From Prevotella sp. P6B1 (GTDB taxonomy: Bacteria > Bacteroidota > Bacteroidia > Bacteroidales > Bacteroidaceae), in NCBI RefSeq assembly GCF_000702825.1, contig NZ_JNKF01000014.1, positions 186,001-250,000 on the forward strand: a DNA stretch of 64,000 nt, given 5' to 3'. Below the pieces are notes generated by a model. That model did not search any database. It was not told the DNA's origin and worked only from the letters and a program-made list of their open reading frames with translations. The stretch's first letter is position 1. The number at the start of each line of letters is the position of its first letter. Both the position numbers and the translations under genes were made by a program. Below are positions 1 to 64,000 of this stretch, in pieces.

Positions 1-562
1 CCTTATCAACAACCGTCAGATGCTTCTTACGGGTCATCGCCATCTCGAAACCTACTTTCAGGATTCTTTCTACTTCCGGACGAGTATAGATATTGGTATC
101 GTAGGCCTTATCATTATCCTGATATTTTGCACCAAAATACATACCACCAGTCAGCTCACGAATCACCACGAAGTCGGCTCCCTTCAATAGTTCCTCCTTC
201 AAAGGAGACTTGTGCAGCAGGCAGTCGAATGTAGCTACAGGGCGCACGTTGGCAAACAAGCCTAATTTCTTGCGCATAGCCAGCAATCCTGTCTCAGGAC
301 GTATCTTAGCGGTAGGATCATTATCGAACTTCAGCGAGCCAACAGCCGCAAACAATACGGCATCGGCCTGCATGCACACCTCGTGGGTGCTATCGGGATA
401 AGGATCGCCCACCTCCTCGATGGCATGAGCGCCACAGATAGCGGGTGTATATTCAAACTCGTGACCGAACTTGGCGGCAATCGCATCCATTACAGCCACA
501 CCTTGTTTCATAATCTCTGGGCCTATTCCATCGCCCTCTAATACAGCAATCTTCAGTTTCAT
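1..562 (-). CDS. leuB: 3-isopropylmalate dehydrogenase, partial (C-terminus off left edge)
   Basis: Oxidatively decarboxylates 3-isopropylmalate to 2-oxoisocaproate with NAD+, the third step of leucine synthesis, in the cytosol. About 187 N-terminal residues are visible. They begin [17 protein letters not shown], the nucleotide-binding start of the isocitrate/isopropylmalate dehydrogenase family, and include [10 protein letters not shown], a LeuB signature, and [21 protein letters not shown]. The ATG lies 3 bp downstream of the stop of the preceding synthase, so it is the distal gene of the leucine operon. The reading frame is intact to the window edge. The family is usually about 350 residues, so roughly half is missing here only because of the window. 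Confidence 0.95.
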
Positions 563-565
563 ATT

Positions 566-2140
566 CTATAATTCATTGTTTTGTTCGTTCTCATAAATGT
601 TCAGCATCTTGAAGGTAGCCTTGATGGCCGCCTCGGTCTGGTCGGCATCCAGTCCGCGTGTGCGCAGAATCTTACCATTGTCGTTCCAGGTGATGACGGT
701 CTGCACCAACGCATCGGTTCGTCCACCAGGAGGAATAGTCACAGCATAGTTCTGCAGAATGGGGAACGTGCGATCGAGATACTTCTTGTAGATGTATCGC
801 AGACTCTTCACGAAGGCATCATACTGACCGTCGCCCGTGGCGCTGGCCTCATACTCGCGTCCGTTAATCTCTACCTTGATATTCGCTCCAGGCTTCAGTC
901 CATAAGCCGTTGATACCACATAGCTTACCAACTTAACCTTATCCTCAGGCGCATCATGTTTCAATACGTCGGAAACGATGAACGGCAGATCTTCCTGCGT
1001 CACTATCTCCTTCTTGTCACCTAATTCCGTGATTCGCTGAGTCACACGGCGTGTCTGCTCGGGCGTGAGTTCGAGTCCCAACTCTTCCAGATTCTTGGCA
1101 ATGTTTGCCTTACCGCTATTCTTACCGAGCGCATACTCACGCTTACGTCCGAATCGTTCAGGTACCAGCGCATTACAGTACAGATTGTCCTTCTTGTCGC
1201 CATCGGCATGCACGCCAGCTACCTGAGTAAACACATTGTCGCCGATAATCGGCTGATTAGGCGCAACTGCAATACCGCTATAGCTCTCCACCATACGCGA
1301 GATATCGTTCAGTTTATCCTCACGGATATTGGTTCGGGCATTAAACTGGTCCTTCAGAATTACCTGAACACTCGATAGCGGTGCATTACCACAACGCTCA
1401 CCCAGTCCGTTCACGGTTACGTGCAAGCCTTTCGCCCCACTCAGCACAGCAGCCAACGAATTTGATACAGCCAGATCGTAATCGTTATGAGCGTGGAAGT
1501 CGAAATGTGTATCGGGATAACGCTTCAGCATCTTACGGAAATACTCAATACACTGCAGCGGATTCATGATACCCAAAGTATCGGGCAACATAAAACGACG
1601 GATGCCCACATCGCACAGCGCATCCATCAACTGATACACGTAGTACGGCGATTCCTTCATGCCGTTACTCCAATCCTCAAGATACAGATTAACGGTAACG
1701 CCCTTTGTGTGGGCATATTTCACCTCGCGATGAATATCCTCAATGTGTTCCTCTGGTGTTTTCTTCAACTGTTGGGTGCAGTGCTTCAGCGAGCCTTTGG
1801 CCAACAGATTCACCGTCTTACAACCACAGCCAACCGCCCAGTCGATACTCTTACCGCCATCGATAAAGCCCAGTACCTCTACCCTCTCGAGGGCATCGAT
1901 ACGGGTAGCATAGCGACAAATCATGCTTACCGCCTCACGCTCACCATCCGATACACGTGCCGATGCAACCTCGATACGGTCCACGTTCAGATCGTTGAGT
2001 AGCATACGGGCCATCATCAGTTTTTCATGAGGCAAGAACGATACGCCACTGGTCTGTTCACCATCGCGTAACGTAGAATCCATGATCTCTACAAACGGCT
2101 GAATGCGCTTATACTTATTTACTTGTTCGCTTGTTCCCAT
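566..2140 (-). CDS. 2-isopropylmalate synthase-family enzyme (second paralogue; possibly citramalate synthase)
   Basis: A DRE-TIM acyltransferase that condenses acetyl-CoA with a 2-oxoacid. The TIM barrel starts with DSTLRDGEQTSGVSF and carries the metal-binding FHAHNDYDLA and the GLGERCGNAPL loop. The last 120 or so residues form the LeuA-type allosteric dimer domain (YEASATGDGQYDAFVKSL). At 524 residues it is a full-length family member, but it diverges from the LeuA at 4123-5628 in the same operon. Two such genes in one leu operon suggest different substrates. Citramalate synthase (pyruvate plus acetyl-CoA, feeding isoleucine) is a reasonable guess because the Leu/Ile-rich leader peptide would then fit both products, but sequence alone does not settle it. 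Its start overlaps the end of leuD by 22 bp. Confidence 0.85.
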   Translation of the reverse strand: MGTSEQVNKYKRIQPFVEIMDSTLRDGEQTSGVSFLPHEKLMMARMLLNDLNVDRIEVASARVSDGEREAVSMICRYATRIDALERVEVLGFIDGGKSIDWAVGCGCKTVNLLAKGSLKHCTQQLKKTPEEHIEDIHREVKYAHTKGVTVNLYLEDWSNGMKESPYYVYQLMDALCDVGIRRFMLPDTLGIMNPLQCIEYFRKMLKRYPDTHFDFHAHNDYDLAVSNSLAAVLSGAKGLHVTVNGLGERCGNAPLSSVQVILKDQFNARTNIREDKLNDISRMVESYSGIAVAPNQPIIGDNVFTQVAGVHADGDKKDNLYCNALVPERFGRKREYALGKNSGKANIAKNLEELGLELTPEQTRRVTQRITELGDKKEIVTQEDLPFIVSDVLKHDAPEDKVKLVSYVVSTAYGLKPGANIKVEINGREYEASATGDGQYDAFVKSLRYIYKKYLDRTFPILQNYAVTIPPGGRTDALVQTVITWNDNGKILRTRGLDADQTEAAIKATFKMLNIYENEQNNEL

Positions 2141-2715
2141 GCTTCTGTTTTCTGTTTATTCTCAACCAAGAAGTCGATATCGTCTAATCCGTTCATCAGG
2201 CAATGCTTCTTGTAGCCATTGATATCGAAGTGTTCACTGCGACCTGTAGCCTTGTTGGTTACCGTCTGATTTGGCAAATCTACCTCTACTTCGGTCTTGG
2301 CATCAGTCGCTATCGAGGCAAAAAGTTCAGCCAAGAAGACTTCGCTCACCACTACGGGCAACACGAAGTTATTCAGTTCATTGTTCTTATGGATATCGGC
2401 AAAAAATGAGCTGATGACCACGCGGAAACCATATCCAGCGATAGCCCAAGCTGCATGCTCACGACTACTGCCAGAACCGAAGTTCTTACCAGCTACCAGG
2501 ATGCAACCCGAATACGCCGGATTGTTAAGCACAAAGTTCTCGTTCAGCGTGCCATCGGCATTGTATCGCCAGTCGCGAAACAAGTTGTCGCCGAAGAATT
2601 TCTCCTCGCGGGTAGTAGCCTTCAAGAATCGGGCAGGTATGATCTGGTCTGTGTCCACATTCTCCATCGGAAGTGGCACACAAGTGGATGTTATGATGTC
2701 GAATTTCTGTTTCAT
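2119..2715 (-). CDS. leuD: 3-isopropylmalate dehydratase small subunit
   Basis: Small subunit of the isopropylmalate isomerase, which converts 2- to 3-isopropylmalate together with LeuC. The 198 residues match the usual LeuD length. Seen are VDTDQIIPARFL near the N-terminus, a substrate-site segment of the swivel domain, and FGSGSSREHAAWAI, the classic aconitase-swivel loop. It lies 13 bp downstream of leuC and overlaps the next gene by 22 bp, which implies translational coupling inside the leucine operon. Confidence 0.95.
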   Translation of the reverse strand: MKQKFDIITSTCVPLPMENVDTDQIIPARFLKATTREEKFFGDNLFRDWRYNADGTLNENFVLNNPAYSGCILVAGKNFGSGSSREHAAWAIAGYGFRVVISSFFADIHKNNELNNFVLPVVVSEVFLAELFASIATDAKTEVEVDLPNQTVTNKATGRSEHFDINGYKKHCLMNGLDDIDFLVENKQKTEAWEQANK

Positions 2716-2728
2716 TGTTCTATTCTTC

Positions 2729-4123
2729 TTAAATTAACTCTCGTGGATCAGTAATTACACCCGTAATGGCTGCTGCAGCAGCGGTCAGAGGCGATGCCAA
2801 TATGGTACGGGCACCAGGACCTTGGCGACCTTCAAAATTGCGGTTCGAAGTTGATACCGCCAACTTGCCAGCAGGCACCTTATCATCGTTCATTGCAAGG
2901 CAAGCCGAACAGCCTGGCTGACGGATAGCGAAACCAGCTGCCTCAAATATCTGATCAAGACCTTCCTCACGTATCTGCTTATCAACAGCCCACGAGCCAG
3001 GCACCAGCCAGGCTACCACATCGGGCGACTTATGGCGACCTTTAACCAGATGGGCAAAAGCACGGAAATCCTCAATACGACCATTGGTACAAGCGCCTAA
3101 GAAGACATAGTCCACCTTCGTACCCAACAATTTCTGCCCTGCCTCGAAGCCCATATAGTTCAATGCCTTCTCGAAACCAGCTTCGGGTGAATTGGCTTGT
3201 TGCGCATTACCGGGTATTGCCTCAGTGATACCAATACCCATACCAGGGTTGGTGCCATAGGTGACACGAGGTTCTATGTCAGCCGCATCGAAGGTCAGTT
3301 CCTTGTCGAATACAGCATCATCACCGCTCTTCAGTGTCTTCCAGTATGCCACAGCCTTATCCCAATCCTCACCCTTTGGCGCATATTCGCGACCTTTCAA
3401 ATAATTAAAGGTGGTGCTATCAGGTGCTATAAAACCACCACGTGCCCCCATCTCGATAGAGAGATTGCAAAGTGTCAATCGGCCTTCCATCGACATTGCC
3501 TTAACAGTCGAACCTGCATATTCGATGAAGTAGCCCGTTGCACCGCTGGTAGTGATCTGCGCCATCAGATAGAGTGCCACATCCTTGGGCGTTACCCCCT
3601 TACCTAATACACCATTAATCGAAATGCGCATCGATTTAGGTTTCTGTTGCAGGATACACTGCGAAGCCATTACCATCTCAACCTCACTGGTACCGATACC
3701 AAAGGCCACAGCGCCCATAGCACCATGTGTAGAGGTATGCGAGTCGCCACAGACAATCGTCATGCCTGGCAGGCTCAGGCCTTTCTCGGGACCTACCACA
3801 TGGATAATACCATTATCCTTCGACATCATGCCATAGTGTGTCAATCCGAACTCAACCGCATTCTTTTCGAGCGTATCTACCTGCGCCTTCGAGATAGGGT
3901 CTGCGATAGGTTTGTCCTGATCATGTGTAGGTGTGTTATGATCGGGCATACAGTAGATTTGCTTCGGACGGAAACATTTCAATCCGCGAGCACGCATGCC
4001 GTCGAATGCCTGAGGCGATGTTACCTCGTGACAATACAAGCGGTCTATATATAACTGTGTGGGGCCGTCGGGTACTTGCTGCACCACGTGTTTATCCCAT
4101 ATTTTATCAAAGAGTGTATTCAT
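2729..4123 (-). CDS. leuC: 3-isopropylmalate dehydratase large subunit
   Basis: Large [4Fe-4S] subunit of isopropylmalate isomerase. The 464 residues carry the aconitase-family signatures: [15 protein letters not shown] near residue 140, [14 protein letters not shown] (first cluster cysteine), and [11 protein letters not shown] (the remaining cluster cysteines), followed by [14 protein letters not shown]. Its ATG shares one base with the leuA stop (TAATG at 4121-4125), a typical translational coupling, and leuD follows closely. Confidence 0.96.
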
Positions 4124-5628
4124 TAGTCTTCCTCCTTCTTAAATTTGTTGATACAATCGACATAAGCCTCAACACTGGCGGTTACGATATCAGTATTGGC
4201 ACCAAAACCATAGTAAAGTGCACCATCGTACTCCACTTGCATGTGAACTTTACCCACATCGTCAGAGCCCTTAGAGATGGCCTGAATGGTAAACTCCTTC
4301 AGCGTCATCTGTTTCATGATAATCTTCTTAAGAGCTTTGATAGCCGCATCCACAGGACCGTTACCAGAAGCTGCCGCCTCGAATTTCTGTCCACTGATGT
4401 CGAGCCCGATACTGGCCACACTCTTCACGCCCTTACCTGTAGTAACCTGCAAGAAATCAAGGCGAACGGCGTGTGTATCAGCTGTATCTGCACCAGCCAG
4501 CATCAGGGCATCAGCATCGCTCACCTCTTTCTTCTGATCAGCCAGCACCAGGAACTTCTCATATACTTTATCCAGTTTTTCCTCAGTCAGATCCACGCCG
4601 TTCACATGCAGACGATGCTTCAAGGCAGCTCGACCAGAGCGGGCGGTGAGTACAATCGAGTTATCATCAATACCCACGTCTTTGGGGTCCATAATCTCGT
4701 ATGTCTGCACATTCTTCAGCACACCATCCTGATGGATACCGCTTGAGTGTGCAAAGGCATTACGCCCCACGATAGCCTTGTTAGGCTGAACTGGCATGTT
4801 CATCAAGCTCGATACCATACGGCTGGTGGGATAAATTTTGGTAGTATTGATATTGGTCTCGATGCCTAACTGCTTGTGACACTTCAGTATCATCGCGATT
4901 TCTTCGAGCGAGGTGTTACCAGCACGCTCGCCAATACCATTGATGGTTACCTCCACCTGACGGGCACCAGCCATCACACCACTGAAAGTGTTGGCTGTAG
5001 CCATACCCAGGTCGTTATGGCAATGGGTTGAGATAATGGCACGATCGATATTATCAACATGCTCCTTCAAGTACTTGATTTTCTCGAAATACTCCTGTGG
5101 CAGACAATACCCTGTGGTATCAGGAATGTTCACCACCGTCGCACCAGCCTTGATAACAGCCTCTACCACCTGAGCCAGATATTCATTATCCGTACGTCCA
5201 GCATCCTCGCAGTAGAATTCCACATCGTCTACAAATCGCTTGGCATATTTGGTAGCTGCAACTGCACGCTCCAGAATTTCTTCGCGGGTAGAATTGAACT
5301 TATACAGAATATGCTCGTCGCTAGTGCCGATACCCGTATGGATACGCTTGTGTTTGGCATACTGCAGGGCTTCGAAAGCCACGTCGATATCCCGTTCAAC
5401 GGCACGTGTCAGCGCACAAATCACTGGCCATGTAACCGCTTTCGAAATTTCAATCACACTGTTAAAGTCGCCTGGACTTGAGATAGGGAATCCTGCTTCG
5501 ATCACGTCCACGCCCAACTGCTCAAGCGCCTTTGCCACCTGTATCTTCTCTACAGTGTTCAATTGGCATCCGGGCACCTGTTCGCCGTCGCGGAGCGTTG
5601 TGTCGAAAATAAACAATCTGTCACTCAT
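4123..5628 (-). CDS. leuA: 2-isopropylmalate synthase
   Basis: Condenses acetyl-CoA and 2-oxoisovalerate to 2-isopropylmalate, the committed step of leucine synthesis. The 501-residue protein opens with [17 protein letters not shown], has the divalent-metal motif [14 protein letters not shown] near residue 205 and the [13 protein letters not shown] loop, then [12 protein letters not shown]. The C-terminal third is the leucine-responsive dimer domain ([15 protein letters not shown]). It is the first structural gene of the operon, about 100 nt downstream of a leader peptide and terminator. This suggests control by transcription attenuation as well as feedback inhibition. Confidence 0.96.
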
Positions 5629-5669
5629 TTCTTTTGTTTCTTAATTAATTGTTTGACTATATATTCCAA

Positions 5670-5705
5670 GAAAAAAGCCTTTCACACTCGGAAGTGAGAA
5701 AGGCT
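5670..5705 (-). terminator. Attenuator terminator upstream of leuA
   Basis: On the minus strand the transcript reads AGCCTTTC-T-CACT-TCCG-AGTG-T-GAAAGGCT followed by six U residues: two stem blocks (8 and 4 bp) separated by a T-T mismatch with a four-base loop. It lies between the leader peptide stop (5730) and the leuA ATG (5628), so it can end transcription before the operon. The upper stem plus loop is complementary to sequence inside the leader ORF (5752-5760). Confidence 0.88.
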
Positions 5706-5760
5706 CTATAACATTCAGTATCATTACATCTAACTTATATACGCACCTAAATCACTTCCG
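5689..5760 (-). promoter_or_regulatory. Antiterminator pairing segments of the leu attenuator
   Basis: The nine bases CGGAAGTGA (minus strand 5760 to 5752, inside the leader ORF) and TCACTTCCG (5697 to 5689, terminator arm and loop) are exactly complementary and 54 nt apart. Their pairing is mutually exclusive with the terminator hairpin. Confidence 0.75.
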
Positions 5761-5816
5761 CCTGCCCCATGCAGTCGAATAATAATCAGGCCGTTAAGTA
5801 GATTCAGACTCTTCAT
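5730..5816 (-). CDS. Leucine operon leader peptide (28 aa)
   Basis: A short ORF starting ATG at 5816 and ending TAG at 5730-5732. It begins MKSLNLLNGLIIIRLHGAGG and ends GAYIS. Leucines at codons 4, 6, 7 and 10 and isoleucines at 11-13 form the cluster expected of a ribosome-mediated attenuator for branched-chain amino acids. Codons 19-22 contain CGGAAGTGA, the perfect complement of TCACTTCCG in the terminator arm. A ribosome stalled at the Leu/Ile codons would leave this segment free to form the antiterminator; one that reaches the stop would cover it. I infer leucine (and perhaps isoleucine) starvation sensing. It is too short for standard gene calling. Confidence 0.82.
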   Translation of the reverse strand: MKSLNLLNGLIIIRLHGAGGSDLGAYIS

Positions 5817-5843
5817 TTTTGCTTACTTCATTATTTTCGGCTG

Positions 5844-5875
5844 CAAAAGTAATCATTTCTTCTGGAACAAACAAA
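5844..5875 (-). promoter_or_regulatory. Bacteroidota promoter of the leu operon
   Basis: The minus strand has TTTG (5875 to 5872), 20 bp, then TACTTTTG (5851 to 5844), matching TTTG-N19-21-TAnnTTTG. It lies about 28 bp upstream of the leader peptide ATG. Confidence 0.75.
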
Positions 5876-5919
5876 CAATTCGTAACTTTTTTATCTATTT
5901 TCCTATCATTTTATCGTTT

Positions 5920-7125
5920 TTACCCAATATTTACTTGTTGTTCGTTAGCAATCCGATAGATTTTACGCATATCGTCGGGTGTCAAAACCTCCATCGCACC
6001 GATATTCATCTTGCCACCTCTACTGCACTTATCAACGAGGGCATCAATTTCTTCGTCGGTAAGAAATCTATCCAGCACATCAGGTATTGTCAGCGGCATC
6101 TCTATCGACATGAAGAAATCCTCGAGCGCCTTGATACCGCGCATGGCTGTTTCGCGAGGATTGGTGAAATCCTGTGGTACACGCATCACATTGACGGCGA
6201 ACTTAACGAAACGATTCAGATGCTTATCCATCACATAGTAAGCCCACGAACTCCAGATGGCAGCCAGACCAGCACCATGGGTCACACCGAACATACCGCT
6301 CAGCTCGTGCTCCAGTTTGTGGCAAGCGAAATCCTTCTCTGTGCCGCACTCCATCAGATCGTTATGTGACAGCGAGCTGGCCCACATGAGCGCAGCGCGA
6401 TACTTATAGTCCTCCGGCTCGAGCAGCACCTCGGGCAACGCCTCAATGACGGTACGCATCAGCGCTTCGGCTAATGCGTCAGTAAGCATAGCATCCTCAT
6501 ATTTCGAGAAGTAGCGTTCCATCGTATGCATCAGGATATCTACACCTCCTGCAGCAGTCTGATACTCGGGCAAGGTGAAAGTACGCTCTGGATTCATGAT
6601 AGCGAACTTACAGCGACACAGATCGCTATTCACGCCACGCTTCAGCATGCCCTCATCATTGGTAATCACACAACTCGACGACATCTCAGAGCCAGCAGCA
6701 GGAATGGTCAGCATGGCACCGATAGGCAGACACGACTGCGGTATTGCCTTTCCCGCCCAGAAGTCCCATACATCGCCCTCGTACCCCACACCGTAGCCGA
6801 TAGCCTTAGCCGAATCAATCACGCTTCCGCCACCAACGGCTAAGATAAAGTCGACGTTCTCACGCTGACAGAGCGCAATTCCCTCACGTACCTTACTTAA
6901 AAGAGGATTGGGAACTACCCCAGCCAGCTCAACGTAAGCAATACCTGCTTCACCCAGCATCTTTTCGACCTTATCGAGTAATCCTGAGCGACGGGCACTA
7001 CCTCTACCATAGTGTACCAGCACCTTCGTGCCACCATATTGCTTAATCAACTCTGGAAGTTTCTCCTCACTCTCACGACCGAATACCACGCGTGTTGGTG
7101 CATAAAAATTAAAATCCTTTATCAT
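5920..7125 (-). CDS. Iron-containing alcohol dehydrogenase (BdhA/YqhD type)
   Basis: NAD(P)H-dependent oxidoreductase that interconverts aldehydes or ketones and alcohols; a cytosolic fermentation or detoxification enzyme. The 401 residues show the type III ADH pattern: GGGSVIDSAKAIGYG (dinucleotide loop, about residues 96-110), AAGSEMSSSCVIT, then the metal ligands in GGVDILMHTMERYF and HKLEHELSGMFGVTHGAGLA. The D/H/H/H set needed for iron is present. The YqhD/BDH-like subgroup usually prefers NADPH, but that is family knowledge. It is transcribed divergently from the lysozyme gene, with a TATCTTTG box at 7155-7162 on its strand. Confidence 0.9.
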   Translation of the reverse strand: MIKDFNFYAPTRVVFGRESEEKLPELIKQYGGTKVLVHYGRGSARRSGLLDKVEKMLGEAGIAYVELAGVVPNPLLSKVREGIALCQRENVDFILAVGGGSVIDSAKAIGYGVGYEGDVWDFWAGKAIPQSCLPIGAMLTIPAAGSEMSSSCVITNDEGMLKRGVNSDLCRCKFAIMNPERTFTLPEYQTAAGGVDILMHTMERYFSKYEDAMLTDALAEALMRTVIEALPEVLLEPEDYKYRAALMWASSLSHNDLMECGTEKDFACHKLEHELSGMFGVTHGAGLAAIWSSWAYYVMDKHLNRFVKFAVNVMRVPQDFTNPRETAMRGIKALEDFFMSIEMPLTIPDVLDRFLTDEEIDALVDKCSRGGKMNIGAMEVLTPDDMRKIYRIANEQQVNIG

Positions 7126-7149
7126 ATCGCTAGTTTTTTACGTTATTTT

Positions 7150-7183
7150 GATTGCAAAGATAAGAAAATAATTTGTAACTTTG
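7150..7183. promoter_or_regulatory. Divergent promoter pair between adh and GH25 gene
   Basis: The plus strand carries TAACTTTG at 7176-7183, 22 bp before the lysozyme ATG. The minus strand carries TATCTTTG (7162 to 7155), 30 bp before the dehydrogenase ATG. Both fit TAnnTTTG; the two promoters lie within 30 bp of each other. Confidence 0.7.
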
Positions 7184-7204
7184 CACCCGAAAAGATGTAA
7201 ATAA

Positions 7205-8521
7205 ATGAAAAAGGTATTAATATCTATTATATCACCCTTTATACTGCTGTCGGCATCCACCTACCTGATTGGCAAGCCCATGCACCAAGGTATGCAGCTG
7301 AACACGCATTTCCAAGCATCAGCCACTCCTGTTAGCGATACACTGAAGCAGGATAGCAAACCAGATTTCGGCGACGAATTCAAATACTATTTCGACCGTC
7401 ATAACGTGATGGACGAAGGTTATGAGATGGTGGCAGCTTTTGCCAACGGCAAGCGCCTGACAATAGAGCCCGCCCGCCGTCTGACCGTCTGGAACGTAGG
7501 TCGCTGGCGTAACCGCCAGCACGAGGGCACCGTCCTCACCACCGACTCTGCAGGTTTCACGGTTATAGGCATCTATGAGGCCGACACCATCAAGACAGGT
7601 ATCCGTGTTGACACCTTAGGTACCTATTTGGGCGACTTCAAGGGCATAGAAGCCGACGGTCACGGCGCCTATATCGCCGAAGGCTGCTATTTCGAAGGCC
7701 ACTGGGCAGAGAACCAGCGCGACGGTTTTGGCATCCAACTACTCACGCCTGCCAACGACAATCCCCGTCTGCAGGTAGGCGAATGGAAGAAAAACCGCTT
7801 CTGGGGCGAGCGCATGAAGTACACCTCGGAACGTATCTATGGCATCGACATTGCCCGCTATCAACACGGCAAGGGGCGCCAGGTATTTCCTATCAACTGG
7901 AAGCAGCTCGGCATCAGCTATTTAGGACGTAAAAGTCATAAGAATGTACACGGCACAGCCGATTATCCCGTATCGTTCATCTTCATCAAGAGTACCGAAG
8001 GTACCACGGTACGCAACAAATACTACGTTTCCGACTATGCCGCAGCACGCAAACACGGCATCCCCATCGGCGCATACCATTTCTTCTCACTCAAGACCTC
8101 GGGCGCAGCTCAGGCACAACACTTCATTAATAACACCCTATTCAAGAAGGGCGACCTCCCCCCCGTACTCGATGTTGAACCCAGCGATGCCCAGATAGCA
8201 GCTGCTGGCGGCCCTGAGAAGATGTTCCAACAAATCCGTATATGGCTTCAACTGGTAAAAAGACGCTGCGGCGTATCACCTATCCTATACATCAACCAGA
8301 TGTTCATCAACAAGTACTTCTCGCTGGCGCCAGATATCAAGCGCGACTATGACGTGTGGATAGCCCGCTATGGCGAGTACAAGCCCGATGTGCGCCTGGC
8401 CTTCTGGCAGTTGTGCCCTGACGGACGCGTCAAAGGCATACACGGCGATGTGGACATCAATGTGTTTAATGGCTACAAGAGCCAGTTTGAAATATTCGTA
8501 CAACAAAAATCCATCAAATGA
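7205..8521 (+). CDS. Secreted GH25 lysozyme-like muramidase with N-terminal MORN-like region
   Basis: Predicted peptidoglycan hydrolase cleaving MurNAc-GlcNAc bonds. The N-terminus is an uncleaved anchor or signal (ISIISPFILLSASTYLIG). Residues of about 95-205 contain MORN-like glycine/aromatic repeats (GTYLGDFKG, GCYFEGHWAENQRDGFG). From about residue 212 there is a GH25 barrel: GIDIARYQ near the start of the domain, FIFIKSTEG, IPIGAYHFF, and PPVLDVE, the acidic pair expected at the active site. GH25 enzymes with MORN repeats occur in Bacteroidetes, but what the repeat does is unknown. The stop overlaps the rlmH start (ATGA). Confidence 0.88.
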   Translation: MKKVLISIISPFILLSASTYLIGKPMHQGMQLNTHFQASATPVSDTLKQDSKPDFGDEFKYYFDRHNVMDEGYEMVAAFANGKRLTIEPARRLTVWNVGRWRNRQHEGTVLTTDSAGFTVIGIYEADTIKTGIRVDTLGTYLGDFKGIEADGHGAYIAEGCYFEGHWAENQRDGFGIQLLTPANDNPRLQVGEWKKNRFWGERMKYTSERIYGIDIARYQHGKGRQVFPINWKQLGISYLGRKSHKNVHGTADYPVSFIFIKSTEGTTVRNKYYVSDYAAARKHGIPIGAYHFFSLKTSGAAQAQHFINNTLFKKGDLPPVLDVEPSDAQIAAAGGPEKMFQQIRIWLQLVKRRCGVSPILYINQMFINKYFSLAPDIKRDYDVWIARYGEYKPDVRLAFWQLCPDGRVKGIHGDVDINVFNGYKSQFEIFVQQKSIK

Positions 8522-8988
8522 AGACGATACTGATCCTGGTGGGCAAGACCACCGACAAGCATTTTCAAGCAGGCATCAACGACTACTGTGACCGCATAGG
8601 CCACTATATGCCCTTCGACTTGGTAACCATCCCCGAGCTCAAGAACACCAAGAGTCTTTCAGAAGACCAACAGAAACAAGCAGAGGGCGAACTGATACTA
8701 AAACAGATTCAGACCAGCGACACCGTAGTGCTGCTCGACGAGCATGGCAAGGAGTTTCGCAGCATTGAGTTTGCCAAGTGGCTGGAGCAGAAACGCAATA
8801 CGGCCCGCCGACTGATATTCGTCGTAGGCGGACCGTATGGATTTTCACAAGATGTCTATGCCCGTGCCAACGAGCAGTTGTCGCTCTCAAAAATGACATT
8901 CTCGCACCAGATGATCCGCTTGGTATTTACAGAGCAGATCTATCGTGCCTGCACCATCATCAAGGGCGAGCCTTATCACCACGAGTAA
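8518..8988 (+). CDS. rlmH: 23S rRNA (pseudouridine1915-N3)-methyltransferase
   Basis: SPOUT methyltransferase that methylates pseudouridine 1915 in helix 69 of 23S rRNA on assembled 70S ribosomes. The 156 residues match the usual RlmH length. Seen are LLDEHGKEFRS, FVVGGPYGFS (the knotted SAM-binding loop) and the conserved C-terminal block SKMTFSHQMIRLVFTEQIYR with GEPYHHE at the end. The start ATG overlaps the lysozyme stop by 4 bp. The gene ends back to back with the convergent metallopeptidase (8988/8989), with no terminator visible between them. Confidence 0.95.
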   Translation: MKTILILVGKTTDKHFQAGINDYCDRIGHYMPFDLVTIPELKNTKSLSEDQQKQAEGELILKQIQTSDTVVLLDEHGKEFRSIEFAKWLEQKRNTARRLIFVVGGPYGFSQDVYARANEQLSLSKMTFSHQMIRLVFTEQIYRACTIIKGEPYHHE

Positions 8989-9864
8989 TTACAGATCATT
9001 ATAGTTCTGAACGCTGAAGGTAGTGATACGCATATCACCCGTTTCGTAGCCGCGCTTCAGCCAACGCTTACGCTGATCGCTGGTACCATGCGTAAACGAT
9101 TCGGGCGTAGCACGCCCCTGCGCCTTCTTCTGCAGCCAGTCGTCGCCGATAGCCTTTGCCAACTCCAAGCCCTTTTCCAGATCGCCATACTCCATTGAGT
9201 GATTGATGGCATCCTCATAGTGCGCCCAAACGCCTGCATAGTAGTCGGCCAATAGCTCCAGTCGCACACTAATCTGATTAGCCGTCACTTTATCTGTCTG
9301 ATTCATAGCCGAATGTGCCTTATTCAATGTACCAGTCAGATACTCTACATGATGGCCAATCTCGTGGGCAATCACATACGCATAAGCAAAAGTATTACCT
9401 TCGACACCCAACTGACGTTTCATCTGCGTGAAGAACGACAGATCAACATACAGTTTCTGGTCGGCCGAACAATAGAACGGCCCTACAGCAGCCGTAGCCG
9501 AGCCACAAGCCGAGTTGACCTGGTTGGTAAACAGCACAAGTGTAGGATACTGATACTCACCCCAACCATTCTCCTGAAAGACCTTAGTCCACACCTCCTC
9601 CGTACTGGCCAGAATCTTCTTACAGTCAGAGGCCAACTCCTGTTCCTCCTCTGTAAAATGCTCCTCACCAACGGTCTCTGTAGGCGCCTGCATAGTTTGC
9701 TGTACCACATTCTGCACCACATCCGTCACATCACCACCCTGTAGAAATGTAAACAGCGCTATCAGAATAATGCCGCCGATTCCACCAATACCAGCCTTGA
9801 CACCACCGCCCATGCCGCGACGGTCATCAACATGCGAGCTTTCACGTCTTCCGTCTAATCTCAT
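8989..9864 (-). CDS. Neutral zinc metallopeptidase (YpfJ/KPN_02809 family)
   Basis: A membrane-anchored zinc peptidase. The polar N-terminus (MRLDGRRESSHVDDRRGMGG) is typical of the family. It is followed by one TM segment (about residues 24-42, GIGGIGGIILIALFTFLQ) and a catalytic domain with HEIGHHVEYLTG at 167-178 (HExxH, two zinc histidines and the catalytic Glu). Downstream are LELLADYYAGVWAHY, likely giving the third ligand, and FTHGTSDQRKRWLKRG, a conserved end of the family. Substrate unknown. It lies 31 bp after the DUF5715 gene on the same strand and is probably cotranscribed with it. Confidence 0.88.
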   Translation of the reverse strand: MRLDGRRESSHVDDRRGMGGGVKAGIGGIGGIILIALFTFLQGGDVTDVVQNVVQQTMQAPTETVGEEHFTEEEQELASDCKKILASTEEVWTKVFQENGWGEYQYPTLVLFTNQVNSACGSATAAVGPFYCSADQKLYVDLSFFTQMKRQLGVEGNTFAYAYVIAHEIGHHVEYLTGTLNKAHSAMNQTDKVTANQISVRLELLADYYAGVWAHYEDAINHSMEYGDLEKGLELAKAIGDDWLQKKAQGRATPESFTHGTSDQRKRWLKRGYETGDMRITTFSVQNYNDL

Positions 9865-9895
9865 AGCTTGAAGGTTTTATTTTTTAATATTCTTA

Positions 9896-10630
9896 TCACC
9901 GTACCGTCATGTGAAAACAGCCTTGCTTCACCTCGTATTTGATGTAGCAGCGACCTTGTTCGCGCATATCGCGCAGCACCTCTGAGAGTACATATTTCAG
10001 CGAGTCATTACGCACCGCACGACGGGCTGGTCCATCAGGATCCTCCACCGTTTCATAACGGTTATAACAGATATCGAATGTGGTACCATAGAGGTGGCAT
10101 GAGTTCTCTGTAGCGTTCCCATTGTGGCGACGCAGTTTGGCCACATCCTCCTGCGAGCGGAGTACGCTGGTCACTATCGGACGATGCAAGGGAATGCCCT
10201 TGACATAGAGACTGTCGAAAAACGCCTGACCGATATCCTGCAGTAACACAGCCGCACGAGGTACCAGATACGGGATGCTGGAATAGAGGCGATCGATATG
10301 ATAATACGGATTTGCGCCCACATATACCAGTTCGTTTTTGCGTTTCTCTGCATCTTCGCGATTTTTTACGCGTTTCACCCCCCACTTCATCGCAGCAGTC
10401 AGCTGCACAGCCTGCGTATCTGGGAAACAAGCCTTGAAACTTGGTACTGAATATATTTTGTGAGGTTTATCAGTTTTCAACTGAGGACCGACGATTTCTT
10501 GAGCTACAGGCTCTACCGATGGCTCATCACTTTGGCTCTCAGCCACCTGTGGATACGCTGCACGAATTGCCGCCAGCAACAAAACCATCGCCGTAAACCC
10601 CATTAAATATCGTTTTTTTGTCAGTTTCAT
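9896..10630 (-). CDS. DUF5715 family protein, M15-like carboxypeptidase fold
   Basis: A Bacteroidota family I recognise as DUF5715. The N-terminus is a signal or anchor (GFTAMVLLLAAIRAAYP), so the protein is exported. The C-terminal half shows the metal pattern of D-Ala-D-Ala peptidases: SCHLYGTTFD (H179, D186) and a terminal histidine in CFHMTVR (H240), plus VTSVLRSQEDVAKLRRHN, resembling the substrate-side strand. I infer a periplasmic peptidoglycan-related peptidase or peptidoglycan-binding protein; activity is not established. The neighbouring lysozyme and membrane peptidase would fit a wall-linked role. Confidence 0.75.
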   Translation of the reverse strand: MKLTKKRYLMGFTAMVLLLAAIRAAYPQVAESQSDEPSVEPVAQEIVGPQLKTDKPHKIYSVPSFKACFPDTQAVQLTAAMKWGVKRVKNREDAEKRKNELVYVGANPYYHIDRLYSSIPYLVPRAAVLLQDIGQAFFDSLYVKGIPLHRPIVTSVLRSQEDVAKLRRHNGNATENSCHLYGTTFDICYNRYETVEDPDGPARRAVRNDSLKYVLSEVLRDMREQGRCYIKYEVKQGCFHMTVR

Positions 10631-10652
10631 CTAAAAATTTTCTTTTGCGTTG

Positions 10653-10681
10653 CAAAGATACAAATAATTTTTGTAACTTTG
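10653..10681. promoter_or_regulatory. Divergent promoters of DUF5715 gene and phoH
   Basis: TATCTTTG on the minus strand (10660 to 10653) serves the DUF5715 gene and TAACTTTG on the plus strand (10674-10681) serves phoH. Because the phoH -7 box covers 10679-10681, an in-frame TTG there cannot be the start codon. Confidence 0.7.
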
Positions 10682-10708
10682 TGCCCAAATTTTAAAAAAC
10701 TTCAGCTT

Positions 10709-11683
10709 TTGATAGAGAAACATATCGTATTAGAAGACATTGACCCCGTCATATTCTATGGGGTTGGCAACGGGCACTTGCAGATGATTCGCTCGCTATA
10801 TCCAAAACTGCGCATCATGGCCCGTGACAATGTCATCCGTGTGTTAGGCGACGAGGAACAGATGGCAGCTTTCGAGGAAAGTGTTGAGAAGCTGCGCGCC
10901 CACGTACTCCGCTTCAACTCCCTTGGCGACGAGGATATCCTAGACATTATTAAAGGTAAGCGCACGCGCGACGACGTGCCTGATGGCGTTGTAGTCTACT
11001 CCATGTCAGGACGCCCTATCAAGGCCCGTACACCCAATCAGCAACGACTCATCGAGGCCTACAACAAGAACGACATGGTGTTTGCCGTCGGACCTGCTGG
11101 TACAGGTAAAACCTATCTCTCTATCGCTTTGGCCGTCAAGGCGCTGAAGGACAAGACTGCCAAGAAAATCATCCTCTCACGTCCCGCCGTCGAGGCTGGT
11201 GAGAAACTCGGCTTCTTGCCAGGCGACATGAAGGAGAAGATTGATCCTTATCTGCAACCGCTTTACGATGCCCTTGAGGATATGCTTCCACAAGTGAAGC
11301 TGCAGGACATGATGGAGAAGCACATCATCCAGATTGCCCCATTAGCCTTTATGCGTGGTCGTACGCTCTCTGATGCTGTAGTGATTCTCGACGAGGCACA
11401 GAACACCACGCCTGCCCAGATCCGAATGTTCCTCACCCGCATGGGCTGGAATACCAAGATGATCATCACGGGCGACATGACCCAGATAGATCTGCCCCAC
11501 TCACAGAAAAGCGGACTCATCGAGGCCTTGCATATATTAAATAATGTAGAAGGTATCGGGATTGTAAACCTGGACCGCGGCGACATCGTACGCCACAAGC
11601 TCGTAACCCGCATCGTGAATGCCTACGAGGAATTCGATAAGGAGATGAAAGGTGAATTTGATAATAACACAATAAAGAGATGA
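10709..11683 (+). CDS. phoH: PhoH-like phosphate starvation-inducible ATPase
   Basis: A cytosolic P-loop ATPase of the PhoH/YbeZ type, linked in other bacteria to RNA metabolism and ribosome maturation with YbeY. Walker A is [11 protein letters not shown] (about residue 129), Walker [10 protein letters not shown], and sensor-like [13 protein letters not shown] follows. I place the start at TTG 10709 (then [13 protein letters not shown]) because the upstream in-frame TTG at 10679 lies inside the promoter. This gives 324 residues, normal for the family. The stop overlaps the purC ATG (ATGA, 11680-11683). Confidence 0.9.
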
Positions 11684-12636
11684 AAGCATTAACTAAGACG
11701 GACTTTAAGTTCGCAGGACAGAAGAGCGTGTATCATGGAAAGGTACGCGATGTGTACAACATCAACGACGATCTGATGGTGATGGTAGCCACCGATCGTA
11801 TCTCAGCATTCGACGTTGTGCTGCCTAAGGGAATCCCTTTCAAGGGTCAGGTACTCAACCAGATAGCAGCCAAGTTCCTTGATGCCACTACCGACATCTG
11901 CCCTAACTGGAAATTGGCCACCCCCGATCCTATGGTTACCGTAGGTTTGAAGTGCGAAGGTTTCCGCGTGGAGATGATTATCCGCTCTATCCTGACGGGT
12001 TCAGCTTGGCGCGAGTACAAGAACGGTTGTCGTGAGCTCTGTGGCGTAAAACTGCCCGACGGCATGAAGGAAAACGAGCGTTTCCCCGAGCCCATCATCA
12101 CTCCAACCACTAAGGCCGACGAAGGTCACGACATGAACATCTCGAAGGAAGAGATCATTGCTCAGGGCATCGTATCAGCTGAGGACTACGCCATCATGGA
12201 GGATTACACCCGCAAGATTTTCGCTCGCGGACAGGAGATTGCTGCCAAGCGTGGACTGATTCTTGTCGACACCAAGTACGAGTTTGGTAAGCGCGATGGA
12301 AAAGTTTACCTCATCGACGAAATCCACACCCCCGACTCAAGCCGCTACTTCTACGCTGATGGCTACGAGGAGAAACTCGCTAAGGGAGAGCCCCAGCGCC
12401 AGCTCTCTAAGGAATTCGTTCGCCAGTGGCTCATCGAGCACGACTTCATGAACGAGCCCGGACAGACAATGCCTGAGATTACCGACGAGTATGCAGAGAG
12501 CGTTTCCGACCGTTACATCGAACTCTACGAACACATTGTCGGCGAGAAGTTTGAGCGTGAAACCAGTGACGACGACATCGCCGAGCGTATCGAGAAAAAC
12601 GTCAGCAACTGGTTGACAGCCTTCAAGTCTCGTTAA
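11680..12636 (+). CDS. purC: Phosphoribosylaminoimidazole-succinocarboxamide synthase
   Basis: SAICAR synthetase: joins aspartate to CAIR with ATP in purine synthesis. Key blocks are [11 protein letters not shown] (glycine-rich ATP loop), [37 protein letters not shown] and [14 protein letters not shown] (metal and substrate loop). At 318 residues it is the longer, eukaryote/Bacteroidota-like type. It is translationally coupled to phoH and about 10 genes from the left edge; purM lies 1.5 kb downstream in the same direction. Confidence 0.95.
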
Positions 12637-12668
12637 TAGTCTACTTCAATTATCAATTGTCAACAAAC

Positions 12669-13400
12669 ATGTACGAGCAGGAGAAGATCAAGCCATACGG
12701 CGATGGCGAGAAAGCCTCACAGGTAGAACAGATGTTCGACAACATCGCGCCTACCTACGATAAGCTGAACCACCGTCTGTCGTGGGATATCGATAAGGGG
12801 TGGCGCCGCAAGGCCATCAAGGCTTTGCAGCCCTATACCCCACAGTCACTGCTCGATATCGCCACTGGCACAGGCGATTTTGCCATTCTGTCGGCCCAGA
12901 TGCTGAAGCCCGCCCGCTTAGTGGGCGCCGACATCAGCGAGGGTATGATGGAGATAGGCCGTCAGAAGGTAAAGGCACTCGGTCTCGACCATATCGTGAC
13001 TTTCGAGAAAGAAGACTGCCTGAACCTGTCATACCATAGCGACACTTTCGATGCCGTGACCGCAGCCTTCGGTATCCGCAACTTTGCCGACCTCGATGCC
13101 GGTTTACGCGAGATTTACCGTGTACTCAAACCAGGCGGTCACCTCTCTATCGTCGAACTTACGTCGCCCGTCTCGTTCCCCATGAAGCAGTTGTTCCATA
13201 TCTACGCACACACCGTGCTGCCTGTATATGGACGACTGATCAGCAAGGACACCAGCGCCTACTCCTATCTCACCAAGACCATCGAGGCTTTCCCACAAGG
13301 TGAGCGCATGGTCGATATCCTGCTGAAGGCCGGCTTTGTCGAAGCTTCATTCAAGCGGTTAACGTTTGGCATTTGCACGATGTATTTCGCAACTAAATAG
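12669..13400 (+). CDS. menG: Demethylmenaquinone methyltransferase
   Basis: SAM-dependent UbiE/MenG enzyme that makes menaquinone from demethylmenaquinone, supplying the anaerobic respiratory quinone. Motif I is [13 protein letters not shown]; other family signatures are [17 protein letters not shown] at the start, [13 protein letters not shown], and [19 protein letters not shown] choose ATG 12669 ([11 protein letters not shown]), 243 residues, over the upstream TTG at 12657, because the short leader before it is unlike the family and sits in a low-complexity spacer. Confidence 0.94.
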
Positions 13401-13413
13401 GTATTATAAAAAA

Positions 13414-14166
13414 ATGGACAAGTACGGACTTATCGGCTACCCCTTGGGCCACTCATTCTCCATCAGCTACTTCAATCAGAAGTTTGCCGATGAAGGTATC
13501 AATGCCAAGTACGAGAATTTCGAGATTCCCACCATTGACGATCTGCCCGAGATCATTGACCGCAATCCCAATCTGAAGGGACTCAACGTCACCATCCCTT
13601 ATAAAGAGAAGGTGATTCCTTTCCTCGACAGCATTTCGCCCGAGGCACGAGCCATTGGCGCTGTTAACGTCATCCGAGTGGTTCACGAGAAGAACAAGAC
13701 GTTGCTCAAGGGCTACAACAGCGATGTCATTGGTTTTACTCAAAGCATCGAGAGCATGCTCGATCCAAAATGGCACAAGAAAGCCCTCATTCTGGGCACA
13801 GGCGGTGCCTCAAAAGCCATCAACTTCGGTCTCAAGTCATTAGGCATTGAGCCCGTGTTTGTTAGCCGCTACGAGCGCCCCGACACGATTCAATACAGTC
13901 AGATTACCCCCGAGGTAGTCAAGGAATACAACGTCATTGTCAACTGCACACCATTAGGCATGTACCCCAAGACCGACGAGTGCCCCGACCTGCCCTACGA
14001 GGCAATGGACTCACATACCATCCTCTACGACCTGATTTACAACCCCGACCAAACACTGTTTATGCGTAAGGGGGCAAAATACGGTGCCGAGGTGAAAAAC
14101 GGTCTCGAAATGCTACTCCTGCAAGCCTTTGCCAGTTGGGAGTTCTGGCACGGAAACGATAAATAA
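13414..14166 (+). CDS. aroE: Shikimate dehydrogenase
   Basis: Reduces 3-dehydroshikimate to shikimate with NADPH in aromatic amino acid synthesis. The start MDKYGLIGYPLGHSFS contains the shikimate-binding serines. GLNVTIPYKEKV supplies the catalytic lysine, GAVNV and YNSDVIGF follow, and ILGTGGASKAI is the nucleotide loop. The C-terminal block KNGLEMLLLQA is conserved. ATG 13414 gives 250 residues; an in-frame upstream extension to 13366 would overlap menG and is not supported by family alignment from memory. Confidence 0.94.
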   Translation: MDKYGLIGYPLGHSFSISYFNQKFADEGINAKYENFEIPTIDDLPEIIDRNPNLKGLNVTIPYKEKVIPFLDSISPEARAIGAVNVIRVVHEKNKTLLKGYNSDVIGFTQSIESMLDPKWHKKALILGTGGASKAINFGLKSLGIEPVFVSRYERPDTIQYSQITPEVVKEYNVIVNCTPLGMYPKTDECPDLPYEAMDSHTILYDLIYNPDQTLFMRKGAKYGAEVKNGLEMLLLQAFASWEFWHGNDK

Positions 14167-14175
14167 AAAAAGATT

Positions 14176-15339
14176 ATGGACAACAGATATATGATGCGAG
14201 GCGTAAGTGCCGCCAAGGAAGATGTGCACAACGCCATCAAAAACATTGATAAGGGTATTTTCCCACAGGCCTTCTGTAAGATTATTCCCGACATCTTAGG
14301 GGGCAACCCAGAGTATTGCAACATCATGCACGCCGACGGCGCTGGCACAAAATCGGCCCTTGCCTACATGTATTGGAAAGAGACCGGTGACCTGTCAGTA
14401 TGGAAAGGTATCGCTCAGGATGCCATCGTTATGAATACCGACGACTTGCTCTGCGTAGGTGCCGTGGATAACATCCTGGTATCAAGCACCATCGGCCGCA
14501 ACAAGATGCTCATCCCTGGCGAAGTTATCTCTGCCGTCATCAATGGTACCGACGAACTGCTCAGCGAGCTCCGCGAGATGGGAATCGGCATCTATCCCAC
14601 TGGTGGTGAGACAGCCGATGTAGGCGATCTGGTTCGAACCATCATCGTCGACAGCACCGTTACCTGCCGTATGAAGCGCGCCGACGTCATCGACAATGCC
14701 AACATTCGTCCTGGCGACGTCATCGTCGGTCTTTCATCTACAGGTCAGGCCACCTACGAAAAACGCTACAACGGCGGTATGGGATCTAACGGTCTCACCT
14801 CAGCCCGTCACGACGTGTTCGCCAAGTATCTAGCAGAGAATTACCCAGAGAGTTATGATCACGCTGTACCCGAAGAACTCGTGTATAGTGGGAAATACAA
14901 GCTCACCGACACTGTAGAAGGCGCTCCCGTGAATGCAGGTCAGCTTGTTCTTTCGCCAACCCGCACTTACGCTCCTGTCATCAAGAAGTTGCTCGACGAA
15001 CTCCGTCCTGAAATTCACGGTATGGTTCACTGCACAGGCGGTGCCCAGACCAAGGTGCTCCACTTTGTAAATGACAACTGCCGCGTAGTGAAGGACAACA
15101 TGTTCCCCGTTCCCCCACTTTTCCGTGCTATCCACGAGTGTTCAGGCACCGACTGGAAGGAGATGTACCAGGTATTCAACATGGGGCACCGCATGGAAAT
15201 CTACGTAAGTCCAGAGATTGCCGACAAGGTGATCGCGATATCAAAGTCGTTCAACATCGACGCTCAGGTAGTTGGTCACATCGAGGAAGGAAAGAAGAGC
15301 CTCACCATCAAGAGCGAATTCGGCACATTCGAATATTAA
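14176..15339 (+). CDS. purM: Phosphoribosylformylglycinamidine cyclo-ligase (Bacteroidota type)
   Basis: Closes the imidazole ring to make AIR in purine synthesis, with ATP. The sequence has ADGAGTKSALAYMY, NTDDLLCVGAVDN, GGETADVGDLVRT (metal/ATP loop), GLSSTGQATYE, HCTGGAQTKVL and FNMGHRMEIYV, which correspond to AIRS-family motifs. At 387 residues it is longer and more divergent than the E. coli enzyme, as usual in this phylum. It follows aroE by 9 bp and is followed by a strong terminator. Confidence 0.92.
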   Translation: MDNRYMMRGVSAAKEDVHNAIKNIDKGIFPQAFCKIIPDILGGNPEYCNIMHADGAGTKSALAYMYWKETGDLSVWKGIAQDAIVMNTDDLLCVGAVDNILVSSTIGRNKMLIPGEVISAVINGTDELLSELREMGIGIYPTGGETADVGDLVRTIIVDSTVTCRMKRADVIDNANIRPGDVIVGLSSTGQATYEKRYNGGMGSNGLTSARHDVFAKYLAENYPESYDHAVPEELVYSGKYKLTDTVEGAPVNAGQLVLSPTRTYAPVIKKLLDELRPEIHGMVHCTGGAQTKVLHFVNDNCRVVKDNMFPVPPLFRAIHECSGTDWKEMYQVFNMGHRMEIYVSPEIADKVIAISKSFNIDAQVVGHIEEGKKSLTIKSEFGTFEY

Positions 15340-15362
15340 TCATTTTTTTAACCTATACAAGC

Positions 15363-15393
15363 ACAGCGGAGGCCCAATTGAGACCTCCGCTGT
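15363..15393 (+). terminator. Terminator after purM
   Basis: ACAGCGGAGG and CCTCCGCTGT are perfect 10-bp arms with an 11-nt loop, followed by ACTTTTAAAAG. It ends the phoH-purC-menG-aroE-purM run. Confidence 0.88.
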
Positions 15394-15642
15394 ACTTTTA
15401 AAAGCCGTCATCGCCACGAAAAGAAGTACAAGCTATTAAAGCATACACGCGCGCGAACATTAAATATAATAGTAAATAAGCCCTAGCCCTTCTGGTACCA
15501 ACAACTGCTTCGTGCAAAATTTTTTTGCACGTACAACTACCCAAAATGTAAACGCTTGCACGGCATTTTGTGTTAACATTTTATAAAATTAATCGCTGTG
15601 TAGGCACACATTGACGATTCATCAAAAAAAAACGCCAAAAAA
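15394..15642. other. Non-coding interval with one perfect palindrome
   Basis: No plausible ORF. The clear feature is CGTGCAAAA-ttt-TTTTGCACG at 15511-15531, 9-bp perfect arms. It could act as a terminator or an operator; no gene start is close. The rest is AT-rich without recognisable signals. Confidence 0.5.
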
Positions 15643-15674
15643 TTTGTAAGTTTCCGAAAAAACCCTTACCTTTG
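15643..15674 (+). promoter_or_regulatory. Consensus promoter of a candidate small RNA
   Basis: TTTG at 15643-15646, exactly 20 bp, then TACCTTTG at 15667-15674. This is one of the cleanest promoters in the window, yet no ORF follows before a terminator-like hairpin about 60 nt downstream. Confidence 0.75.
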
Positions 15675-15680
15675 CCAACG

Positions 15681-15770
15681 TTATCCTGAAAACAATCTTT
15701 TTACCTTAGAAGACTAATACCTATTGAAGATATGGAGCGATCGCTTGCGAAAGTCATCGCTTTATTTTTT
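15681..15770 (+). ncRNA. Candidate small non-coding RNA (about 90 nt)
   Basis: Bounded upstream by a consensus promoter (expected start near 15681) and downstream by AGCGAT (15736-15741) pairing with ATCGCT (15756-15761), then UUAUUUUUUG. No ORF or ribosome binding site is visible inside. The transcript would end about 180 bp before rplU, which has its own promoter, so it looks like an independent RNA rather than a leader. Bacteroidales carry abundant small RNAs, including the 6S-type Bacteroidales-1 RNA, but I cannot assign this one to a family. Confidence 0.55.
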
Positions 15771-15849
15771 GCCCGCGCTCGAATAGTTAAACTTTCATAA
15801 ATCTTACTACTTTTTACTATTTACTATTCACTATTATATAAAAATTATA

Positions 15850-15946
15850 TACCTTTGCACCCCGTTAGAGTCCGTTGGGGCAGAGTTAAGTGTGTACGAA
15901 CGTATGCCGCCTCGCGGAAAAACCCCTAAATACAAATAAAAGCAAA
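15850..15946 (+). promoter_or_regulatory. rplU-rpmA promoter and 5' leader
   Basis: TACCTTTG at 15850-15857 is followed by about 80 nt of untranslated leader, rich in G+C compared with the flanks, with a CCCC/GGGG stem around GTTAGAGTCCGTT. Ribosomal protein operons often use such leaders for autoregulation; whether this one does is not shown. Confidence 0.55.
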
Positions 15947-16264
15947 ATGTACGCAATTGTAGAAATTCAGGGTCAGCAGTTCAAGGCAGAGGAGGGCAAG
16001 AAGCTCTTCGTGCACCACATCAAGGATGTTGAGGCAGGTAAGACTGTTGAATTTGACAAGGTACTGCTCGTAGATGCTGACGGCGCAGTGAAGGTAGGTG
16101 CTCCCACCGTAGATGGAGCAAAAGTAGTGTGTGAAGTAGTGAACCCACTCGTAAAGGGTGACAAGGTCATCGTTTTCAAGATGAAGCGTCGTAAGGACTA
16201 TCGCGTTCGCAACGGTCATCGTGAGCAGTTCACAGAAGTAGTAATCAAGTCGGTAATCGCTTAA
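15947..16264 (+). CDS. rplU: 50S ribosomal protein L21
   Basis: Binds 23S rRNA in the large subunit. Begins [20 protein letters not shown] and ends [20 protein letters not shown]..., typical L21 features. ATG 15947 gives 105 residues. The frame stays open upstream to 15890 but that would consume the leader and is unlike L21. rpmA follows after 21 bp. Confidence 0.96.
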
Positions 16265-16285
16265 AAACGTAGGAGGAACAACATT

Positions 16286-16549
16286 ATGGCACATAAGAAA
16301 GGTGTAGGTAGTTCTAAGAACGGTCGTGAGAGCGCAGCTCAGCGACTTGGCATCAAGATCTTCGGTGGTCAGCAGTGCGTAGCTGGTAACATCATCGTTC
16401 GCCAGCGTGGTACAAAGCACAATCCTGGTAACAACGTTGCCATTGGTAAGGACGACACTCTCTACGCTCTCGTAGACGGTACCGTAAACTTCCACAAGGG
16501 CAAGTACAACAAGAGCGTTGTATCAGTAATTCCTAATGCTGAGGCCTAA
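16286..16549 (+). CDS. rpmA: 50S ribosomal protein L27
   Basis: Large-subunit protein reaching the peptidyl transferase centre. [20 protein letters not shown] is the classic start, followed by LGIKIFGGQ and [15 protein letters not shown]. The 87 residues match the family. There is no N-terminal extension of the kind that needs Prp cleavage in Firmicutes. A good AGGAGG ribosome site precedes it. Confidence 0.97.
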
Positions 16550-16594
16550 GGTAAAATTTTAAAGAAACAACTTATTCCAAACAAACAACAGATT

Positions 16595-16625
16595 CCCGCA
16601 CTCCGCAAGGAGTAGCGGGATTTCT
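16595..16625 (+). terminator. Terminator after rpmA
   Basis: CCCGC-ACTCC-GCAA-GGAGT-A-GCGGG, two 5-bp stem blocks with one bulged A and a GNRA-like loop, followed by a T-rich stretch. Confidence 0.8.
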
Positions 16626-16644
16626 GCATTTTTAAGGCTATTTT

Positions 16645-16676
16645 CTTGGCTATTTAATCGATTATTTGTACCTTTG
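16645..16676 (+). promoter_or_regulatory. serS promoter
   Basis: TACCTTTG at 16669-16676, 43 bp before the serS ATG, with a weak CTTG (16645-16648) at the -33 position, 20 bp upstream. Confidence 0.6.
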
Positions 16677-16719
16677 CGCCTTAGAAAAAAGAATATAAAC
16701 AAATAAATACGTATTTGAT

Positions 16720-18039
16720 ATGTTAACACTCAAACTCATCAATGAGGAAACAGAACGCGTGATTCGCGGATTGGAGAAGAAACATTTTGCTGGCGCTAAA
16801 GAGGCCATCAATCAGGTTTTGGCCGTTGACAAGCGTCGTCGTGAGGCACAACAGGAGCTCGACAAGTGTCTGAACGAGCAGAAACAGCTCTCAGGACAGA
16901 TAGGCCGACTGATGAAAGAAGGCAAGAAGGACGAGGCTGAGCAGGTAAAGGCTCAGGTGGCCCAGTTGAAGGAGAAATCAAAGGAAATGGACGAGACTAT
17001 GGCCAAGGCTCAGGAAGAGATGACTACTCTGCTCTGCCAGATTCCTAACATTCCATACGACGAAGTGCCCGAAGGCAAGGCTGCCGAGGACAACCACGTA
17101 GTGAAGAGCAACCTGAAGGAGTGCACCGCCGACGATACTGTTGGCAACTGGGACGTAAACCCCAAACTGGGTATTGCCAATCCCCTGCCCCACTGGGAGC
17201 TCGCCAAGAAATACAACCTCATCGACTTTGATCTGGGCGTAAAGATCACTGGTGCCGGCTTCCCTGTTTATATCGGCAAGGGAGCCCGTCTGCAGCGCGC
17301 CCTCATCAACTTTTTCCTCGACGAGGCCCGCAAGAGCGGTTACACAGAGATTATGCCACCTACAGTAGTTAACGCTGCCTCAGGCTATGGCACAGGCCAG
17401 CTGCCCGACAAGGAGGGACAAATGTACCATTGCGAGGTAGATGATTTCTATCTCATCCCAACAGCCGAGGTACCTGTAACCAACATCTATCGCGACGTGA
17501 TTCTCGACGAGAAGGATCTGCCTATCAAGAACTGTGCTTACACAGAGTGCTTCCGTCGTGAGGCAGGCTCATATGGTAAGGATGTTCGTGGTCTGAACCG
17601 TCTGCACGAGTTCTCGAAGATTGAGATTGTTCGTATCGATAAGCCCGAGCACTCAAAGGAGAGTCACAAAGAGATGCTGGAGCACGTTGAAGGCCTGCTC
17701 AAGAAGTTAGAGCTCCCCTATCGTATTCTGCTACTCTGCGGCGGCGATCAGAGCTTTACAAGCGCCATCTGCTACGACTTCGAGGTATACTCAGAGGCTC
17801 AGGGGCGCTGGCTCGAGGTATCAAGTGTATCTAATTTCGACACCTATCAGGCCAACCGCTTGAAGTGCCGCTATCGCAATAGCGAGACCAAGAAGACCGA
17901 GCTGTGCCACACGCTGAATGGTTCGGCTCTGGCTCTGCCAAGAATCGTTGCAGCTCTGCTGGAGAACAACCAGACAGAGAACGGCATTAAGATTCCTGCA
18001 GCACTCGTTCCCTACATGGGTTGCGACATGATTGATTAA
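16720..18039 (+). CDS. serS: Serine--tRNA ligase
   Basis: Class II aminoacyl-tRNA synthetase charging tRNA-Ser. Residues of about 1-110 form the antiparallel coiled-coil arm that grips the long variable arm of tRNA-Ser (charged, heptad-rich, KAQVAQLKEKSKEMDETM). The catalytic core has TEIMPPTVV (motif 1 region), FRREAGSYGKDVRGLNR (motif 2), LEVSSVSNFDTYQANR, and TLNGSALALPRIVAALLEN (motif 3). 439 residues, full length. The next gene begins 20 bp downstream. Confidence 0.96.
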   Translation: MLTLKLINEETERVIRGLEKKHFAGAKEAINQVLAVDKRRREAQQELDKCLNEQKQLSGQIGRLMKEGKKDEAEQVKAQVAQLKEKSKEMDETMAKAQEEMTTLLCQIPNIPYDEVPEGKAAEDNHVVKSNLKECTADDTVGNWDVNPKLGIANPLPHWELAKKYNLIDFDLGVKITGAGFPVYIGKGARLQRALINFFLDEARKSGYTEIMPPTVVNAASGYGTGQLPDKEGQMYHCEVDDFYLIPTAEVPVTNIYRDVILDEKDLPIKNCAYTECFRREAGSYGKDVRGLNRLHEFSKIEIVRIDKPEHSKESHKEMLEHVEGLLKKLELPYRILLLCGGDQSFTSAICYDFEVYSEAQGRWLEVSSVSNFDTYQANRLKCRYRNSETKKTELCHTLNGSALALPRIVAALLENNQTENGIKIPAALVPYMGCDMID

Positions 18040-18059
18040 TCAACAACTTACAAATACTT

Positions 18060-20420
18060 ATGAACAAAATCGTTAGAAAAGAGCAGTTCTCCGAGAAGGT
18101 TTTTCTTTTTGAGATCGAAGCTCCACTGATTGCGAAGAGCCGTAAGGCAGGCAACTTCGTAATCGTGCGCGTAGGCAAGAAAGGTGAGCGCATGCCGCTG
18201 ACCATCGCTGGCGCAGACATCGACAAGGGTACCATCACACTCGTAGTACAGATGGTGGGACTCTCATCCAAAAAACTCTGTGCCCTGAATGTGGGCGACT
18301 ATGTGACTGACGTGGTTGGTCCATTAGGTAACCCCACAAAGATTGAGAACTACGGAACAGTAGTCTGCGCAGGTGGTGGATTGGGCGTAGCACCTATGCT
18401 GCCCATTATCCAGGCACTCAAGGCCGCTGGCAACCGTGTGCTCTCAGTAATGGCTGGTCGCTCTAAGGACCTGATCATCCTTGAAGACAAGGTACGCGAA
18501 AGTTCTGACGAAGTAATCATCATGACCGATGATGGCAGCTACGGCGAGAAAGGCGTAGTAACCGTTGGTATCGAGAAATTCATTGAGCAGGAGCCACATG
18601 TGGACAAGGTATTCGCTATCGGCCCTCCTATCATGATGAAATTCTCAAACCTTACCGCTCAGAAGCACAACATCCCTTGCGAAGTCAGCCTGAACACCAT
18701 CATGGTCGACGGAACAGGTATGTGTGGCGCATGCCGACTCACCATCGGAGGCAAGACCAAGTTCGTTTGTATCGATGGTCCTGAATTCGACGGCGCACTG
18801 GTTGACTGGGACGAGATGTTTAAGCGTATGGGCACCTTTAAGCGCGAAGAGCAGGAAGAACTGGCCCACTACGAGGAGCATCTGGACAGCCTTAATGCCG
18901 AGGAGAAGGTCGAGACCAAAAACACCGATGTGGTGATGGATGCCGACCCAACCAACGACACCATCGAGGTACTGACCGATCGTAACGCCGCTTGGCGCGA
19001 TGAGCTCAGAAAGAGCATGAAACCCAAGGAGCGCACACAGATTGAGCGCGTAGTGATGCCAGAGCTCGACCCCGTTTATCGTGCAACCACCCGTACTGAG
19101 GAGGTGAATATCGGCCTGACCAAGGAGATGGCGATGACAGAGGCCAAGCGTTGTCTGGACTGCGCCAAACCTACTTGTGTTGAGGGCTGCCCTGTAAACA
19201 TCAATATCCCCTCATTCATCAAGAACATCGAGCGTGGTCAGTTCCTGGCAGCCGCTAAGGTACTGAAGAACACCTCTGCCCTCCCCGCTGTCTGCGGACG
19301 TGTTTGTCCTCAGGAGAAACAGTGTGAGAGCAAATGTATCCACCTGAAGATGAACGAGCCCGCTGTAGCCATCGGCTATCTGGAGCGTTTCGCTGCTGAC
19401 TTTGAACGCGAGAGTGGCAACATCTCTCTGCCTGAGATTGCACCAGCCAACGGCATGAAGATTGCCGTAGTAGGTTCTGGTCCTGCCGGACTGAGCTTTG
19501 CAGGCGATATGGTGAAGAAAGGTTATGATGTATATGTATTTGAAGCCTTACACGAAATCGGTGGTGTACTGAAGTACGGTATCCCCGAGTTCCGTCTGCC
19601 CAACAAGATTGTCGACGTAGAAATTGAGAATCTGGCCAAGATGGGTGTACATTTCCAGACCGACGTCATCGTAGGTAAGACCATCAGCGTAGAACAGCTT
19701 GAGAAGCAGGGCTTCAAGGGCATCTTTGTAGGTTCTGGCGCTGGTCTGCCGAACTTCATGAATATCCCTGGCGAGAACTGCATCAACATCATGTCGTCGA
19801 ACGAGTATCTGACCCGTGTGAACCTGATGGACGCTGCCAACCCAACTACTGACACCCCATTGAATCCAGCCAAGAGCGTGCTGGTTGTAGGTGGTGGTAA
19901 CACTGCTATGGACTCTTGTCGTACAGCCAAGCGTCTGGGCGCCGACGTGACACTGGTTTATCGCCGTTCTGAGGTAGAGATGCCAGCCCGTCTGGAAGAG
20001 GTGAAGCACGCCAAGGAAGAGGGTATCAAATTCCTCACACTCCACAATCCTATCGAGTACATCGCTGATGAGACTGGTGCTGTAAAACAGTCCGTTCTCC
20101 AGGTGATGGAGCTGGGAGAGCCCGATGCATCAGGTCGTCGCAGTCCTGTTCCTGTTGAGGGCAAGACCGTTACACTCGATGTCGATCAGGTGATTGTGGC
20201 TGTAGGTGTGTCGCCCAACCCACTGGTACCCAAGAGTATCGAGGGCTTGAAGCTGGGACGCAAGAACACTATTGCCGTAAGCGAGGAGATGCAGTCTTCA
20301 CGTGCTGAGATCTTCGCTGGTGGCGACATCGTGCGTGGTGGTGCAACAGTCATCCTCGCTATGGGTGATGGCCGTCGTGCTGCATTGAATATGGATAAGC
20401 ATCTGCGTGGAGAAGCCTAA
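18060..20420 (+). CDS. Fused NfnA/NfnB-like flavoprotein (ferredoxin-NADP+ reductase subunit alpha plus GltD-like)
   Basis: A single chain combining two usually separate subunits. Residues 1 to about 280 are a PyrK/NfnA-type FAD/NAD module whose C-terminal part has MCGACRLTIGGKTKFVCIDG (cysteines for a [2Fe-2S] cluster, about 220-240). The rest is a GltD/NfnB module: CLDCAKPTCVEGCPVNINIP (about 364-383, [4Fe-4S]), VVGSGPAGLSFAGDM (FAD), and VVGGGNTAMDSCRTAKRLGA (NAD(P)). I infer NADH-dependent reduced ferredoxin:NADP+ oxidoreductase, moving electrons between NADH, NADPH and ferredoxin in anaerobic metabolism; annotation as a glutamate synthase small chain would also be found. The gene overlaps the next by 14 bp. 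Confidence 0.85.
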   Translation: MNKIVRKEQFSEKVFLFEIEAPLIAKSRKAGNFVIVRVGKKGERMPLTIAGADIDKGTITLVVQMVGLSSKKLCALNVGDYVTDVVGPLGNPTKIENYGTVVCAGGGLGVAPMLPIIQALKAAGNRVLSVMAGRSKDLIILEDKVRESSDEVIIMTDDGSYGEKGVVTVGIEKFIEQEPHVDKVFAIGPPIMMKFSNLTAQKHNIPCEVSLNTIMVDGTGMCGACRLTIGGKTKFVCIDGPEFDGALVDWDEMFKRMGTFKREEQEELAHYEEHLDSLNAEEKVETKNTDVVMDADPTNDTIEVLTDRNAAWRDELRKSMKPKERTQIERVVMPELDPVYRATTRTEEVNIGLTKEMAMTEAKRCLDCAKPTCVEGCPVNINIPSFIKNIERGQFLAAAKVLKNTSALPAVCGRVCPQEKQCESKCIHLKMNEPAVAIGYLERFAADFERESGNISLPEIAPANGMKIAVVGSGPAGLSFAGDMVKKGYDVYVFEALHEIGGVLKYGIPEFRLPNKIVDVEIENLAKMGVHFQTDVIVGKTISVEQLEKQGFKGIFVGSGAGLPNFMNIPGENCINIMSSNEYLTRVNLMDAANPTTDTPLNPAKSVLVVGGGNTAMDSCRTAKRLGADVTLVYRRSEVEMPARLEEVKHAKEEGIKFLTLHNPIEYIADETGAVKQSVLQVMELGEPDASGRRSPVPVEGKTVTLDVDQVIVAVGVSPNPLVPKSIEGLKLGRKNTIAVSEEMQSSRAEIFAGGDIVRGGATVILAMGDGRRAALNMDKHLRGEA

Positions 20421-21189
20421 TCAAGATAAAGAGAGCCATCGCCTCTGGCATCGTCTCAATGAGCGTTTTGTCAAGGCGATGGCTACTTATCATCTGATAG
20501 AAGATGATGACCACATACTCGTGGGCCTATCGGGTGGCAAGGATTCGCTCCTGTTACTCGAACTGCTGGCCAGACGTTCGCGCATCCAGCATCCACGATT
20601 CAAGGTAGAGGCGCTGCACGTCAGGATGGAAAACATCCACTATGAGACTGACACCAGCTATCTACAGCAGTTCTGCGACAATCTGGGCGTCGAGCTTCAT
20701 GTACTGACAACCCGCTTCGAGGTTGATGCTGCGACAGAATCGGGACAACCTACCGATGCAGCCCGTCGCCGCAAGCAGAAAACACCCTGTTTCCTGTGCT
20801 CATGGAACCGTCGCAAGCAGATGTTCAATCTGGCACAGGCGTTAGGCTGCAACAAGATAGCCTTAGGCCACCATCAGGACGACCTGCTGCACACAGCGCT
20901 GATGAACCTAACCTTCCAAGGGCGATTCGACACCATGCCTGCCCTGCTGAAGATGCGCAAGATGCCACTCGCTATCATCCGTCCGCTATGTATGATTGAG
21001 GAGAACGACATCAAGCAGTATGCCCAACTACAGGGCTATCAGAAACAGCAGAAGCTCTGTCCCTACGAGACCTACTCGCATCGCGCAGACATTAAGCAGC
21101 TATACGACGCCATTGAGCGTATGAATCCAGAGGCCCGCTACAGCATGTGGAACGCACTTAACGAAGACAATAAACTAATTGAAGAATAG
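20407..21189 (+). CDS. TtcA-like PP-loop ATPase (tRNA 2-thiocytidine biosynthesis family)
   Basis: Predicted to activate a tRNA base with ATP for sulfur insertion. The PP-loop is VGLSGGKDSLLLL (about residue 40). CFLCSWNRRKQMF supplies a CxxC pair and IALGHHQDDLLHTALMN follows, both hallmarks of the TtcA/CTU1 group; TtcA uses a 4Fe-4S cluster bound by such cysteines. GTG 20407 is the start, overlapping the previous gene's end by 14 bp. An internal ATG (MATYHLIEDDD) would remove a conserved helix. Cytosolic. Confidence 0.85.
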   Translation: MEKPNQDKESHRLWHRLNERFVKAMATYHLIEDDDHILVGLSGGKDSLLLLELLARRSRIQHPRFKVEALHVRMENIHYETDTSYLQQFCDNLGVELHVLTTRFEVDAATESGQPTDAARRRKQKTPCFLCSWNRRKQMFNLAQALGCNKIALGHHQDDLLHTALMNLTFQGRFDTMPALLKMRKMPLAIIRPLCMIEENDIKQYAQLQGYQKQQKLCPYETYSHRADIKQLYDAIERMNPEARYSMWNALNEDNKLIEE

Positions 21190-21191
21190 AT

Positions 21192-22328
21192 ATGAAACTA
21201 AGGAAAATTACAATACTGATATTGGCACTCTTGCTGGCACTACCGATGGCAGCACAGAAGAAGAAGCGCATTAAACCACGCCCAAAGCCAGAGCCTGTAG
21301 TCGAAGAGCCACTGGAAGACCCACGTATCACCAACATGCGTGCGATGACCCAGCAGATTATCTTCATCGACAGTATTGTAACCAACAAAGAGCAGTTTCT
21401 CTCAGCCATCCGCCTATCGTCGGAATCTGGGCAGCTCATGAATACGGGCGCCTTCTTCCGCAATCAGCTCAAAGGCTGTCTCTACATCAACGAGATGGGC
21501 AATAAGATATATTTCAGTCAGCAAGAGGGCAAACAGCAGCAACTGTTCACATCCGATAAGTTAGGCAACGAGTGGAGCCATCCGCAGGCCCTGCAGGGCC
21601 TCAACGAAGGCATCGACGAGGCCTCCTACCCCTTCATGCTTTCAGATGGTGTCACCTTCTACTTTGCAGGCAAGGGCGAAGAGAGTATTGGCGGCTACGA
21701 TATCTTCATGACACGCTACGACTCACGTAGCGGCAGTTTCCTGAAACCAGAGAATCTGGGCATGCCCTTCAACTCTGAGGCCAACGACTACATGTACGCT
21801 ATCGACGAAACTAATCGTATTGGTTACTTTGCCAGCGACCGTCGCCAGCCTGAGGGTAAGGTCTGCATCTACATCTTCATCCCAGCCGATGCGCGTAAGA
21901 CCTACGATGCCTCGAAATATTCAGAGGAGAAGATACGTCGCTTTGCCGACATCGCAAGAATCGCCGACACCTGGGGCAATGGTCAGGAACGGAAGGCCGC
22001 ACTCGAGCGCATCAAAAACAAATATGCCGCTAATGGTGCTTCAGGCGAAATGGTGAGCACTGATGGCGAAGCTTCAGCAGTACATTTCCAGTCGAAAGAG
22101 GCAAAATCGCTTTACCAGAAGCTGATGAAAGAGCAGTATGAGCTCGAAATCGCCAACTCACGTCTGGACCAGCTGCGTCAGGAGTATCACAAGGCCAATA
22201 CCAACGAGAGAAAGCAGATGAAGAGTGAGATTCTGAAGCTTGAAGACGAGGTCATCAAGCTGAACGCTCACGTCAAACAGTTGGACAAGGCCACACGTAA
22301 TGCCGAAATCAGTAGTAAACAACAATAA
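21192..22328 (+). CDS. Secreted PD40/WD40-like beta-propeller protein with C-terminal coiled coil
   Basis: Signal peptide MKLRKITILILALLLALPMAA, then a basic/proline stretch (KKKRIKPRPKPEP). Residues of about 90-240 have TolB/PD40-type repeats (NKIYFSQQEGKQQQLFTSDK, GVTFYFAGKGEESIGGYDIF, NRIGYFASDR). The last 80 residues are a charged coiled coil (KQMKSEILKLEDEVIKLNAH). Periplasmic; role unknown. Bacteroidota often use such propellers as OmpA-linked scaffolds, but no OmpA domain is present here. It starts 2 bp after the PP-loop gene and so is probably in the same operon. Confidence 0.72.
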   Translation: MKLRKITILILALLLALPMAAQKKKRIKPRPKPEPVVEEPLEDPRITNMRAMTQQIIFIDSIVTNKEQFLSAIRLSSESGQLMNTGAFFRNQLKGCLYINEMGNKIYFSQQEGKQQQLFTSDKLGNEWSHPQALQGLNEGIDEASYPFMLSDGVTFYFAGKGEESIGGYDIFMTRYDSRSGSFLKPENLGMPFNSEANDYMYAIDETNRIGYFASDRRQPEGKVCIYIFIPADARKTYDASKYSEEKIRRFADIARIADTWGNGQERKAALERIKNKYAANGASGEMVSTDGEASAVHFQSKEAKSLYQKLMKEQYELEIANSRLDQLRQEYHKANTNERKQMKSEILKLEDEVIKLNAHVKQLDKATRNAEISSKQQ

Positions 22329-22340
22329 TACATACAGTCT

Positions 22341-23213
22341 ATGAAAAAGAAATTTCCAGAATCAGAACTGATTATCAATGCCGATGGTTCATGTTTCCAT
22401 CTGCATCTGAAGCCTGAACAGCTGGCCGACAAGGTGGTGCTGGTAGGCGACCCAGCCCGTGTTGACACCGTTGCTGCCCATTTCGACTCAAAAGAGTGCG
22501 AGGTGTCGAGCCGCGAGTTCCACACTATCACAGGTATGTATAAAGGCAAGCGTATCACCTGTCAGAGTCACGGTATCGGCTGCGATAATATCGACATCGT
22601 AGCCAACGAGCTCGACACGCTCGCCAACATCGATTATAACACCCGCGAGGAGAAAGCCGAGCACCGCACCCTCACCATGGTACGTATCGGTACCTGTGGC
22701 GGTTTGCAGCCCAACACCCCTACAGGTTGCTTCGTGGCATCGGTAAAGAGCATTGGTTTTGATGGTCTGCTCAACTACTATGCCGACCGTAACAAAGTGT
22801 GCGACCTGAAGCTTGAAGAAGCCTTCAAGCAGCACATGAATTGGAACCCCATCAAGGGCGCTCCTTACGTATCGGTAGCCGATGCTGAGCTCATCGACCG
22901 CATTGCCAAGGACGATATGGTTTGCGGCTACACCATCTCGTGTGGTGGATTCTACGGCCCTCAGGGACGTGTACTCCGTGCCAATATCGAGGATCCCAAA
23001 CAGAACGAGAAGATTGAAAACTTTGAGTATGATGACCTGAAGATCTGCAATTTCGAGATGGAATCGAGTGCGCTCGCTGGTATGGCGTCGCTGCTGGGTC
23101 ATCGCGCTATGACCTGCTGCATGGTCATCGCTAATCGCTACGCCCAGAAAATGAACACAGAGTACAAAAACTCTATCGACACACTTATCGAAAAAGTACT
23201 CAACCGCATTTAA
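22341..23213 (+). CDS. Nucleoside phosphorylase (uridine/purine phosphorylase superfamily)
   Basis: Phosphorolysis of a nucleoside to base and ribose-1-phosphate. VVLVGDPARVDTVAAHF is the phosphate loop, MVRIGTCGGLQPN the central PNP/UDP signature, and FEMESSALAGMASLLGH contains the ribose-binding Glu and Met residues. The 290-residue length and divergent middle match a Bacteroidota uridine phosphorylase-like group; substrate cannot be fixed from sequence. It ends immediately before the mnmE ATG (TAAATG). Confidence 0.85.
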   Translation: MKKKFPESELIINADGSCFHLHLKPEQLADKVVLVGDPARVDTVAAHFDSKECEVSSREFHTITGMYKGKRITCQSHGIGCDNIDIVANELDTLANIDYNTREEKAEHRTLTMVRIGTCGGLQPNTPTGCFVASVKSIGFDGLLNYYADRNKVCDLKLEEAFKQHMNWNPIKGAPYVSVADAELIDRIAKDDMVCGYTISCGGFYGPQGRVLRANIEDPKQNEKIENFEYDDLKICNFEMESSALAGMASLLGHRAMTCCMVIANRYAQKMNTEYKNSIDTLIEKVLNRI

Positions 23214-24557
23214 ATGAACGAAACAATCTGCGCTCTCGCCACAGCCCCAGGTGGCGCTATAGGAATTATAAGAATCTCAGGCCCTAAGTCGCTTGAGATT
23301 CTTTCTCATGTATTTTCAAAGGACCTTACACAAACTCAGCCCAACACCATTCATTATGGGCATATCAAGAACGGCGAAGAGATTATCGACGAGGTTCTGG
23401 TGAGCGTATTCCGTGCCCCCCACTCTTATACGGGCGAAGAGAGTGCAGAGATTTCCTGTCACGGCTCGCGTTACATTCTGAATAAGGTGATAGCCTTACT
23501 GATAGCCAACGGTTGCCGCCAGGCTGGCCCAGGCGAGTTCACCCAGCGTGCCTATCTGAACGGCAAGATGGACCTCTCGCAGGCCGAAGCTGTGGCCGAC
23601 CTGATAGCCTCTACCAATCAGGCTACCCATCAGATAGCCATGAGTCAGCTGCGCGGTCATTTTTCATCAAAGCTCGCCCAACTGCGCGAACAACTACTCA
23701 AGCTCACCTCGCTCTTGGAGCTCGAACTTGATTTCTCCGACCACGAGGATCTGGAGTTTGCCGACCGTAGCGAGCTTACAGAGCTTACCCAAACAATTGA
23801 CAATCATATCACCCGTTTAGCCCAGAGTTTCAAAACAGGGCAAGCCCTCAAGCAAGGCATCCCCGTGGCTATTGTAGGCAAAACCAATGTAGGTAAATCC
23901 ACCCTACTCAATCGCCTACTGAAGGACGATCGCGCCATCGTTTCTGATATTCACGGCACCACCCGCGACACCATCGAAGACACCATCGACATCCATGGCG
24001 TCACCTTCCGTTTCATCGATACTGCAGGTATCAGAGAGACCTCTGACACCATCGAACAGATAGGTATCGACCGCACCTACCAAGCTATTCAAAAGGCCCG
24101 CATCGTTCTTTGGCTCATCGATACCAAACCTTCAAGAGAAGAAATAGACAATATTAAGCAACATTCTGAAAATAAAAAACTTATCATCATCAAAAACAAA
24201 TCTGATAAAGATAGTAACAATAGTTACAATTTGTTAAATACGTCATTTATCGCCATCAGCGCGAAGTTTGGCACTGGGATCGATGAGTTAGAGCGAGCCA
24301 TCTACGAGGCTGCCGACATTTCCACCCTCACAGAGAACGATATCATCGTCACCAACGCTCGCCACTACGACGCTTTGGTTCGCGCCCACGACAAGATCCA
24401 GCGTGTTATCGACGGACTCGAAATGCAACTAAGCGGCGACCTTCTCAGCGAAGACCTCCGCCAAGCCCTCGACACCCTTGCCGAGATCACCGGCGGCCAG
24501 ATAACCCCCAACGAAGTATTAGGAAATATATTTAAAAACTTTTGCGTGGGAAAGTAG
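23214..24557 (+). CDS. mnmE: tRNA uridine-5-carboxymethylaminomethyl modification GTPase
   Basis: With MnmG forms cmnm5U34 in tRNA. The N-terminal folate-binding domain includes ATAPGGAIGIIRISGP and FTQRAYLNGKMDLSQAEAV. The G domain has VGKTNVGKST (about 220), DIHGTTRDT, DTAG and NKSD. The C-terminus is NIFKNFCVGK, keeping the catalytic FCxGK motif. 447 residues, complete. The last 18 bp of the gene are the left copy of the direct repeat that brackets the island. The insertion therefore preserves the protein's end, as with integration at trmE/mnmE in other bacteria (for example SGI1). Confidence 0.96.
   Translation: MNETICALATAPGGAIGIIRISGPKSLEILSHVFSKDLTQTQPNTIHYGHIKNGEEIIDEVLVSVFRAPHSYTGEESAEISCHGSRYILNKVIALLIANGCRQAGPGEFTQRAYLNGKMDLSQAEAVADLIASTNQATHQIAMSQLRGHFSSKLAQLREQLLKLTSLLELELDFSDHEDLEFADRSELTELTQTIDNHITRLAQSFKTGQALKQGIPVAIVGKTNVGKSTLLNRLLKDDRAIVSDIHGTTRDTIEDTIDIHGVTFRFIDTAGIRETSDTIEQIGIDRTYQAIQKARIVLWLIDTKPSREEIDNIKQHSENKKLIIIKNKSDKDSNNSYNLLNTSFIAISAKFGTGIDELERAIYEAADISTLTENDIIVTNARHYDALVRAHDKIQRVIDGLEMQLSGDLLSEDLRQALDTLAEITGGQITPNEVLGNIFKNFCVGK
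24540..24557 (+). repeat. Left attachment repeat (attL) at the mnmE 3' end
   Basis: TTTTGCGTGGGAAAGTAG. The first 16 bases recur at 61393-61408 and the last 15 at 61377-61391. Codes for F-C-V-G-K-stop of MnmE. The gene order changes from housekeeping to mobile functions exactly here. Confidence 0.85.
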
Positions 24558-24633
24558 AATACGATTAACGGTCATCACTCGATATTACAAGATATGACAT
24601 AAATCGTTTATTTCCAAGCAATTCCACACCCGC

Positions 24634-24668
24634 AATATCATCAGCGTTAATCGTTGATGATATTTTTT
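24634..24668 (+). terminator. Terminator just inside the island
   Basis: AATATCATCA (24634-24643) and TGATGATATT (24655-24664) are perfect arms with an 11-nt loop and a run of T residues after. It lies 77 bp after the mnmE stop, so the island supplies a terminator for the interrupted operon. Confidence 0.85.
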
Positions 24669-24724
24669 TCGCTCATTTTTGTACGTTATTTGTACGTTCG
24701 GGAAAAATCCCAACGTCGGCAAAT

Positions 24725-24870
24725 GCTAACTCAATGTCTCCGACTGGCACACGTTGGACACCATTGGATTGCTAACTGATGTCCTCGCGTGGCACACGTT
24801 GGACACATTTGGACACTATTGGACACATTTGAACAGTATTAAGGAATAGTAACATACAAAAATTGGACAT
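24725..24870 (+). repeat. TTGGACAC iteron cluster upstream of the seven-HTH gene
   Basis: TGGCACACGTTGGACAC occurs at 24745-24761 and 24790-24806, each preceded by GCTAACT. The core TTGGACAC is at 24754, 24799, 24809 and 24819, with degenerate TTTGAACA at about 24828 and TTGGACAT at 24863-24870, touching the ATG. The last full copies are exactly 10 bp apart, one helical turn. Likely operators or arm-type integrase sites. Confidence 0.78.
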
Positions 24871-26385
24871 ATGGAAATAGTTAAGAAATGCGAATGGTGT
24901 CACAAAACATTCATTGCACAGATGGTTACGGCAAGATTTTGCAGTAGTAAATGCTGTGATCATGCCTACAGGTACAAAAGAAAGATGCAATCAGGGAAAT
25001 ACACACCCGTAGATGGCAAAACTGATTTGAGTACCCTATCACGAAGAGTGGACGAACGTAAGCGTTTCAAGGAATCTCTAAAGGATAAGCAATTCCTTTC
25101 TCCCTCAGAGGCAGCAAAGCTACTTGGCGTTTGCAGAAGTACCATCTACAATTATCTTTGGCTACACGAACTGAAGGCCAAGCAGTTTCGTGGTAAGACT
25201 ATCATCAGAAGAAGTGACATTGAGAAACTCTTCGATGCAGCTCCTTCCTACAAGAAGCGAGGCAATGTGCAAAAGGGAAAGAAAACTCAAAATGAGTATT
25301 ACTCCCTTAAAGAGATGATGGAGAAATTTAAAATCAGCAAGCGAACTGTCTACCGTAGATGTGAACAGTTCGGTATTCCCCAAATCGTTGAGGGAAAAAG
25401 AACTTTCTGGCGAAAAGAAGACGTTGATGTGCATTTCGCTGAATTGCTTGTTCAATACGATTTAAAGGACTGGTATAATGCCCAGCAAATAGAGGAAATA
25501 TACGGAATGAAGCGTTCCGCCCTTAATAGGTATGTCCTCCGTCATGATGTGCCACGTATCCAGTTTCAGAACGTCACTTATTACTCGAAGAACCACATCG
25601 ATAATCTTAAACGGCTTGCAACAATGCCGGACGAGAACTACTACACCGTTCAAGACATTGTCAAGAACAGCAGTTTCTCTACGTTCCAAGTTCGATATTA
25701 TACCAAAAACGAGAAACTGAAAGCGAAGAGAGTCAACAGGTTACTACTTATCTTGAAGACTGACTGGGATTCCTTTGTTGCAAAATATCAGGCAAACCAT
25801 CTCCCAGAAGCTCCCAAGCCACAAGAACTCAACCCATTCTACACCATTGATGAGATTATAGATAAATATAAGGTAAAGGAAACAACGGTCTATCGCATTG
25901 CCAAAGCCCAGAATATTGATGTCTTTACTTTAGGGGATAAGAAATGCTTCCCTAAAGCAGCCATTGACAATTATTTCGTCAAGGACAATCCAAGCCCAGA
26001 ACTGACACAATGGTACACTTGTGAAGATATCCAAGCGAAATACAGCATGACTTACAATCAAGTCGCTTCTTTCGTCTGTAAACATCATATCCCTCGAAAG
26101 TACGTCGGCACAAAGCCGTACTACTCAAAGCTGCATGTTGACAAAGAGAAGAACATACTCCAGCCTGAGGATGATTACAAGACAGTAGAGGAACTAATGG
26201 CCATGTATCAGATGACTGTCCATCAGGTAAGGGAAGTGATTCGATTCTATCATGTACCGAAGAAGAAATGTGGCAAGTACATCAAGCTCTGTTTACATGA
26301 TTTCAACCGCATCATAGAGGAACGTAAGCAAGGCATAATACCTGCGAAATGTGATATGATGCCCCAAGATTCATTGTCAGTATAG
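24871..26385 (+). CDS. Zinc-ribbon protein with seven tandem excisionase-like helix-turn-helix modules (element A)
   Basis: Not a named family that I recognise. The N-terminus has CEWCHKTF...FCSSKCC, four or more cysteines spaced like a small zinc ribbon. Then come seven units of about 50-65 residues, each opening with an aromatic and a T/S (FLSPSEAAKLLG, YYSLKEMMEKF, WYNAQQIEEIYG, YYTVQDIVKNS, FYTIDEIIDKY, WYTCEDIQAKY, YKTVEELMAMY). Each then has a recognition helix and a short wing (for example SKRTVYRRCEQFGIP), as in HTH_17/excisionase folds. A shorter paralogue with four units lies at 33844-34812 in the same position in element B. I infer a DNA-organising or regulatory factor of the element, perhaps binding the phased TTGGACAC iterons just upstream. 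Base composition is clearly more AT-rich than the core genes. Confidence 0.8.
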   Translation: MEIVKKCEWCHKTFIAQMVTARFCSSKCCDHAYRYKRKMQSGKYTPVDGKTDLSTLSRRVDERKRFKESLKDKQFLSPSEAAKLLGVCRSTIYNYLWLHELKAKQFRGKTIIRRSDIEKLFDAAPSYKKRGNVQKGKKTQNEYYSLKEMMEKFKISKRTVYRRCEQFGIPQIVEGKRTFWRKEDVDVHFAELLVQYDLKDWYNAQQIEEIYGMKRSALNRYVLRHDVPRIQFQNVTYYSKNHIDNLKRLATMPDENYYTVQDIVKNSSFSTFQVRYYTKNEKLKAKRVNRLLLILKTDWDSFVAKYQANHLPEAPKPQELNPFYTIDEIIDKYKVKETTVYRIAKAQNIDVFTLGDKKCFPKAAIDNYFVKDNPSPELTQWYTCEDIQAKYSMTYNQVASFVCKHHIPRKYVGTKPYYSKLHVDKEKNILQPEDDYKTVEELMAMYQMTVHQVREVIRFYHVPKKKCGKYIKLCLHDFNRIIEERKQGIIPAKCDMMPQDSLSV

Positions 26386-26442
26386 TTTATTCACAGTTTA
26401 TGGCGGTTTATGGATATACTGGCGATACACTCCCTAATTTTG
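26381..26442 (+). promoter_or_regulatory. Integrase A upstream region: shared box and promoter
   Basis: TATAGTTTATTCACAGTTTA (26381-26400) matches 19 of 20 bases at 28714-28733, upstream of the excisionase-like gene. GTTTATGG repeats continue to about 26420. TAATTTTG at 26435-26442 fits a -7 element, 49 bp before the integrase ATG. Confidence 0.6.
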
Positions 26443-26490
26443 CGCCCAGATTTTCAAAAAGAAGTATAAACGATTAAACATTAACGCATT

Positions 26491-27603
26491 ATGAACAGAA
26501 GTAACACATGCACAAAGGTAACCGTTCGCCAGGCCAAACTCAAAAACGGAATGATCTCACTCTATCTGGATTTCTATCCTGCCATCCGCAATCCTAAGAC
26601 AATGAAAATGACTCGTCGAGAGTTCCTTGGGATTTACATCTATGCCAATCCAAAGAATCAGACGGAAGATGGATTTAACAAAGACATGCTCATGAAGGCC
26701 GAAGGTATTCGTTGTATTCGTGTACAGTCGCTTATCAATGAACAGTTCGGATTTCTCGACAAGACAAAGCAGAAGGTTGACTTTCTCGCTTATTTCAAAG
26801 AAAAAGGCCGTACTAAGCAACAAAAGTGGGACATGGTGTACAAGCATTTTTTCAAGTACGTAAACGGGAAGTGTACCTTTGGGGAAGTCACTATTGAACT
26901 ATGCAGAGGATTTCGCGAGTATCTTCTCAACGCCCATCAGTTGAAACACACCCGACTGATGCTAAGTCAAAATTCTGCGGCCAGCTACTATTCCATCTTC
27001 AAAGAATTATTGTATATGGCTTATAGAGAAAAGTGGCTGAATGAAAACATCAATGATTATCTCGAAAAGATTGAGACTGTCGATGTACGCAAGGAAACAC
27101 TCACTCTTGATGAGTTGAAGAAACTAAACCAGACTCCCTGCAAGATTCCTGTATTGAAGCAGGCTGCACTATTCTCTTGTCTGACCGGATTGCGTGTTAG
27201 TGACATCCTTAGATTAAATTGGGATAATATCCGCATTGGTAGTGATGGTGGATATGTTATCCAATATCGTATAAAAAAGACTGGCGCAGAAGACACACTC
27301 CCTATAAGTGAAGAAACATTGGAGTTTTGCGGTGAACGCAGTACAGGCAAGGTATTCAAGGGACTTCGTTACAGTATTGTCGGCTATAACTTAAAAGAAT
27401 GGCTGGAGGCTGCTGGTATTGACAAGCACATTACTTTCCACTGTCTTCGTCACACTTTCGCATCCCTTCAGGTAAGTATGGGATCTCCCATCTACACCGT
27501 ATCGAAGATGCTTGGTCACAAGAATGTGACTACGACCCAAATCTATGCTGATTTGAACGATGCCAACAAGCGTAAGGCTTCCGAGCTCATTTCTCTGAAA
27601 TAG
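26491..27603 (+). CDS. Tyrosine recombinase/integrase of element A
   Basis: Site-specific recombinase of the Bacteroides integrase type, presumably responsible for integration at mnmE. The N-terminal arm-binding domain has EFLGIYIYANPKNQTEDGFN; a SAM-like core-binding domain spans about 95-195. In the catalytic domain are Arg in SCLTGLRVSDILRL (about 233), HxxR in TFHCLRHTFA (about 317-320), and GHKNVTTTQIYADL with the nucleophile Tyr near 352. The R..HxxR..H..Y set is complete. 370 residues. Belongs to the same family as the element B integrase (for example LLNAHQLKHT versus LLTAHQLKHT). Confidence 0.93.
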   Translation: MNRSNTCTKVTVRQAKLKNGMISLYLDFYPAIRNPKTMKMTRREFLGIYIYANPKNQTEDGFNKDMLMKAEGIRCIRVQSLINEQFGFLDKTKQKVDFLAYFKEKGRTKQQKWDMVYKHFFKYVNGKCTFGEVTIELCRGFREYLLNAHQLKHTRLMLSQNSAASYYSIFKELLYMAYREKWLNENINDYLEKIETVDVRKETLTLDELKKLNQTPCKIPVLKQAALFSCLTGLRVSDILRLNWDNIRIGSDGGYVIQYRIKKTGAEDTLPISEETLEFCGERSTGKVFKGLRYSIVGYNLKEWLEAAGIDKHITFHCLRHTFASLQVSMGSPIYTVSKMLGHKNVTTTQIYADLNDANKRKASELISLK

Positions 27604-27742
27604 TTGTCACAAGACATCATTAACAATCAAGCCCTATCTTTCTTATTTTCATAGTTTTATGGAGAGAAGGATAAGGCTCGATTTCCCTTAATAAAAAGTT
27701 TATTTTTCGCATCAAATATTACTCGTTATCACTAATAATTAG

Positions 27743-27750
27743 TACCTTTG
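27743..27750 (+). promoter_or_regulatory. -7 box of the two-TM gene (element A)
   Basis: TACCTTTG, 25 bp before the ATG at 27776; no clear TTTG at -33. Confidence 0.5.
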
Positions 27751-27775
27751 CAGCCAGTTTTTAGGATAACAAGTA

Positions 27776-28684
27776 ATGAGTATTGACGAATATTTTCACA
27801 AAACGCTGTTTGCAAGCATCATTGTTGGGCCAGCTCTGGCAATGACGCTGCCCTTGGCATACTGGGTTCAATACCAGCACATGTTGCTATTCCCCAGTCT
27901 ACTCTACTATGTAGTGGCTACTGCATGTATCTCTGCTATGTTACACTTCTTCCTATACGTTGTACCAGAAAACTGGCGTAAACGAAAGAAAAAGATGAAG
28001 CACGTAGAACTACGGATGCTCCCCGTTCTCACATCTGATTCATCCCGAGAAGAAAACATACCTATAGCCGACTCCAATACATCCGAGCCTTTTGAGACAG
28101 CAGAATTTGTTGAAATAACAGAGCCTAATGAAACAGTAGAGCCTATTATATATAATAAGGTGATAGAGGAGCCTCCAACTCTTTCCCCTTTAAGCCCCAA
28201 CGCAATTAATCAAGCTCAACAAGAAGAGTCAACAAAGTACAAGAACCTCTTTTATGCCTTTGTTGATAAACACGTTAAGGGGATTATACCAGATGAAGAT
28301 GCCAATATTCTTTTGGATGATATTTACCTCGCTGTAGATAATCGGTTGTTGGAACTGAACACAACAGGACTAAAGCCCCATCTTCCCTACACAGTTAAGG
28401 CCACATCAAAATTCTCGGGTCTCGTTACGGAAGACATCTACCACATTGGTTTTGTAGTGAAGTTCTTCCTCAAAAAACGTAATGAATATGGTGCAGCCTT
28501 CATAAAAGAAGTATTTCCTCATCAGCTTAAAGACGTAGAATTCAGCACCGTTGCAACAAAGTTGTCTTCAAGCGAGTCGAAGAATCTATCTATTCCAATT
28601 CCAGAAGTATGTTGGGGTGACAATCGCTGTATATCGAAGAAATTCAGCGGTCGTATAACAGAAGAACTTATCAAACGAATATAA
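27776..28684 (+). CDS. Two-TM membrane protein of unknown function (element A)
   Basis: Two hydrophobic helices in the first 65 residues (LFASIIVGPALAMTLPLAYW and LLYYVVATACISAMLHFFLY), a basic stop-transfer KKRKKKMKH-like stretch, a long acidic and proline-rich linker (about 80-150), and a folded C-terminal domain of about 140 residues (FYAFVDKHVKGIIPDEDANILLDD...). Element B encodes a protein of the same layout after its integrase (36289-37266). The position suggests a role in element maintenance or transfer. No known domain recognised. Confidence 0.55.
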   Translation: MSIDEYFHKTLFASIIVGPALAMTLPLAYWVQYQHMLLFPSLLYYVVATACISAMLHFFLYVVPENWRKRKKKMKHVELRMLPVLTSDSSREENIPIADSNTSEPFETAEFVEITEPNETVEPIIYNKVIEEPPTLSPLSPNAINQAQQEESTKYKNLFYAFVDKHVKGIIPDEDANILLDDIYLAVDNRLLELNTTGLKPHLPYTVKATSKFSGLVTEDIYHIGFVVKFFLKKRNEYGAAFIKEVFPHQLKDVEFSTVATKLSSSESKNLSIPIPEVCWGDNRCISKKFSGRITEELIKRI

Positions 28685-28693
28685 ACGATAATC

Positions 28694-28733
28694 ACTGGGA
28701 ATAAGCTTAATAGTATAGTTTATTCCCAGTTTA
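28694..28733 (+). promoter_or_regulatory. Inverted repeat and shared box upstream of excisionase-like gene
   Basis: ACTGGGAATAA (28694-28704) and TTATTCCCAGT (28720-28730) are perfect 11-bp arms. The right arm overlaps TATAGTTTATTCCCAGTTTA, the near-copy of the box before integrase A. It may be an operator shared by the two genes, or a terminator for the two-TM gene. Confidence 0.55.
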
Positions 28734-28819
28734 TTTTAGTTTATAGCGGTATAAGGATATACCATTGATAAACCCTGTTCCTTTGCGGCGATGTTCCACT
28801 AAAGGGACTGGATTTTATA

Positions 28820-29176
28820 ATGATAGAAGAACAAATACAAAATCTGACAGAGAAAGTCAATCAGCTTACACAACTCGTTTATGAGTTGTCGAAAGCGATT
28901 ACTCCATGTGAGCAATCATCAGTATCTAACCACCATGTCCTCACTGACATTGAAGGAGCCATGCGTATTACTGGCAAGGCAAAGCCCACCATCTATGCCA
29001 ATGCCCGTAAAGGTATCATCCCCCACTACAAAAGAGGTAACAAGCTCTACTTCTACGAGGATGAACTCTACAAATGGATTGAGGGAGGGAAACAAGACTG
29101 CTATGGCATCAATTCCGAGGAGATGCTGAAGGAGATTCGGCAGCGAGTTCATCATCTGCCCAGTAATAACCGCTAA
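28820..29176 (+). CDS. Excisionase-like helix-turn-helix protein (element A)
   Basis: 118 residues: an N-terminal short coiled coil (EEQIQNLTEKVNQLTQLVYE), then a winged HTH_17 domain (VLTDIEGAMRITGKAKPTIY, HYKRGNKLYFYEDELYKWI). Such proteins act as recombination directionality factors or local regulators in Bacteroides elements. It is placed before DUF3987 and the relaxase, as in NBU-like elements. A counterpart sits at 37534-37920 in element B. Confidence 0.75.
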   Translation: MIEEQIQNLTEKVNQLTQLVYELSKAITPCEQSSVSNHHVLTDIEGAMRITGKAKPTIYANARKGIIPHYKRGNKLYFYEDELYKWIEGGKQDCYGINSEEMLKEIRQRVHHLPSNNR

Positions 29177-29187
29177 TCGTCTGTACT

Positions 29188-30390
29188 ATGATTAACCAGC
29201 AGTGTTTACCTTTTGAGTGTTTGCAGGTGGAGATTCAAGACATCATCAAGAACTTTGTTGATGTCTATCAGTGTGATGCAGACATCGTTATCACAACCAT
29301 CTATGCCATTGTGAGTATTGCCGTCAACAAGTCCATCAAACTGTTTGACGGCAAATACACCAACTATCCCTCTATGTGGATATGCCATGTGGCTCCCAGT
29401 GGCAGTAACAAGAGTGCGCCAGTGAAGATGCTATTCAAGCCAATCAATGAGCTGAACGAGGAAGCTGTGATGGCTTATTACGAAGAACTACGTAATACCG
29501 ATAGAGGCGATGGGAGCAATAAGCCTAAGCCCATCTGTAAGAAACTGTCACTCACAGATTCCACTCCTGAAGCCATTTACAAGGCTCTATCCTTTATGCC
29601 GCAGATGATATGTCGTGATGAAATCAAGGGAATGATTGATGACTTTGACCGCTATAATCGCAGCGGTATCATAAGTAACTTGCTTTCCATTTGGGACAGT
29701 ACCAGTTTCTGCATAGACCGTAAGACAGAAGACCCTGCTTTTATCCGAGAGCCATTTCTGGACATGCTTGGTAGCATCCAACCAGGGCTATTAAAGTCCA
29801 CGTTTGGTAATCCACAGTTGATGGTCAGCGGCTTTAACCAGCGTATCCTCTTTGTTTTTCCCGACAAGGTTCCTGTCAACTACTATTCAGACAAGCAGCT
29901 CAGTGAAGCTATTATGCCCTATTGGACGAACTTCGTGAGGGAACTCATTAAGTTGGAGCCTACTACGTTATCACTAACCCCTGAAGCGAAAGATTATTAT
30001 TGCACATACTACAATATGTTGCAAGACAAAAAGAGTTCTGCCGATGATTACATGCAGTATGTCTATAGTAAGTTGCAGATTATCATCCTCCGCTGGTCTA
30101 TCGTTACCCATCTGTTATGGGAGAAGAGTTTTGAGTACTATAAAAAAGACACTATCTCTGGAGATGAAATGCTTCATTCAGTCCAGTGTATGCTCTATTT
30201 TGAATGTGCTGCTGAGAAGGTCTATCAAGAAATAAGCGGAGGAATGTATCAAGGTTACACCAAAGAGCAGAGTTTGAAGATACTGTATAACTCCTATGGT
30301 GGTGAGGTTAATCTTCAGAAATTGGCTGACGCACTTGGCTGTTCACGCCAATATGTGAGCAAGGCAGTCAATAAGAAAGACCTAAGTTGA
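29188..30390 (+). CDS. DUF3987 domain protein (primase/helicase-associated)
   Basis: Recognised as DUF3987, a family common in Bacteroides mobilizable elements and often linked to replication-initiation functions. A P-loop-like PSGSNKSAPVK follows WICHVA near residue 70, with MICRDEIKGMIDDFDRY resembling a Walker B segment. The C-terminus (GGEVNLQKLADALGCSRQYVSKAV) is a helix-turn-helix. 400 residues, apparently complete. It may support replication of the excised circle; this is inference from context. Confidence 0.75.
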   Translation: MINQQCLPFECLQVEIQDIIKNFVDVYQCDADIVITTIYAIVSIAVNKSIKLFDGKYTNYPSMWICHVAPSGSNKSAPVKMLFKPINELNEEAVMAYYEELRNTDRGDGSNKPKPICKKLSLTDSTPEAIYKALSFMPQMICRDEIKGMIDDFDRYNRSGIISNLLSIWDSTSFCIDRKTEDPAFIREPFLDMLGSIQPGLLKSTFGNPQLMVSGFNQRILFVFPDKVPVNYYSDKQLSEAIMPYWTNFVRELIKLEPTTLSLTPEAKDYYCTYYNMLQDKKSSADDYMQYVYSKLQIIILRWSIVTHLLWEKSFEYYKKDTISGDEMLHSVQCMLYFECAAEKVYQEISGGMYQGYTKEQSLKILYNSYGGEVNLQKLADALGCSRQYVSKAVNKKDLS

Positions 30391-30659
30391 CAGGTTGCGC
30401 TAAAATTTGAAGTTATGGACTGGTTATCAATAACATACATAACAAAAGACCGCAACCTCGCAACCTTTGCGACGAATATGGCAGACAAAAGCCCTCCGCA
30501 GGAGTTCTCTGCCACTCTTCCTCAGAAGGGTGGTAGCCCACTAGCACCCTAAAGAGTGCACATGGGCTCAGGGAAGCATTCCCTAAGAACCTTTCCACAA
30601 GGGCTTCGCCCCTTGACCCCATCTTTTGAAATATAAATCACTAAAGCAACAAAAACAAT
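30391..30659 (+). promoter_or_regulatory. Candidate oriT region of element A
   Basis: About 270 bp without a gene, directly upstream of the MobV relaxase. It contains GGTTGCG (30393-30399) facing a tandem CGCAACCT-CGCAACCT (30451-30466). It also has three hairpins: AGGGTG/CACCCT (30527-30550), AGGGAA-gca-TTCCCT (30570-30584) and CAAGGG-cttcgc-CCCTTG (30598-30615). Position and structure fit an origin of transfer, but no nick site is recognised. Confidence 0.5.
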
Positions 30660-31997
30660 ATGGGAAAAAAGACATGCATACATTTCGACCCTGTTAAGCC
30701 AGGGTGTGAGATTCACAATTGGCGTATGAAGGAACTTGATTATGTCATCAAGGGACTTACACTAAACAACGAACACTGGGTTGATCCTCGATACGAAGGA
30801 AAGACCTTATCAGATATTCGCAAAGAAATCGCAGAACGTTATCAGGCCACCGTCGGACAGAAGATGCAGGCAAAAGCAGCTCCTATCCGTGAGGCAGCTG
30901 TCGTCATCAAACCTGATACGACGATGGCTGACCTGCAACTGTTGGTAAAGCAACTTGAAAAGGAGTTTGGCATCAAGTGCATTCAGATTCATATCCATAG
31001 GGATGAAGGTTTCAGCAAGACCAATCCTGACCCTTCGAAGTTGAACCTGCATGCTCATTTTGTGGCAGATTGGACACACGACGATGGCACTTCACTTCGT
31101 CTGGGGCGTCCAGATACCTCAAGAATGCAGACCGTTGCGGCAGAATGTCTTAAGATGGAACGTGGCAGCAGTTCTAACGTAAAACACCTCAATGCCATAC
31201 AGTACAAAGAGAAAAAGGCTCTTGATAATATCTCTTCCCTTAGGTCACTTGTTCGCAAGTCTTTTCTCTCCAAGGATGCTAAAAATGCACTCTACAAGAA
31301 AATCGACCAACTAGTAGAGGATCTAAAGGCAGACCCATTGAACATCGAACTTCAGCAACAGGTGGAGCAACTGACAGAAAAAGTCTTGCAACTTCAGGCG
31401 GATATAGAGCGACGGAAACAACTGCACGAACAGGATCAAAAAGTCATTTCGGCTTTAAGGGATGAAAACAAGCTTTTGCGCAACAACAATGAACAGAATG
31501 CAGCCCTCAACGAGAAGGCTCATAAAGAGATTGACAGCCTACGTAAGGAGAATATGGATTTGAGACGCAAAGCATATCCAGAGCGATATGTCCTACCCTC
31601 CTTCATCGACGTAGAAGCCACCCATGCTTATAAGGACAAACAGGGACAGTGTCACATTACGATGAAGTTTACAGGTGGCTCCAAGCAATATAATGAGATA
31701 ATGAGCAACGAGGACTTTATGGCTTTCAAAAATGGTAGCCTAACGAAGGAAGAAGTTATTGCCAAGTATCACAAGTCCCGCATCGAAGCCTATATCCGCA
31801 GAGAGTTTTCACGACCCGACAAACGTTCTGCCACTTTATCCCTCATAGAGAGAACCATCTTCAGTTATATGAAACTCTACTCCAGTTCTGCTTACGTCCC
31901 TCTATCCAATGGTGACAACAACCCTCGCAAGCGAAGAAGCTATGATGACATAGACGATATGAACGACGAAGAACGTAAAGGGATAGCATATAAGTGA
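30660..31997 (+). CDS. MobV/Pre-type relaxase (plasmid mobilization enzyme)
   Basis: Nicks DNA at oriT to start mobilization by a helper conjugation system. Conserved N-terminal residues include IHIHRDEG (about 115-122) and LNLHAHFVADW (about 130-140), the histidine cluster that binds metal in MobV relaxases, preceded by REAAVVIKPDTT. From about 215 to 320 is a long coiled coil (EQLTEKVLQLQADIERRKQL...). 445 residues, complete. No coupling protein or type IV secretion gene is nearby, so transfer would depend on helper elements. Confidence 0.88.
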   Translation: MGKKTCIHFDPVKPGCEIHNWRMKELDYVIKGLTLNNEHWVDPRYEGKTLSDIRKEIAERYQATVGQKMQAKAAPIREAAVVIKPDTTMADLQLLVKQLEKEFGIKCIQIHIHRDEGFSKTNPDPSKLNLHAHFVADWTHDDGTSLRLGRPDTSRMQTVAAECLKMERGSSSNVKHLNAIQYKEKKALDNISSLRSLVRKSFLSKDAKNALYKKIDQLVEDLKADPLNIELQQQVEQLTEKVLQLQADIERRKQLHEQDQKVISALRDENKLLRNNNEQNAALNEKAHKEIDSLRKENMDLRRKAYPERYVLPSFIDVEATHAYKDKQGQCHITMKFTGGSKQYNEIMSNEDFMAFKNGSLTKEEVIAKYHKSRIEAYIRREFSRPDKRSATLSLIERTIFSYMKLYSSSAYVPLSNGDNNPRKRRSYDDIDDMNDEERKGIAYK

Positions 31998-32113
31998 TGC
32001 TTAACCTTCAGTTCATCTCTCATTATGAGTAGTCTTTACCGAAAAATTGACCAAATTCATCTCATTTTATGTAATTTTTGAACTTTAAGATACCATAATT
32101 GAAGAATAATGTG

Positions 32114-32121
32114 TATATTTG
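32114..32121 (+). promoter_or_regulatory. -7 box before nested hairpin/DUF2971 gene
   Basis: TATATTTG fits TAnnTTTG. Transcription would begin near 32128 and run through the nested hairpin at 32162-32270 before reaching the DUF2971 ATG at 32318. Confidence 0.55.
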
Positions 32122-32161
32122 CATCGTGTTTCGTATGAGGCACAAGACATAATAGGCTCAA

Positions 32162-32270
32162 CACTTCCAATCACCACCTCGGACAAAAGAGCCCAATTGC
32201 AACAAGAGCGTCAGCGCTTACTTGCGCAGGCGTTTCGACGGTTGCAATGGCTTGTGGTGAGCCGGAAGTG
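32162..32270 (+). other. Nested long hairpin (candidate structured RNA)
   Basis: Five perfect complementary pairs are nested in order: CACTTCC/GGAAGTG (32162/32264), CACCAC/GTGGTG (32172/32254), TTGCAAC/GTTGCAA (32197/32241), CGTC/GACG (32209/32237) and GCGC/GCGC (32214/32224). The resulting 109-nt rod is transcribed ahead of the DUF2971 gene. It could be a leader, an independent RNA or a DNA secondary-structure site. Confidence 0.65.
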
Positions 32271-32317
32271 CGTAGAAATGGCCTGCGCATTTTGTATTTG
32301 AAAAAAGAAGCTCTGGA

Positions 32318-33022
32318 ATGAATAGAATGAGATACTTTCGACTTATGGACGGTGTAGATGCCAATACTGAAATCCACCAATATATGGATTTGGACTACTT
32401 ATTACGTCTTCTTGAAACACGTTCATACTATGTAAAACAGAAGCAAGAATTCCCAGATAAGCACGAAAGCAGATTACCACTAAAAGCGATGTTTAGTTTA
32501 CAATCTGTTGAACTAAGGAGCTATAAAGGAAAAACAACAGATATAGCAGAATCTTTAGAAAGGAGAAGGAAATTCACAGAAAGTGGTCGTATGTTTACTG
32601 CTTGTTGGACTGAACGGAGAGGAGAAGGTGCTTTAATGTGGAAGAATTTCACGACAAAGATTGGAGGATGTATTAAGTCTACCATCAATAATTTCGTGGC
32701 TTCTTTTGCAAATGATGACTATGATATTTGTTGTGGAAGGATGTCGTATACAGGTATATATGCGGGACAAGATTTCGTGGAAAGCCTATTCACCAAAGAC
32801 AAAGCATTTGAAGAGGAAAAGGAAATCCGCTATTATTTCACCCCGAAGAAGGATATTTCAAATAGTAAAGGTATATCTATACCTATCTTGCCTGATGTGA
32901 TGATAGACGAGATAATACTATCCCCATATATTGAGTCTAAGGCACAGGACATATTAAAACAAATCATAAGCGAAAAATACGATATTAACGTTACATCCTC
33001 AAAAATAGAACTGAAATTATGA
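32318..33022 (+). CDS. DUF2971-like protein
   Basis: Recognised from the DUF2971 pattern: YLLRLLETRSYYV near the start, MFTACWTERRGEGALMWKNF (about 92-111), then GGCIKSTINNF and FEEEKEIRYYF. Function is unknown; DUF2971 genes are often seen in accessory and defence-rich regions, which is context, not proof. Very AT-rich, unlike the relaxase upstream. Its stop overlaps the start of the BspA-like gene (ATGA), so the two are cotranscribed. It is preceded by the nested hairpin. Confidence 0.65.
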   Translation: MNRMRYFRLMDGVDANTEIHQYMDLDYLLRLLETRSYYVKQKQEFPDKHESRLPLKAMFSLQSVELRSYKGKTTDIAESLERRRKFTESGRMFTACWTERRGEGALMWKNFTTKIGGCIKSTINNFVASFANDDYDICCGRMSYTGIYAGQDFVESLFTKDKAFEEEKEIRYYFTPKKDISNSKGISIPILPDVMIDEIILSPYIESKAQDILKQIISEKYDINVTSSKIELKL

Positions 33023-33492
33023 GACAACTATCTAAAATTGTAAGTCTGCTAACAATTATGCTTTCCCAAAGTATATGGTCATATTCTTATGATTTTGAAG
33101 TGGAAGGTATTTACTATGGTTATAATCCGAGTAGTCAAACTGCATATGTAACTAGTGGAGATAAAGAATATGAAGGAGATATTACTATTCCTTCGACAGT
33201 GACTTTCAATGGAAGAACCATGAATGTGACAAGTATTGCATCTAGATCATTTTATAGAAACCAAAAGTTACGTTCGATATCTATTTCAGACGGAATAACT
33301 TCCATTGGGGATGAAGCATTCTATTGTTGCACACTCTTAAGTAGTATTACGTTACCTAATACATTATCTTCTATTGGTATTGATTATTATGCAAGTCAAG
33401 GGGTGTTTTATGGTTGCCAAAGTCTTAAATCTATTATAATTCCTGATGGAGTAAAATGTTTGGAGCGCAGAACATTTAGAGTATGTATCTAA
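33019..33492 (+). pseudogene. BspA-like leucine-rich repeat protein, N-terminal part (split by element B)
   Basis: Signal peptide (LSKIVSLLTIMLSQSIWSYS), then BspA/LRR_5 repeats: ITIPSTVTFNGRTMNVTSIA, FYRNQKLRSISISDGITSIG, FYCCTLLSSITLPNTLSSIG and IIIPDGVKCLERRTF. The frame then runs only four residues (RVCI) to a stop in sequence belonging to element B. The matching C-terminal half is at 59136-59948. Joining TTT (33475-33477) to GAT (59136) is in frame and restores the F-x-x-C-x-x-L repeat spacing (F-D-G-C-S-N-L). The intact protein would be a surface adhesin-like protein of about 420 residues. Confidence 0.85.
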
Positions 33493-33495
33493 ACG
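33478..33495 (+). repeat. Left end of element B
   Basis: GTATGTATCTAAACG (33481-33495) is an imperfect inverted repeat of CGTTTAATATATAC at 59122-59135: one extra base and one mismatch. Such paired inner arms are expected at tyrosine-recombinase core sites. The flanking AACATTTA (33471) and AACGTTTA (59120) also form a near-repeat. Confidence 0.65.
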
Positions 33496-33843
33496 GGTAT
33501 AAACAACCAGGAATATCTAATACTAACTGCGCATAAAGCGCTCATTTTCAATAGCTTTTGATTTTTAACACTTGATGGTTGGAATTTGGTAGTAACCGAA
33601 TTTCAGTATATTTTTGCAACGTATTTCTACCGCGAGGAATTTACGGGGCTTCGATTTCATCACTTTGCGGACTCAGTTGACAAAGGGTTACGACGGGATG
33701 CAAAGGGTGACAAAAAGGGACGGACGGATTCAGTTAGAGTCACGAAGCGGACGGAGTTGGCATAGGTTGACGAACGTGGAGTATGGTTGACTTAACGGTA
33801 GGGATGACAAAATGAACGTTGAACCATCAAAAGTGACAAGGAA
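33493..33843 (+). repeat. Iteron-like GTTGAC/GNTGAC cluster at the left end of element B
   Basis: No gene. Purine-rich sequence with repeated TGAC cores: GTTGAC at 33676, GGTGAC at 33706, GTTGAC at 33766 and 33786, GATGAC at 33803 and AGTGAC near 33832, plus GGACGGA repeats (about 33720 and 33749). Spacings are mostly 20 or 30 bp. Same place, relative to the tandem-HTH gene, as the TTGGACAC cluster in element A. Confidence 0.62.
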
Positions 33844-34812
33844 ATGAAGCAAGTCAGAAAGTGCAAGTATTGTGGAAAGGAGTTCGTGGCAAGGAGCGGA
33901 ATGCAGAAGTATTGTTGCGAGGAGTGTCAGACGAAGGCGAAGGAAGCCAGAAAGAAGCGGCAGCAGGACTTCATGAATGCTGTGGAGCCAGTCATTGGGT
34001 TACAGAATCAGGAGTACCTCACGTTTGCCAAGGCTGCAATACTGATGGGATGCTCTCGTCAGTATGTGTATAAACTGGTGAACGAAGGGAAACTGGCGGC
34101 ATCGAGAATCAGCAGTCGTATGGCTTTTATCCGCAAGGCAGATATTGAGAAGATGCTGGCGGGGAATCCGTATCATCGGGTGTTACCAACGAATAGGCCG
34201 AAGAAGTCCACGCCCCAAACGACAAAGAGAAGTAAGTCAAATGTCATGAGTGTGGAGAGTAATGTCCAAGAGTCGAAGGTACTCGACTATATTTCCGGCG
34301 AGGAGGTCATGAGAATATATAAGGTCAAGAAGTCATGGCTCTATACCTCAGCGAAGCGGAACCAAGTGCCAGTATGCCGGATTGCTGGGATGAACTACTA
34401 CAGCCGCAAGCACATGGACGCATTGTTTGGCAAGTCGGCTGAAGTGGAGGCCGTCAGTGAGTGGCTGACTATGAAGGAGGCTCAGGAACTCTACGGCATG
34501 AGTGCTGCATCTGTCCGCTCCAACGCTTATCGCCATCATATTCCTACAAAACGGGAATATGGCCAGACCTACTACTCAAAAGACCATTTTGGGCAATTGA
34601 GACGCACAGACATCGTGAATGATAACAGCTACTACACTGTGAGGGAGGCGGCAGAGAAATATGGGATGAGTACTGCCAACGTCGGCATCATCGCCAAGAA
34701 GAATAGCATCGTCACTGTCAAGGTTGGCGTGAAGAATCTTATTCCAAAAATGGACTTCGACAGGGTAATGGCTGAAAGACTGGCCCAATTTGGCAGCTAC
34801 TCCCTTGTATGA
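33844..34812 (+). CDS. Zinc-ribbon protein with four tandem helix-turn-helix modules (element B)
   Basis: Paralogue of the seven-module protein at 24871. The N-terminus CKYCGKEFVARSGMQKYCC...C has the zinc-ribbon cysteines. The four modules start YLTFAKAAILMGCSRQYVY, YISGEEVMRIYKVKKSWLY, WLTMKEAQELYGMSAASVR and YYTVREAAEKYGMSTANVG, each followed by a wing such as MNYYSRKHMD. A 60-residue lysine/serine linker separates modules one and two. The module number is variable (four versus seven), while the zinc ribbon, the position before the integrase and the upstream repeat cluster are shared. Function inferred as element regulator or recombination accessory protein. Confidence 0.8.
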   Translation: MKQVRKCKYCGKEFVARSGMQKYCCEECQTKAKEARKKRQQDFMNAVEPVIGLQNQEYLTFAKAAILMGCSRQYVYKLVNEGKLAASRISSRMAFIRKADIEKMLAGNPYHRVLPTNRPKKSTPQTTKRSKSNVMSVESNVQESKVLDYISGEEVMRIYKVKKSWLYTSAKRNQVPVCRIAGMNYYSRKHMDALFGKSAEVEAVSEWLTMKEAQELYGMSAASVRSNAYRHHIPTKREYGQTYYSKDHFGQLRRTDIVNDNSYYTVREAAEKYGMSTANVGIIAKKNSIVTVKVGVKNLIPKMDFDRVMAERLAQFGSYSLV

Positions 34813-35001
34813 ATAACTAAGTAAATCCACCGATTATAAACAATCAGAATGGGCATTATCATGGTCAGCACCTCACCAACCAACATTATCTGTCAATTAT
34901 TGACGCATTATGCGAAATAATGTTGATAATCGGGGAATAATGAGGTAATTTTGACCCCGTGAAGAAACACTTCACCGACGAGTATTCACAAAAATATAAT
35001 A
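34813..35001 (+). promoter_or_regulatory. Palindrome cluster and promoter upstream of integrase B
   Basis: CAACATTAT (34881-34889) and ATAATGTTG (34917-34925) are perfect arms enclosing two small palindromes, TCAATTATTGA (34893-34903) and GCATTATGC (34905-34913). TAATTTTG at 34946-34953 is the -7 box, 48 bp before the integrase ATG. Probably an operator region. Confidence 0.58.
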
Positions 35002-36195
35002 ATGTATATGAGCAACATCTGTAAGACCGTGACCCTCCGCACACGGAAAATCAAAGGCGGAGAACAACTATCGTTCTATCTGGACTACTATCCGGGTTAT
35101 CGCGACGAGTCAACAATGAAGGTTATGCGCCACGAAAGCCTTGGTATCTACATCTATGCCAAGCCGAAGAACCAGCGCGAGAAGGACTACAACGACCGTA
35201 TGCGCGAGAAGGCCGAGGCCCTGCGCTGCCGTCGCTATGAGAGTATTGTCAACGAGCGCTACGACTTCTTCGACAAGGAGAAGATGAAGGGCAACTTCCT
35301 CGACTACTTCAAGGACAAGGCGTACAAGAAGAACACGAAGTGGGAGAATGTCTATCTCCATTTCAAACAGTTCTGCAATGGCAAGTGCCGCTTCGACGAG
35401 ATCAATGTGGACTTGTGCAACCGCTTCCGTGAGTATCTCCTGACAGCCCACCAACTCAAACATACCGAGCAGCTTCTGCACATCAATAGTGCTGCGGGCT
35501 ATTGGTCAACCTTCCGCGCCGTGCTCCACACGGCCTACCGCGAGCACAAGATTGTCGAGAATCCCAATGGCTTCCTGGAGCGCATCGACACCATCCCCAC
35601 GGAAAAGGAGCACCTGTCTCGTCAGGAATTGGTCAACCTTGCCAATACGCCATGCTCTTCACCTGTGCTAAAGAAAGCCTTCCTCTTTTCTTGTCTGACG
35701 GGTTTAAGAAAAAGTGACATCAAGCAGCTGACTTGGAACAAGATCCAGCCCTATGGTGACGGTTCTATGTACATCACCCTCCGCATGCAGAAGACGAAGG
35801 AACTGGTGAACAACCCCATCAGCAACGAGGCTCTGGAACTGATAGGCTATAATGATGGCGATGAGAACCGTAAACCGACAGACAAGGTCTTTGTCGGCTT
35901 CAACGACAGCCTCACCCAGGCCCCGTTGAAGAACTGGCTGAAGGAGGCTGGCATCACCAAGCACATAACCTATCACTGTAGCCGCCATACACTGGGTTCG
36001 CTACAGGTTGAGGCAGGCACCAGCGTCTATACCGTCCAGCATATTCTTGGCCACAAGAACGTCGCCACGACGCAGATCTATGCCGCCATGGCCGACTCCA
36101 GTAAGCGCGAGTCCGTTGACAAAATTACGCTGAAATCCGCGAAAATAGCCCAAATGAAGGTCGAAGAGGTTAAAAAGGCTTTACAGGAGTGTTAA
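35002..36195 (+). CDS. Tyrosine recombinase/integrase of element B
   Basis: Full integrase of 397 residues, likely responsible for insertion of element B into the BspA-like gene. Arm-binding domain ESLGIYIYAKPKNQREKDYND; core-binding domain to about 205; catalytic Arg in SCLTGLRKSDIKQL, HxxR in TYHCSRHTLGS, and GHKNVATTQIYAAM with the Tyr nucleophile. Closely resembles the element A integrase in domain order and motifs but is clearly different, consistent with a different target. G+C is higher than in element A. Confidence 0.93.
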   Translation: MYMSNICKTVTLRTRKIKGGEQLSFYLDYYPGYRDESTMKVMRHESLGIYIYAKPKNQREKDYNDRMREKAEALRCRRYESIVNERYDFFDKEKMKGNFLDYFKDKAYKKNTKWENVYLHFKQFCNGKCRFDEINVDLCNRFREYLLTAHQLKHTEQLLHINSAAGYWSTFRAVLHTAYREHKIVENPNGFLERIDTIPTEKEHLSRQELVNLANTPCSSPVLKKAFLFSCLTGLRKSDIKQLTWNKIQPYGDGSMYITLRMQKTKELVNNPISNEALELIGYNDGDENRKPTDKVFVGFNDSLTQAPLKNWLKEAGITKHITYHCSRHTLGSLQVEAGTSVYTVQHILGHKNVATTQIYAAMADSSKRESVDKITLKSAKIAQMKVEEVKKALQEC

Positions 36196-36242
36196 ATTTT
36201 GAAGAATAATTTTCAAAGGCATGGTTATTTGTGGTTTTTGAT

Positions 36243-36250
36243 TACCTTTG
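36243..36250 (+). promoter_or_regulatory. -7 box of the two-TM gene (element B)
   Basis: TACCTTTG, 38 bp before ATG 36289, in the same relative position as the box at 27743 in element A. Confidence 0.55.
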
Positions 36251-36288
36251 CCCGCAAATTTCAGGACAACAATTAAATTCAAGTAATT

Positions 36289-37266
36289 ATGTATCACAAA
36301 ACAGTTAGTATTTCAACTTCGACCGTTCTGCCTGCGGCATTCTTCGCAGCCATCAGTGCCGTGGCCTTGGTCGTGTCATTCATGGCTGCGTCATATCTCT
36401 ACGCAAGAAGCACGCTCATTCCATATGGCGTACTTCTTGCCTTGTCGTTCATTCTGCTCGAACTTATGATTGTGGTCTATTTCTCATTGCTTTCAGAGTT
36501 CTGCAGCAGCATCTTTGGCAAGAAGAAAGACATTCCTGTTCTGGACCAGGTCGATATTGTGCAAGCCGTTCCTGCACAACTGATAGATGTGCAGGCAAGT
36601 CCTGTCCCGCCAGATCCTGACAACATGGGCCAAACACAGCCAGTCAATGAGGAACAAACGGAAGAGTTGCAGGCTCCAGACCCAACAAGTGAGGAACGTG
36701 CTATCTCAACCGGTCATGAGTCTGCATCCACCGATGTCACAGTTCCAAATCCTGCCCAGTCAGAAGAAACGAACAGGAAAATTGTTGAGCTCATGAGTCT
36801 CAGTGCAGAAGAGCAACAGAAGAAAAGAGAGAAGTTCGCCCAAGACCGAAAGGAAATCATGCAGGAGTATATCTATTACTCGCTCGGCCCTCTGCTGGAC
36901 GAACAGGACATTCTTGCCGTATGGCTTGAATATGAGGGTTGGATAAGCAGCAGTACCTATCAGCCCAAGCCCAGACTCTGCAAGTGGAAGGAAAAGGTAA
37001 CCAGCCGCGACGTGCGCCATCTGACATGGAACATAGCCAAGCGCATGGGCATGGAGAACGGATATAAGAGCGAGACTTGTGGCCGTTTCGTGAAAGCCAT
37101 GTTCCCAGACCTGTGCGTCAAGCGTGACGGTTCACCTTGTACGGACAGCTACCTGTCGCAGAACCTACTGGAGGAAAAGCCCAATGACCTTATCAAGATT
37201 GACAAGCCTGAACCACATTCAATAGCTTTCCACTTCCGTAATATGGAAATGAAACAGGCTGTCTGA
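36289..37266 (+). CDS. Two-TM membrane protein of unknown function (element B)
   Basis: Counterpart of 27776-28684. Two N-terminal helices (AAFFAAISAVALVVSFMAAS and LLALSFILLELMIVVYFSLL), then a long Gln/Pro/Glu-rich linker (about 90-175) and a C-terminal domain (EYIYYSLGPLLDEQDILAVW, HLTWNIAKRMGMENGYKSET, FVKAMFPDLC). The C-terminal FVKxxFP block resembles VVKFFLKKR...FIKEVFPHQL of the element A protein, so they seem to be distant homologues. Function unknown. Confidence 0.55.
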   Translation: MYHKTVSISTSTVLPAAFFAAISAVALVVSFMAASYLYARSTLIPYGVLLALSFILLELMIVVYFSLLSEFCSSIFGKKKDIPVLDQVDIVQAVPAQLIDVQASPVPPDPDNMGQTQPVNEEQTEELQAPDPTSEERAISTGHESASTDVTVPNPAQSEETNRKIVELMSLSAEEQQKKREKFAQDRKEIMQEYIYYSLGPLLDEQDILAVWLEYEGWISSSTYQPKPRLCKWKEKVTSRDVRHLTWNIAKRMGMENGYKSETCGRFVKAMFPDLCVKRDGSPCTDSYLSQNLLEEKPNDLIKIDKPEPHSIAFHFRNMEMKQAV

Positions 37267-37291
37267 TCATCTTACAATACTGACTCTGCAC

Positions 37292-37330
37292 CGCCGTACA
37301 GATTCTTTGCTGGATCTGTGCGGCGATTTT
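37292..37330 (+). terminator. Terminator after the element B two-TM gene
   Basis: CGCCG-T-ACAGAT and ATCTGT-G-CGGCG pair around TTCTTTGCTGG, then ATTTTCT. The rest of the gap to 37533 holds no gene; a degenerate TTCCTTTG (about 37495) may be the -7 box for the next gene. Confidence 0.75.
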
Positions 37331-37533
37331 CTATGCCTATAAGTGAACCTGACTATTAGCATACCCGCCCCTCCCGCTGCAATAAACAACCATTCATAAC
37401 CAGAGGCGACCATAAAAAACCAGCGCCATCCACATTATACCATTATTATCTGTGCATGGTGCATCATAAACTTCATAACGCAATGATAATGCAGTTCCTT
37501 TGCAGCCGAGACACAAAGGTCTCATCGTATCAT

Positions 37534-37920
37534 ATGAAGAACGTCGAATTGACATTCAACGACCTTCCGCAGGTCGTTGCCGAGCTTCGGGATGAAGTCA
37601 TCGGCATGAAGGTACTGCTGTCTGACCTTCAGAAAGGACAAACACAGCAAAAGATACAGCGCGTGCGTCGCACGATGAACGTGGAAGAAGCGGCAGACTA
37701 TCTCCGCATGCCCCTGAACACCCTCTACATGAAGTTGCAGAAGGGCGAGGTGCCAGGATCGAAACCCGGCAAGCGTTGGGTCTTGTTCAATGACGAACTC
37801 GACAAGTGGTTGGAGGTGAAACGCAAGAATGCCGTACCCCTGACCACTGAGGAAGAGAATGATGCCATCCTTTCGTCCCATCGTCGTAAACCCAACAAGC
37901 GTGACTGGCAACATGTCTGA
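37534..37920 (+). CDS. Excisionase-like helix-turn-helix protein (element B)
   Basis: 128 residues from ATG 37534 (MKNVELTFNDLPQVVAELRDE). An N-terminal coiled coil is followed by a winged HTH_17 domain: TMNVEEAADYLRMPLNTLYM, GSKPGKRWVLFNDELDKWL. Counterpart of 28820-29176. I prefer this start because the upstream in-frame extension to 37456 reads through the promoter-like region. Likely a directionality factor or regulator of the following par/mob genes. Confidence 0.75.
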   Translation: MKNVELTFNDLPQVVAELRDEVIGMKVLLSDLQKGQTQQKIQRVRRTMNVEEAADYLRMPLNTLYMKLQKGEVPGSKPGKRWVLFNDELDKWLEVKRKNAVPLTTEEENDAILSSHRRKPNKRDWQHV

Positions 37921-38240
37921 CATGACTGAGTGTACAATGTATAGGGTGTATCAGTTGTATGCAATGAAGACAATGGCAACAATGTCCACAACGTATCTGG
38001 TTTCTGTATTGGCTACAGCGTATGTGTATATAATGTTTATACTGGCTACAGTATATACAACGGTTACAATGTCTGCAATGTATATGTTGTCTGCAATGAA
38101 GACAATGTATACAGAGTATTCAATGAATACAATGAACACAGGAAATACAATGTCTATAGCGTACAAACTGTATTCACGATATACAGAGTATACAAGGTCT
38201 ATAATGGCTAAAATGTACACAATGTATTTAATTTAAACAA
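37921..38240 (+). repeat. Degenerate ACAATGTATA iteron-like array upstream of parA
   Basis: About 320 bp almost wholly built from short variants of ACAATG, GCAATG and TGTATAC, with CAATGAAGACAATG occurring twice (about 37966 and 38095) and TGTCTGCAATG twice. At least eight ACAATG and three or more GCAATG are visible. The array ends just before the ParA start. Open frames on both strands are a by-product of the repeat. Best guess: a partition centromere-like site or a replication/transfer origin. Confidence 0.72.
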
Positions 38241-38247
38241 CAAGATT

Positions 38248-38895
38248 ATGAGTATAATCATCTTATTCACCAACATCAAAGGAGGCGTAGGAAAGACCTC
38301 CTGTTGTGCGCTCTTTGCGCAGTATTTGTGTGAGAATGGTTATCCCGTGAAGGTTCTGGATGCAGACATTCAGGCATCCTTGTCCCGTCACAGGGAGAGG
38401 GAATTGGCTGCCAACCCAGATGCGGTTATCCCATGGGAAGTGAGTACTGTTGATACGACGGACCGCCAGAGCCTGCAGTCATCCATTGAGGAGGCGATGC
38501 AGTTCGACGGTGTTGTCCTCTTTGACATGCCGGGAACCCTCAATGCCGCCAACCTCGACCTGCTGTACAAGGCGGCAGACCTCGCCGTGGTGCCTATCTC
38601 CTACGACTTCGACACCATCGATGCCACTGGTATCTTCATTAAAGTAATCAAGCGTGTGAAGGACATCCAACTTGTATTCCTGCCCAACCGAATCAACACG
38701 ACCGAGAACCGTGCCGACGATATGAAGCAGCGCGAAGAGACGGTAAAAATTCTTGGCAGGATAGGCAGGGTTACACCGAGGATCAAGCAGAGTGTTGTCA
38801 TCAAGCGTTACTCAACCATTTACGCACTTGACAAGTACCAGAAGGCTGCGGTTGAGCACGCTTTTAACGCTATTGTCGAACATATTAAACTGTAA
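38248..38895 (+). CDS. ParA family ATPase
   Basis: Deviant Walker A NIKGGVGKTSCCALFAQYL at the N-terminus, Walker A' VLDADIQASLSRHR, and FDMPGTLN. 215 residues, the short plasmid ParA/TraA type without an N-terminal DNA-binding domain. Preceded by the repeat array and followed 5 bp later by a small ribbon-helix-helix-like protein. This is the arrangement of a type Ib partition system or the TraA/TraB pair of Bacteroides conjugative elements. It may hold the excised element in dividing cells or act in transfer. Confidence 0.88.
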   Translation: MSIIILFTNIKGGVGKTSCCALFAQYLCENGYPVKVLDADIQASLSRHRERELAANPDAVIPWEVSTVDTTDRQSLQSSIEEAMQFDGVVLFDMPGTLNAANLDLLYKAADLAVVPISYDFDTIDATGIFIKVIKRVKDIQLVFLPNRINTTENRADDMKQREETVKILGRIGRVTPRIKQSVVIKRYSTIYALDKYQKAAVEHAFNAIVEHIKL

Positions 38896-38900
38896 CGGAT

Positions 38901-39230
38901 ATGAGCGAGCAGACGTTTCCACTTGGTGATTTCAATGACCTCGAAAGCAGTGTCAGGAACATCACCCAGCAATCGAAGCCTCAGAAGCAGCAGGCGAAAC
39001 CTCAGGAGCAGCAGATGCCCAAGGATGCCGACGCCAGCAAGCGGGACTGGATGCATTTCACGTTTATCTGTAGCATAGAGATTGTGGATAAGGTGAAGGC
39101 TATTGCACACAAGGAAGGTTTCTCAATTCGTGATGTCGTGGAGAAGTATCTGAAGGACGGTATCGCCCGCTACGAACAGAAGCACGGCGCAGTCACTAAA
39201 CAGCGGAGGGACATCGATGAAATCCTGTAA
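38901..39230 (+). CDS. Small ParA partner, DUF3408/ribbon-helix-helix-like
   Basis: 109 residues: a Gln/Lys/Pro-rich N-terminus (SKPQKQQAKPQEQQMP) and a C-terminal domain KRDWMHFTFICSIEIVDKVK, FSIRDVVEKYLKDGIARYEQ that looks like a ribbon-helix-helix. Basic and likely DNA-binding. By position it is the centromere-binding partner of ParA and might bind the repeat array at 37921-38240. Low similarity to any named family that I can recall, apart from DUF3408. Confidence 0.6.
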   Translation: MSEQTFPLGDFNDLESSVRNITQQSKPQKQQAKPQEQQMPKDADASKRDWMHFTFICSIEIVDKVKAIAHKEGFSIRDVVEKYLKDGIARYEQKHGAVTKQRRDIDEIL

Positions 39231-39321
39231 TCACGGCCAAGCAAACAGGACGTTCCCAACGGTCTGGGACACTCTTGTCGTACAGACAATGCCGGTAGAA
39301 ACCGAAACTTGCCTTAAGATA

Positions 39322-39386
39322 TGCCAGTTGGAGTTTCGTGCTACCAAAATCGCTATGGCTCTTTTGGCAGACGAACCGAACTGGCA
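39322..39386 (+). promoter_or_regulatory. Nested inverted repeat upstream of mob operon (candidate oriT, element B)
   Basis: TGCCAGTT/AACTGGCA (39322/39379), TTCGT/ACGAA (39335/39371) and CCAAAA/TTTTGG (39344/39362) are nested and perfect, with a 12-nt loop. The interval 39231-39449 has no convincing gene and directly precedes the relaxosome genes, so an oriT is the natural reading. Confidence 0.55.
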
Positions 39387-39449
39387 ATGCTCGCAGGCTC
39401 TCATTGGGGGAGGCGTTCGCTGGCTCACACCTTTAATAAATGTATACTT

Positions 39450-40175
39450 ATGACAGTAGACAGAAACGAAATAGTGATATTCCAAGGCTCGCAGCTCATA
39501 GAGAAGACGAGACCTGAGAAGGGCTTCTTCATCAAGTCGAAGAAGCGGTACCTGTCGCCCAAGGACGGCAGGGAACACAGCAAGTTCTCATGGGAACCCG
39601 TAACGGTCGGTGACCTATGGGTGGATGAGACTGACAGGAAATGCCAGATGCACTTTGTCGTCTATCGGAGTAGTGGCAGCATCGAACAGGTTGACCAGCC
39701 TATCAGCCGACAGAGTTACACGTTGTTTGGCAGTTACAAGCTGGATGCCCATCGCGTGGACCTGATCGACAAGGTGCTGCGTAAGAATCGGACGGGACTG
39801 CGCATCCGCAAGTGGACTGCCACAGAGATGCTGCACCTGAAAGTGACGAAACGACTGATGGATGAACTTCTCGGGAATGCGGAAAAATGCGGACAGAATC
39901 TTTCGCAGTATTGTACGACGCTCCTGAGCGGCAAGCATCCCCGAGCAGCGTTTACCGACGAAGAACTGGACCTGCTCAGGAACCTGAAGAAGTCACGTGG
40001 CGACGTACTACTCCAGTTCAATGCAATGGTGGCAGAGTTTGCACATAAGCCGGACGAAGAACGTTTCAGGGCTGTCATCCACGGCAAGAGTTTTGACTGG
40101 TGGCGCAATCACCTTATTACTGCCCTGGAGTTCTTCGACAGAATGAGGGACAGGACGTTAAACATGGGAGGTTAG
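39450..40175 (+). CDS. Mobilization accessory protein (MobC-like C-terminus)
   Basis: 241 residues from ATG 39450 (MTVDRNEIVIFQGSQLIEK). The N-terminal half is unassigned. The C-terminal half (LHLKVTKRLMDELLGNAEKC, GQNLSQYCTTLLSGKHP, then DLLRNLKKSRGDVLLQFNAM) resembles the ribbon-helix-helix plus MobC domain of relaxosome proteins. It lies 3 bp upstream of the relaxase and would help melt or bind oriT. An upstream in-frame extension to 39321 runs through the nested hairpin and is rejected. Confidence 0.65.
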   Translation: MTVDRNEIVIFQGSQLIEKTRPEKGFFIKSKKRYLSPKDGREHSKFSWEPVTVGDLWVDETDRKCQMHFVVYRSSGSIEQVDQPISRQSYTLFGSYKLDAHRVDLIDKVLRKNRTGLRIRKWTATEMLHLKVTKRLMDELLGNAEKCGQNLSQYCTTLLSGKHPRAAFTDEELDLLRNLKKSRGDVLLQFNAMVAEFAHKPDEERFRAVIHGKSFDWWRNHLITALEFFDRMRDRTLNMGG

Positions 40176-40178
40176 CGT

Positions 40179-41711
40179 ATGGTCATCAAGATGGACACGA
40201 TAGGCGGGGCGCATGCCGCCAACGCCATCAACTATGTGCTCGACAAGGAGAAGGCAAGGAAGGAGGACAAGCCCGTCTTCCTCGCCGCCAACAATATTGA
40301 ACTGAATCCGATGACGGGTAAGCCGTACTCGCCCGTGGAGGTGCTGATGGACATGCAGCTGCTGCAGGCGGCATCCAGACACAGGGCAGAAAAGCCGTTC
40401 TGGCGCATCGAGCTGTGTCCGCCGCCGGAGGTCTGTCAGGACTGGACGATGGAGCAGTGGGACAAGTTCTGTAAGGACTGTGTGGAGGTACTGGACGCTA
40501 CCCACTTCAAATGGGAGCCGGTGAAGGCCAAGGACGGCAGGCCAGTCATCGACAAGAGGACGGGACTGCCCAAGGTGAAGTTGAGCGGCAAACACACTAT
40601 GCTGGCCAACAGCCAGTATGTAGCCACTATACACTTTGACACCGGCAAGCCGCATGTACACATTGTGGCCAACCGCCTGACGATGGACGGCGAGATGCAG
40701 GACACGCACAAATGCAAGGAGCGGGCGAAGATGGCGGCTGACATCATCGCGATGAAATACGGGTGGACGAAGGCCGAGGAGAGGGAGAACAAGCGGATGG
40801 AGCGGATTCACGATGCTGCAATGAAGGTGCTGAAGGGAATGGACAAGTGGGACATCGAAGCGTACTTTGCCGGGATGCGCAGGAACGGGTTCGAAGTGGA
40901 GCCGACGTACGACTCGAAGGGCATTTGCCGGGGCTACTCCGTTGGCGAAAAGTTGTATGACCTCGATGGGAACTATTCCAGTACGGTGATGTACAAGGCT
41001 TCGGCTAAAGGGTTCGGGCATGGGCGCGACCTGACGGTTTCCAAGCTGTTCGGCACTTGGCAGAAGCAGCATCCTGAGCAGGAAGAGGCGCGGACGGAGA
41101 GCTATCGTTGGCAGCAGAATCGGCAGGAAGAGGTGATTCCGCAGAAGCCGTCGAGGTCCTCGCAGTCAGATGATGACGATGCATATCTGCGACTATTGAG
41201 GATTAAGGAGGCGGCAGAGAGGAAGAACGCTGAGAAACCGGTAGTTCCGACGCCCGTGAAGCAGACGGAGCCTGCTCCCCGTAAGTCCACGGAGGCCGAG
41301 AGTGACCGTCGGACAGCCGTCTGGCTTGCGCTGAATGCCATCAAGCGCTTTGTGAAGAGTCCGTTCAGGACGGAGTTTAGCCCGCTTGATAAGGAGGACA
41401 TCCTGCCAGAAGGCATCGTGGCTAAGGCTATCGATATGGGAGAGCGCGAAGGTTCTTCGTTCAGTGAGGAGAACCTGAAGAGTGCTGCAATGGAACTGCT
41501 TGATCAATTTGAATGTAGTGCCGAACGTGCGGGTGAAGCAGTCGAAGCTATGCTTGATGTCGTTGCGAACCTTGCCCTGCCGGAAACTCAGCCGTCCCTT
41601 GGAGGCGGTCAGAGCAATAACAACCTACCGAAGAAGAAGGACGAGGAATGGTATTGGTGGAAGAAGAACGGGTTTATCAGACAACAGAATAATAGAGGAC
41701 GAAAAAGATAA
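40179..41711 (+). CDS. Relaxase/mobilization nuclease (MobP/VirD2-like)
   Basis: Relaxase of the Bacteroides mobilizable-element type. The N-terminus GGAHAANAINYVLDKEKAR contains the conserved early block with a likely catalytic Tyr. The histidine motif is HFDTGKPHVHIVANR (about 150-165), coordinating the metal. The C-terminal 200 residues are low-complexity and charged, ending in a tryptophan-rich tail (EEWYWWKKNGF). 510 residues. With the accessory gene upstream and the TM protein downstream it forms a mob operon. Differs in class from the MobV relaxase of element A, so each element carries its own transfer initiator. Confidence 0.88.
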   Translation: MVIKMDTIGGAHAANAINYVLDKEKARKEDKPVFLAANNIELNPMTGKPYSPVEVLMDMQLLQAASRHRAEKPFWRIELCPPPEVCQDWTMEQWDKFCKDCVEVLDATHFKWEPVKAKDGRPVIDKRTGLPKVKLSGKHTMLANSQYVATIHFDTGKPHVHIVANRLTMDGEMQDTHKCKERAKMAADIIAMKYGWTKAEERENKRMERIHDAAMKVLKGMDKWDIEAYFAGMRRNGFEVEPTYDSKGICRGYSVGEKLYDLDGNYSSTVMYKASAKGFGHGRDLTVSKLFGTWQKQHPEQEEARTESYRWQQNRQEEVIPQKPSRSSQSDDDDAYLRLLRIKEAAERKNAEKPVVPTPVKQTEPAPRKSTEAESDRRTAVWLALNAIKRFVKSPFRTEFSPLDKEDILPEGIVAKAIDMGEREGSSFSEENLKSAAMELLDQFECSAERAGEAVEAMLDVVANLALPETQPSLGGGQSNNNLPKKKDEEWYWWKKNGFIRQQNNRGRKR

Positions 41712-41720
41712 GTTAAATTT

Positions 41721-42524
41721 ATGTCTAAAGATTATCGAAGCATGCTTCCCTCTGGCGATAGTCAGATACAGGGAGGCAACAGTGAGACTGGGGGACGGCA
41801 GGAAAGCCCCCGAAAGCAGGAGAAGCCGCATACTATCCTGCAAGTTGTTAACAAGTTGAAGGAGCTTTTCTGTGGTGGTCATAAACGTGCGACGCTCTAT
41901 GACCAGAAGGAGTATGAACGTGGCGTAAAGGCCGTGATGAAAGGGAAGTTTCTTGTGAAATCAACCCACGAGGCCATTGAAATGCTCATAGATCAGCAGA
42001 CGCTCTTGGGCAGTATTCCACTTGATGCGATGAGGAACAACAGCAGCAAACTTGTCAACCAGGACATGGACGTTGTGCCGTTGGAAGAGATGAACTTATA
42101 TGCGGGATGCATCCTGCGGCAAGTGGCTGAGAACATGCACGACTCGAAACTCATGAGCCGCTATGTCGAAGAACTGACGAAGAAAGACCGCGAGAAATGG
42201 CAGCAGTCTCAGGTTTGCATGGCAATGATGAAGGGTGGCGAGACTGTCTGCGAGTATATCGAGGCAAATGCTGAGGAACACCTTATCCGTCTGTCCTCGC
42301 GCATGGAGTGGTTCCCCATTGCCTACCATCTGGCAGACAAGGTGGCACTGATTGTCTTTCCAGTCCTTGCCTATTACACAGGCAAGTACCACCTGAACGA
42401 TACCATGACATTCCTGTGGGCGATGGCCTTTATGCCAATCTTTGTCTTGTCGGCCATTTGGGCCATCAATGAGTTGGCGGCGTACTTGGAACGCAGAAAG
42501 AAGAAGCCGAAGTCACGCCGATAG
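41721..42524 (+). CDS. Mobilization-associated membrane protein of unknown function
   Basis: 267 residues, hydrophilic N-terminal 200 and two C-terminal TM segments (ADKVALIVFPVLAYYTGK, MTFLWAMAFMPIFVLSAIWA), ending in a basic tail RRKKKPKSRR. It starts 9 bp after the relaxase and ends before a strong terminator, so it is the last gene of the mob operon. It might link the relaxosome to the membrane; no family recognised. Confidence 0.6.
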   Translation: MSKDYRSMLPSGDSQIQGGNSETGGRQESPRKQEKPHTILQVVNKLKELFCGGHKRATLYDQKEYERGVKAVMKGKFLVKSTHEAIEMLIDQQTLLGSIPLDAMRNNSSKLVNQDMDVVPLEEMNLYAGCILRQVAENMHDSKLMSRYVEELTKKDREKWQQSQVCMAMMKGGETVCEYIEANAEEHLIRLSSRMEWFPIAYHLADKVALIVFPVLAYYTGKYHLNDTMTFLWAMAFMPIFVLSAIWAINELAAYLERRKKKPKSRR

Positions 42525-42551
42525 GGTCCATCTACCTAAATCCTCTGTAAA

Positions 42552-42585
42552 GAAACGAGAGGCAAAGCCAGCCTCTCGTTTCTTC
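42552..42585 (+). terminator. Terminator of the element B mob operon
   Basis: GAAACGAGAGGC and GCCTCTCGTTTC are perfect 12-bp arms with a 7-nt loop, followed by TTCTATAT. Confidence 0.9.
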
Positions 42586-42678
42586 TATATATCCAGACTT
42601 ATTGTTCAAAAAAGGCTCTTTGTTCACGAAAAATGAACGCGCATTGTATGTTGAACATGAAATCAGCCCCAATTATCA

Positions 42679-43281
42679 TTATTTCTTAGTAATTCCACCA
42701 ACGACATCATCATTTTCGATGCTATGCTCGGTTTTCTTGACGTTGGCTTTAAGAGACCCGAAGCGCCAAGTGACGGAGATACTGAACGAACGGGCACGAT
42801 TCCACGACTTCTGATAATCGCGATAGTCACCATTGACGGTCTCGGCCTCTGATGTCCAGTAATTGTTGAATGGGGCGTTAGCACCAAGGCGCACCGTCAG
42901 GCGGTCATCCTTGAGGAACGAGCGTTGCAGGGAGAAGTAGTAACCATAATAGGAATGTTGCATGTAGTAGATGCCTGAGGGACTATGGCCAACCTTGCCG
43001 TATGTGACTGCATAGAATAGCAACTTCCAAGGTAGCTTTTGAGAGAGGTTCGCATAGAAGTTGTCAGACCACCCAAAGGTGCGATAGCCAAGGTTGGGGT
43101 TCTCGTTGTGCTCGTAATGCAGATTATTGTTGATGACAATCGTCGTACCATTGAATGGCTTCCACTGTATGTATTGCTCTATCGAGAATCGACGATAGCG
43201 AAGAATGTTATCGTATGTGTTATAACGGATGTCGTTTTTAGCGGTCTGGACGGAGCTGATGCCGCAGGAGCGGGCTATAGG
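42679..43281 (-). pseudogene. Outer membrane beta-barrel protein, C-terminal fragment
   Basis: The C-terminal 200 residues of a TonB receptor-like/OMP beta-barrel family protein: alternating aromatic strands (FSIEQYIQWKPFNGTTIVIN, YYMQHSYYGYYFSLQRSFL) and a near-terminal barrel strand ARSFSISVTWRFG followed by a short charged tail. There is no signal peptide or plug, and the frame upstream runs into the AbiE control region. A further piece of the same kind of protein, also on the minus strand, lies beyond the abiE operon (45006-45121). This suggests that the operon interrupted the gene. Confidence 0.72.
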
Positions 43282-43311
43282 TTGTTTTTTTATCACTTTT
43301 TTAAGAAAAAA

Positions 43312-43351
43312 TTTGGTTTTGCCACAAATTTGCTGTAAATTTGTGGCAAAA
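43312..43351 (+). promoter_or_regulatory. abiE promoter embedded in a perfect 15-bp inverted repeat
   Basis: TTTTGCCACAAATTT (43317-43331) and AAATTTGTGGCAAAA (43337-43351), spacer 5 bp. TTTG (43312-43315), 20 bp, TAAATTTG (43336-43343) forms a consensus promoter whose -7 box lies in the right arm. This is the expected layout for autorepression by the antitoxin. Confidence 0.85.
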
Positions 43352-43360
43352 TTCGTTATC

Positions 43361-43969
43361 ATGGCTAATCAAAGTACATATAATGACATTAAAAAGCAAG
43401 TGGAATTATCGGAAAGGGGAACACTCTTCTTTCCCGATACATTCTCCCAGACAGGCTCTTCGGATGCTGTCCGTTCCGCTTTGGTGCGGTTGTGCGAGAA
43501 CAATGTCCTTATCCGTGTAGCACAGGGAATCTACTACTACCCCAAAATTGACACGAAATGGGGAAGTGGCCTGATACCTCCGTCTATAGAGGAAATAGCC
43601 AAGGGCATTGCCAAGCGGGATAAGGTGCGTATAGCCCCGACAGGCTCGTATGCCCTCTATCAGTTAGGTTTAAGTACCCAGATACCTGCCAACATCGTCT
43701 TTATCACAGACGGCTCTCCTCGCCGTATAACTATCGGGAAAGGTAGGGGAATACTCTTCAAGCATACCTCTGAGATGCGCACATTCGCATACCAGTCTCA
43801 GATTATGACGCTGATAGTGACCGCCATGCGAGAGATTGGCGAAGGCAATGTTACTGATGAGCAGATGGGGATTATAAAGACCCATCTGGAGAAAGTGAAC
43901 GAAGAAGACTTCAAGCATGATATTCAACTTGCACCTATCTGGGTGCGCAAGGCGCTAATGAACAAATGA
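43361..43969 (+). CDS. AbiEi-like antitoxin/transcriptional regulator (DUF6088)
   Basis: 202 residues from ATG 43361 (MANQSTYNDIKKQVELSER). The N-terminal winged-helix (FFPDTFSQTGSSDAVRSALV, LCENNVLIRVAQGIYYYPK) is typical of AbiEi antitoxins, which bind inverted repeats at their own promoter. The C-terminal part (APTGSYALYQLGLSTQIPAN, VFITDGSPRRITIGKGR) matches DUF6088/AbiEi. The stop overlaps the toxin start (ATGA). A longer frame to 43229 would run through the operator and is rejected. Neutralises the toxin and represses the operon, by family knowledge. Confidence 0.86.
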   Translation: MANQSTYNDIKKQVELSERGTLFFPDTFSQTGSSDAVRSALVRLCENNVLIRVAQGIYYYPKIDTKWGSGLIPPSIEEIAKGIAKRDKVRIAPTGSYALYQLGLSTQIPANIVFITDGSPRRITIGKGRGILFKHTSEMRTFAYQSQIMTLIVTAMREIGEGNVTDEQMGIIKTHLEKVNEEDFKHDIQLAPIWVRKALMNK

Positions 43970-44970
43970 AATTCATAGAATTATCCTTAGAGGAACGACA
44001 GGACATACTCCGTAGGGTACAGGCAGAGAACGGAATGGACCTGCAGATAATAGAAAAAGACTGGTGGGTAACCGCAGTCCTTCATTCCCTGTTCTCACTT
44101 CCCTATGCCAGTCATATCTCCTTCAAGGGAGGAACGAACCTCAGTAAGTGCTGGGGACTTATCAAGCGCATGTCAGAAGATATAGACATCGCCATTGACA
44201 GAGAGTTTTTAGGCTTTGAAGGACAGTTGTCAAAGACACAGATCAGCGACAAGCTCCGCCGTGCAGCGTGTTCCTTTGTCCGTGAAAGGCTCCAATTTGA
44301 ACTGGCAAACCAGATGGAGAAGGATGGCATCGGCAAGGACAGTTTCAATGTGCATGTCAACATTACGCCAATATCCACCACAGACCCGGAAATCATAGAG
44401 GTGGAATACAAACCCGTCTTCAACGATAATCCCTATATCCGGTCAAAGGTTATTGTTGAGGTTAGCGGACGTTCCATGAGTGAGCCTGTAAAGGAAGTCA
44501 GACTGCACTCATATATAGATGATGTATATAGAAATGCTCCTTTTACCGAGCCGGATTTTGAAGTGAGGGCTGTAGTCCCTGAGCGGACATTCCTTGAGAA
44601 ACTGTTCCTCCTGCATGAGGAATACCACAAAGCGGCAGAAAACGTCAGGACGTCAAGGATGTCAAGACACCTGTATGACATCTGCCAGATAATGGACACT
44701 CCGATAGCAGAACAGGCATTGAAGGACAAGAAACTATATCTGTCTGTTATGGAGCACAGACGTGTATTCATCGGTCTCCGGGGCTTTGACTATTCAACAC
44801 TGTTGCCACAGACTTTAAACATCGTGCCACCTGCTGACATTTTGGAAAAATGGAGGCAGGACTATAAGGAGATGCAGAACTCAATGATATACGGTGACTC
44901 TCCGACCTATGAGCATCTTATCGAGAAATTGCGGATGCTAAATGACAAAATCAATAAACTTGAATATTGA
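43966..44970 (+). CDS. AbiEii-like nucleotidyltransferase toxin
   Basis: 334 residues of the AbiEii/AbiGii (DUF1814) family. The nucleotidyltransferase signature is SFKGGTNLSKCWGLIKRMSEDIDIAI (given here in parts: GGTNLSKCWG, SEDIDIAID), with the two Asp metal ligands. VPERTFLEKLFLLHEEYHKA is the conserved downstream block. Members transfer nucleotides to tRNA and give abortive phage resistance or stabilise mobile DNA. Overlaps the antitoxin by 4 bp. Probably helps retain element B. Confidence 0.9.
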   Translation: MKFIELSLEERQDILRRVQAENGMDLQIIEKDWWVTAVLHSLFSLPYASHISFKGGTNLSKCWGLIKRMSEDIDIAIDREFLGFEGQLSKTQISDKLRRAACSFVRERLQFELANQMEKDGIGKDSFNVHVNITPISTTDPEIIEVEYKPVFNDNPYIRSKVIVEVSGRSMSEPVKEVRLHSYIDDVYRNAPFTEPDFEVRAVVPERTFLEKLFLLHEEYHKAAENVRTSRMSRHLYDICQIMDTPIAEQALKDKKLYLSVMEHRRVFIGLRGFDYSTLLPQTLNIVPPADILEKWRQDYKEMQNSMIYGDSPTYEHLIEKLRMLNDKINKLEY

Positions 44971-44973
44971 ATC

Positions 44974-45005
44974 TGCCACAAAAATATGATAAATTTGTGG
45001 CAAAA
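44974..45005 (+). promoter_or_regulatory. Second AbiE-type operator downstream of the toxin gene
   Basis: TGCCACAAA (44974-44982) and TTTGTGGCA (44994-45002) form an inverted repeat, and TAAATTTGTGGCAAAA at 44990-45005 is a perfect 16-bp direct copy of 43336-43351. The two copies bracket the operon. Confidence 0.75.
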
Positions 45006-45121
45006 CACTGACAGGCTGTTGTTGAGTAAATCATCAGTTGCGACAGCCGCTTGTGGCGCGGACGCATGATGTTGTTGAGATAGAGGTAGCCATTGTAGGC
45101 ATAATCATAAATCGTGTACAT
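45006..45121 (-). pseudogene. Outer membrane protein fragment upstream of the abiE insertion
   Basis: On the minus strand, ATG 45121 opens MYTIYDYAYNGYLYLNNIMR, then PRHKRLSQLMIYSTTA, before running into the abiE operator. The aromatic, strand-like composition fits a Bacteroidota outer membrane barrel. Together with 42679-43281 it probably represents one gene broken by the abiE operon; the rest of the barrel and plug is missing. Confidence 0.5.
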
Positions 45122-45125
45122 AAAA

Positions 45126-45169
45126 ATTCGTTGCAGTTTCTATCTATAAAGTCTGAAACTGCAACGAAT
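45126..45169. repeat. 15-bp inverted repeat between invertase and OMP remnants
   Basis: ATTCGTTGCAGTTTC (45126-45140) and GAAACTGCAACGAAT (45155-45169), perfect, spacer 14 bp. Read leftwards it is followed by TTTTTA, so it could be a terminator. It could also be a recombination site of the adjacent invertase. Confidence 0.7.
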
Positions 45170-45198
45170 GACTGCACGGAGAGCGCGATTATACCTTT

Positions 45199-45726
45199 AT
45201 GCATGGTGTCATAGCACAGTTGAAGCAACTGGGTAGAGTCCGAACTTCAGAGACCTATACCACCACTCTCAATAGCTTTATGGCATTCCGTGAAGAGCAG
45301 GATGTGCCACTTGATGGCATTAGTTCTGATTTGATGCTCATGTATGAAGCCTACCTGAAAGCCAGAGGTGTACGCATGAATACAATTTCGTTTTATATGC
45401 GTAACCTTCGGGCGGTCTATAACCGAGCCGTCGAGAAAGGACTGACGGCTCAGAACTATCCCTTCCGGCATGTCTATACTGGAGTAGATAAGACCGTGAA
45501 GCGAGCAATACCTATTAAGGATATCAAAGCCTTGAAGGAATTGGATTTATCCATGAAACCGTCATTGGACTTTGCCCGTGACATGTTCATGTTCAGCTTT
45601 TACACAAGAGGAATGTCCTTCGTGGATATAGCTTATCTCAAAAAGACAGACCTTCAGAATGGAATCCTAACTTATAGAAGACGGAAGACAGGTCAGGAAT
45701 TGAGTATCATTGAGCAAAAAAGCTAA
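45199..45726 (+). pseudogene. Truncated tyrosine-type DNA invertase (phase-variation type)
   Basis: 175 residues covering the core-binding and first catalytic segments only: LKQLGRVRTSETYTTTLNSF, FYMRNLRAVYNRAVEKGL, then FSFYTRGMSFVDIAYLKK with the first catalytic Arg and TYRRRKTGQELS. The sequence then diverges (IIEQKS) to a stop. The HxxR, the second His and the Tyr are missing, and the N-terminus is short. It closely resembles Bacteroides invertases that flip promoters or outer-membrane protein genes, here next to OMP fragments and an inverted repeat. Confidence 0.8.
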
Positions 45727-45746
45727 CACTTAGAAAGAATAAAAAT

Positions 45747-45775
45747 AGCAGGCCGTTTCAGAGGCCTGCTATCTC
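45747..45775 (+). terminator. Hairpin after invertase remnant
   Basis: AGCAGGCC (45747-45754) and GGCCTGCT (45763-45770), 8-nt loop, preceded on the plus strand by AAAAAT, so it could terminate leftward transcripts ending in UUUUU. Confidence 0.7.
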
Positions 45776-45790
45776 CATGAAGAGCAATGC

Positions 45791-45952
45791 TTAATGCCTG
45801 GTGTCCTTGGGTGGACATGGGTCATTTTCATAGCTGTTGGGATTTTGAATCTTACCATCTGTGCCGTGAGGGATAAGTTCTAGCCCTTCCCTCTTTGCCA
45901 GATCGCGACTCCACTCCATTGCTTCTTTCTTCGTATGGCTTGCAGCTGTCAC
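45791..45952 (-). pseudogene. DUF2188-like protein, N-terminally truncated
   Basis: A 53-residue frame from a GTG overlapping the end of the regulator gene. It reads HTKKEAMEWSRDLAKREGLE, then LIPHGTDGKIQNPNSYENDP and a CPPKDTRH end. This matches the C-terminal half of DUF2188 proteins (TQKEAI...HGRDGKI...SYGNDP.PPK), whose first 25 or so residues are missing. Probably a remnant marking the junction where the polysaccharide locus was joined. Confidence 0.62.
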
Positions 45953-47613
45953 CGTATCACCGTGCAGAGACGCATCACGTCATCGTCGAAGGTGTCTTTG
46001 TTGATGGCCTTGTTCTTGGTGACGGATCGGCAGTTGTAGATGGTCTGGTTGGAGAGGAAGAGCAGTCCTGCGATGTCAGCAGTGCTTTTCACTCCAAGAC
46101 GGATCAAGGCAAAGGTGCGCAGTTCAGTGGTAAGCGTATGGGGTGATTTCTGCGCGATACGCCCATCCTCTGTGAGCAGGGCGTTGAACTCCTCGATGAA
46201 AGTGGGATAGAGCTCTTGGAAAGCCTTGTCGAAACGAGTGAGGAAAGTGGCTGCATCCTCCTCTGAGATACGGGTTGAAGAGATTGTCTGCAGCAATTCC
46301 TGCTCCTGGTGTGCCTTAATCTTGCGTTTGACGAGCGTCTGGTATTTGGCCAGCTTGTCGATGTACTTGGCACAAAGGTCGATATAGATGTTGGCCAGCC
46401 GCTCACGATGTTTGTTGGTATATACCAGTCGTTCGTTCAGCTCCTGCAACTGATTGTTCAGTTGTGCTTGGTGGCCGTTGCTCACGGCGAGTTGATTGTT
46501 CAAATCTGTAAGCTGCTGATTGCTTTCGGCCAGTTCATGACGACGGGCATTCAGTTTGCGGTTCTGCCTATAAATAAGGTATGCAGTGAAGAGCAGGGCC
46601 ACGACCAATAGGGAGATGACCCCGATGGCATAGCACAGATGGCGGTTCTGCTGTTCCGTGATGTCCTGATAAGTATTCATAATCTGCGGCAGGATGCGAG
46701 AGATTTCAATGATACGCAGCCGGTTGTTGTAGAACTTGGCATCCTCCATCGACACATTGATGTACCGCTCGGCCCGCCCGATATGTTCCTCGCTTTTCTG
46801 GAAGAGATATACAGCCAGTGACTGTAGTGCCAAATTCTCCATAGTACAACATTTCAAGTCGCTCAATGCCGCATGAATCAGATACTCCTCGTATTTCTCT
46901 TCATCTCCATCTACACGGTAGTTACCTGCCAATGCGTAAGAAGCCATCGCATAGATGCGCGACTGTTCGTCGGCACTGTTCAAGATGTTGTGATAGAACT
47001 CCCTGGCTTTTTGTCCATCGGGTTCCACATACACATTCTGTTCCCCCTGATAAAATTTGAATATCGGATCGCTCTCATCGGCATACTGCATGGCTGATTT
47101 CAGATTCTCATTAGCTTTCTGGCGGTATAAAGGCGAAAACTTCTGGTCGCTACAATAGTCACTCCAATAAGAATAGATGGAAAAATAGGTGTAATAGTAC
47201 TTAAACAACAGGTTCTTCTCTATCTCCCTGATGTTGTCAAGGTGGCTTATAGCCTCACTATAAAGACCTCCTATAGCCAGTATTTCTGCCAAATGGATGG
47301 TGAAAAGTGTTTTGTAGTGTTCATTCTTCTGACTTACTGCCAGTGCCAATCCCTTGTTGGCGTAAGTCATGGCCGAGTCAAACTTGAACACGTAGTATTC
47401 ATTATACAAATCATCCGTGAATTTTAGAATAGCAGTACTGTCGGTCTCGTTGATGATTTTCTTCTTGAGAAAATCTATTTTTTCTTTCTTAGAATTGACA
47501 AATTGCTCTCTCTTACTAATGGCATGGTCGAGTTCTTCAAGCAACTGGCTGTTGTCTGCCGAACAGACTGTCGCAAAGGTCATCAGGAGTCCCAATAGAT
47601 GTATTCTGCGCAT
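45949..47613 (-). CDS. PUL regulator with TPR-like sensor, TM segment and LuxR-like HTH (DUF6377)
   Basis: 554 residues from ATG 47613. Signal sequence (MRRIHLLGLLMTFATVCSA), a periplasmic helical TPR-like region (about 20-320), one TM helix (LCYAIGVISLLVVALLFTAYLIYRQ, in two parts), a cytoplasmic coiled coil rich in Asn/Gln/Leu, and a C-terminal domain with ELRTFALIRLGVKSTADIA and FLSNQTIYNCRS that looks like a LuxR-type helix-turn-helix. I recognise the layout as DUF6377, used next to susC/susD genes as a one-protein inner-membrane sensor. It is divergent from susC across a 220-bp region with a palindromic operator. Extension to 47676 would cross its -7 box and is rejected. Confidence 0.82.
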   Translation of the reverse strand: MRRIHLLGLLMTFATVCSADNSQLLEELDHAISKREQFVNSKKEKIDFLKKKIINETDSTAILKFTDDLYNEYYVFKFDSAMTYANKGLALAVSQKNEHYKTLFTIHLAEILAIGGLYSEAISHLDNIREIEKNLLFKYYYTYFSIYSYWSDYCSDQKFSPLYRQKANENLKSAMQYADESDPIFKFYQGEQNVYVEPDGQKAREFYHNILNSADEQSRIYAMASYALAGNYRVDGDEEKYEEYLIHAALSDLKCCTMENLALQSLAVYLFQKSEEHIGRAERYINVSMEDAKFYNNRLRIIEISRILPQIMNTYQDITEQQNRHLCYAIGVISLLVVALLFTAYLIYRQNRKLNARRHELAESNQQLTDLNNQLAVSNGHQAQLNNQLQELNERLVYTNKHRERLANIYIDLCAKYIDKLAKYQTLVKRKIKAHQEQELLQTISSTRISEEDAATFLTRFDKAFQELYPTFIEEFNALLTEDGRIAQKSPHTLTTELRTFALIRLGVKSTADIAGLLFLSNQTIYNCRSVTKNKAINKDTFDDDVMRLCTVIR

Positions 47614-47632
47614 ATTTTGGAGATTTTGAGGG

Positions 47633-47640
47633 CAAATATA
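47633..47640 (-). promoter_or_regulatory. -7 box of the PUL regulator
   Basis: TATATTTG on the minus strand (47640 to 47633), about 20 bp upstream of the chosen ATG. Confidence 0.6.
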
Positions 47641-47762
47641 ATCATAATTTCTTGAACAACAATCTTTACTACACAATTTTTAATAAACTTTATAACTACC
47701 TGATTATAAGATGATACGCAGGAATCCTATTTACTCCATTATTTACTATCACATTACCATAG

Positions 47763-47794
47763 GACATAATTAGACGGAATTATGTCTACCTTTG
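47763..47794 (+). promoter_or_regulatory. susC promoter with adjoining 9-bp palindromic operator
   Basis: GACATAATT (47763-47771) and AATTATGTC (47778-47786) are perfect arms with a 6-bp spacer and abut TACCTTTG (47787-47794). The palindrome fills the -33 region, where no TTTG is found, as expected for an activator-dependent promoter. Confidence 0.8.
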
Positions 47795-47833
47795 CAGCAT
47801 ATTTCTTTAATCAGTAACAAAAAGCTAAAAGTA

Positions 47834-50824
47834 ATGAGAAGAATGAAGCAACTTCTAATGAAACGCCTAATGCTCAGCCTCCTTGCAGTGCTAATGCCAT
47901 TAGGACTGCTTGCACAAGAAATCAAGGTGCAAGGTGTTGTGAAGGACCAGACGGGTGAGGCCGTCATTGGTGCCACTGTGATGCAGAAGGGAACAAGCAA
48001 CGGAACCGTTACCGACTTCGACGGAAACTTCTCGCTGTCAGTTCCCTCTAAAGCTACGCTTGTCATCTCTTATATTGGTTATACCACACAGGAGGTGGCA
48101 GTGGATGGCAAGAGTAAGATAGATGTTGTTCTGAAAGAGGACAGCCAGACACTCAGTGAAGTAGTGGTTGTTGGCTATGGAACGATGGACAAGAAAGAAC
48201 TGACCTCGGCCATCTCCCATGTAGGCGAAAAAGACTTTCTGACTACCAGCTCGCTCGACCCATCGATGATGATTCAGGGCAAGGTACCTGGCGTGTCTAT
48301 CACCAACACTGGTGCCGGTGACCCCAACAACCAGGCTAGCATCCAGATACGTGGCGTCTCTTCGCGCTCAGCAGGCCTTGGCCCGTTGATTGTCATCGAC
48401 GGTGTACCGGGCGGTAACCTGACCAATATCAATCCCAATGACATTGCCTCGTTCGACATTCTGAAGGATGGTGCTGCATCGGCCATCTACGGCACACGCG
48501 GCTCGAATGGCGTAATTGTGGTCACCACCAAGAAAGGCAGCAAGGACGGGGCTACCCATGCCACCTACAGCAGCCAGCTATCGTGGGACTTCATCAACAA
48601 GGAGCTGAAGATGATGGATGCACAGCAGTATCGTGACGTTCGCCTTGGCTGGGGCGACACAGGTGTGGATCTGGGAGGAAACATCGACTGGCTTGATGAG
48701 ACCACGCGCACTGGCTTTACCCAGCAGCATACCCTGACGCTGAGCGGTGGCAACGACAAGAGCAATTATCGTGTCAGTGCCGATTACCGAAAGGCCTATG
48801 GCATCGACCTGCGTAGTGGACGTGAAGAATATGGCGCACGTGCAGCCCTGATGCACACCACGAAAGATGGGCTGTTGACGTTGACGGCCAATATTGCCCC
48901 GCGCATCATCTATCGCGACCAGGCCGACTGGAGCGTGTTTAAGGATGCCATTGAGGCCAACCCCACCACTCCGATGATGGACCCTAACAATCCAGTGAGC
49001 TACTACAACTTCCAAGGTCAGGTGGTAGGCAGCAACCCTGTGGAGCGCCAACGCCTTGAAAACGACCATGCCGACACCAAGCTGCTCGACTGGGATGCCA
49101 CTGTGAAACTGAACATCCTGCCATTGTTTGGCGGCAAGGACATGACAGGCCAGAACCTTACCACACAACTCATGTTTGCCGACCATCAGTATGACAATAA
49201 TAACAGCTGGTTCCGCCCCTCAACGAGTACTATTGCCGTGAACAACGGCCGTGAGGGAGAGGCCAGCCGCAGCTATGCAAAGGAGAGCCAGTATGTCGTG
49301 GAGTGGCTGACAAACTACATGGGTAGCTTTGGCAAGCACAATGTCAAGGGTATGGTAGGCTACTCATACCAGTACTCGCGCTATTCAGGATTTAATGCTG
49401 AGAACAAGGATTTCCCCAATGATGGTCTTGGCTCTGACAACCTCGGCTCTGGCGAATATGCCAAGGAAGAGGGTGAAGTGCTGATGGGCAGCTATAAGAA
49501 CGACTCGAAGCTCATTGCCTTCCTGGGACGCGTCAGCTATGACTATGACGGGAAGTATCTTTTCACAGCATCCTTGCGCCACGAGGGCTCGTCAAAGTTC
49601 GGTGCAGACAACAAGTGGGGCAATTTTCCCGCTGTGTCAGCTGGCTGGCGCATCTCTTCCGAAAACTTCATGAAGGATATCACATGGATTGACGACCTGA
49701 AGCTGCGTGCCGACTATGGCGTGACGGGTAATCAGGACTTTGGCAGCTATCTTTCGCTGAACACGATGACAGGCTTCGGCTACTACTATTACAATGGCAG
49801 GTATTTCCAGGTGTGGGGCCCGGCCAAGAACGTTAATCCCGACCTGAAATGGGAAAAAGGCAAGAACTGGAATATCGGACTTGACTTCTCTCTGTTCAAC
49901 GGTCGCCTCTATGGCTCGCTCAACTACTTCAGCCGCCGGCAGCAGGACCTGCTGGGCAACTACAAGGTCAGCGTACCTCCCTATCTGTTTGATGAGACCT
50001 TTGTCAACGTGGGAACGATGAAGAATTCAGGATTTGAGTTAGACTTGAATTTCCAGGTTGTGAAGAGCAAGGACTTTGACTATAGCATCAGTTTCGTCGG
50101 TTCAACAATGAACAACAAGTTTGTAGACTTCAGCAACTCCGAGTATGTTGGACAAGACTACTACGACGAGGCAAGCACTGAGGATCCATATCCGTTCTAT
50201 TACTTGCAGCGCATAGAGAAAGGCCAGTCGCTGGGCAACTTTTATATGTGGAAATATGCCGGACACACCACTGACGGCGAATGGCTGGTCTACGACAAGG
50301 ACGGTGACATCATCCGCGCCTCGCAGGCCAGCGATGCCGACCGCCGGAAGGTAGGTAACGGCATGCCTAAGTTCACCATGTCTATGACCCACACTTTCCG
50401 TTATAAAGATTTTGACCTTTCGCTCTTCTTCCGTGGTGCCTTCTTCTACGACATCTTCAACATCCACGATTTCTACTATGGCACCCGCAACTTCACGGGC
50501 AACCGCCTGCAGAAGGCCTATGGCAAGAATTTCGACATATCCGGCACGGCCAACCCCGTAGTGTGTGACTACTTCCTGGAGCGTGGCGACTACCTGAAGC
50601 TCGACATGGCCACGCTGGGATATACCTTCCGTCCGAAAGACTGGCGTTTCATCGATCGCATCCGCGTCTATGCCACCGGCAAAAACCTGCTGACACTGAC
50701 AAAGTTCAGCGGTGTCGACCCCTCTACCTATCAGACCAACGGACTGACACCCGGCGCACAAGGTTCACGCACCTACTTCCCCTCTACCCGCCAGCTTATC
50801 GTTGGTTTGCAGGTGGACTTCTGA
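47834..50824 (+). CDS. SusC/RagA-type TonB-dependent outer membrane transporter
   Basis: Imports oligosaccharides across the outer membrane with its SusD lid. Signal peptide (LMKRLMLSLLAVLMPLGLLAQ region), CarboxypepD_reg-like domain (VQGVVKDQTGEAVIGATVMQ), TonB box region SEVVVVGYGTMDKKELT, plug domain with IQIRGVSS and PLIVIDGVPGG, DGAASAIYGTRGSNGVIVVT, then a large barrel ending RQLIVGLQVDF. The chosen ATG 47834 gives 996 residues; the upstream TTG at 47792 lies in the -7 box. First gene of the PUL operon; susD follows 42 bp later. Confidence 0.96.
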   Translation: MRRMKQLLMKRLMLSLLAVLMPLGLLAQEIKVQGVVKDQTGEAVIGATVMQKGTSNGTVTDFDGNFSLSVPSKATLVISYIGYTTQEVAVDGKSKIDVVLKEDSQTLSEVVVVGYGTMDKKELTSAISHVGEKDFLTTSSLDPSMMIQGKVPGVSITNTGAGDPNNQASIQIRGVSSRSAGLGPLIVIDGVPGGNLTNINPNDIASFDILKDGAASAIYGTRGSNGVIVVTTKKGSKDGATHATYSSQLSWDFINKELKMMDAQQYRDVRLGWGDTGVDLGGNIDWLDETTRTGFTQQHTLTLSGGNDKSNYRVSADYRKAYGIDLRSGREEYGARAALMHTTKDGLLTLTANIAPRIIYRDQADWSVFKDAIEANPTTPMMDPNNPVSYYNFQGQVVGSNPVERQRLENDHADTKLLDWDATVKLNILPLFGGKDMTGQNLTTQLMFADHQYDNNNSWFRPSTSTIAVNNGREGEASRSYAKESQYVVEWLTNYMGSFGKHNVKGMVGYSYQYSRYSGFNAENKDFPNDGLGSDNLGSGEYAKEEGEVLMGSYKNDSKLIAFLGRVSYDYDGKYLFTASLRHEGSSKFGADNKWGNFPAVSAGWRISSENFMKDITWIDDLKLRADYGVTGNQDFGSYLSLNTMTGFGYYYYNGRYFQVWGPAKNVNPDLKWEKGKNWNIGLDFSLFNGRLYGSLNYFSRRQQDLLGNYKVSVPPYLFDETFVNVGTMKNSGFELDLNFQVVKSKDFDYSISFVGSTMNNKFVDFSNSEYVGQDYYDEASTEDPYPFYYLQRIEKGQSLGNFYMWKYAGHTTDGEWLVYDKDGDIIRASQASDADRRKVGNGMPKFTMSMTHTFRYKDFDLSLFFRGAFFYDIFNIHDFYYGTRNFTGNRLQKAYGKNFDISGTANPVVCDYFLERGDYLKLDMATLGYTFRPKDWRFIDRIRVYATGKNLLTLTKFSGVDPSTYQTNGLTPGAQGSRTYFPSTRQLIVGLQVDF

Positions 50825-50866
50825 CAATTGAAAACTGATAATTGAAACATACAAATTATTATCACA

Positions 50867-52606
50867 ATGAAACCTATACATTATTATATATTAGCCGCAG
50901 CATTAGGGGTTAGCACCCTGACAGGCTGCACCGATTTGGACGAGACGCTTTACGACCAGGTGGGTACACAGAACTATTATAACACGAAAAACGATGTCGT
51001 CCGCGCTACGTTCCGCCCCTTTGAACATGCATTTTGGAGCATCCAGAGCCGCCATGTACTGAACGAGCTTACAGCCGACCAGCTCATTACTCCCACGCGC
51101 GACGGTTGGTGGGATGACGGTGGCAAGTGGCGTCGCCTGCACTACCATGAGTGGGATGTGGAAGACGGCGGTGATGCCCAGTCAGAATGGAATGGCTGTT
51201 TCCAAGGCATCATGCAGTGCAATTACGTCATTGAGGACCTTGACCAGCTTGATGCCTCCCGCTTCGGATTCTCCACTGCCGAGTTTGACAACCTGAAAGC
51301 TCAGTGCCGTGTGCTTCGTGCCTGGTTCTATATTCGTCTTTTAGACGGTTTCCGTAATGTGCCTCTGGCCATTAGCTTCAACGACGTAAGCAAGAATACC
51401 GAGACGCAGGTGGAGCCGCGCGTCATTTTCGACTTTATCGAAAACGACCTGAAAGAGTGTCTGCCCCTGCTGGCAGAAAAGTCGTCATTAGGAGGCAACG
51501 CCTCACTTCAGGGCCAGTGGACCAAGGCAGGTGCCGCAGCACTGCTGGTGCGCCTCTATCTGAATGCGCAAGTCTATATCGGCGAGGACCGCTATGCCGA
51601 CTGCGCCAAGGTGGCACAGGACATCATTGATGGGGTGTACGGCAAATATGCTGTTGCCGACCGCTGGGATGCTGCATTCGACTGGAACAATGAAGAGTGT
51701 GACGAGGTCATCTTTGGCTTCCCCGGTGCTCCAGGTTATAGCTATTGGCACTATCAGGGCGACACCTATTGGTGGACAACACCTGCTCGCGCACGTTATT
51801 ACCTGAACGACTCGAAGTGCAAGGCCGGCGACCACAATACCAAGTATGCCGCCTCGCCCAGCTATGCACCTAACGGCACGCTCTACACCTACGAGTTGGG
51901 TATGCCCATCGAGAAGTTCCGTAAATACGACGGCGATGTGCGCATGAAGCTCTATAAGAACCTGGGCAACAGCACCCGTGAGGGAATGTTCTTCTACGGC
52001 TATCTGGAGTACACCGACGAGAGTGGTGCTACCCGGCGGGTAAAGGCTCCCGAAGTGGACTATGAACTCTACATCCGCGATGCCGTGGGCAAGTTCCAAG
52101 GTCTCGACCCCAACCGCTGGCTCACAGCCACCAGCAGTACCCTGCGCGACGGTGACCACAACTCTGGCTGGCATTTTGCCAAGTATCCGTTCTATAGCGA
52201 TGACGATGCTCACCAGATGGAGAGTGACTACACCGAAATTCGTCTGCCTGAGATTATCTACTCGCTGGCTGAGTGCAAACTGCGCGAAGGCAAAAAGGCT
52301 GAGGCTGCCCGCCTGCTGAACAGTGTGCGCAAGCGTAACTATCCGGCAGACAAACAGGCCAATGCGCTCTATGCTCCCGAGGGGAGTGCCAACCTTGACA
52401 TGCAGGAAATGCTTGACGAGTGGGGACGCGAGTTCTTTGCCGAGAGCCGCCGACGCATCGACCTTATCCGCTATGGGAAATTCAGCACCAGCTCCTGGTG
52501 GGACAAGACGGCCGACGCTGACCGCCACACAGAGGTTTTCCCCATTATGCGCCCCATACTGAATGCCAACCCGAAGTTGGTGCAGAATCCTGGATATAAT
52601 AATTGA
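50867..52606 (+). CDS. SusD/RagB-type glycan-binding lipoprotein
   Basis: Surface lipoprotein that caps SusC. Lipobox STLTGC with Cys near residue 21, followed by TDLDE, an acidic stretch like the Bacteroidota lipoprotein export signal. TPR-type helices (CRVLRAWFYIRLLDGFRNVP, AAALLVRLYLNAQVY) and the C-terminal RagB block (EIRLPEIIYSLAECKLREGK, EFFAESRRRIDLIRYGKF) are clear. 579 residues, complete. Confidence 0.95.
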   Translation: MKPIHYYILAAALGVSTLTGCTDLDETLYDQVGTQNYYNTKNDVVRATFRPFEHAFWSIQSRHVLNELTADQLITPTRDGWWDDGGKWRRLHYHEWDVEDGGDAQSEWNGCFQGIMQCNYVIEDLDQLDASRFGFSTAEFDNLKAQCRVLRAWFYIRLLDGFRNVPLAISFNDVSKNTETQVEPRVIFDFIENDLKECLPLLAEKSSLGGNASLQGQWTKAGAAALLVRLYLNAQVYIGEDRYADCAKVAQDIIDGVYGKYAVADRWDAAFDWNNEECDEVIFGFPGAPGYSYWHYQGDTYWWTTPARARYYLNDSKCKAGDHNTKYAASPSYAPNGTLYTYELGMPIEKFRKYDGDVRMKLYKNLGNSTREGMFFYGYLEYTDESGATRRVKAPEVDYELYIRDAVGKFQGLDPNRWLTATSSTLRDGDHNSGWHFAKYPFYSDDDAHQMESDYTEIRLPEIIYSLAECKLREGKKAEAARLLNSVRKRNYPADKQANALYAPEGSANLDMQEMLDEWGREFFAESRRRIDLIRYGKFSTSSWWDKTADADRHTEVFPIMRPILNANPKLVQNPGYNN

Positions 52607-52637
52607 GAATTGAGAATTTATAATTGATAATTAAGCT

Positions 52638-54164
52638 ATGAAACTGAATCATTTATTTTCCGCTCTACTCGGCATCATGCTGACAGTGGGTTTCACGGCA
52701 TGTGAGGGTGAAAAGGACCTGAACATCATTGAGGGGGAGTTGCCCATCAAGACCGGCACACTCTATATGGTAGGCGATGCAACGCCCAACGGTTGGGACA
52801 TTGGCAACCCAACGGCACTGCAGGCTTCCGCTGACGATGCGCTGACGTTCACCTGGGAGGGCGAGCTACGCACTGGCGAACTGAAACTTTGTCTCACTAC
52901 AGGTAGCTGGGATGCGCCTTTCATCCGCCCGGAGGTAAACGGCACTGAGATTGGCAAGACGGACATCAGCAATGCCAAGTTTGCCATGCACGCCGGCGAC
53001 CCCGACGACAAATGGCGCGTGGCTGCTGCCGGCACTTATCGCCTGACATTCGACCTGCGCAACTGGACCATGTCGACAGCATTCCTGGCTGAACCAGAAG
53101 CACCTTCGAAAGAGCCTATTCTGGCTGAGAATGTCTTTATGGTGGGCGACGCCACACCTGCCGGATGGAACATCGACGCACCGACACAGCTGACCCGTCA
53201 GAGCCAATACATCTTTATATATGAGGGCACCCTCGCAGCAGGCGAAATGAAGGCCTACACTCAGAGCGGTGACTGGGGAGCCCCGGCCATCCGTCCCACC
53301 TTCGGCGGCTGCAAGATTGGCCGCAGTGGTGTGGAGAGTGCAGACTTCATCTACACGACAGGCCCCGATGACAAATGGCAGATAGAAGAGGCCGGACAGT
53401 ACCGCCTGACTTTCGACCTGGAGCACTACACGCTGGCGGCAGAGTATCTGGGTGAGATACCCGCTCAGACGAACACCCCCATTGAGGCGGAGGCTGTCTA
53501 CATTGTGGGCGATGCCACACCAAACGGGTGGAGCATTGACGCCCCGACGCAGCTCACCAAGCAGTCGCAGTACATCTTCGTCTATGAGGGCGAGCTGGTT
53601 CCCGGCGAGCTGAAGGCCTGCACACAGACAGGCGACTGGGGCGTGCCCTTCATCCGTCCCACCTTTGGTGGCTGCAAAATTAGCCTCAGTGGTGTGGAGA
53701 ACGCAGAGTTCACCTTCACCGCCAACCCCGATGACAAGTGGCAGGTGACCGAGGCCGGACAGTATCGCCTGACCTTCGACCTGGAGCATTATACACTAAA
53801 GGCTGAAGCGCTCAGCATCAAGCAACCCCTTGAGGCAGAGGCCGTCTACATTGTAGGCGATGCCACGCCCAATGGCTGGAGCATCGACTCGCCGACGCAG
53901 CTCACGAAGCAGTCGCAGTATGTCTTTGTCTATGAAGGTCATCTGACATCAGGTGAACTAAAGGCCTGCATACAGACGGGCAGCTGGGATGTGCCCTTTA
54001 TCCGTCCTGCGTATGCCAATTGTAAGGTGACCAAATCTGGCGTGGAAAGTCCTGATTTCGTATTCACCACAGGTCCGGACGACAAGTGGAGAGTGGATGA
54101 GGAAGCCGACTACCGCCTGACCTTTGACCTGGAACATTGGACCCTCAAAGTAGAATCATTATAA
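52638..54164 (+). CDS. SusE/SusF-like surface glycan-binding lipoprotein with four tandem domains
   Basis: Signal peptide with lipobox GFTAC (Cys 22) then EGEKD. Four homologous beta-sandwich domains lie at about 41-148, 165-268, 286-390 and 401-506. Each has VGDATPxGW near its start, W[DN]-x-P, PDDKW and YRLTFDL; domains three and four are nearly identical. These match the starch-binding CBM layout of SusE/SusF (VGDATPAGW type), which contact glycans through exposed tryptophans. Probably binds alpha-glucan at the cell surface and hands it to SusC/SusD. The near-identical repeats hint at recent internal duplication. Confidence 0.88.
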   Translation: MKLNHLFSALLGIMLTVGFTACEGEKDLNIIEGELPIKTGTLYMVGDATPNGWDIGNPTALQASADDALTFTWEGELRTGELKLCLTTGSWDAPFIRPEVNGTEIGKTDISNAKFAMHAGDPDDKWRVAAAGTYRLTFDLRNWTMSTAFLAEPEAPSKEPILAENVFMVGDATPAGWNIDAPTQLTRQSQYIFIYEGTLAAGEMKAYTQSGDWGAPAIRPTFGGCKIGRSGVESADFIYTTGPDDKWQIEEAGQYRLTFDLEHYTLAAEYLGEIPAQTNTPIEAEAVYIVGDATPNGWSIDAPTQLTKQSQYIFVYEGELVPGELKACTQTGDWGVPFIRPTFGGCKISLSGVENAEFTFTANPDDKWQVTEAGQYRLTFDLEHYTLKAEALSIKQPLEAEAVYIVGDATPNGWSIDSPTQLTKQSQYVFVYEGHLTSGELKACIQTGSWDVPFIRPAYANCKVTKSGVESPDFVFTTGPDDKWRVDEEADYRLTFDLEHWTLKVESL

Positions 54165-54182
54165 AAACCAAAACAAGCAACA

Positions 54183-57771
<3,589 letters not shown>

Positions 57772-57881
57772 AATGATTGTTTTCATTCATACATTTAGGT
57801 TAGTTATAGTTAGTAATTGTAAGTTGGAAGACACGATGTTTTCGTAATATCGTGCCTTCTCGTTTAAAAATAGGAAAGAAA

Positions 57882-58874
57882 ATGCAACAAGATATATATG
57901 TAATCGGTCTGGACTTGGGTGGTACAAACTCTGTGTTCGGCATCGTGGATGCCCGTGGTGAAATCAAGGCGACAACAGCTATCAAGACAGGTGGCTACAG
58001 CAGGGTGGAGGATTATGTCAAGGCTTCTGTCGAGGCCCTGCAGCCCATCATCGAACAGGTGGGCGGCATGGAGCGTATCAAGGCGATGGGCATCGGAGCA
58101 CCTAACGGCAACTATTACAAGGGAACGATAGAGATGGCACCCAATCTGCCATGGGCGCACGACTCTGTCGTACCCTTGGCTGACCTGTTCAGCGACGCAT
58201 TGGGTATCCCCGTGGCACTCACCAACGATGCCAACGCAGCGGCTATCGGTGAGATGACTTACGGTGTGGCGCGAGGTATGAAAGACTTTATCGTCATTAC
58301 CCTCGGTACTGGTGTCGGCTCTGGCATCGTAACGGGTGGCCATCTGCTCTATGGCTCCGACGGGTTTGCGGGAGAGTTGGGTCATGTGACGATGGTACGC
58401 GGTGAGGAAGGTAGATTGTGCGGTTGCGGTCGGAAAGGTTGCCTGGAGTGTTACTGCTCAGCAACAGGTGTGGCCCGTACAGCACGCGAATTGTTGGCAA
58501 AGAGCGACCGTCCTTCACTCTTACGCGAGATGAATCCCGAAGACATCACGTCACTTGATGTCAGCATTGCCGCAGGGAAAGGTGATGCGCTGGCCAGGGA
58601 AATCTATGACTTCACAGGCAAGATGCTCGGTGAAGCCTGTGCTGATTTTGCGGCCTTCTCCAGCCCCGAAGCCTTCATCTTCTTCGGTGGCATGACCAGG
58701 GCTGGCGATCTGATTATGAAGCCTATTAAGGAGGCTTACGACCGCCATGTACTCCCCATCTTCCGTGGCAAGGCTCAGTTTCTCATCAGTGGTCTCGACG
58801 GTGCCTCTGCCGCTGTTCTCGGTGCCTCTGCCGTAGGGTGGGATGTCGTTGCTTCAATCGAAAAGAGAGACTGA
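57882..58874 (+). CDS. ROK family sugar kinase (probable glucokinase)
   Basis: 330 residues from ATG 57882 (MQQDIYVIGLDLGGTNSVFG), preceded by AGGAAAG. Phosphate loop DLGGTN, GIGAPNGNY, catalytic Asp in LTNDANAAAIGE, ATP loop ITLGTGVGSGIV, the ROK zinc motif GELGHVTM...CGCGRKGCLECYCS, and FFGGMTRAGDL. Would phosphorylate glucose released by GH97 in the cytosol. Last gene of the PUL operon, followed by a strong terminator. An in-frame GTG at 57852 has no ribosome site and is rejected. Confidence 0.9.
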   Translation: MQQDIYVIGLDLGGTNSVFGIVDARGEIKATTAIKTGGYSRVEDYVKASVEALQPIIEQVGGMERIKAMGIGAPNGNYYKGTIEMAPNLPWAHDSVVPLADLFSDALGIPVALTNDANAAAIGEMTYGVARGMKDFIVITLGTGVGSGIVTGGHLLYGSDGFAGELGHVTMVRGEEGRLCGCGRKGCLECYCSATGVARTARELLAKSDRPSLLREMNPEDITSLDVSIAAGKGDALAREIYDFTGKMLGEACADFAAFSSPEAFIFFGGMTRAGDLIMKPIKEAYDRHVLPIFRGKAQFLISGLDGASAAVLGASAVGWDVVASIEKRD

Positions 58875-58907
58875 TAGGTCTTGTTACATGGAAAGTTTTA
58901 TTACAAG

Positions 58908-58938
58908 GAGATGTGATTTCTATTATCACATCTCTTTT
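58908..58938 (+). terminator. Terminator of the PUL operon
   Basis: GAGATGTGAT and ATCACATCTC, perfect 10-bp arms, 7-nt loop, followed by TTTTT. Confidence 0.92.
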
Positions 58939-59121
58939 TGGCTGGCTTATATTTTTTCTAAAAGATTATGATATCAGCTTTCCCCCTTAATAGTATGAAT
59001 GATTTTAGAAGATTCTCGCGTGAATGAAGGTTAAATACGTTAAATCTTGCCCTTTAAAACCACAAATAATAACTCCGCTGTCACTTTTCTATCATTTAAC
59101 GCTCAACTCACTGATTATCAA
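58939..59121. other. Non-coding right end of element B
   Basis: AT-rich, no ORF with plausible start or composition. It leads directly into the inverted end sequence at 59122. Confidence 0.6.
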
Positions 59122-59135
59122 CGTTTAATATATAC
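59122..59135 (+). repeat. Right end of element B
   Basis: CGTTTAATATATAC, imperfect inverted copy of GTATGTATCTAAACG at 33481-33495. Immediately after it the BspA-like reading frame resumes at GAT-GGT-TGC. Confidence 0.62.
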
Positions 59136-59948
59136 GATGGTTGCAGTAATCTTGTTTCCGTTTCGTTAGGAAGAGGTGTAGAAGTAATTAACGATTATGT
59201 ATTTGACGAATGTGTAAGTCTGAAAAAAGTGATTATACCAAGCAATGTAACAACCATTGGCGAAGCTGCTTTTAGTAATTGTTCGGGGTTAGACACTCTT
59301 GTTTTCGAGGACAGTGAAACACCGCTGGTTATAAAGTATAAGGAACGAAATGAATCTGACATTGTTGCGAGAATTTATGGACCATCAAATTGGTATTTTG
59401 GTAGAGATTGCCAAATGAAGAATGTACTTAATTATTGGCAAAATTTGAAGAATTTGTCAATAGGTAAAAAAGTAAAAAATCAAACATTTTCTTATTGTAA
59501 TATTCTTGAAAACATATATTGTATGACAGATTCTCCAGAATTAGTCGCCTGCAATTTTAGTTCAGGAACATATGTAAATGCCCACCTTTATGTTCCAACT
59601 GGAACCATAAATAAATACAAGGCAGCAGAAGGTTGGAAGAACTTCTTCAATATTCAGGAAATGGATGTAAAAGACATGTGGAATGGTAACATTCAACCTA
59701 CGAACGGTGATGAGAATGGCATTAACCCAGTTAGAGTAAATGCCGTCCTAATTCAAAGTAACAATGGCATACTGAATATTTCAGGTGCAGACGATGGAAC
59801 CTGCATCGAAATCTATACAACATCAGGTATCATTGTCGGCTCTGCTATAGCTTCCAGTTCAGCAACTGCTATTAATACCGGTCTAAAGAATGGTGAAATC
59901 GCTATCGTTAGAATCGGCAACAAGTCAGTAAAGGTTATGATGAGGTAA
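59136..59948 (+). pseudogene. BspA-like leucine-rich repeat protein, C-terminal part
   Basis: The frame is open from the element junction: DGCSNLVSVSLGRGVEVIND, YVFDECVSLKKVIIPSNVTT, IGEAAFSNCSGLDTL continue the LRR_5 repeats of 33019-33477. A non-repeat region follows, with a short YVPTGTINKYKAAEGWKNFF block (typical BspA end). The last 70 residues (IEIYTTSGIIVGSAI...GEIAIVRIGNKSVKVMMR) look like a type IX secretion C-terminal domain. A start could be drawn at GTG 59229, but no signal peptide would remain, so it is the displaced half of the split gene. Confidence 0.84.
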
Positions 59949-60040
59949 ACGCATCAATACTAAACAAAAGAACGGTAATCTTGTGCCAATATCCTTGGCA
60001 GATGATTCCCGTTCTCAACAATACTCCTCACCTCCAAAAC

Positions 60041-60289
60041 TCACTTCCTCATCAGCTTGGCATACCACTCTTCGTCTGGATGGAATCCGAAGAAGGCTTT
60101 TCCATCACCACCTAAATCCCAAGAACGCATTACCTCGAAGGACTTGAAGGGAAGAAGATGATCATTACCCTGATGTAATAACACATGCGCCTTCCGGCGG
60201 AACTTGCGGCTACTTGCCTGCTTTCCTTTCTTCTGCGACTTACAGCAACACCATGTACTTCCAGGCATTCGTTTTCTACTTCTACTCAT
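60041..60289 (-). CDS. Conserved small basic protein of unknown function
   Basis: 82 residues from ATG 60289: MSRSRKRMPGSTWCCCKSQK, a lysine/arginine-rich middle (RKFRRKAHVLLHQG) and WDLGGDGKAFFGFHPDEEWY near the end. I recall similar proteins as hypotheticals in Bacteroides and Prevotella genomes; the PGSTxCCCKSxKKGKQ pattern and the WDxGGDGK motif seem conserved. Three adjacent cysteines could bind metal. It sits in element A between the BspA fragment and the HigBA pair. Function unknown. Confidence 0.6.
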   Translation of the reverse strand: MSRSRKRMPGSTWCCCKSQKKGKQASSRKFRRKAHVLLHQGNDHLLPFKSFEVMRSWDLGGDGKAFFGFHPDEEWYAKLMRK

Positions 60290-60412
60290 TGTCTCGTAAA
60301 TGTTATGAGGCGACACGGATTTCTGTCTCATGCCGTCTCGGTTAAACATTACGAGGCTGTATTCTTAAGAATGTTCATAATCGTATTCCTTTCCCTTTAG
60401 GTTTCCTTTTGC

Positions 60413-60775
60413 TTAATATCCCAACATAGCGGCAGGTGTTATCCCTAAAGTGACACAAAGTAGACGGGCTATCTTCAGCGTTGGCTCTGCCCTACCTGAA
60501 ACATAGTCGCTTATGCGTGAAGGACTGACCCCAATCTCTGAAGCCAATTGTTTCTGGCTCATCTTCTTCTCATCCAGAGAAAGTTGTATCAGCTGGGCAA
60601 CGGTAGGTTTGCCAATGGGATAGTGCTCCTTTTCGTAGTCTATGACGACATCTGACATCATTGTCAACTCTACTGCATTTCGGTCATTGGAAGGCGTGTT
60701 GTCATCCACTACCGGCAACAGTTCCTCAATCCTTGCCAATGCGAACTCGTATTGTTCTTTAGTAATCCTTGCCAT
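60413..60775 (-). CDS. HigA-like antitoxin (XRE family)
   Basis: 120 residues with an N-terminal Glu-rich segment and a C-terminal Cro/C1 helix-turn-helix: SQKQLASEIGVSPSRISDYV, SGRAEPTLKIARLLCVTLGI. Typical of HigA antitoxins encoded downstream of the HigB toxin. It would bind and neutralise HigB and repress the operon. 17 bp separates the two genes. Confidence 0.85.
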   Translation of the reverse strand: MARITKEQYEFALARIEELLPVVDDNTPSNDRNAVELTMMSDVVIDYEKEHYPIGKPTVAQLIQLSLDEKKMSQKQLASEIGVSPSRISDYVSGRAEPTLKIARLLCVTLGITPAAMLGY

Positions 60776-60792
60776 ATTTGTACCTCCTTATA

Positions 60793-61092
60793 TTATATCG
60801 TTGAAACGTCAATCTTATCGTATTCACTATGTGTACCCACAAATCGAATGAATATATGCCCGATCGTGAACTTCACGACCACTACTAGACGATATTTATT
60901 GCCCCTGATGTCAAAGACATAATGCTGGTTCCCAACGTAGTCTGTTGTTGGGAAGTCTGCCTTTATGTCCGACAGGTTCTTCCACTCTGCCTTTTCCGCG
61001 ATATCATACCATCGTTCAAGTGCAGCCTGAGCGTCTCCATGTCCTTCTGAACTATAGAACTCAACTAATCGTCTATGTGATACAATTCTCAT
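60793..61092 (-). CDS. HigB-like mRNA interferase toxin
   Basis: 99 residues: MRIVSHRRLVEFYSSEGHGD, AQAALERWYDIAEKAEWKNL, FDIRGNKYRLVVVVKF, IFIRFVGTHSEYDKIDV. This is the RelE-fold HigB pattern, including the R-G-N-K-Y-R-L strand and the histidine in the final GTHxEYD block. Toxin-first order with HigA downstream is usual. Lies just inside the right attachment repeats, so it probably stabilises the island. Confidence 0.9.
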   Translation of the reverse strand: MRIVSHRRLVEFYSSEGHGDAQAALERWYDIAEKAEWKNLSDIKADFPTTDYVGNQHYVFDIRGNKYRLVVVVKFTIGHIFIRFVGTHSEYDKIDVSTI

Positions 61093-61100
61093 ATTCGGTG

Positions 61101-61130
61101 CAAAATTACATAATTATTTTGAATTTCAAA
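61101..61130 (-). promoter_or_regulatory. higBA promoter
   Basis: TAATTTTG on the minus strand (61108 to 61101) with TTTG (61130 to 61127) 18 bp upstream; 8 bp from the higB ATG, so the transcript is nearly leaderless. Confidence 0.6.
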
Positions 61131-61179
61131 AGAAAATCTATAATAATTTCTGATTTTTAGAACTTTTCTTCTGTTTTTC

Positions 61180-61210
61180 TTTGTTATTTCGTGATTATTA
61201 GTTATCTTTG
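61180..61210 (+). promoter_or_regulatory. Outward-facing promoter at the right end of the island
   Basis: TTTG (61180-61183), 19 bp, TATCTTTG (61203-61210). No ORF of note follows on the plus strand. The transcript would cross GCAGCAT/ATGCTGC (61351 and 61373) and the attachment repeats. Confidence 0.55.
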
Positions 61211-61376
61211 CACCGCATAATGCAAAACAGATGATGATACTCTTCTGAGTGAAGAGCGAGTTAAGTGGAAGACCTGTCAATGAACTAAAAGGATAAGAAC
61301 CACGAAATTCTATTTCCCAAAATTCATTTGTACGGTTTAAACTATAAAAAGCAGCATATCAACAAGATATAGATGC

Positions 61377-61408
61377 TGCGTGGGAAAGTAGATTTTGCGT
61401 GGGAAAGT
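61377..61408 (+). repeat. Right attachment repeats, two tandem copies
   Basis: Copy 1, TGCGTGGGAAAGTAG at 61377-61391, equals bases 4-18 of the mnmE-end repeat. Copy 2, TTTTGCGTGGGAAAGT at 61393-61408, equals its first 16 bases and is followed by GA, so it still spells F-C-V-G-K-stop. The two copies are 20 bp apart. Copy 2 is plausibly the original chromosomal mnmE end. Confidence 0.82.
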
Positions 61409-61462
61409 GATATGAGACTACGTTATATCAATTTGTCATTACCTGCACCTATTTCAAATTCG

Positions 61463-61684
61463 TCATTCTGTCGGTTTGATGATGACTCTGCGATAAGCGG
61501 GCAAGGCGTACTTGCTTTGGTCGTCGTTCCAATAGCAAAGCAGATACACCAGCGACTCCGTATCATCAGGTTCAAGATCCGGTTGTCCGATGTAAGTCAA
61601 GATCACCACACGAGGTTTCAGTTGTGCCTGCGCTCCCATTGTCAGAAGGCAGAGTAGCAGGAAAATAAGCAAGTTCTTTCTCAT
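61463..61684 (-). pseudogene. DUF1593/nucleoside-hydrolase-like protein, truncated after 70 residues
   Basis: Signal peptide MRKNLLIFLLLCLLTMGAQAQ, then LKPRVVILTYIGQPDLEPDD and TESLVYLLCYWNDDQ, which fits the first strand and Asp-rich loop of the cellulose-binding Sde182/DUF1593 nucleoside-hydrolase-like domain (KPRxxVxTDxxxDPDD). The frame ends after ALPAYRRVIIKPTE, while the family has several hundred residues. Start overlaps the stop of the GH35 gene (TGATG). Its signal peptide is very like that of the GH35 protein. Confidence 0.62.
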
Positions 61685-63363
61685 CAGTATCTGTATAATT
61701 TGAAATGTTGAATCTGGAATGCTCCTACGGGTATGCGCACATGACGACCTTGATGCGTCTGGTCGCCATTCAGATGACGGATGATGCGCTGTTTGCCATC
61801 AACGATCTCCACCTCCTCGCATTTCGCCAACCCGATGCGCTGCTGAAAGGTAACCACCACCCCACTGCCTATCACCAGATAATCCTCTTTACCCAGTCTT
61901 AGGATGATGCAAGCCGTCTCTGGCCATTCCGCCCCCTTTGCACCTGGTTCCCAACCCAGCGAATAACTATGCCTGATGGTGAAGCGGAAACCATCAGCAG
62001 TGACGATCTCAGCCTCTCGCTGTTCGTTGTCGAGCAGCACGGCATCCATATCCTTCGTGCCCTGTCGCTCAAGAATCAACGGCTCTGTCTGCCGCAACAG
62101 CTGATAGGATGCCACAAGCGGCGACCGCGATGTGCCTACGGCAGAGAAGGCATTGAGCTGATCATCCTGCGAGAGATCCATCTGCTTCCAGTCGTTAGCA
62201 TTAGAAACCGTTGTGAGCGGATAGTTCTCGATGCTGAACGGACAGAACCCCATCGCCCCATGATGCCCGAAGGCGTAGAGAGCATACATCGCGTCTTTAT
62301 CCTCCAGTCGTATCTCTGGCACGAAGAGCGGATTGTTGGGCTGGTGGTATTTTGCCAGCCACGACTTGATGCCCTTGTCGTAGATATCCACCCCCAGCAC
62401 ATCGATAGATGGAGCCCCACAATGCCACAGGTCGATGAGATGAGCCAACGGACCGCCCGACGGATATTGCCCAGGCTTCCGGTCGCGGCTGTTGAGAGCC
62501 ACATTAACGTACATTGGCAGATTGTAGATTTCACGTCCCGCCTTGGCTATCTGCTCCACATAGGTGGCGTAGGTCCACGTCTGGAAGATCTCCTCCGTAT
62601 AGATGTCATCCCCAAACAGCTGCGCCCAGTTGGCACCCGCTTTAGCCTGCGGCTGCAGTTTCTCTTTCAGATAAGGGTGCAGCGACTTCTGATGCCTCTT
62701 CAGATAGTCGGTCAGCTGCTTGGGCACAGCGCTCTGGTACAACCGCGTCGCATTCGCCGAATAGTCGCGCGGCACCTCAATCATACCGATCTCATTCTCC
62801 ACCTGCACCATGATCACCGTCTGCTCCAAAGCATCATGATCACGTAGATACGCCATCACATGACAGAAGGCACGCTTGTCGGCCTCCAGCACATTCTTAC
62901 TCAGCGAAGAAGCCTCCTCAACGGGCACCCCTTCAGACGTATGGGCACGAGGGAAGCGCTTCACGTCTCGCTTAAACCACTCTGGCGCATAGCAACTCAT
63001 CGAGTTTTTCCAAGCCCCAAACCACAACAGCACCACTTTCAGTTCGTTATGCCTTGCTTCGCTCAGAATCACGTCGAGCGTCCCCATGTCGAACTCACCT
63101 TCTTGGGGCTCAATCAACTCCCACGACACGGGAACGAGCACAGTGTTGAGTCCCATCTTGTGGAGATGCGAAAACGTACGCTTCACGTCCTCTGGCGTCG
63201 AGGCTGACGAGTTACCCAACTCACCACCAATCATCAGCATAGGCCTGTCGTTGACAACAATCCTAGCCGTACTATTATCACGATGCTCCAGGCGAGGCTG
63301 CCGTTGTGCCTGTGCTCCCATTGCCAGGATACAGAGCAGCAGGGAAATAAGCAAATTCTTCAT
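61684..63363 (-). CDS. Secreted GH35/DUF5597-type beta-galactosidase-like glycosidase
   Basis: 559 residues from ATG 63363 with signal peptide MKNLLISLLLCILAMGAQAQ. The barrel has MLMIGGELGNSSAS, MGLNTVLVPVSWELIEPQEG, and MVQVENEIGMIE, where the NE pair fits the clan GH-A acid/base. FVPEIRLEDKDAMYALYAFG follows, its Glu a likely nucleophile. The C-terminal sandwich matches the DUF5597 region (FRFTIRHSYSLGWEPG). Such enzymes act on beta-linked galactosides or related sugars in plant polysaccharide degradation. Starting at 63408 would add residues before a good signal peptide and cross the -7 box. Confidence 0.85.
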   Translation of the reverse strand: MKNLLISLLLCILAMGAQAQRQPRLEHRDNSTARIVVNDRPMLMIGGELGNSSASTPEDVKRTFSHLHKMGLNTVLVPVSWELIEPQEGEFDMGTLDVILSEARHNELKVVLLWFGAWKNSMSCYAPEWFKRDVKRFPRAHTSEGVPVEEASSLSKNVLEADKRAFCHVMAYLRDHDALEQTVIMVQVENEIGMIEVPRDYSANATRLYQSAVPKQLTDYLKRHQKSLHPYLKEKLQPQAKAGANWAQLFGDDIYTEEIFQTWTYATYVEQIAKAGREIYNLPMYVNVALNSRDRKPGQYPSGGPLAHLIDLWHCGAPSIDVLGVDIYDKGIKSWLAKYHQPNNPLFVPEIRLEDKDAMYALYAFGHHGAMGFCPFSIENYPLTTVSNANDWKQMDLSQDDQLNAFSAVGTSRSPLVASYQLLRQTEPLILERQGTKDMDAVLLDNEQREAEIVTADGFRFTIRHSYSLGWEPGAKGAEWPETACIILRLGKEDYLVIGSGVVVTFQQRIGLAKCEEVEIVDGKQRIIRHLNGDQTHQGRHVRIPVGAFQIQHFKLYRY

Positions 63364-63396
63364 ATCATCTAAAAGTCTGCTGATTATTTTATGCTG

Positions 63397-63404
63397 CAAA
63401 AATA
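63397..63404 (-). promoter_or_regulatory. -7 box of the GH35 operon
   Basis: TATTTTTG on the minus strand (63404 to 63397), 34 bp upstream of ATG 63363. Confidence 0.6.
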
Positions 63405-63408
63405 ACAA

Positions 63409-63926
63409 TTATTTTTCGAATGACATTGGATTTTTTGCGATTTTCACATTATTATTACACCAATCGTTCTGAAGAGTCACTTGACAAGTACCTTGTAGAG
63501 ATAAACCGTATACCTATGATCACCCCAGATTAGGAGGTCGAATTAGCCCTATAGGGTGCAAAGATAATGATTTGTTTGCTAAAAATATGAGCACGGAGGC
63601 AAAAATATTGGTCTTTTAACAAATTATGAATGCATAAACAGCAAAAGTCCCACTATATCGACAGATGGAGCGCAGTTTTCAGGCCAAAAGAGACAAAAAC
63701 ATGTGTTAACACACAAATAATTCTTGAAGTGTTTGTTATATTAAACATTTTGCCGCTTATTGTATTCTATAAGATACATTTTGGAAAAGAATACATACAA
63801 CGCACTATTTACATCTATCATTTACAACGAAAAGTTACAGCCATAAAATTTACAGCCATATAAAATAAATGCAGATTATTGTTTCTGGCATTAAATATTA
63901 AAAAGCACAAATATCATTTGAAATAC
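63409..63926. other. Intergenic region without a convincing gene
   Basis: Strongly AT-rich. A minus-strand TATCTTTG (63566 to 63559) next to CCCTATAGGG (63547-63556) might start a leader for the GH35 operon. A 77-residue plus-strand frame at 63630-63863 has no family features. Confidence 0.45.
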
Positions 63927-64000
63927 TCAATAAGACATTTGCCGCGTCATTTTCCGGGCTTCCTTCCAACGGGGGAAATACATGTCCATCAACGCGTGGA
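63927..64000 (-). CDS. C-terminal end of an unidentified gene (runs off right edge)
   Basis: The minus-strand frame from the window edge reads HALMDMYFPRWKEARKMTRQ then MSY and a TGA at 63929-63927. Base composition rises sharply from the AT-rich gap here, which supports real coding sequence. Too short to identify. Confidence 0.4.
   Translation of the reverse strand, partial: HALMDMYFPRWKEARKMTRQMSY

Follow-up and report, generated by a model that had tools for sequence, protein, structure and literature searches.

Seven consecutive DNA-binding modules in one protein, encoded directly downstream of short repeats spaced one helical turn apart, raise the question of how such a chain would engage such sites. 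We addressed it for a gene at 24871..26385 in a 64,000-nucleotide stretch of Prevotella sp. P6B1 (the window; all features given here lie on the + strand). The gene is an open reading frame of 504 aa with an ATG start. Its product had been read in a first-pass annotation as a zinc ribbon with seven excisionase-like helix-turn-helix (HTH) units, and this was confirmed by matches to Pfam HTH_17 (E = 6.7e-31) and to the NCBIfam 'excisionase family' TIGR01764 (E = 1.3e-13), by an HMM built from the protein's own units, which placed seven module starts at aa 75, 143, 201, 257, 323, 381 and 436, and by AlphaFold2, which predicted HTH folds throughout. The zinc-ribbon cysteines C7, C10, C24 and C28 were invariant across the alignments of relatives. 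The full-length model comprised seven winged helices (mean pLDDT 69, pTM 0.23); because module-to-module placement carried no confidence at this pTM, no geometry was taken from it. Judged by module spacing, the chain represents a 4+3 block. Structure comparison ranked Pukovnik Xis and BldC highest; both fell on aa 72-125 and thus on module 1, each with a Z of 8.3 that the tool grades as middling. The N-terminal profile matched Pukovnik Xis 4j2n (E = 2.5e-6), and a Foldseek search with a two-module model as query gave no match at E ≤ 0.001. The protein belongs to the TnpA family of Tn4555, with homology over the zinc ribbon and the modules (aa 1-305, 26% identical, blastp E = 9e-38).

The repeat TTGGACAC was found at 24754, 24799, 24809 and 24819, the last three copies being exactly 10 bp apart as first described. 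By itself the 8-mer is no rarity in this window, where 5 copies were observed against 2.1 expected and 8 of 100 shuffles had at least as many. The phased triple is unique in the 3.6-Mb genome when up to 3 mismatches are allowed, the only two matches overlapping in this same array, and the region upstream of the gene exhibited a lag-10 z of 4.5 against dinucleotide shuffles. Comparison with orthologues defined a proximal array (24789..24838) consisting of a box GTGGCACACG and four 10-bp units (24799, 24809, 24819, 24829), while the pattern of the clade pointed to a distal array (24744..24773, borders set by eye) with a box CTGGCACACG and two units (24754, 24764). Orthologue arrays differed in length by exactly one 10-bp unit (the L034 row of this alignment, on the wrong strand, was disregarded). 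A variant repeat reported to touch the ATG does exist at 24863-24870, but it is off the 10-bp phase and not conserved as TTGGACAT in the orthologues.

A phylum-level search yielded matches in 96 of 395 genomes at E ≤ 0.001, many of them short and with a single HTH. From 60 regions chosen by hand among the matches listed in another search we collected at least 123 multi-module open reading frames, some representing the same place twice, 112 of which had a zinc ribbon and a start; 59 relatives were left after sequences more than 90% identical or with less than 200 bp upstream had been dropped. These relatives carry between two and eight modules. Their upstream regions shared a 10-bp period, with a Stouffer Z of 25.5 at lag 10, 13.0 at lag 20 and 6.9 at lag 30, compared to –0.3 and –0.4 at lags 21 and 31; lags 11 (8.5), 12 (5.1), 22 (4.5), 39 (4.3) and 13 (3.5) were positive as well. 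Lag-10 z reached 2 or more singly in 50 of the 59 (below 2 in nine), so that homologues lacking upstream repeats, which would have spoken against the original proposal, were not the rule. The difference from 168 upstream regions of other genes at the same loci was pronounced (Mann–Whitney p = 7e-25). Among distant relatives (15 loci, below 60% identity), lag 11 nearly equalled lag 10 (9.1 and 10.6), and a second locus set, after removal of members more than 90% identical to the first set, gave a lag-10 Z of 10.8 (18 loci). Each clade exhibited its own unit sequence (TTGGACAC, GTGAGACAC, GTGGAACAC, GTTGAC, CACGATG, TACACG or ACTTAT). Of the 56 loci whose downstream sequence extends for 500 bp or more, 54 have an integrase gene following. 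The pitch, the family assignment and the linkage to int are thus shown by comparison among relatives.

Unit sequence depended mainly on the first module. An array score of 6 was passed by 47 of the 59 relatives, including 40 with at least four modules; in rank regression over these 40 loci, unit similarity followed module 1 identity (beta 0.37, 0 of 2000 permutations), while modules 2, 3 and 4 gave p = 0.12, 0.29 and 0.03. A wider regression assigned a beta of 0.42 to module 1 and of 0.11 to the zinc ribbon (p = 0.012; module 2, p = 0.037). The automatic finder of 10-bp segments mis-picked CGGA in L094 and L115 and T-rich stretches in L139, L153 and L158, and found no segment in L016; L016 and the loci below the score limit were dropped from later counts, while mis-picked loci were kept. 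Natural chimeras pointed in the same direction: L072 and L073 are 99% identical in modules 2-4, compared to 45% in module 1, with a unit similarity of 0.29, and corresponding values were 97%, 29% and 0.41 for L010/L075 and 76%, 50% and 0.29 for L005/L040. Conversely, L010 (four modules) and L041 (eight modules) are 71% identical in module 1 and 33% identical in modules 2-4, and their unit similarity is 0.94. In the DNA of L072/L073 and L010/L075, identity is 36-68% from about –100 to +400, compared to 96-100% at –200 to –100 and 80-100% at +400 to +2050. The divergent block of about 500 bp comprises the array, the zinc ribbon and module 1, and the units differ along with it. This comparison shows a co-exchange of array and N-terminus and a correspondence between module 1 and unit, and indicates that module 1 and the repeats travel together as an exchangeable set; it also supports the view that protein and iterons would act as a cognate pair. 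Iteron reading by the zinc ribbon alone was considered and is less probable on its weaker beta; since ribbon and linker both lie inside the exchanged block, they may contribute to reading.

The correspondence was put to a prediction test in the second set, in which 14 of 22 loci had a segment good enough for this purpose. This set is non-redundant only internally, four of the 22 being more than 90% and six more than 80% identical to members of the first set. For ten loci that were not near-copies, the member nearest in module 1 ranked 1 or 2 of 47 by unit in seven cases, counting as fits L139, L153 and L158, whose segment is a T-rich stretch with no clear array, which slightly lowered our confidence in the reading; L135, L147 and L148 did not fit. 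The relation of module and unit is, however, not a simple one, since module 1 of the window protein shares 60-65% identity with readers of TGAGAC (L041, L042, L044, L047, L050), yet its unit is TTGGAC (similarity to theirs, 0.35-0.68). The role of module 1 (aa 74-125, 25090..25245) as putative reader of the 10-bp units is drawn from relatives, the chimeras being other members of the family than the window's own protein, and from the structural matches. Modules 2-7 (aa 143-487, 25297..26331) are under purifying selection (Ka/Ks 0.04-0.08); of these, modules 2-4 entered the tracking analysis and hardly followed the iteron sequence.

The gene lies in what we assign as a Tn4555-like integrative mobilizable element (element 1) at the 3' end of the host gene mnmE (23214..24557), its insertion target as judged from the open reading frame and the left flanks of relatives. 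In 26 of the 59 non-redundant loci the left flank was an mnmE homologue (12 of the 59 flanks had no assigned target), and Pfam MnmE matched the left flank of one relative, L070. The left end is marked by an attL core-like repeat TTGCGTGGGAAAGTAG (24542..24557), which orthologous insertions keep with small variants and which recurs at 61376 (1 mismatch) and 61395 (2 mismatches), giving a right end of two att-like repeats 19 bp apart (61376..61410); the right end from 61191 onward is common to L059 and L061. Just inside the left end, a hairpin followed by a T run (24634..24671), an inverted repeat, is a probable terminator, and a direct repeat of two TTTGTACGTTA copies (24678..24698) probably represents arm-type sites of the integrase. 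A motif TTTG[CGT]A[AC] is present upstream of the gene in 47 of the 59 relatives, and one TTTGTACG lies near the right end (61327-61334). Downstream of the seven-module gene follow a tyrosine integrase gene (26491..27603; PF00589, E = 2.3e-24; 47% identical to Tn4555 Int), an ORF in the tnpC position with no family match (27776..28684), a single-HTH protein (28820..29176) that is probably a conventional excisionase by its similarity to the excisionase of the Tn4555 record (32% identity over 106 aa, E = 1.7e-13), a DUF3987 protein assigned by domain match (29188..30390) and a probable mobilization protein (30660..31997). The latter, assigned by position and by eye, had no family match and was 31% identical over 213 aa (E = 1e-25) to an unnamed ORF before cfxA, the beta-lactamase gene present in the Tn4555 record. 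The window contains a second family member as part of element 2, with a zinc ribbon and four modules (33844..34812; 57% identical to Tn4555 TnpA, blastp E = 4e-140) and an adjacent tyrosine integrase gene (35002..36195; 62% identical to Tn4555 Int). Its distal array (33676..33715) and its degenerate proximal array (33755..33794) each have four GTTGACA-type 10-bp units, identified by eye, so that the window's two family members have different unit sequences.

We infer from these comparisons the mode of binding, the stoichiometry, the task of modules 2-7 and autoregulation. The protein would be a TnpA-type accessory factor of the element. The first winged helix of each chain would read one 10-bp unit, and four or five chains would therefore align head to tail on the proximal array, probably with two more on the distal array in the window's clade. 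The result would be a nucleoprotein filament of excisionase type, situated in the left att arm with the probable arm sites of the integrase on one side and the tnpA-int genes on the other. The remaining modules, 2-7, would not read the repeats and would be free for other DNA (att core or target) or for the integrase, which would fit the loss of site choice reported for a Tn4555 tnpA deletion. Self-repression of the gene by the filament is a further possibility. We consider this reading as a whole to be rather probable. A further step, which we regard as conceivable but speculative, is that four or five chains anchor the filament by their module 1 while the other modules capture target DNA and present it to the integrase, the block of about 500 bp acting as a cassette of operator and reader with separable specificities for anchoring and capture. 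If so, 24-30 winged helices would point outward from the proximal array of the seven-module form, and the parts of the protein that specify anchoring and capture would be separate and able to recombine. The comparison would also set the element-reading module of a chain apart from modules that must do something else. On the strength of natural exchanges, DNA reading can largely be attributed to one module ahead of experiment, and the clades with different units offer a ready set for a winged-helix recognition code.

The first-pass annotation had suggested beads on a string. In this layout one chain would run along the array with one module per 10-bp unit, and extra modules would read extra units. 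The size of a module suits one helical turn, the seven-module chain is 4+3 in a clade that has a second, distal array, and several four-module proteins (L008, L009, L010, L055, L070, L075) face exactly four units, a correspondence that could still mean a single chain for each array. The survey of module number against iteron number that had been proposed, however, revealed no correlation: in the 39 of 59 loci that passed an array score of 8, arrays comprised about 4-5 units regardless of module number (Spearman –0.07, p = 0.66), with two-module proteins facing a mean of 5.2 units (n = 4) and three-module proteins 4-5. Moreover, where module 1 alone has changed, with 97-99% identity kept in modules 2-4, all units have changed as well, and the modules inside one chain are divergent, whereas the units of an array are near-identical. 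Array length independent of the modules and unit sequence following module 1 speak against the module-per-unit layout with one chain per array, and we consider beads on a string quite unlikely. The role in recombination architecture suggested alongside it fared better: the sites lie in the left att arm, a place that suits the binding of an architectural factor in recombination, although the single-chain layout was not borne out.

That the seven-module protein is itself the excisionase (recombination directionality factor, RDF) of the element would agree with its predicted Xis-like winged-helix fold, the helical-turn spacing of the direct repeats in the att arm, the adjoining int gene and a match to the PHROG 'excisionase and transcriptional regulator' (E = 3.6e-28). 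We hold this to be unlikely, given that the separate single-HTH protein downstream resembles the Tn4555 excisionase and that Tn4555 itself carries both tnpA and an annotated excisionase gene. Rather unlikely, too, is the notion that the protein does no more than repress its own tnpA-int operon and that cassette exchange represents immunity-like diversification between co-resident elements. As in the immunity region of a phage, operator and reader are indeed swapped together, the window's two family members differ in their units, and a promoter-like element TAnnTTTG was found upstream in 35 of the 59 loci (6.7 loci, with a maximum of 14, in shuffles). Of 41 occurrences of this element, 34 fall between –250 and –175 and hence mostly beyond the array. 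Yet no exact TAnnTTTG occurs in the 250 bp before the window's seven-module gene, and an autorepressor alone would leave unexplained the one to seven further conserved modules, the position beside int and the influence that tnpA is reported to have on where insertion occurs. The reported randomization of Tn4555 insertion by tnpA deletion could also suggest targeting through a matching iteron array in the chromosome, which we regard as very improbable: a search of the 3.6-Mb genome for a chromosomal twin of the array, allowing up to 3 mismatches, found none, mnmE is the common target of relatives with very different units, and L009 sits at mnmE despite having the module 1 and unit type of LRR-gene inserters, so that a choice of target gene by module 1 was likewise unsupported. 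The same-target AUC was 0.83 for module 1, 0.86 for module 2 and 0.74 for the integrase (44 loci), values that are confounded by descent and were given no weight as proof.

The reading in which module 1 of several TnpA-type chains reads the units can be placed among known systems. A search of mostly open-access literature found no tandem helix-turn-helix excisionase in Bacteroides, and neither the literature listings nor the passages covered of PMC5704250, PMC8138268 and PMC13183296 had text on TnpA modules or iterons. Among stand-alone winged helices, BldC of Streptomyces oligomerizes head to tail on direct repeats whose number varies, with 9 bp per subunit at whiI. It is a single-domain developmental transcription factor, whereas the window protein is multi-module and int-linked and hence not of this type. 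To our knowledge, BldC is not linked to an integrase. The RDFs lambda Xis, phage 186 Apl, Pukovnik Xis and RdfS are winged helices, as predicted for the window's modules, and assemble head to tail on direct repeats one helical turn apart in an att arm; element 1 has an RDF-like placement of its att core (24542) and arrays (24744-24838), the latter being putative binding sites. RDFs are, however, single small domains, while the TnpA family has two to eight modules and a zinc ribbon and departs from that pattern; in element 1, unlike RDF systems, the putative reader is a first module and a separate excisionase-like gene exists. The closest counterpart is Tn4555. Its TnpA likewise consists of a zinc ribbon and winged-helix modules, four compared to the seven (4+3) of the window protein; its gene order tnpA-int-tnpC-excisionase is that of element 1, including the ORF in the place of tnpC and the separate excisionase-like gene; and its tnpA is also preceded by two four-unit arrays (counts by eye), although its unit is GTTGAC rather than TTGGACAC and the insertion sites differ. 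According to the review PMC5704250, TnpA directs the choice of insertion site, and deletion of tnpA renders Tn4555 insertion random. The reading proposed here would offer a testable mechanism for this effect of TnpA in Tn4555-type elements, an old orphan.

The seven-module protein (ORF 24871–26385, 504 aa) starts with an N-terminal zinc ribbon (C7, C10, C24, C28), followed by modules of about 52 aa each with matches to both HTH_17 and the excisionase domain model. A module profile located seven of them, starting at aa 75, 143, 201, 257, 323, 381 and 436, and AlphaFold2 likewise predicted seven winged helices (mean pLDDT 69, pTM 0.23; because of these values the model was used for single domains only), thus bearing out the seven tandem HTH units read in the first-pass annotation. 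Among solved structures, the best matches fell on module 1: Pukovnik Xis aligned over 52 residues (rmsd 1.6) and BldC over 50 residues (rmsd 1.3), each with a Z of 8.3, graded as middling; Pukovnik Xis was also found by the N-terminal sequence profile of the protein (E = 2.5e-6). Upstream of the gene, TTGGACAC occurs at 24754, 24799, 24809 and 24819, the last three copies being spaced by 10 bp as originally described. Two arrays with 10-bp steps were delimited by eye: a distal one (24744–24773) with the box CTGGCACACG and two units, and a proximal one (24789–24838) with the box GTGGCACACG and four units. The phased TTGGACAC triple occurred a single time genome-wide with up to three mismatches allowed. 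Alignment of same-site orthologues revealed array lengths that differ by exactly one 10-bp unit (the row of locus L034, on the wrong strand, was disregarded).

The 10-bp period was assessed by lag autocorrelation against dinucleotide shuffles in the upstreams of 59 non-redundant relatives (first set), yielding Stouffer Z values of 25.5, 13.0 and 6.9 at lags 10, 20 and 30, and of –0.3 and –0.4 at lags 21 and 31. Further positive lags were 11 (8.5), 12 (5.1), 22 (4.5), 39 (4.3) and 13 (3.5). Since the last 130 bp alone gave 3.6 at lag 11 versus 22.0 at lag 10, the lag 11 signal probably comes in part from TTTGTACC-type repeats, 11 bp apart, located further upstream. Family upstreams were clearly set apart from a control of 168 regions preceding other genes of these loci (p = 7e-25), and 83% of the family loci exceeded the 95th percentile of this control. 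Another 22 loci, taken from viral contigs, from plasmid and phage records and from further genomes of the phylum, formed a second set, only partly independent of the first; here Z was 12.2 for lag 10 and 9.4 for lag 11. The 15 of these with less than 60% identity to the first set scored 10.6 and 9.1, or 6.4 and 4.1 when restricted to the final 100 bp; as both lags are strong, the pitch in these distant loci is 10 to 11 bp and not strictly 10. Units across the relatives read TTGGACAC, GTGAGACAC, GTGGAACAC, GTTGACA, ATGCGACAC, CACGATG, TACACG, ATGGCACA or ACTTAT: the pitch is the conserved feature, while the letters vary.

Of 398 genomes sampled from the genus, 157 contained a match to the protein, as did 31 of 100 relatives. 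From 55 loci of a genome search, 14 of a contig search, 60 hand-picked regions and the window, we collected 123 multi-module ORFs with 2, 3, 4, 6, 7 or 8 modules, some truncated and some duplicates of one place. The modules are regularly spaced, with about 58 aa from 2 to 3 and 56 aa from 3 to 4 in almost every protein listed; in seven-module proteins, a longer linker separates a first block of four modules from a second block of three. Where 500 bp or more of downstream sequence was available (56 non-redundant loci), the next gene on the same strand is an integrase homologue in 54 (median distance 129 bp). Among the 59 first-set loci, the left flank is a mnmE homologue in 26 and a member of one cluster of BspA-type LRR genes in 16 (four Pfam-checked), to which element 2, the second element of the window, is added; the dnaK 3′ end is the target in five, all two-module relatives (two checked). 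The script that assigned these classes left 12 of the 59, element 2 among them, in no class. In the 16 LRR loci, elements of the Tn4555-like clade interrupt the gene near the Cys codon of a repeat.

The first-pass annotation had envisaged a beads-on-a-string binder, a single chain lying along its sites. Array length, however, is independent of module number (rho –0.07, p = 0.66), with means of 5.2, 4.5, 4.4, 4.5 and 5.0 units for 2, 3, 4, 7 and 8 modules (n = 4, 2, 20, 11 and 2), so that neither this arrangement nor the proposed correlation between module and iteron number was upheld. Instead, when modules 1–4 were modelled in the 40 loci whose proteins have four or more modules, similarity between units followed module 1 identity (0 of 2000 permutations), whereas modules 2, 3 and 4 hardly tracked it (p = 0.12, 0.29 and 0.03). 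A wider model of 47 loci assigned weights of 0.11 to the zinc ribbon (p = 0.012), 0.42 to module 1 (0 of 2000) and 0.11 to module 2 (p = 0.037). Counting against a simple relation, module 1 of the window is 60–65% identical to readers of TGAGAC, yet its unit is TTGGAC; a few module 1 residues would thus have to carry the difference. For prediction, the 14 of 22 second-set loci with a usable segment were compared with 47 first-set members. The nearest member by module 1 showed a mean unit similarity of 0.67, which none of 20000 random draws reached (expectation 0.35), and ranked 1 or 2 of 47 by unit in 11 of the 14 loci, four of these 11 being near-copies (module 1 91–100% identical). Among the other ten (43–57% identical), seven ranked 1 or 2, namely L140, L146, L155 and L157 with clear arrays and L139, L153 and L158, where the segment is a T-rich stretch; the prediction failed in L135, L147 and L148.

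Natural exchanges pointed in the same direction. Modules 2–4 are 99% identical between loci L072 and L073, with module 1 at 45% and units TTTTACG versus TGGAACGC; the corresponding values are 97% and 29% for L010 and L075 (TGAGAC versus GTTGAC), and 76% and 50% for L005 and L040 (TGTGGATGC versus TGAGAAAG). The reverse holds for L010 (four modules) and L041 (eight): their unit is the same, module 1 is 71% identical and modules 2–4 are 33% identical. In the first two pairs, DNA identity drops to 36–68% between about –100 and +400 relative to the ATG, versus 96–100% at –200 to –100 and 80–100% at +400 to +2050; the divergent block of L005/L040 is wider and less sharp (about –150 to +550). The array thus acts together with the zinc ribbon, the linker and module 1 as a specificity cassette that can be exchanged as one piece. 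A copy of the L075 version, 96% identical, is present in L144, whose genome belongs to a different family; this argues against an assembly error in L075. L075 combines mnmE-clade modules 2–4 with a Tn4555-like module 1 and sits in another gene, with a mnmE core-like sequence, TCTGCATCGGTAAGTAG, about 255 bp before the tnpA-family gene; its location is possibly an off-target insertion.

Excerpts of PMC7498355, PMC5859096 and PMC11963761 describe excisionases and BldC as binding direct repeats spaced by roughly a helical turn, each repeat taking up a single winged helix in a head-to-tail row. By analogy, module 1 of each chain would read one unit, and the att arm of the integrated element would thus carry a filament of four to five chains. 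Modules 2–7 must serve something else and would engage the att core, target DNA or the integrase instead of the repeats. Their Ka/Ks of 0.04–0.08 (module 1, 0.05; linkers, 0.14–0.16; against four orthologues, and rough since Ks is near or above 1) indicates that they are not relics. The position of the array, with a promoter-like TAnnTTTG on one side and the ATG on the other, makes autoregulation a possible further role; TAnnTTTG occurs upstream in 35 of 59 relatives and is absent upstream of the window's own seven-module gene.

The mobile element carrying the seven-module protein (element 1) has its left end at the mnmE 3′ end, where the core TTGCGTGGGAAAGTAG lies at 24542; the core recurs with one or two mismatches at 61376 and 61395. 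Other Prevotella genomes carry orthologous insertions that share the stretch from 24543 to about 32000 where contigs extend that far, and the right end from 61191 is common to loci L059 and L061. At 61376–61410 there are two att-like copies 19 bp apart (one in L061), perhaps the trace of an earlier insertion and loss. Close by, 60041–60403 shows 90% identity to L059, and next to it the minus strand may encode a HigBA-like pair (60041–61100 region, read by eye). The gene order is seven-module protein, tyrosine integrase, an ORF in the tnpC place, single-HTH protein, DUF3987 protein and probable mobilization protein; an ORF at 32318–33022, between the mobilization-like and LRR genes, matches the candidate defence family PDC-S31 (E = 1e-14). 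Element 2 encodes a four-module relative (33844–34812) with its own upstream 10-bp arrays and interrupts a BspA-type LRR gene, whose parts lie at 33019–33492 and from about 59139 (junctions by eye). As this split gene is itself inside element 1, a mobile element appears to reside within a mobile element. Element 2 (33489–59137) also encodes an integrase, a ParA-like ATPase, a MobB-like protein, an AbiEi/AbiEii toxin–antitoxin pair (43229–44970; PADLOC E = 8e-63 and 1e-100) and, as apparent cargo, a SusC/SusD-type polysaccharide-use cluster (47792–58874, by eye from ORF translations).

The protein family is already known by name as TnpA of Tn4555, for which a Bacteroides faecis plasmid record annotates the order tnpA, integrase, tnpC, excisionase, ATPase. 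Identities to element 1 were 47% for the integrase, 32% for the excisionase (against the single-HTH protein), 31% over 213 aa between a Tn4555 protein and the probable mobilization protein, and 26% for TnpA (E = 9e-38); Tn4555 proteins gave no match at 1e-3 for the tnpC-place ORF or the DUF3987 protein. TnpA is 57% identical to the four-module protein of element 2. The literature searched, which did not include the original Tn4555 papers, yielded no account of tandem modules in TnpA, of phased arrays in this family or of a module 1–array cassette. Helically phased direct repeats as such are a known mode of recombination directionality factors (Xis). According to an excerpt of PMC5704250, deletion of tnpA renders Tn4555 insertion essentially random, which fits a targeting or architectural role of a TnpA-type protein, the role that, by analogy, the seven-module protein may play.
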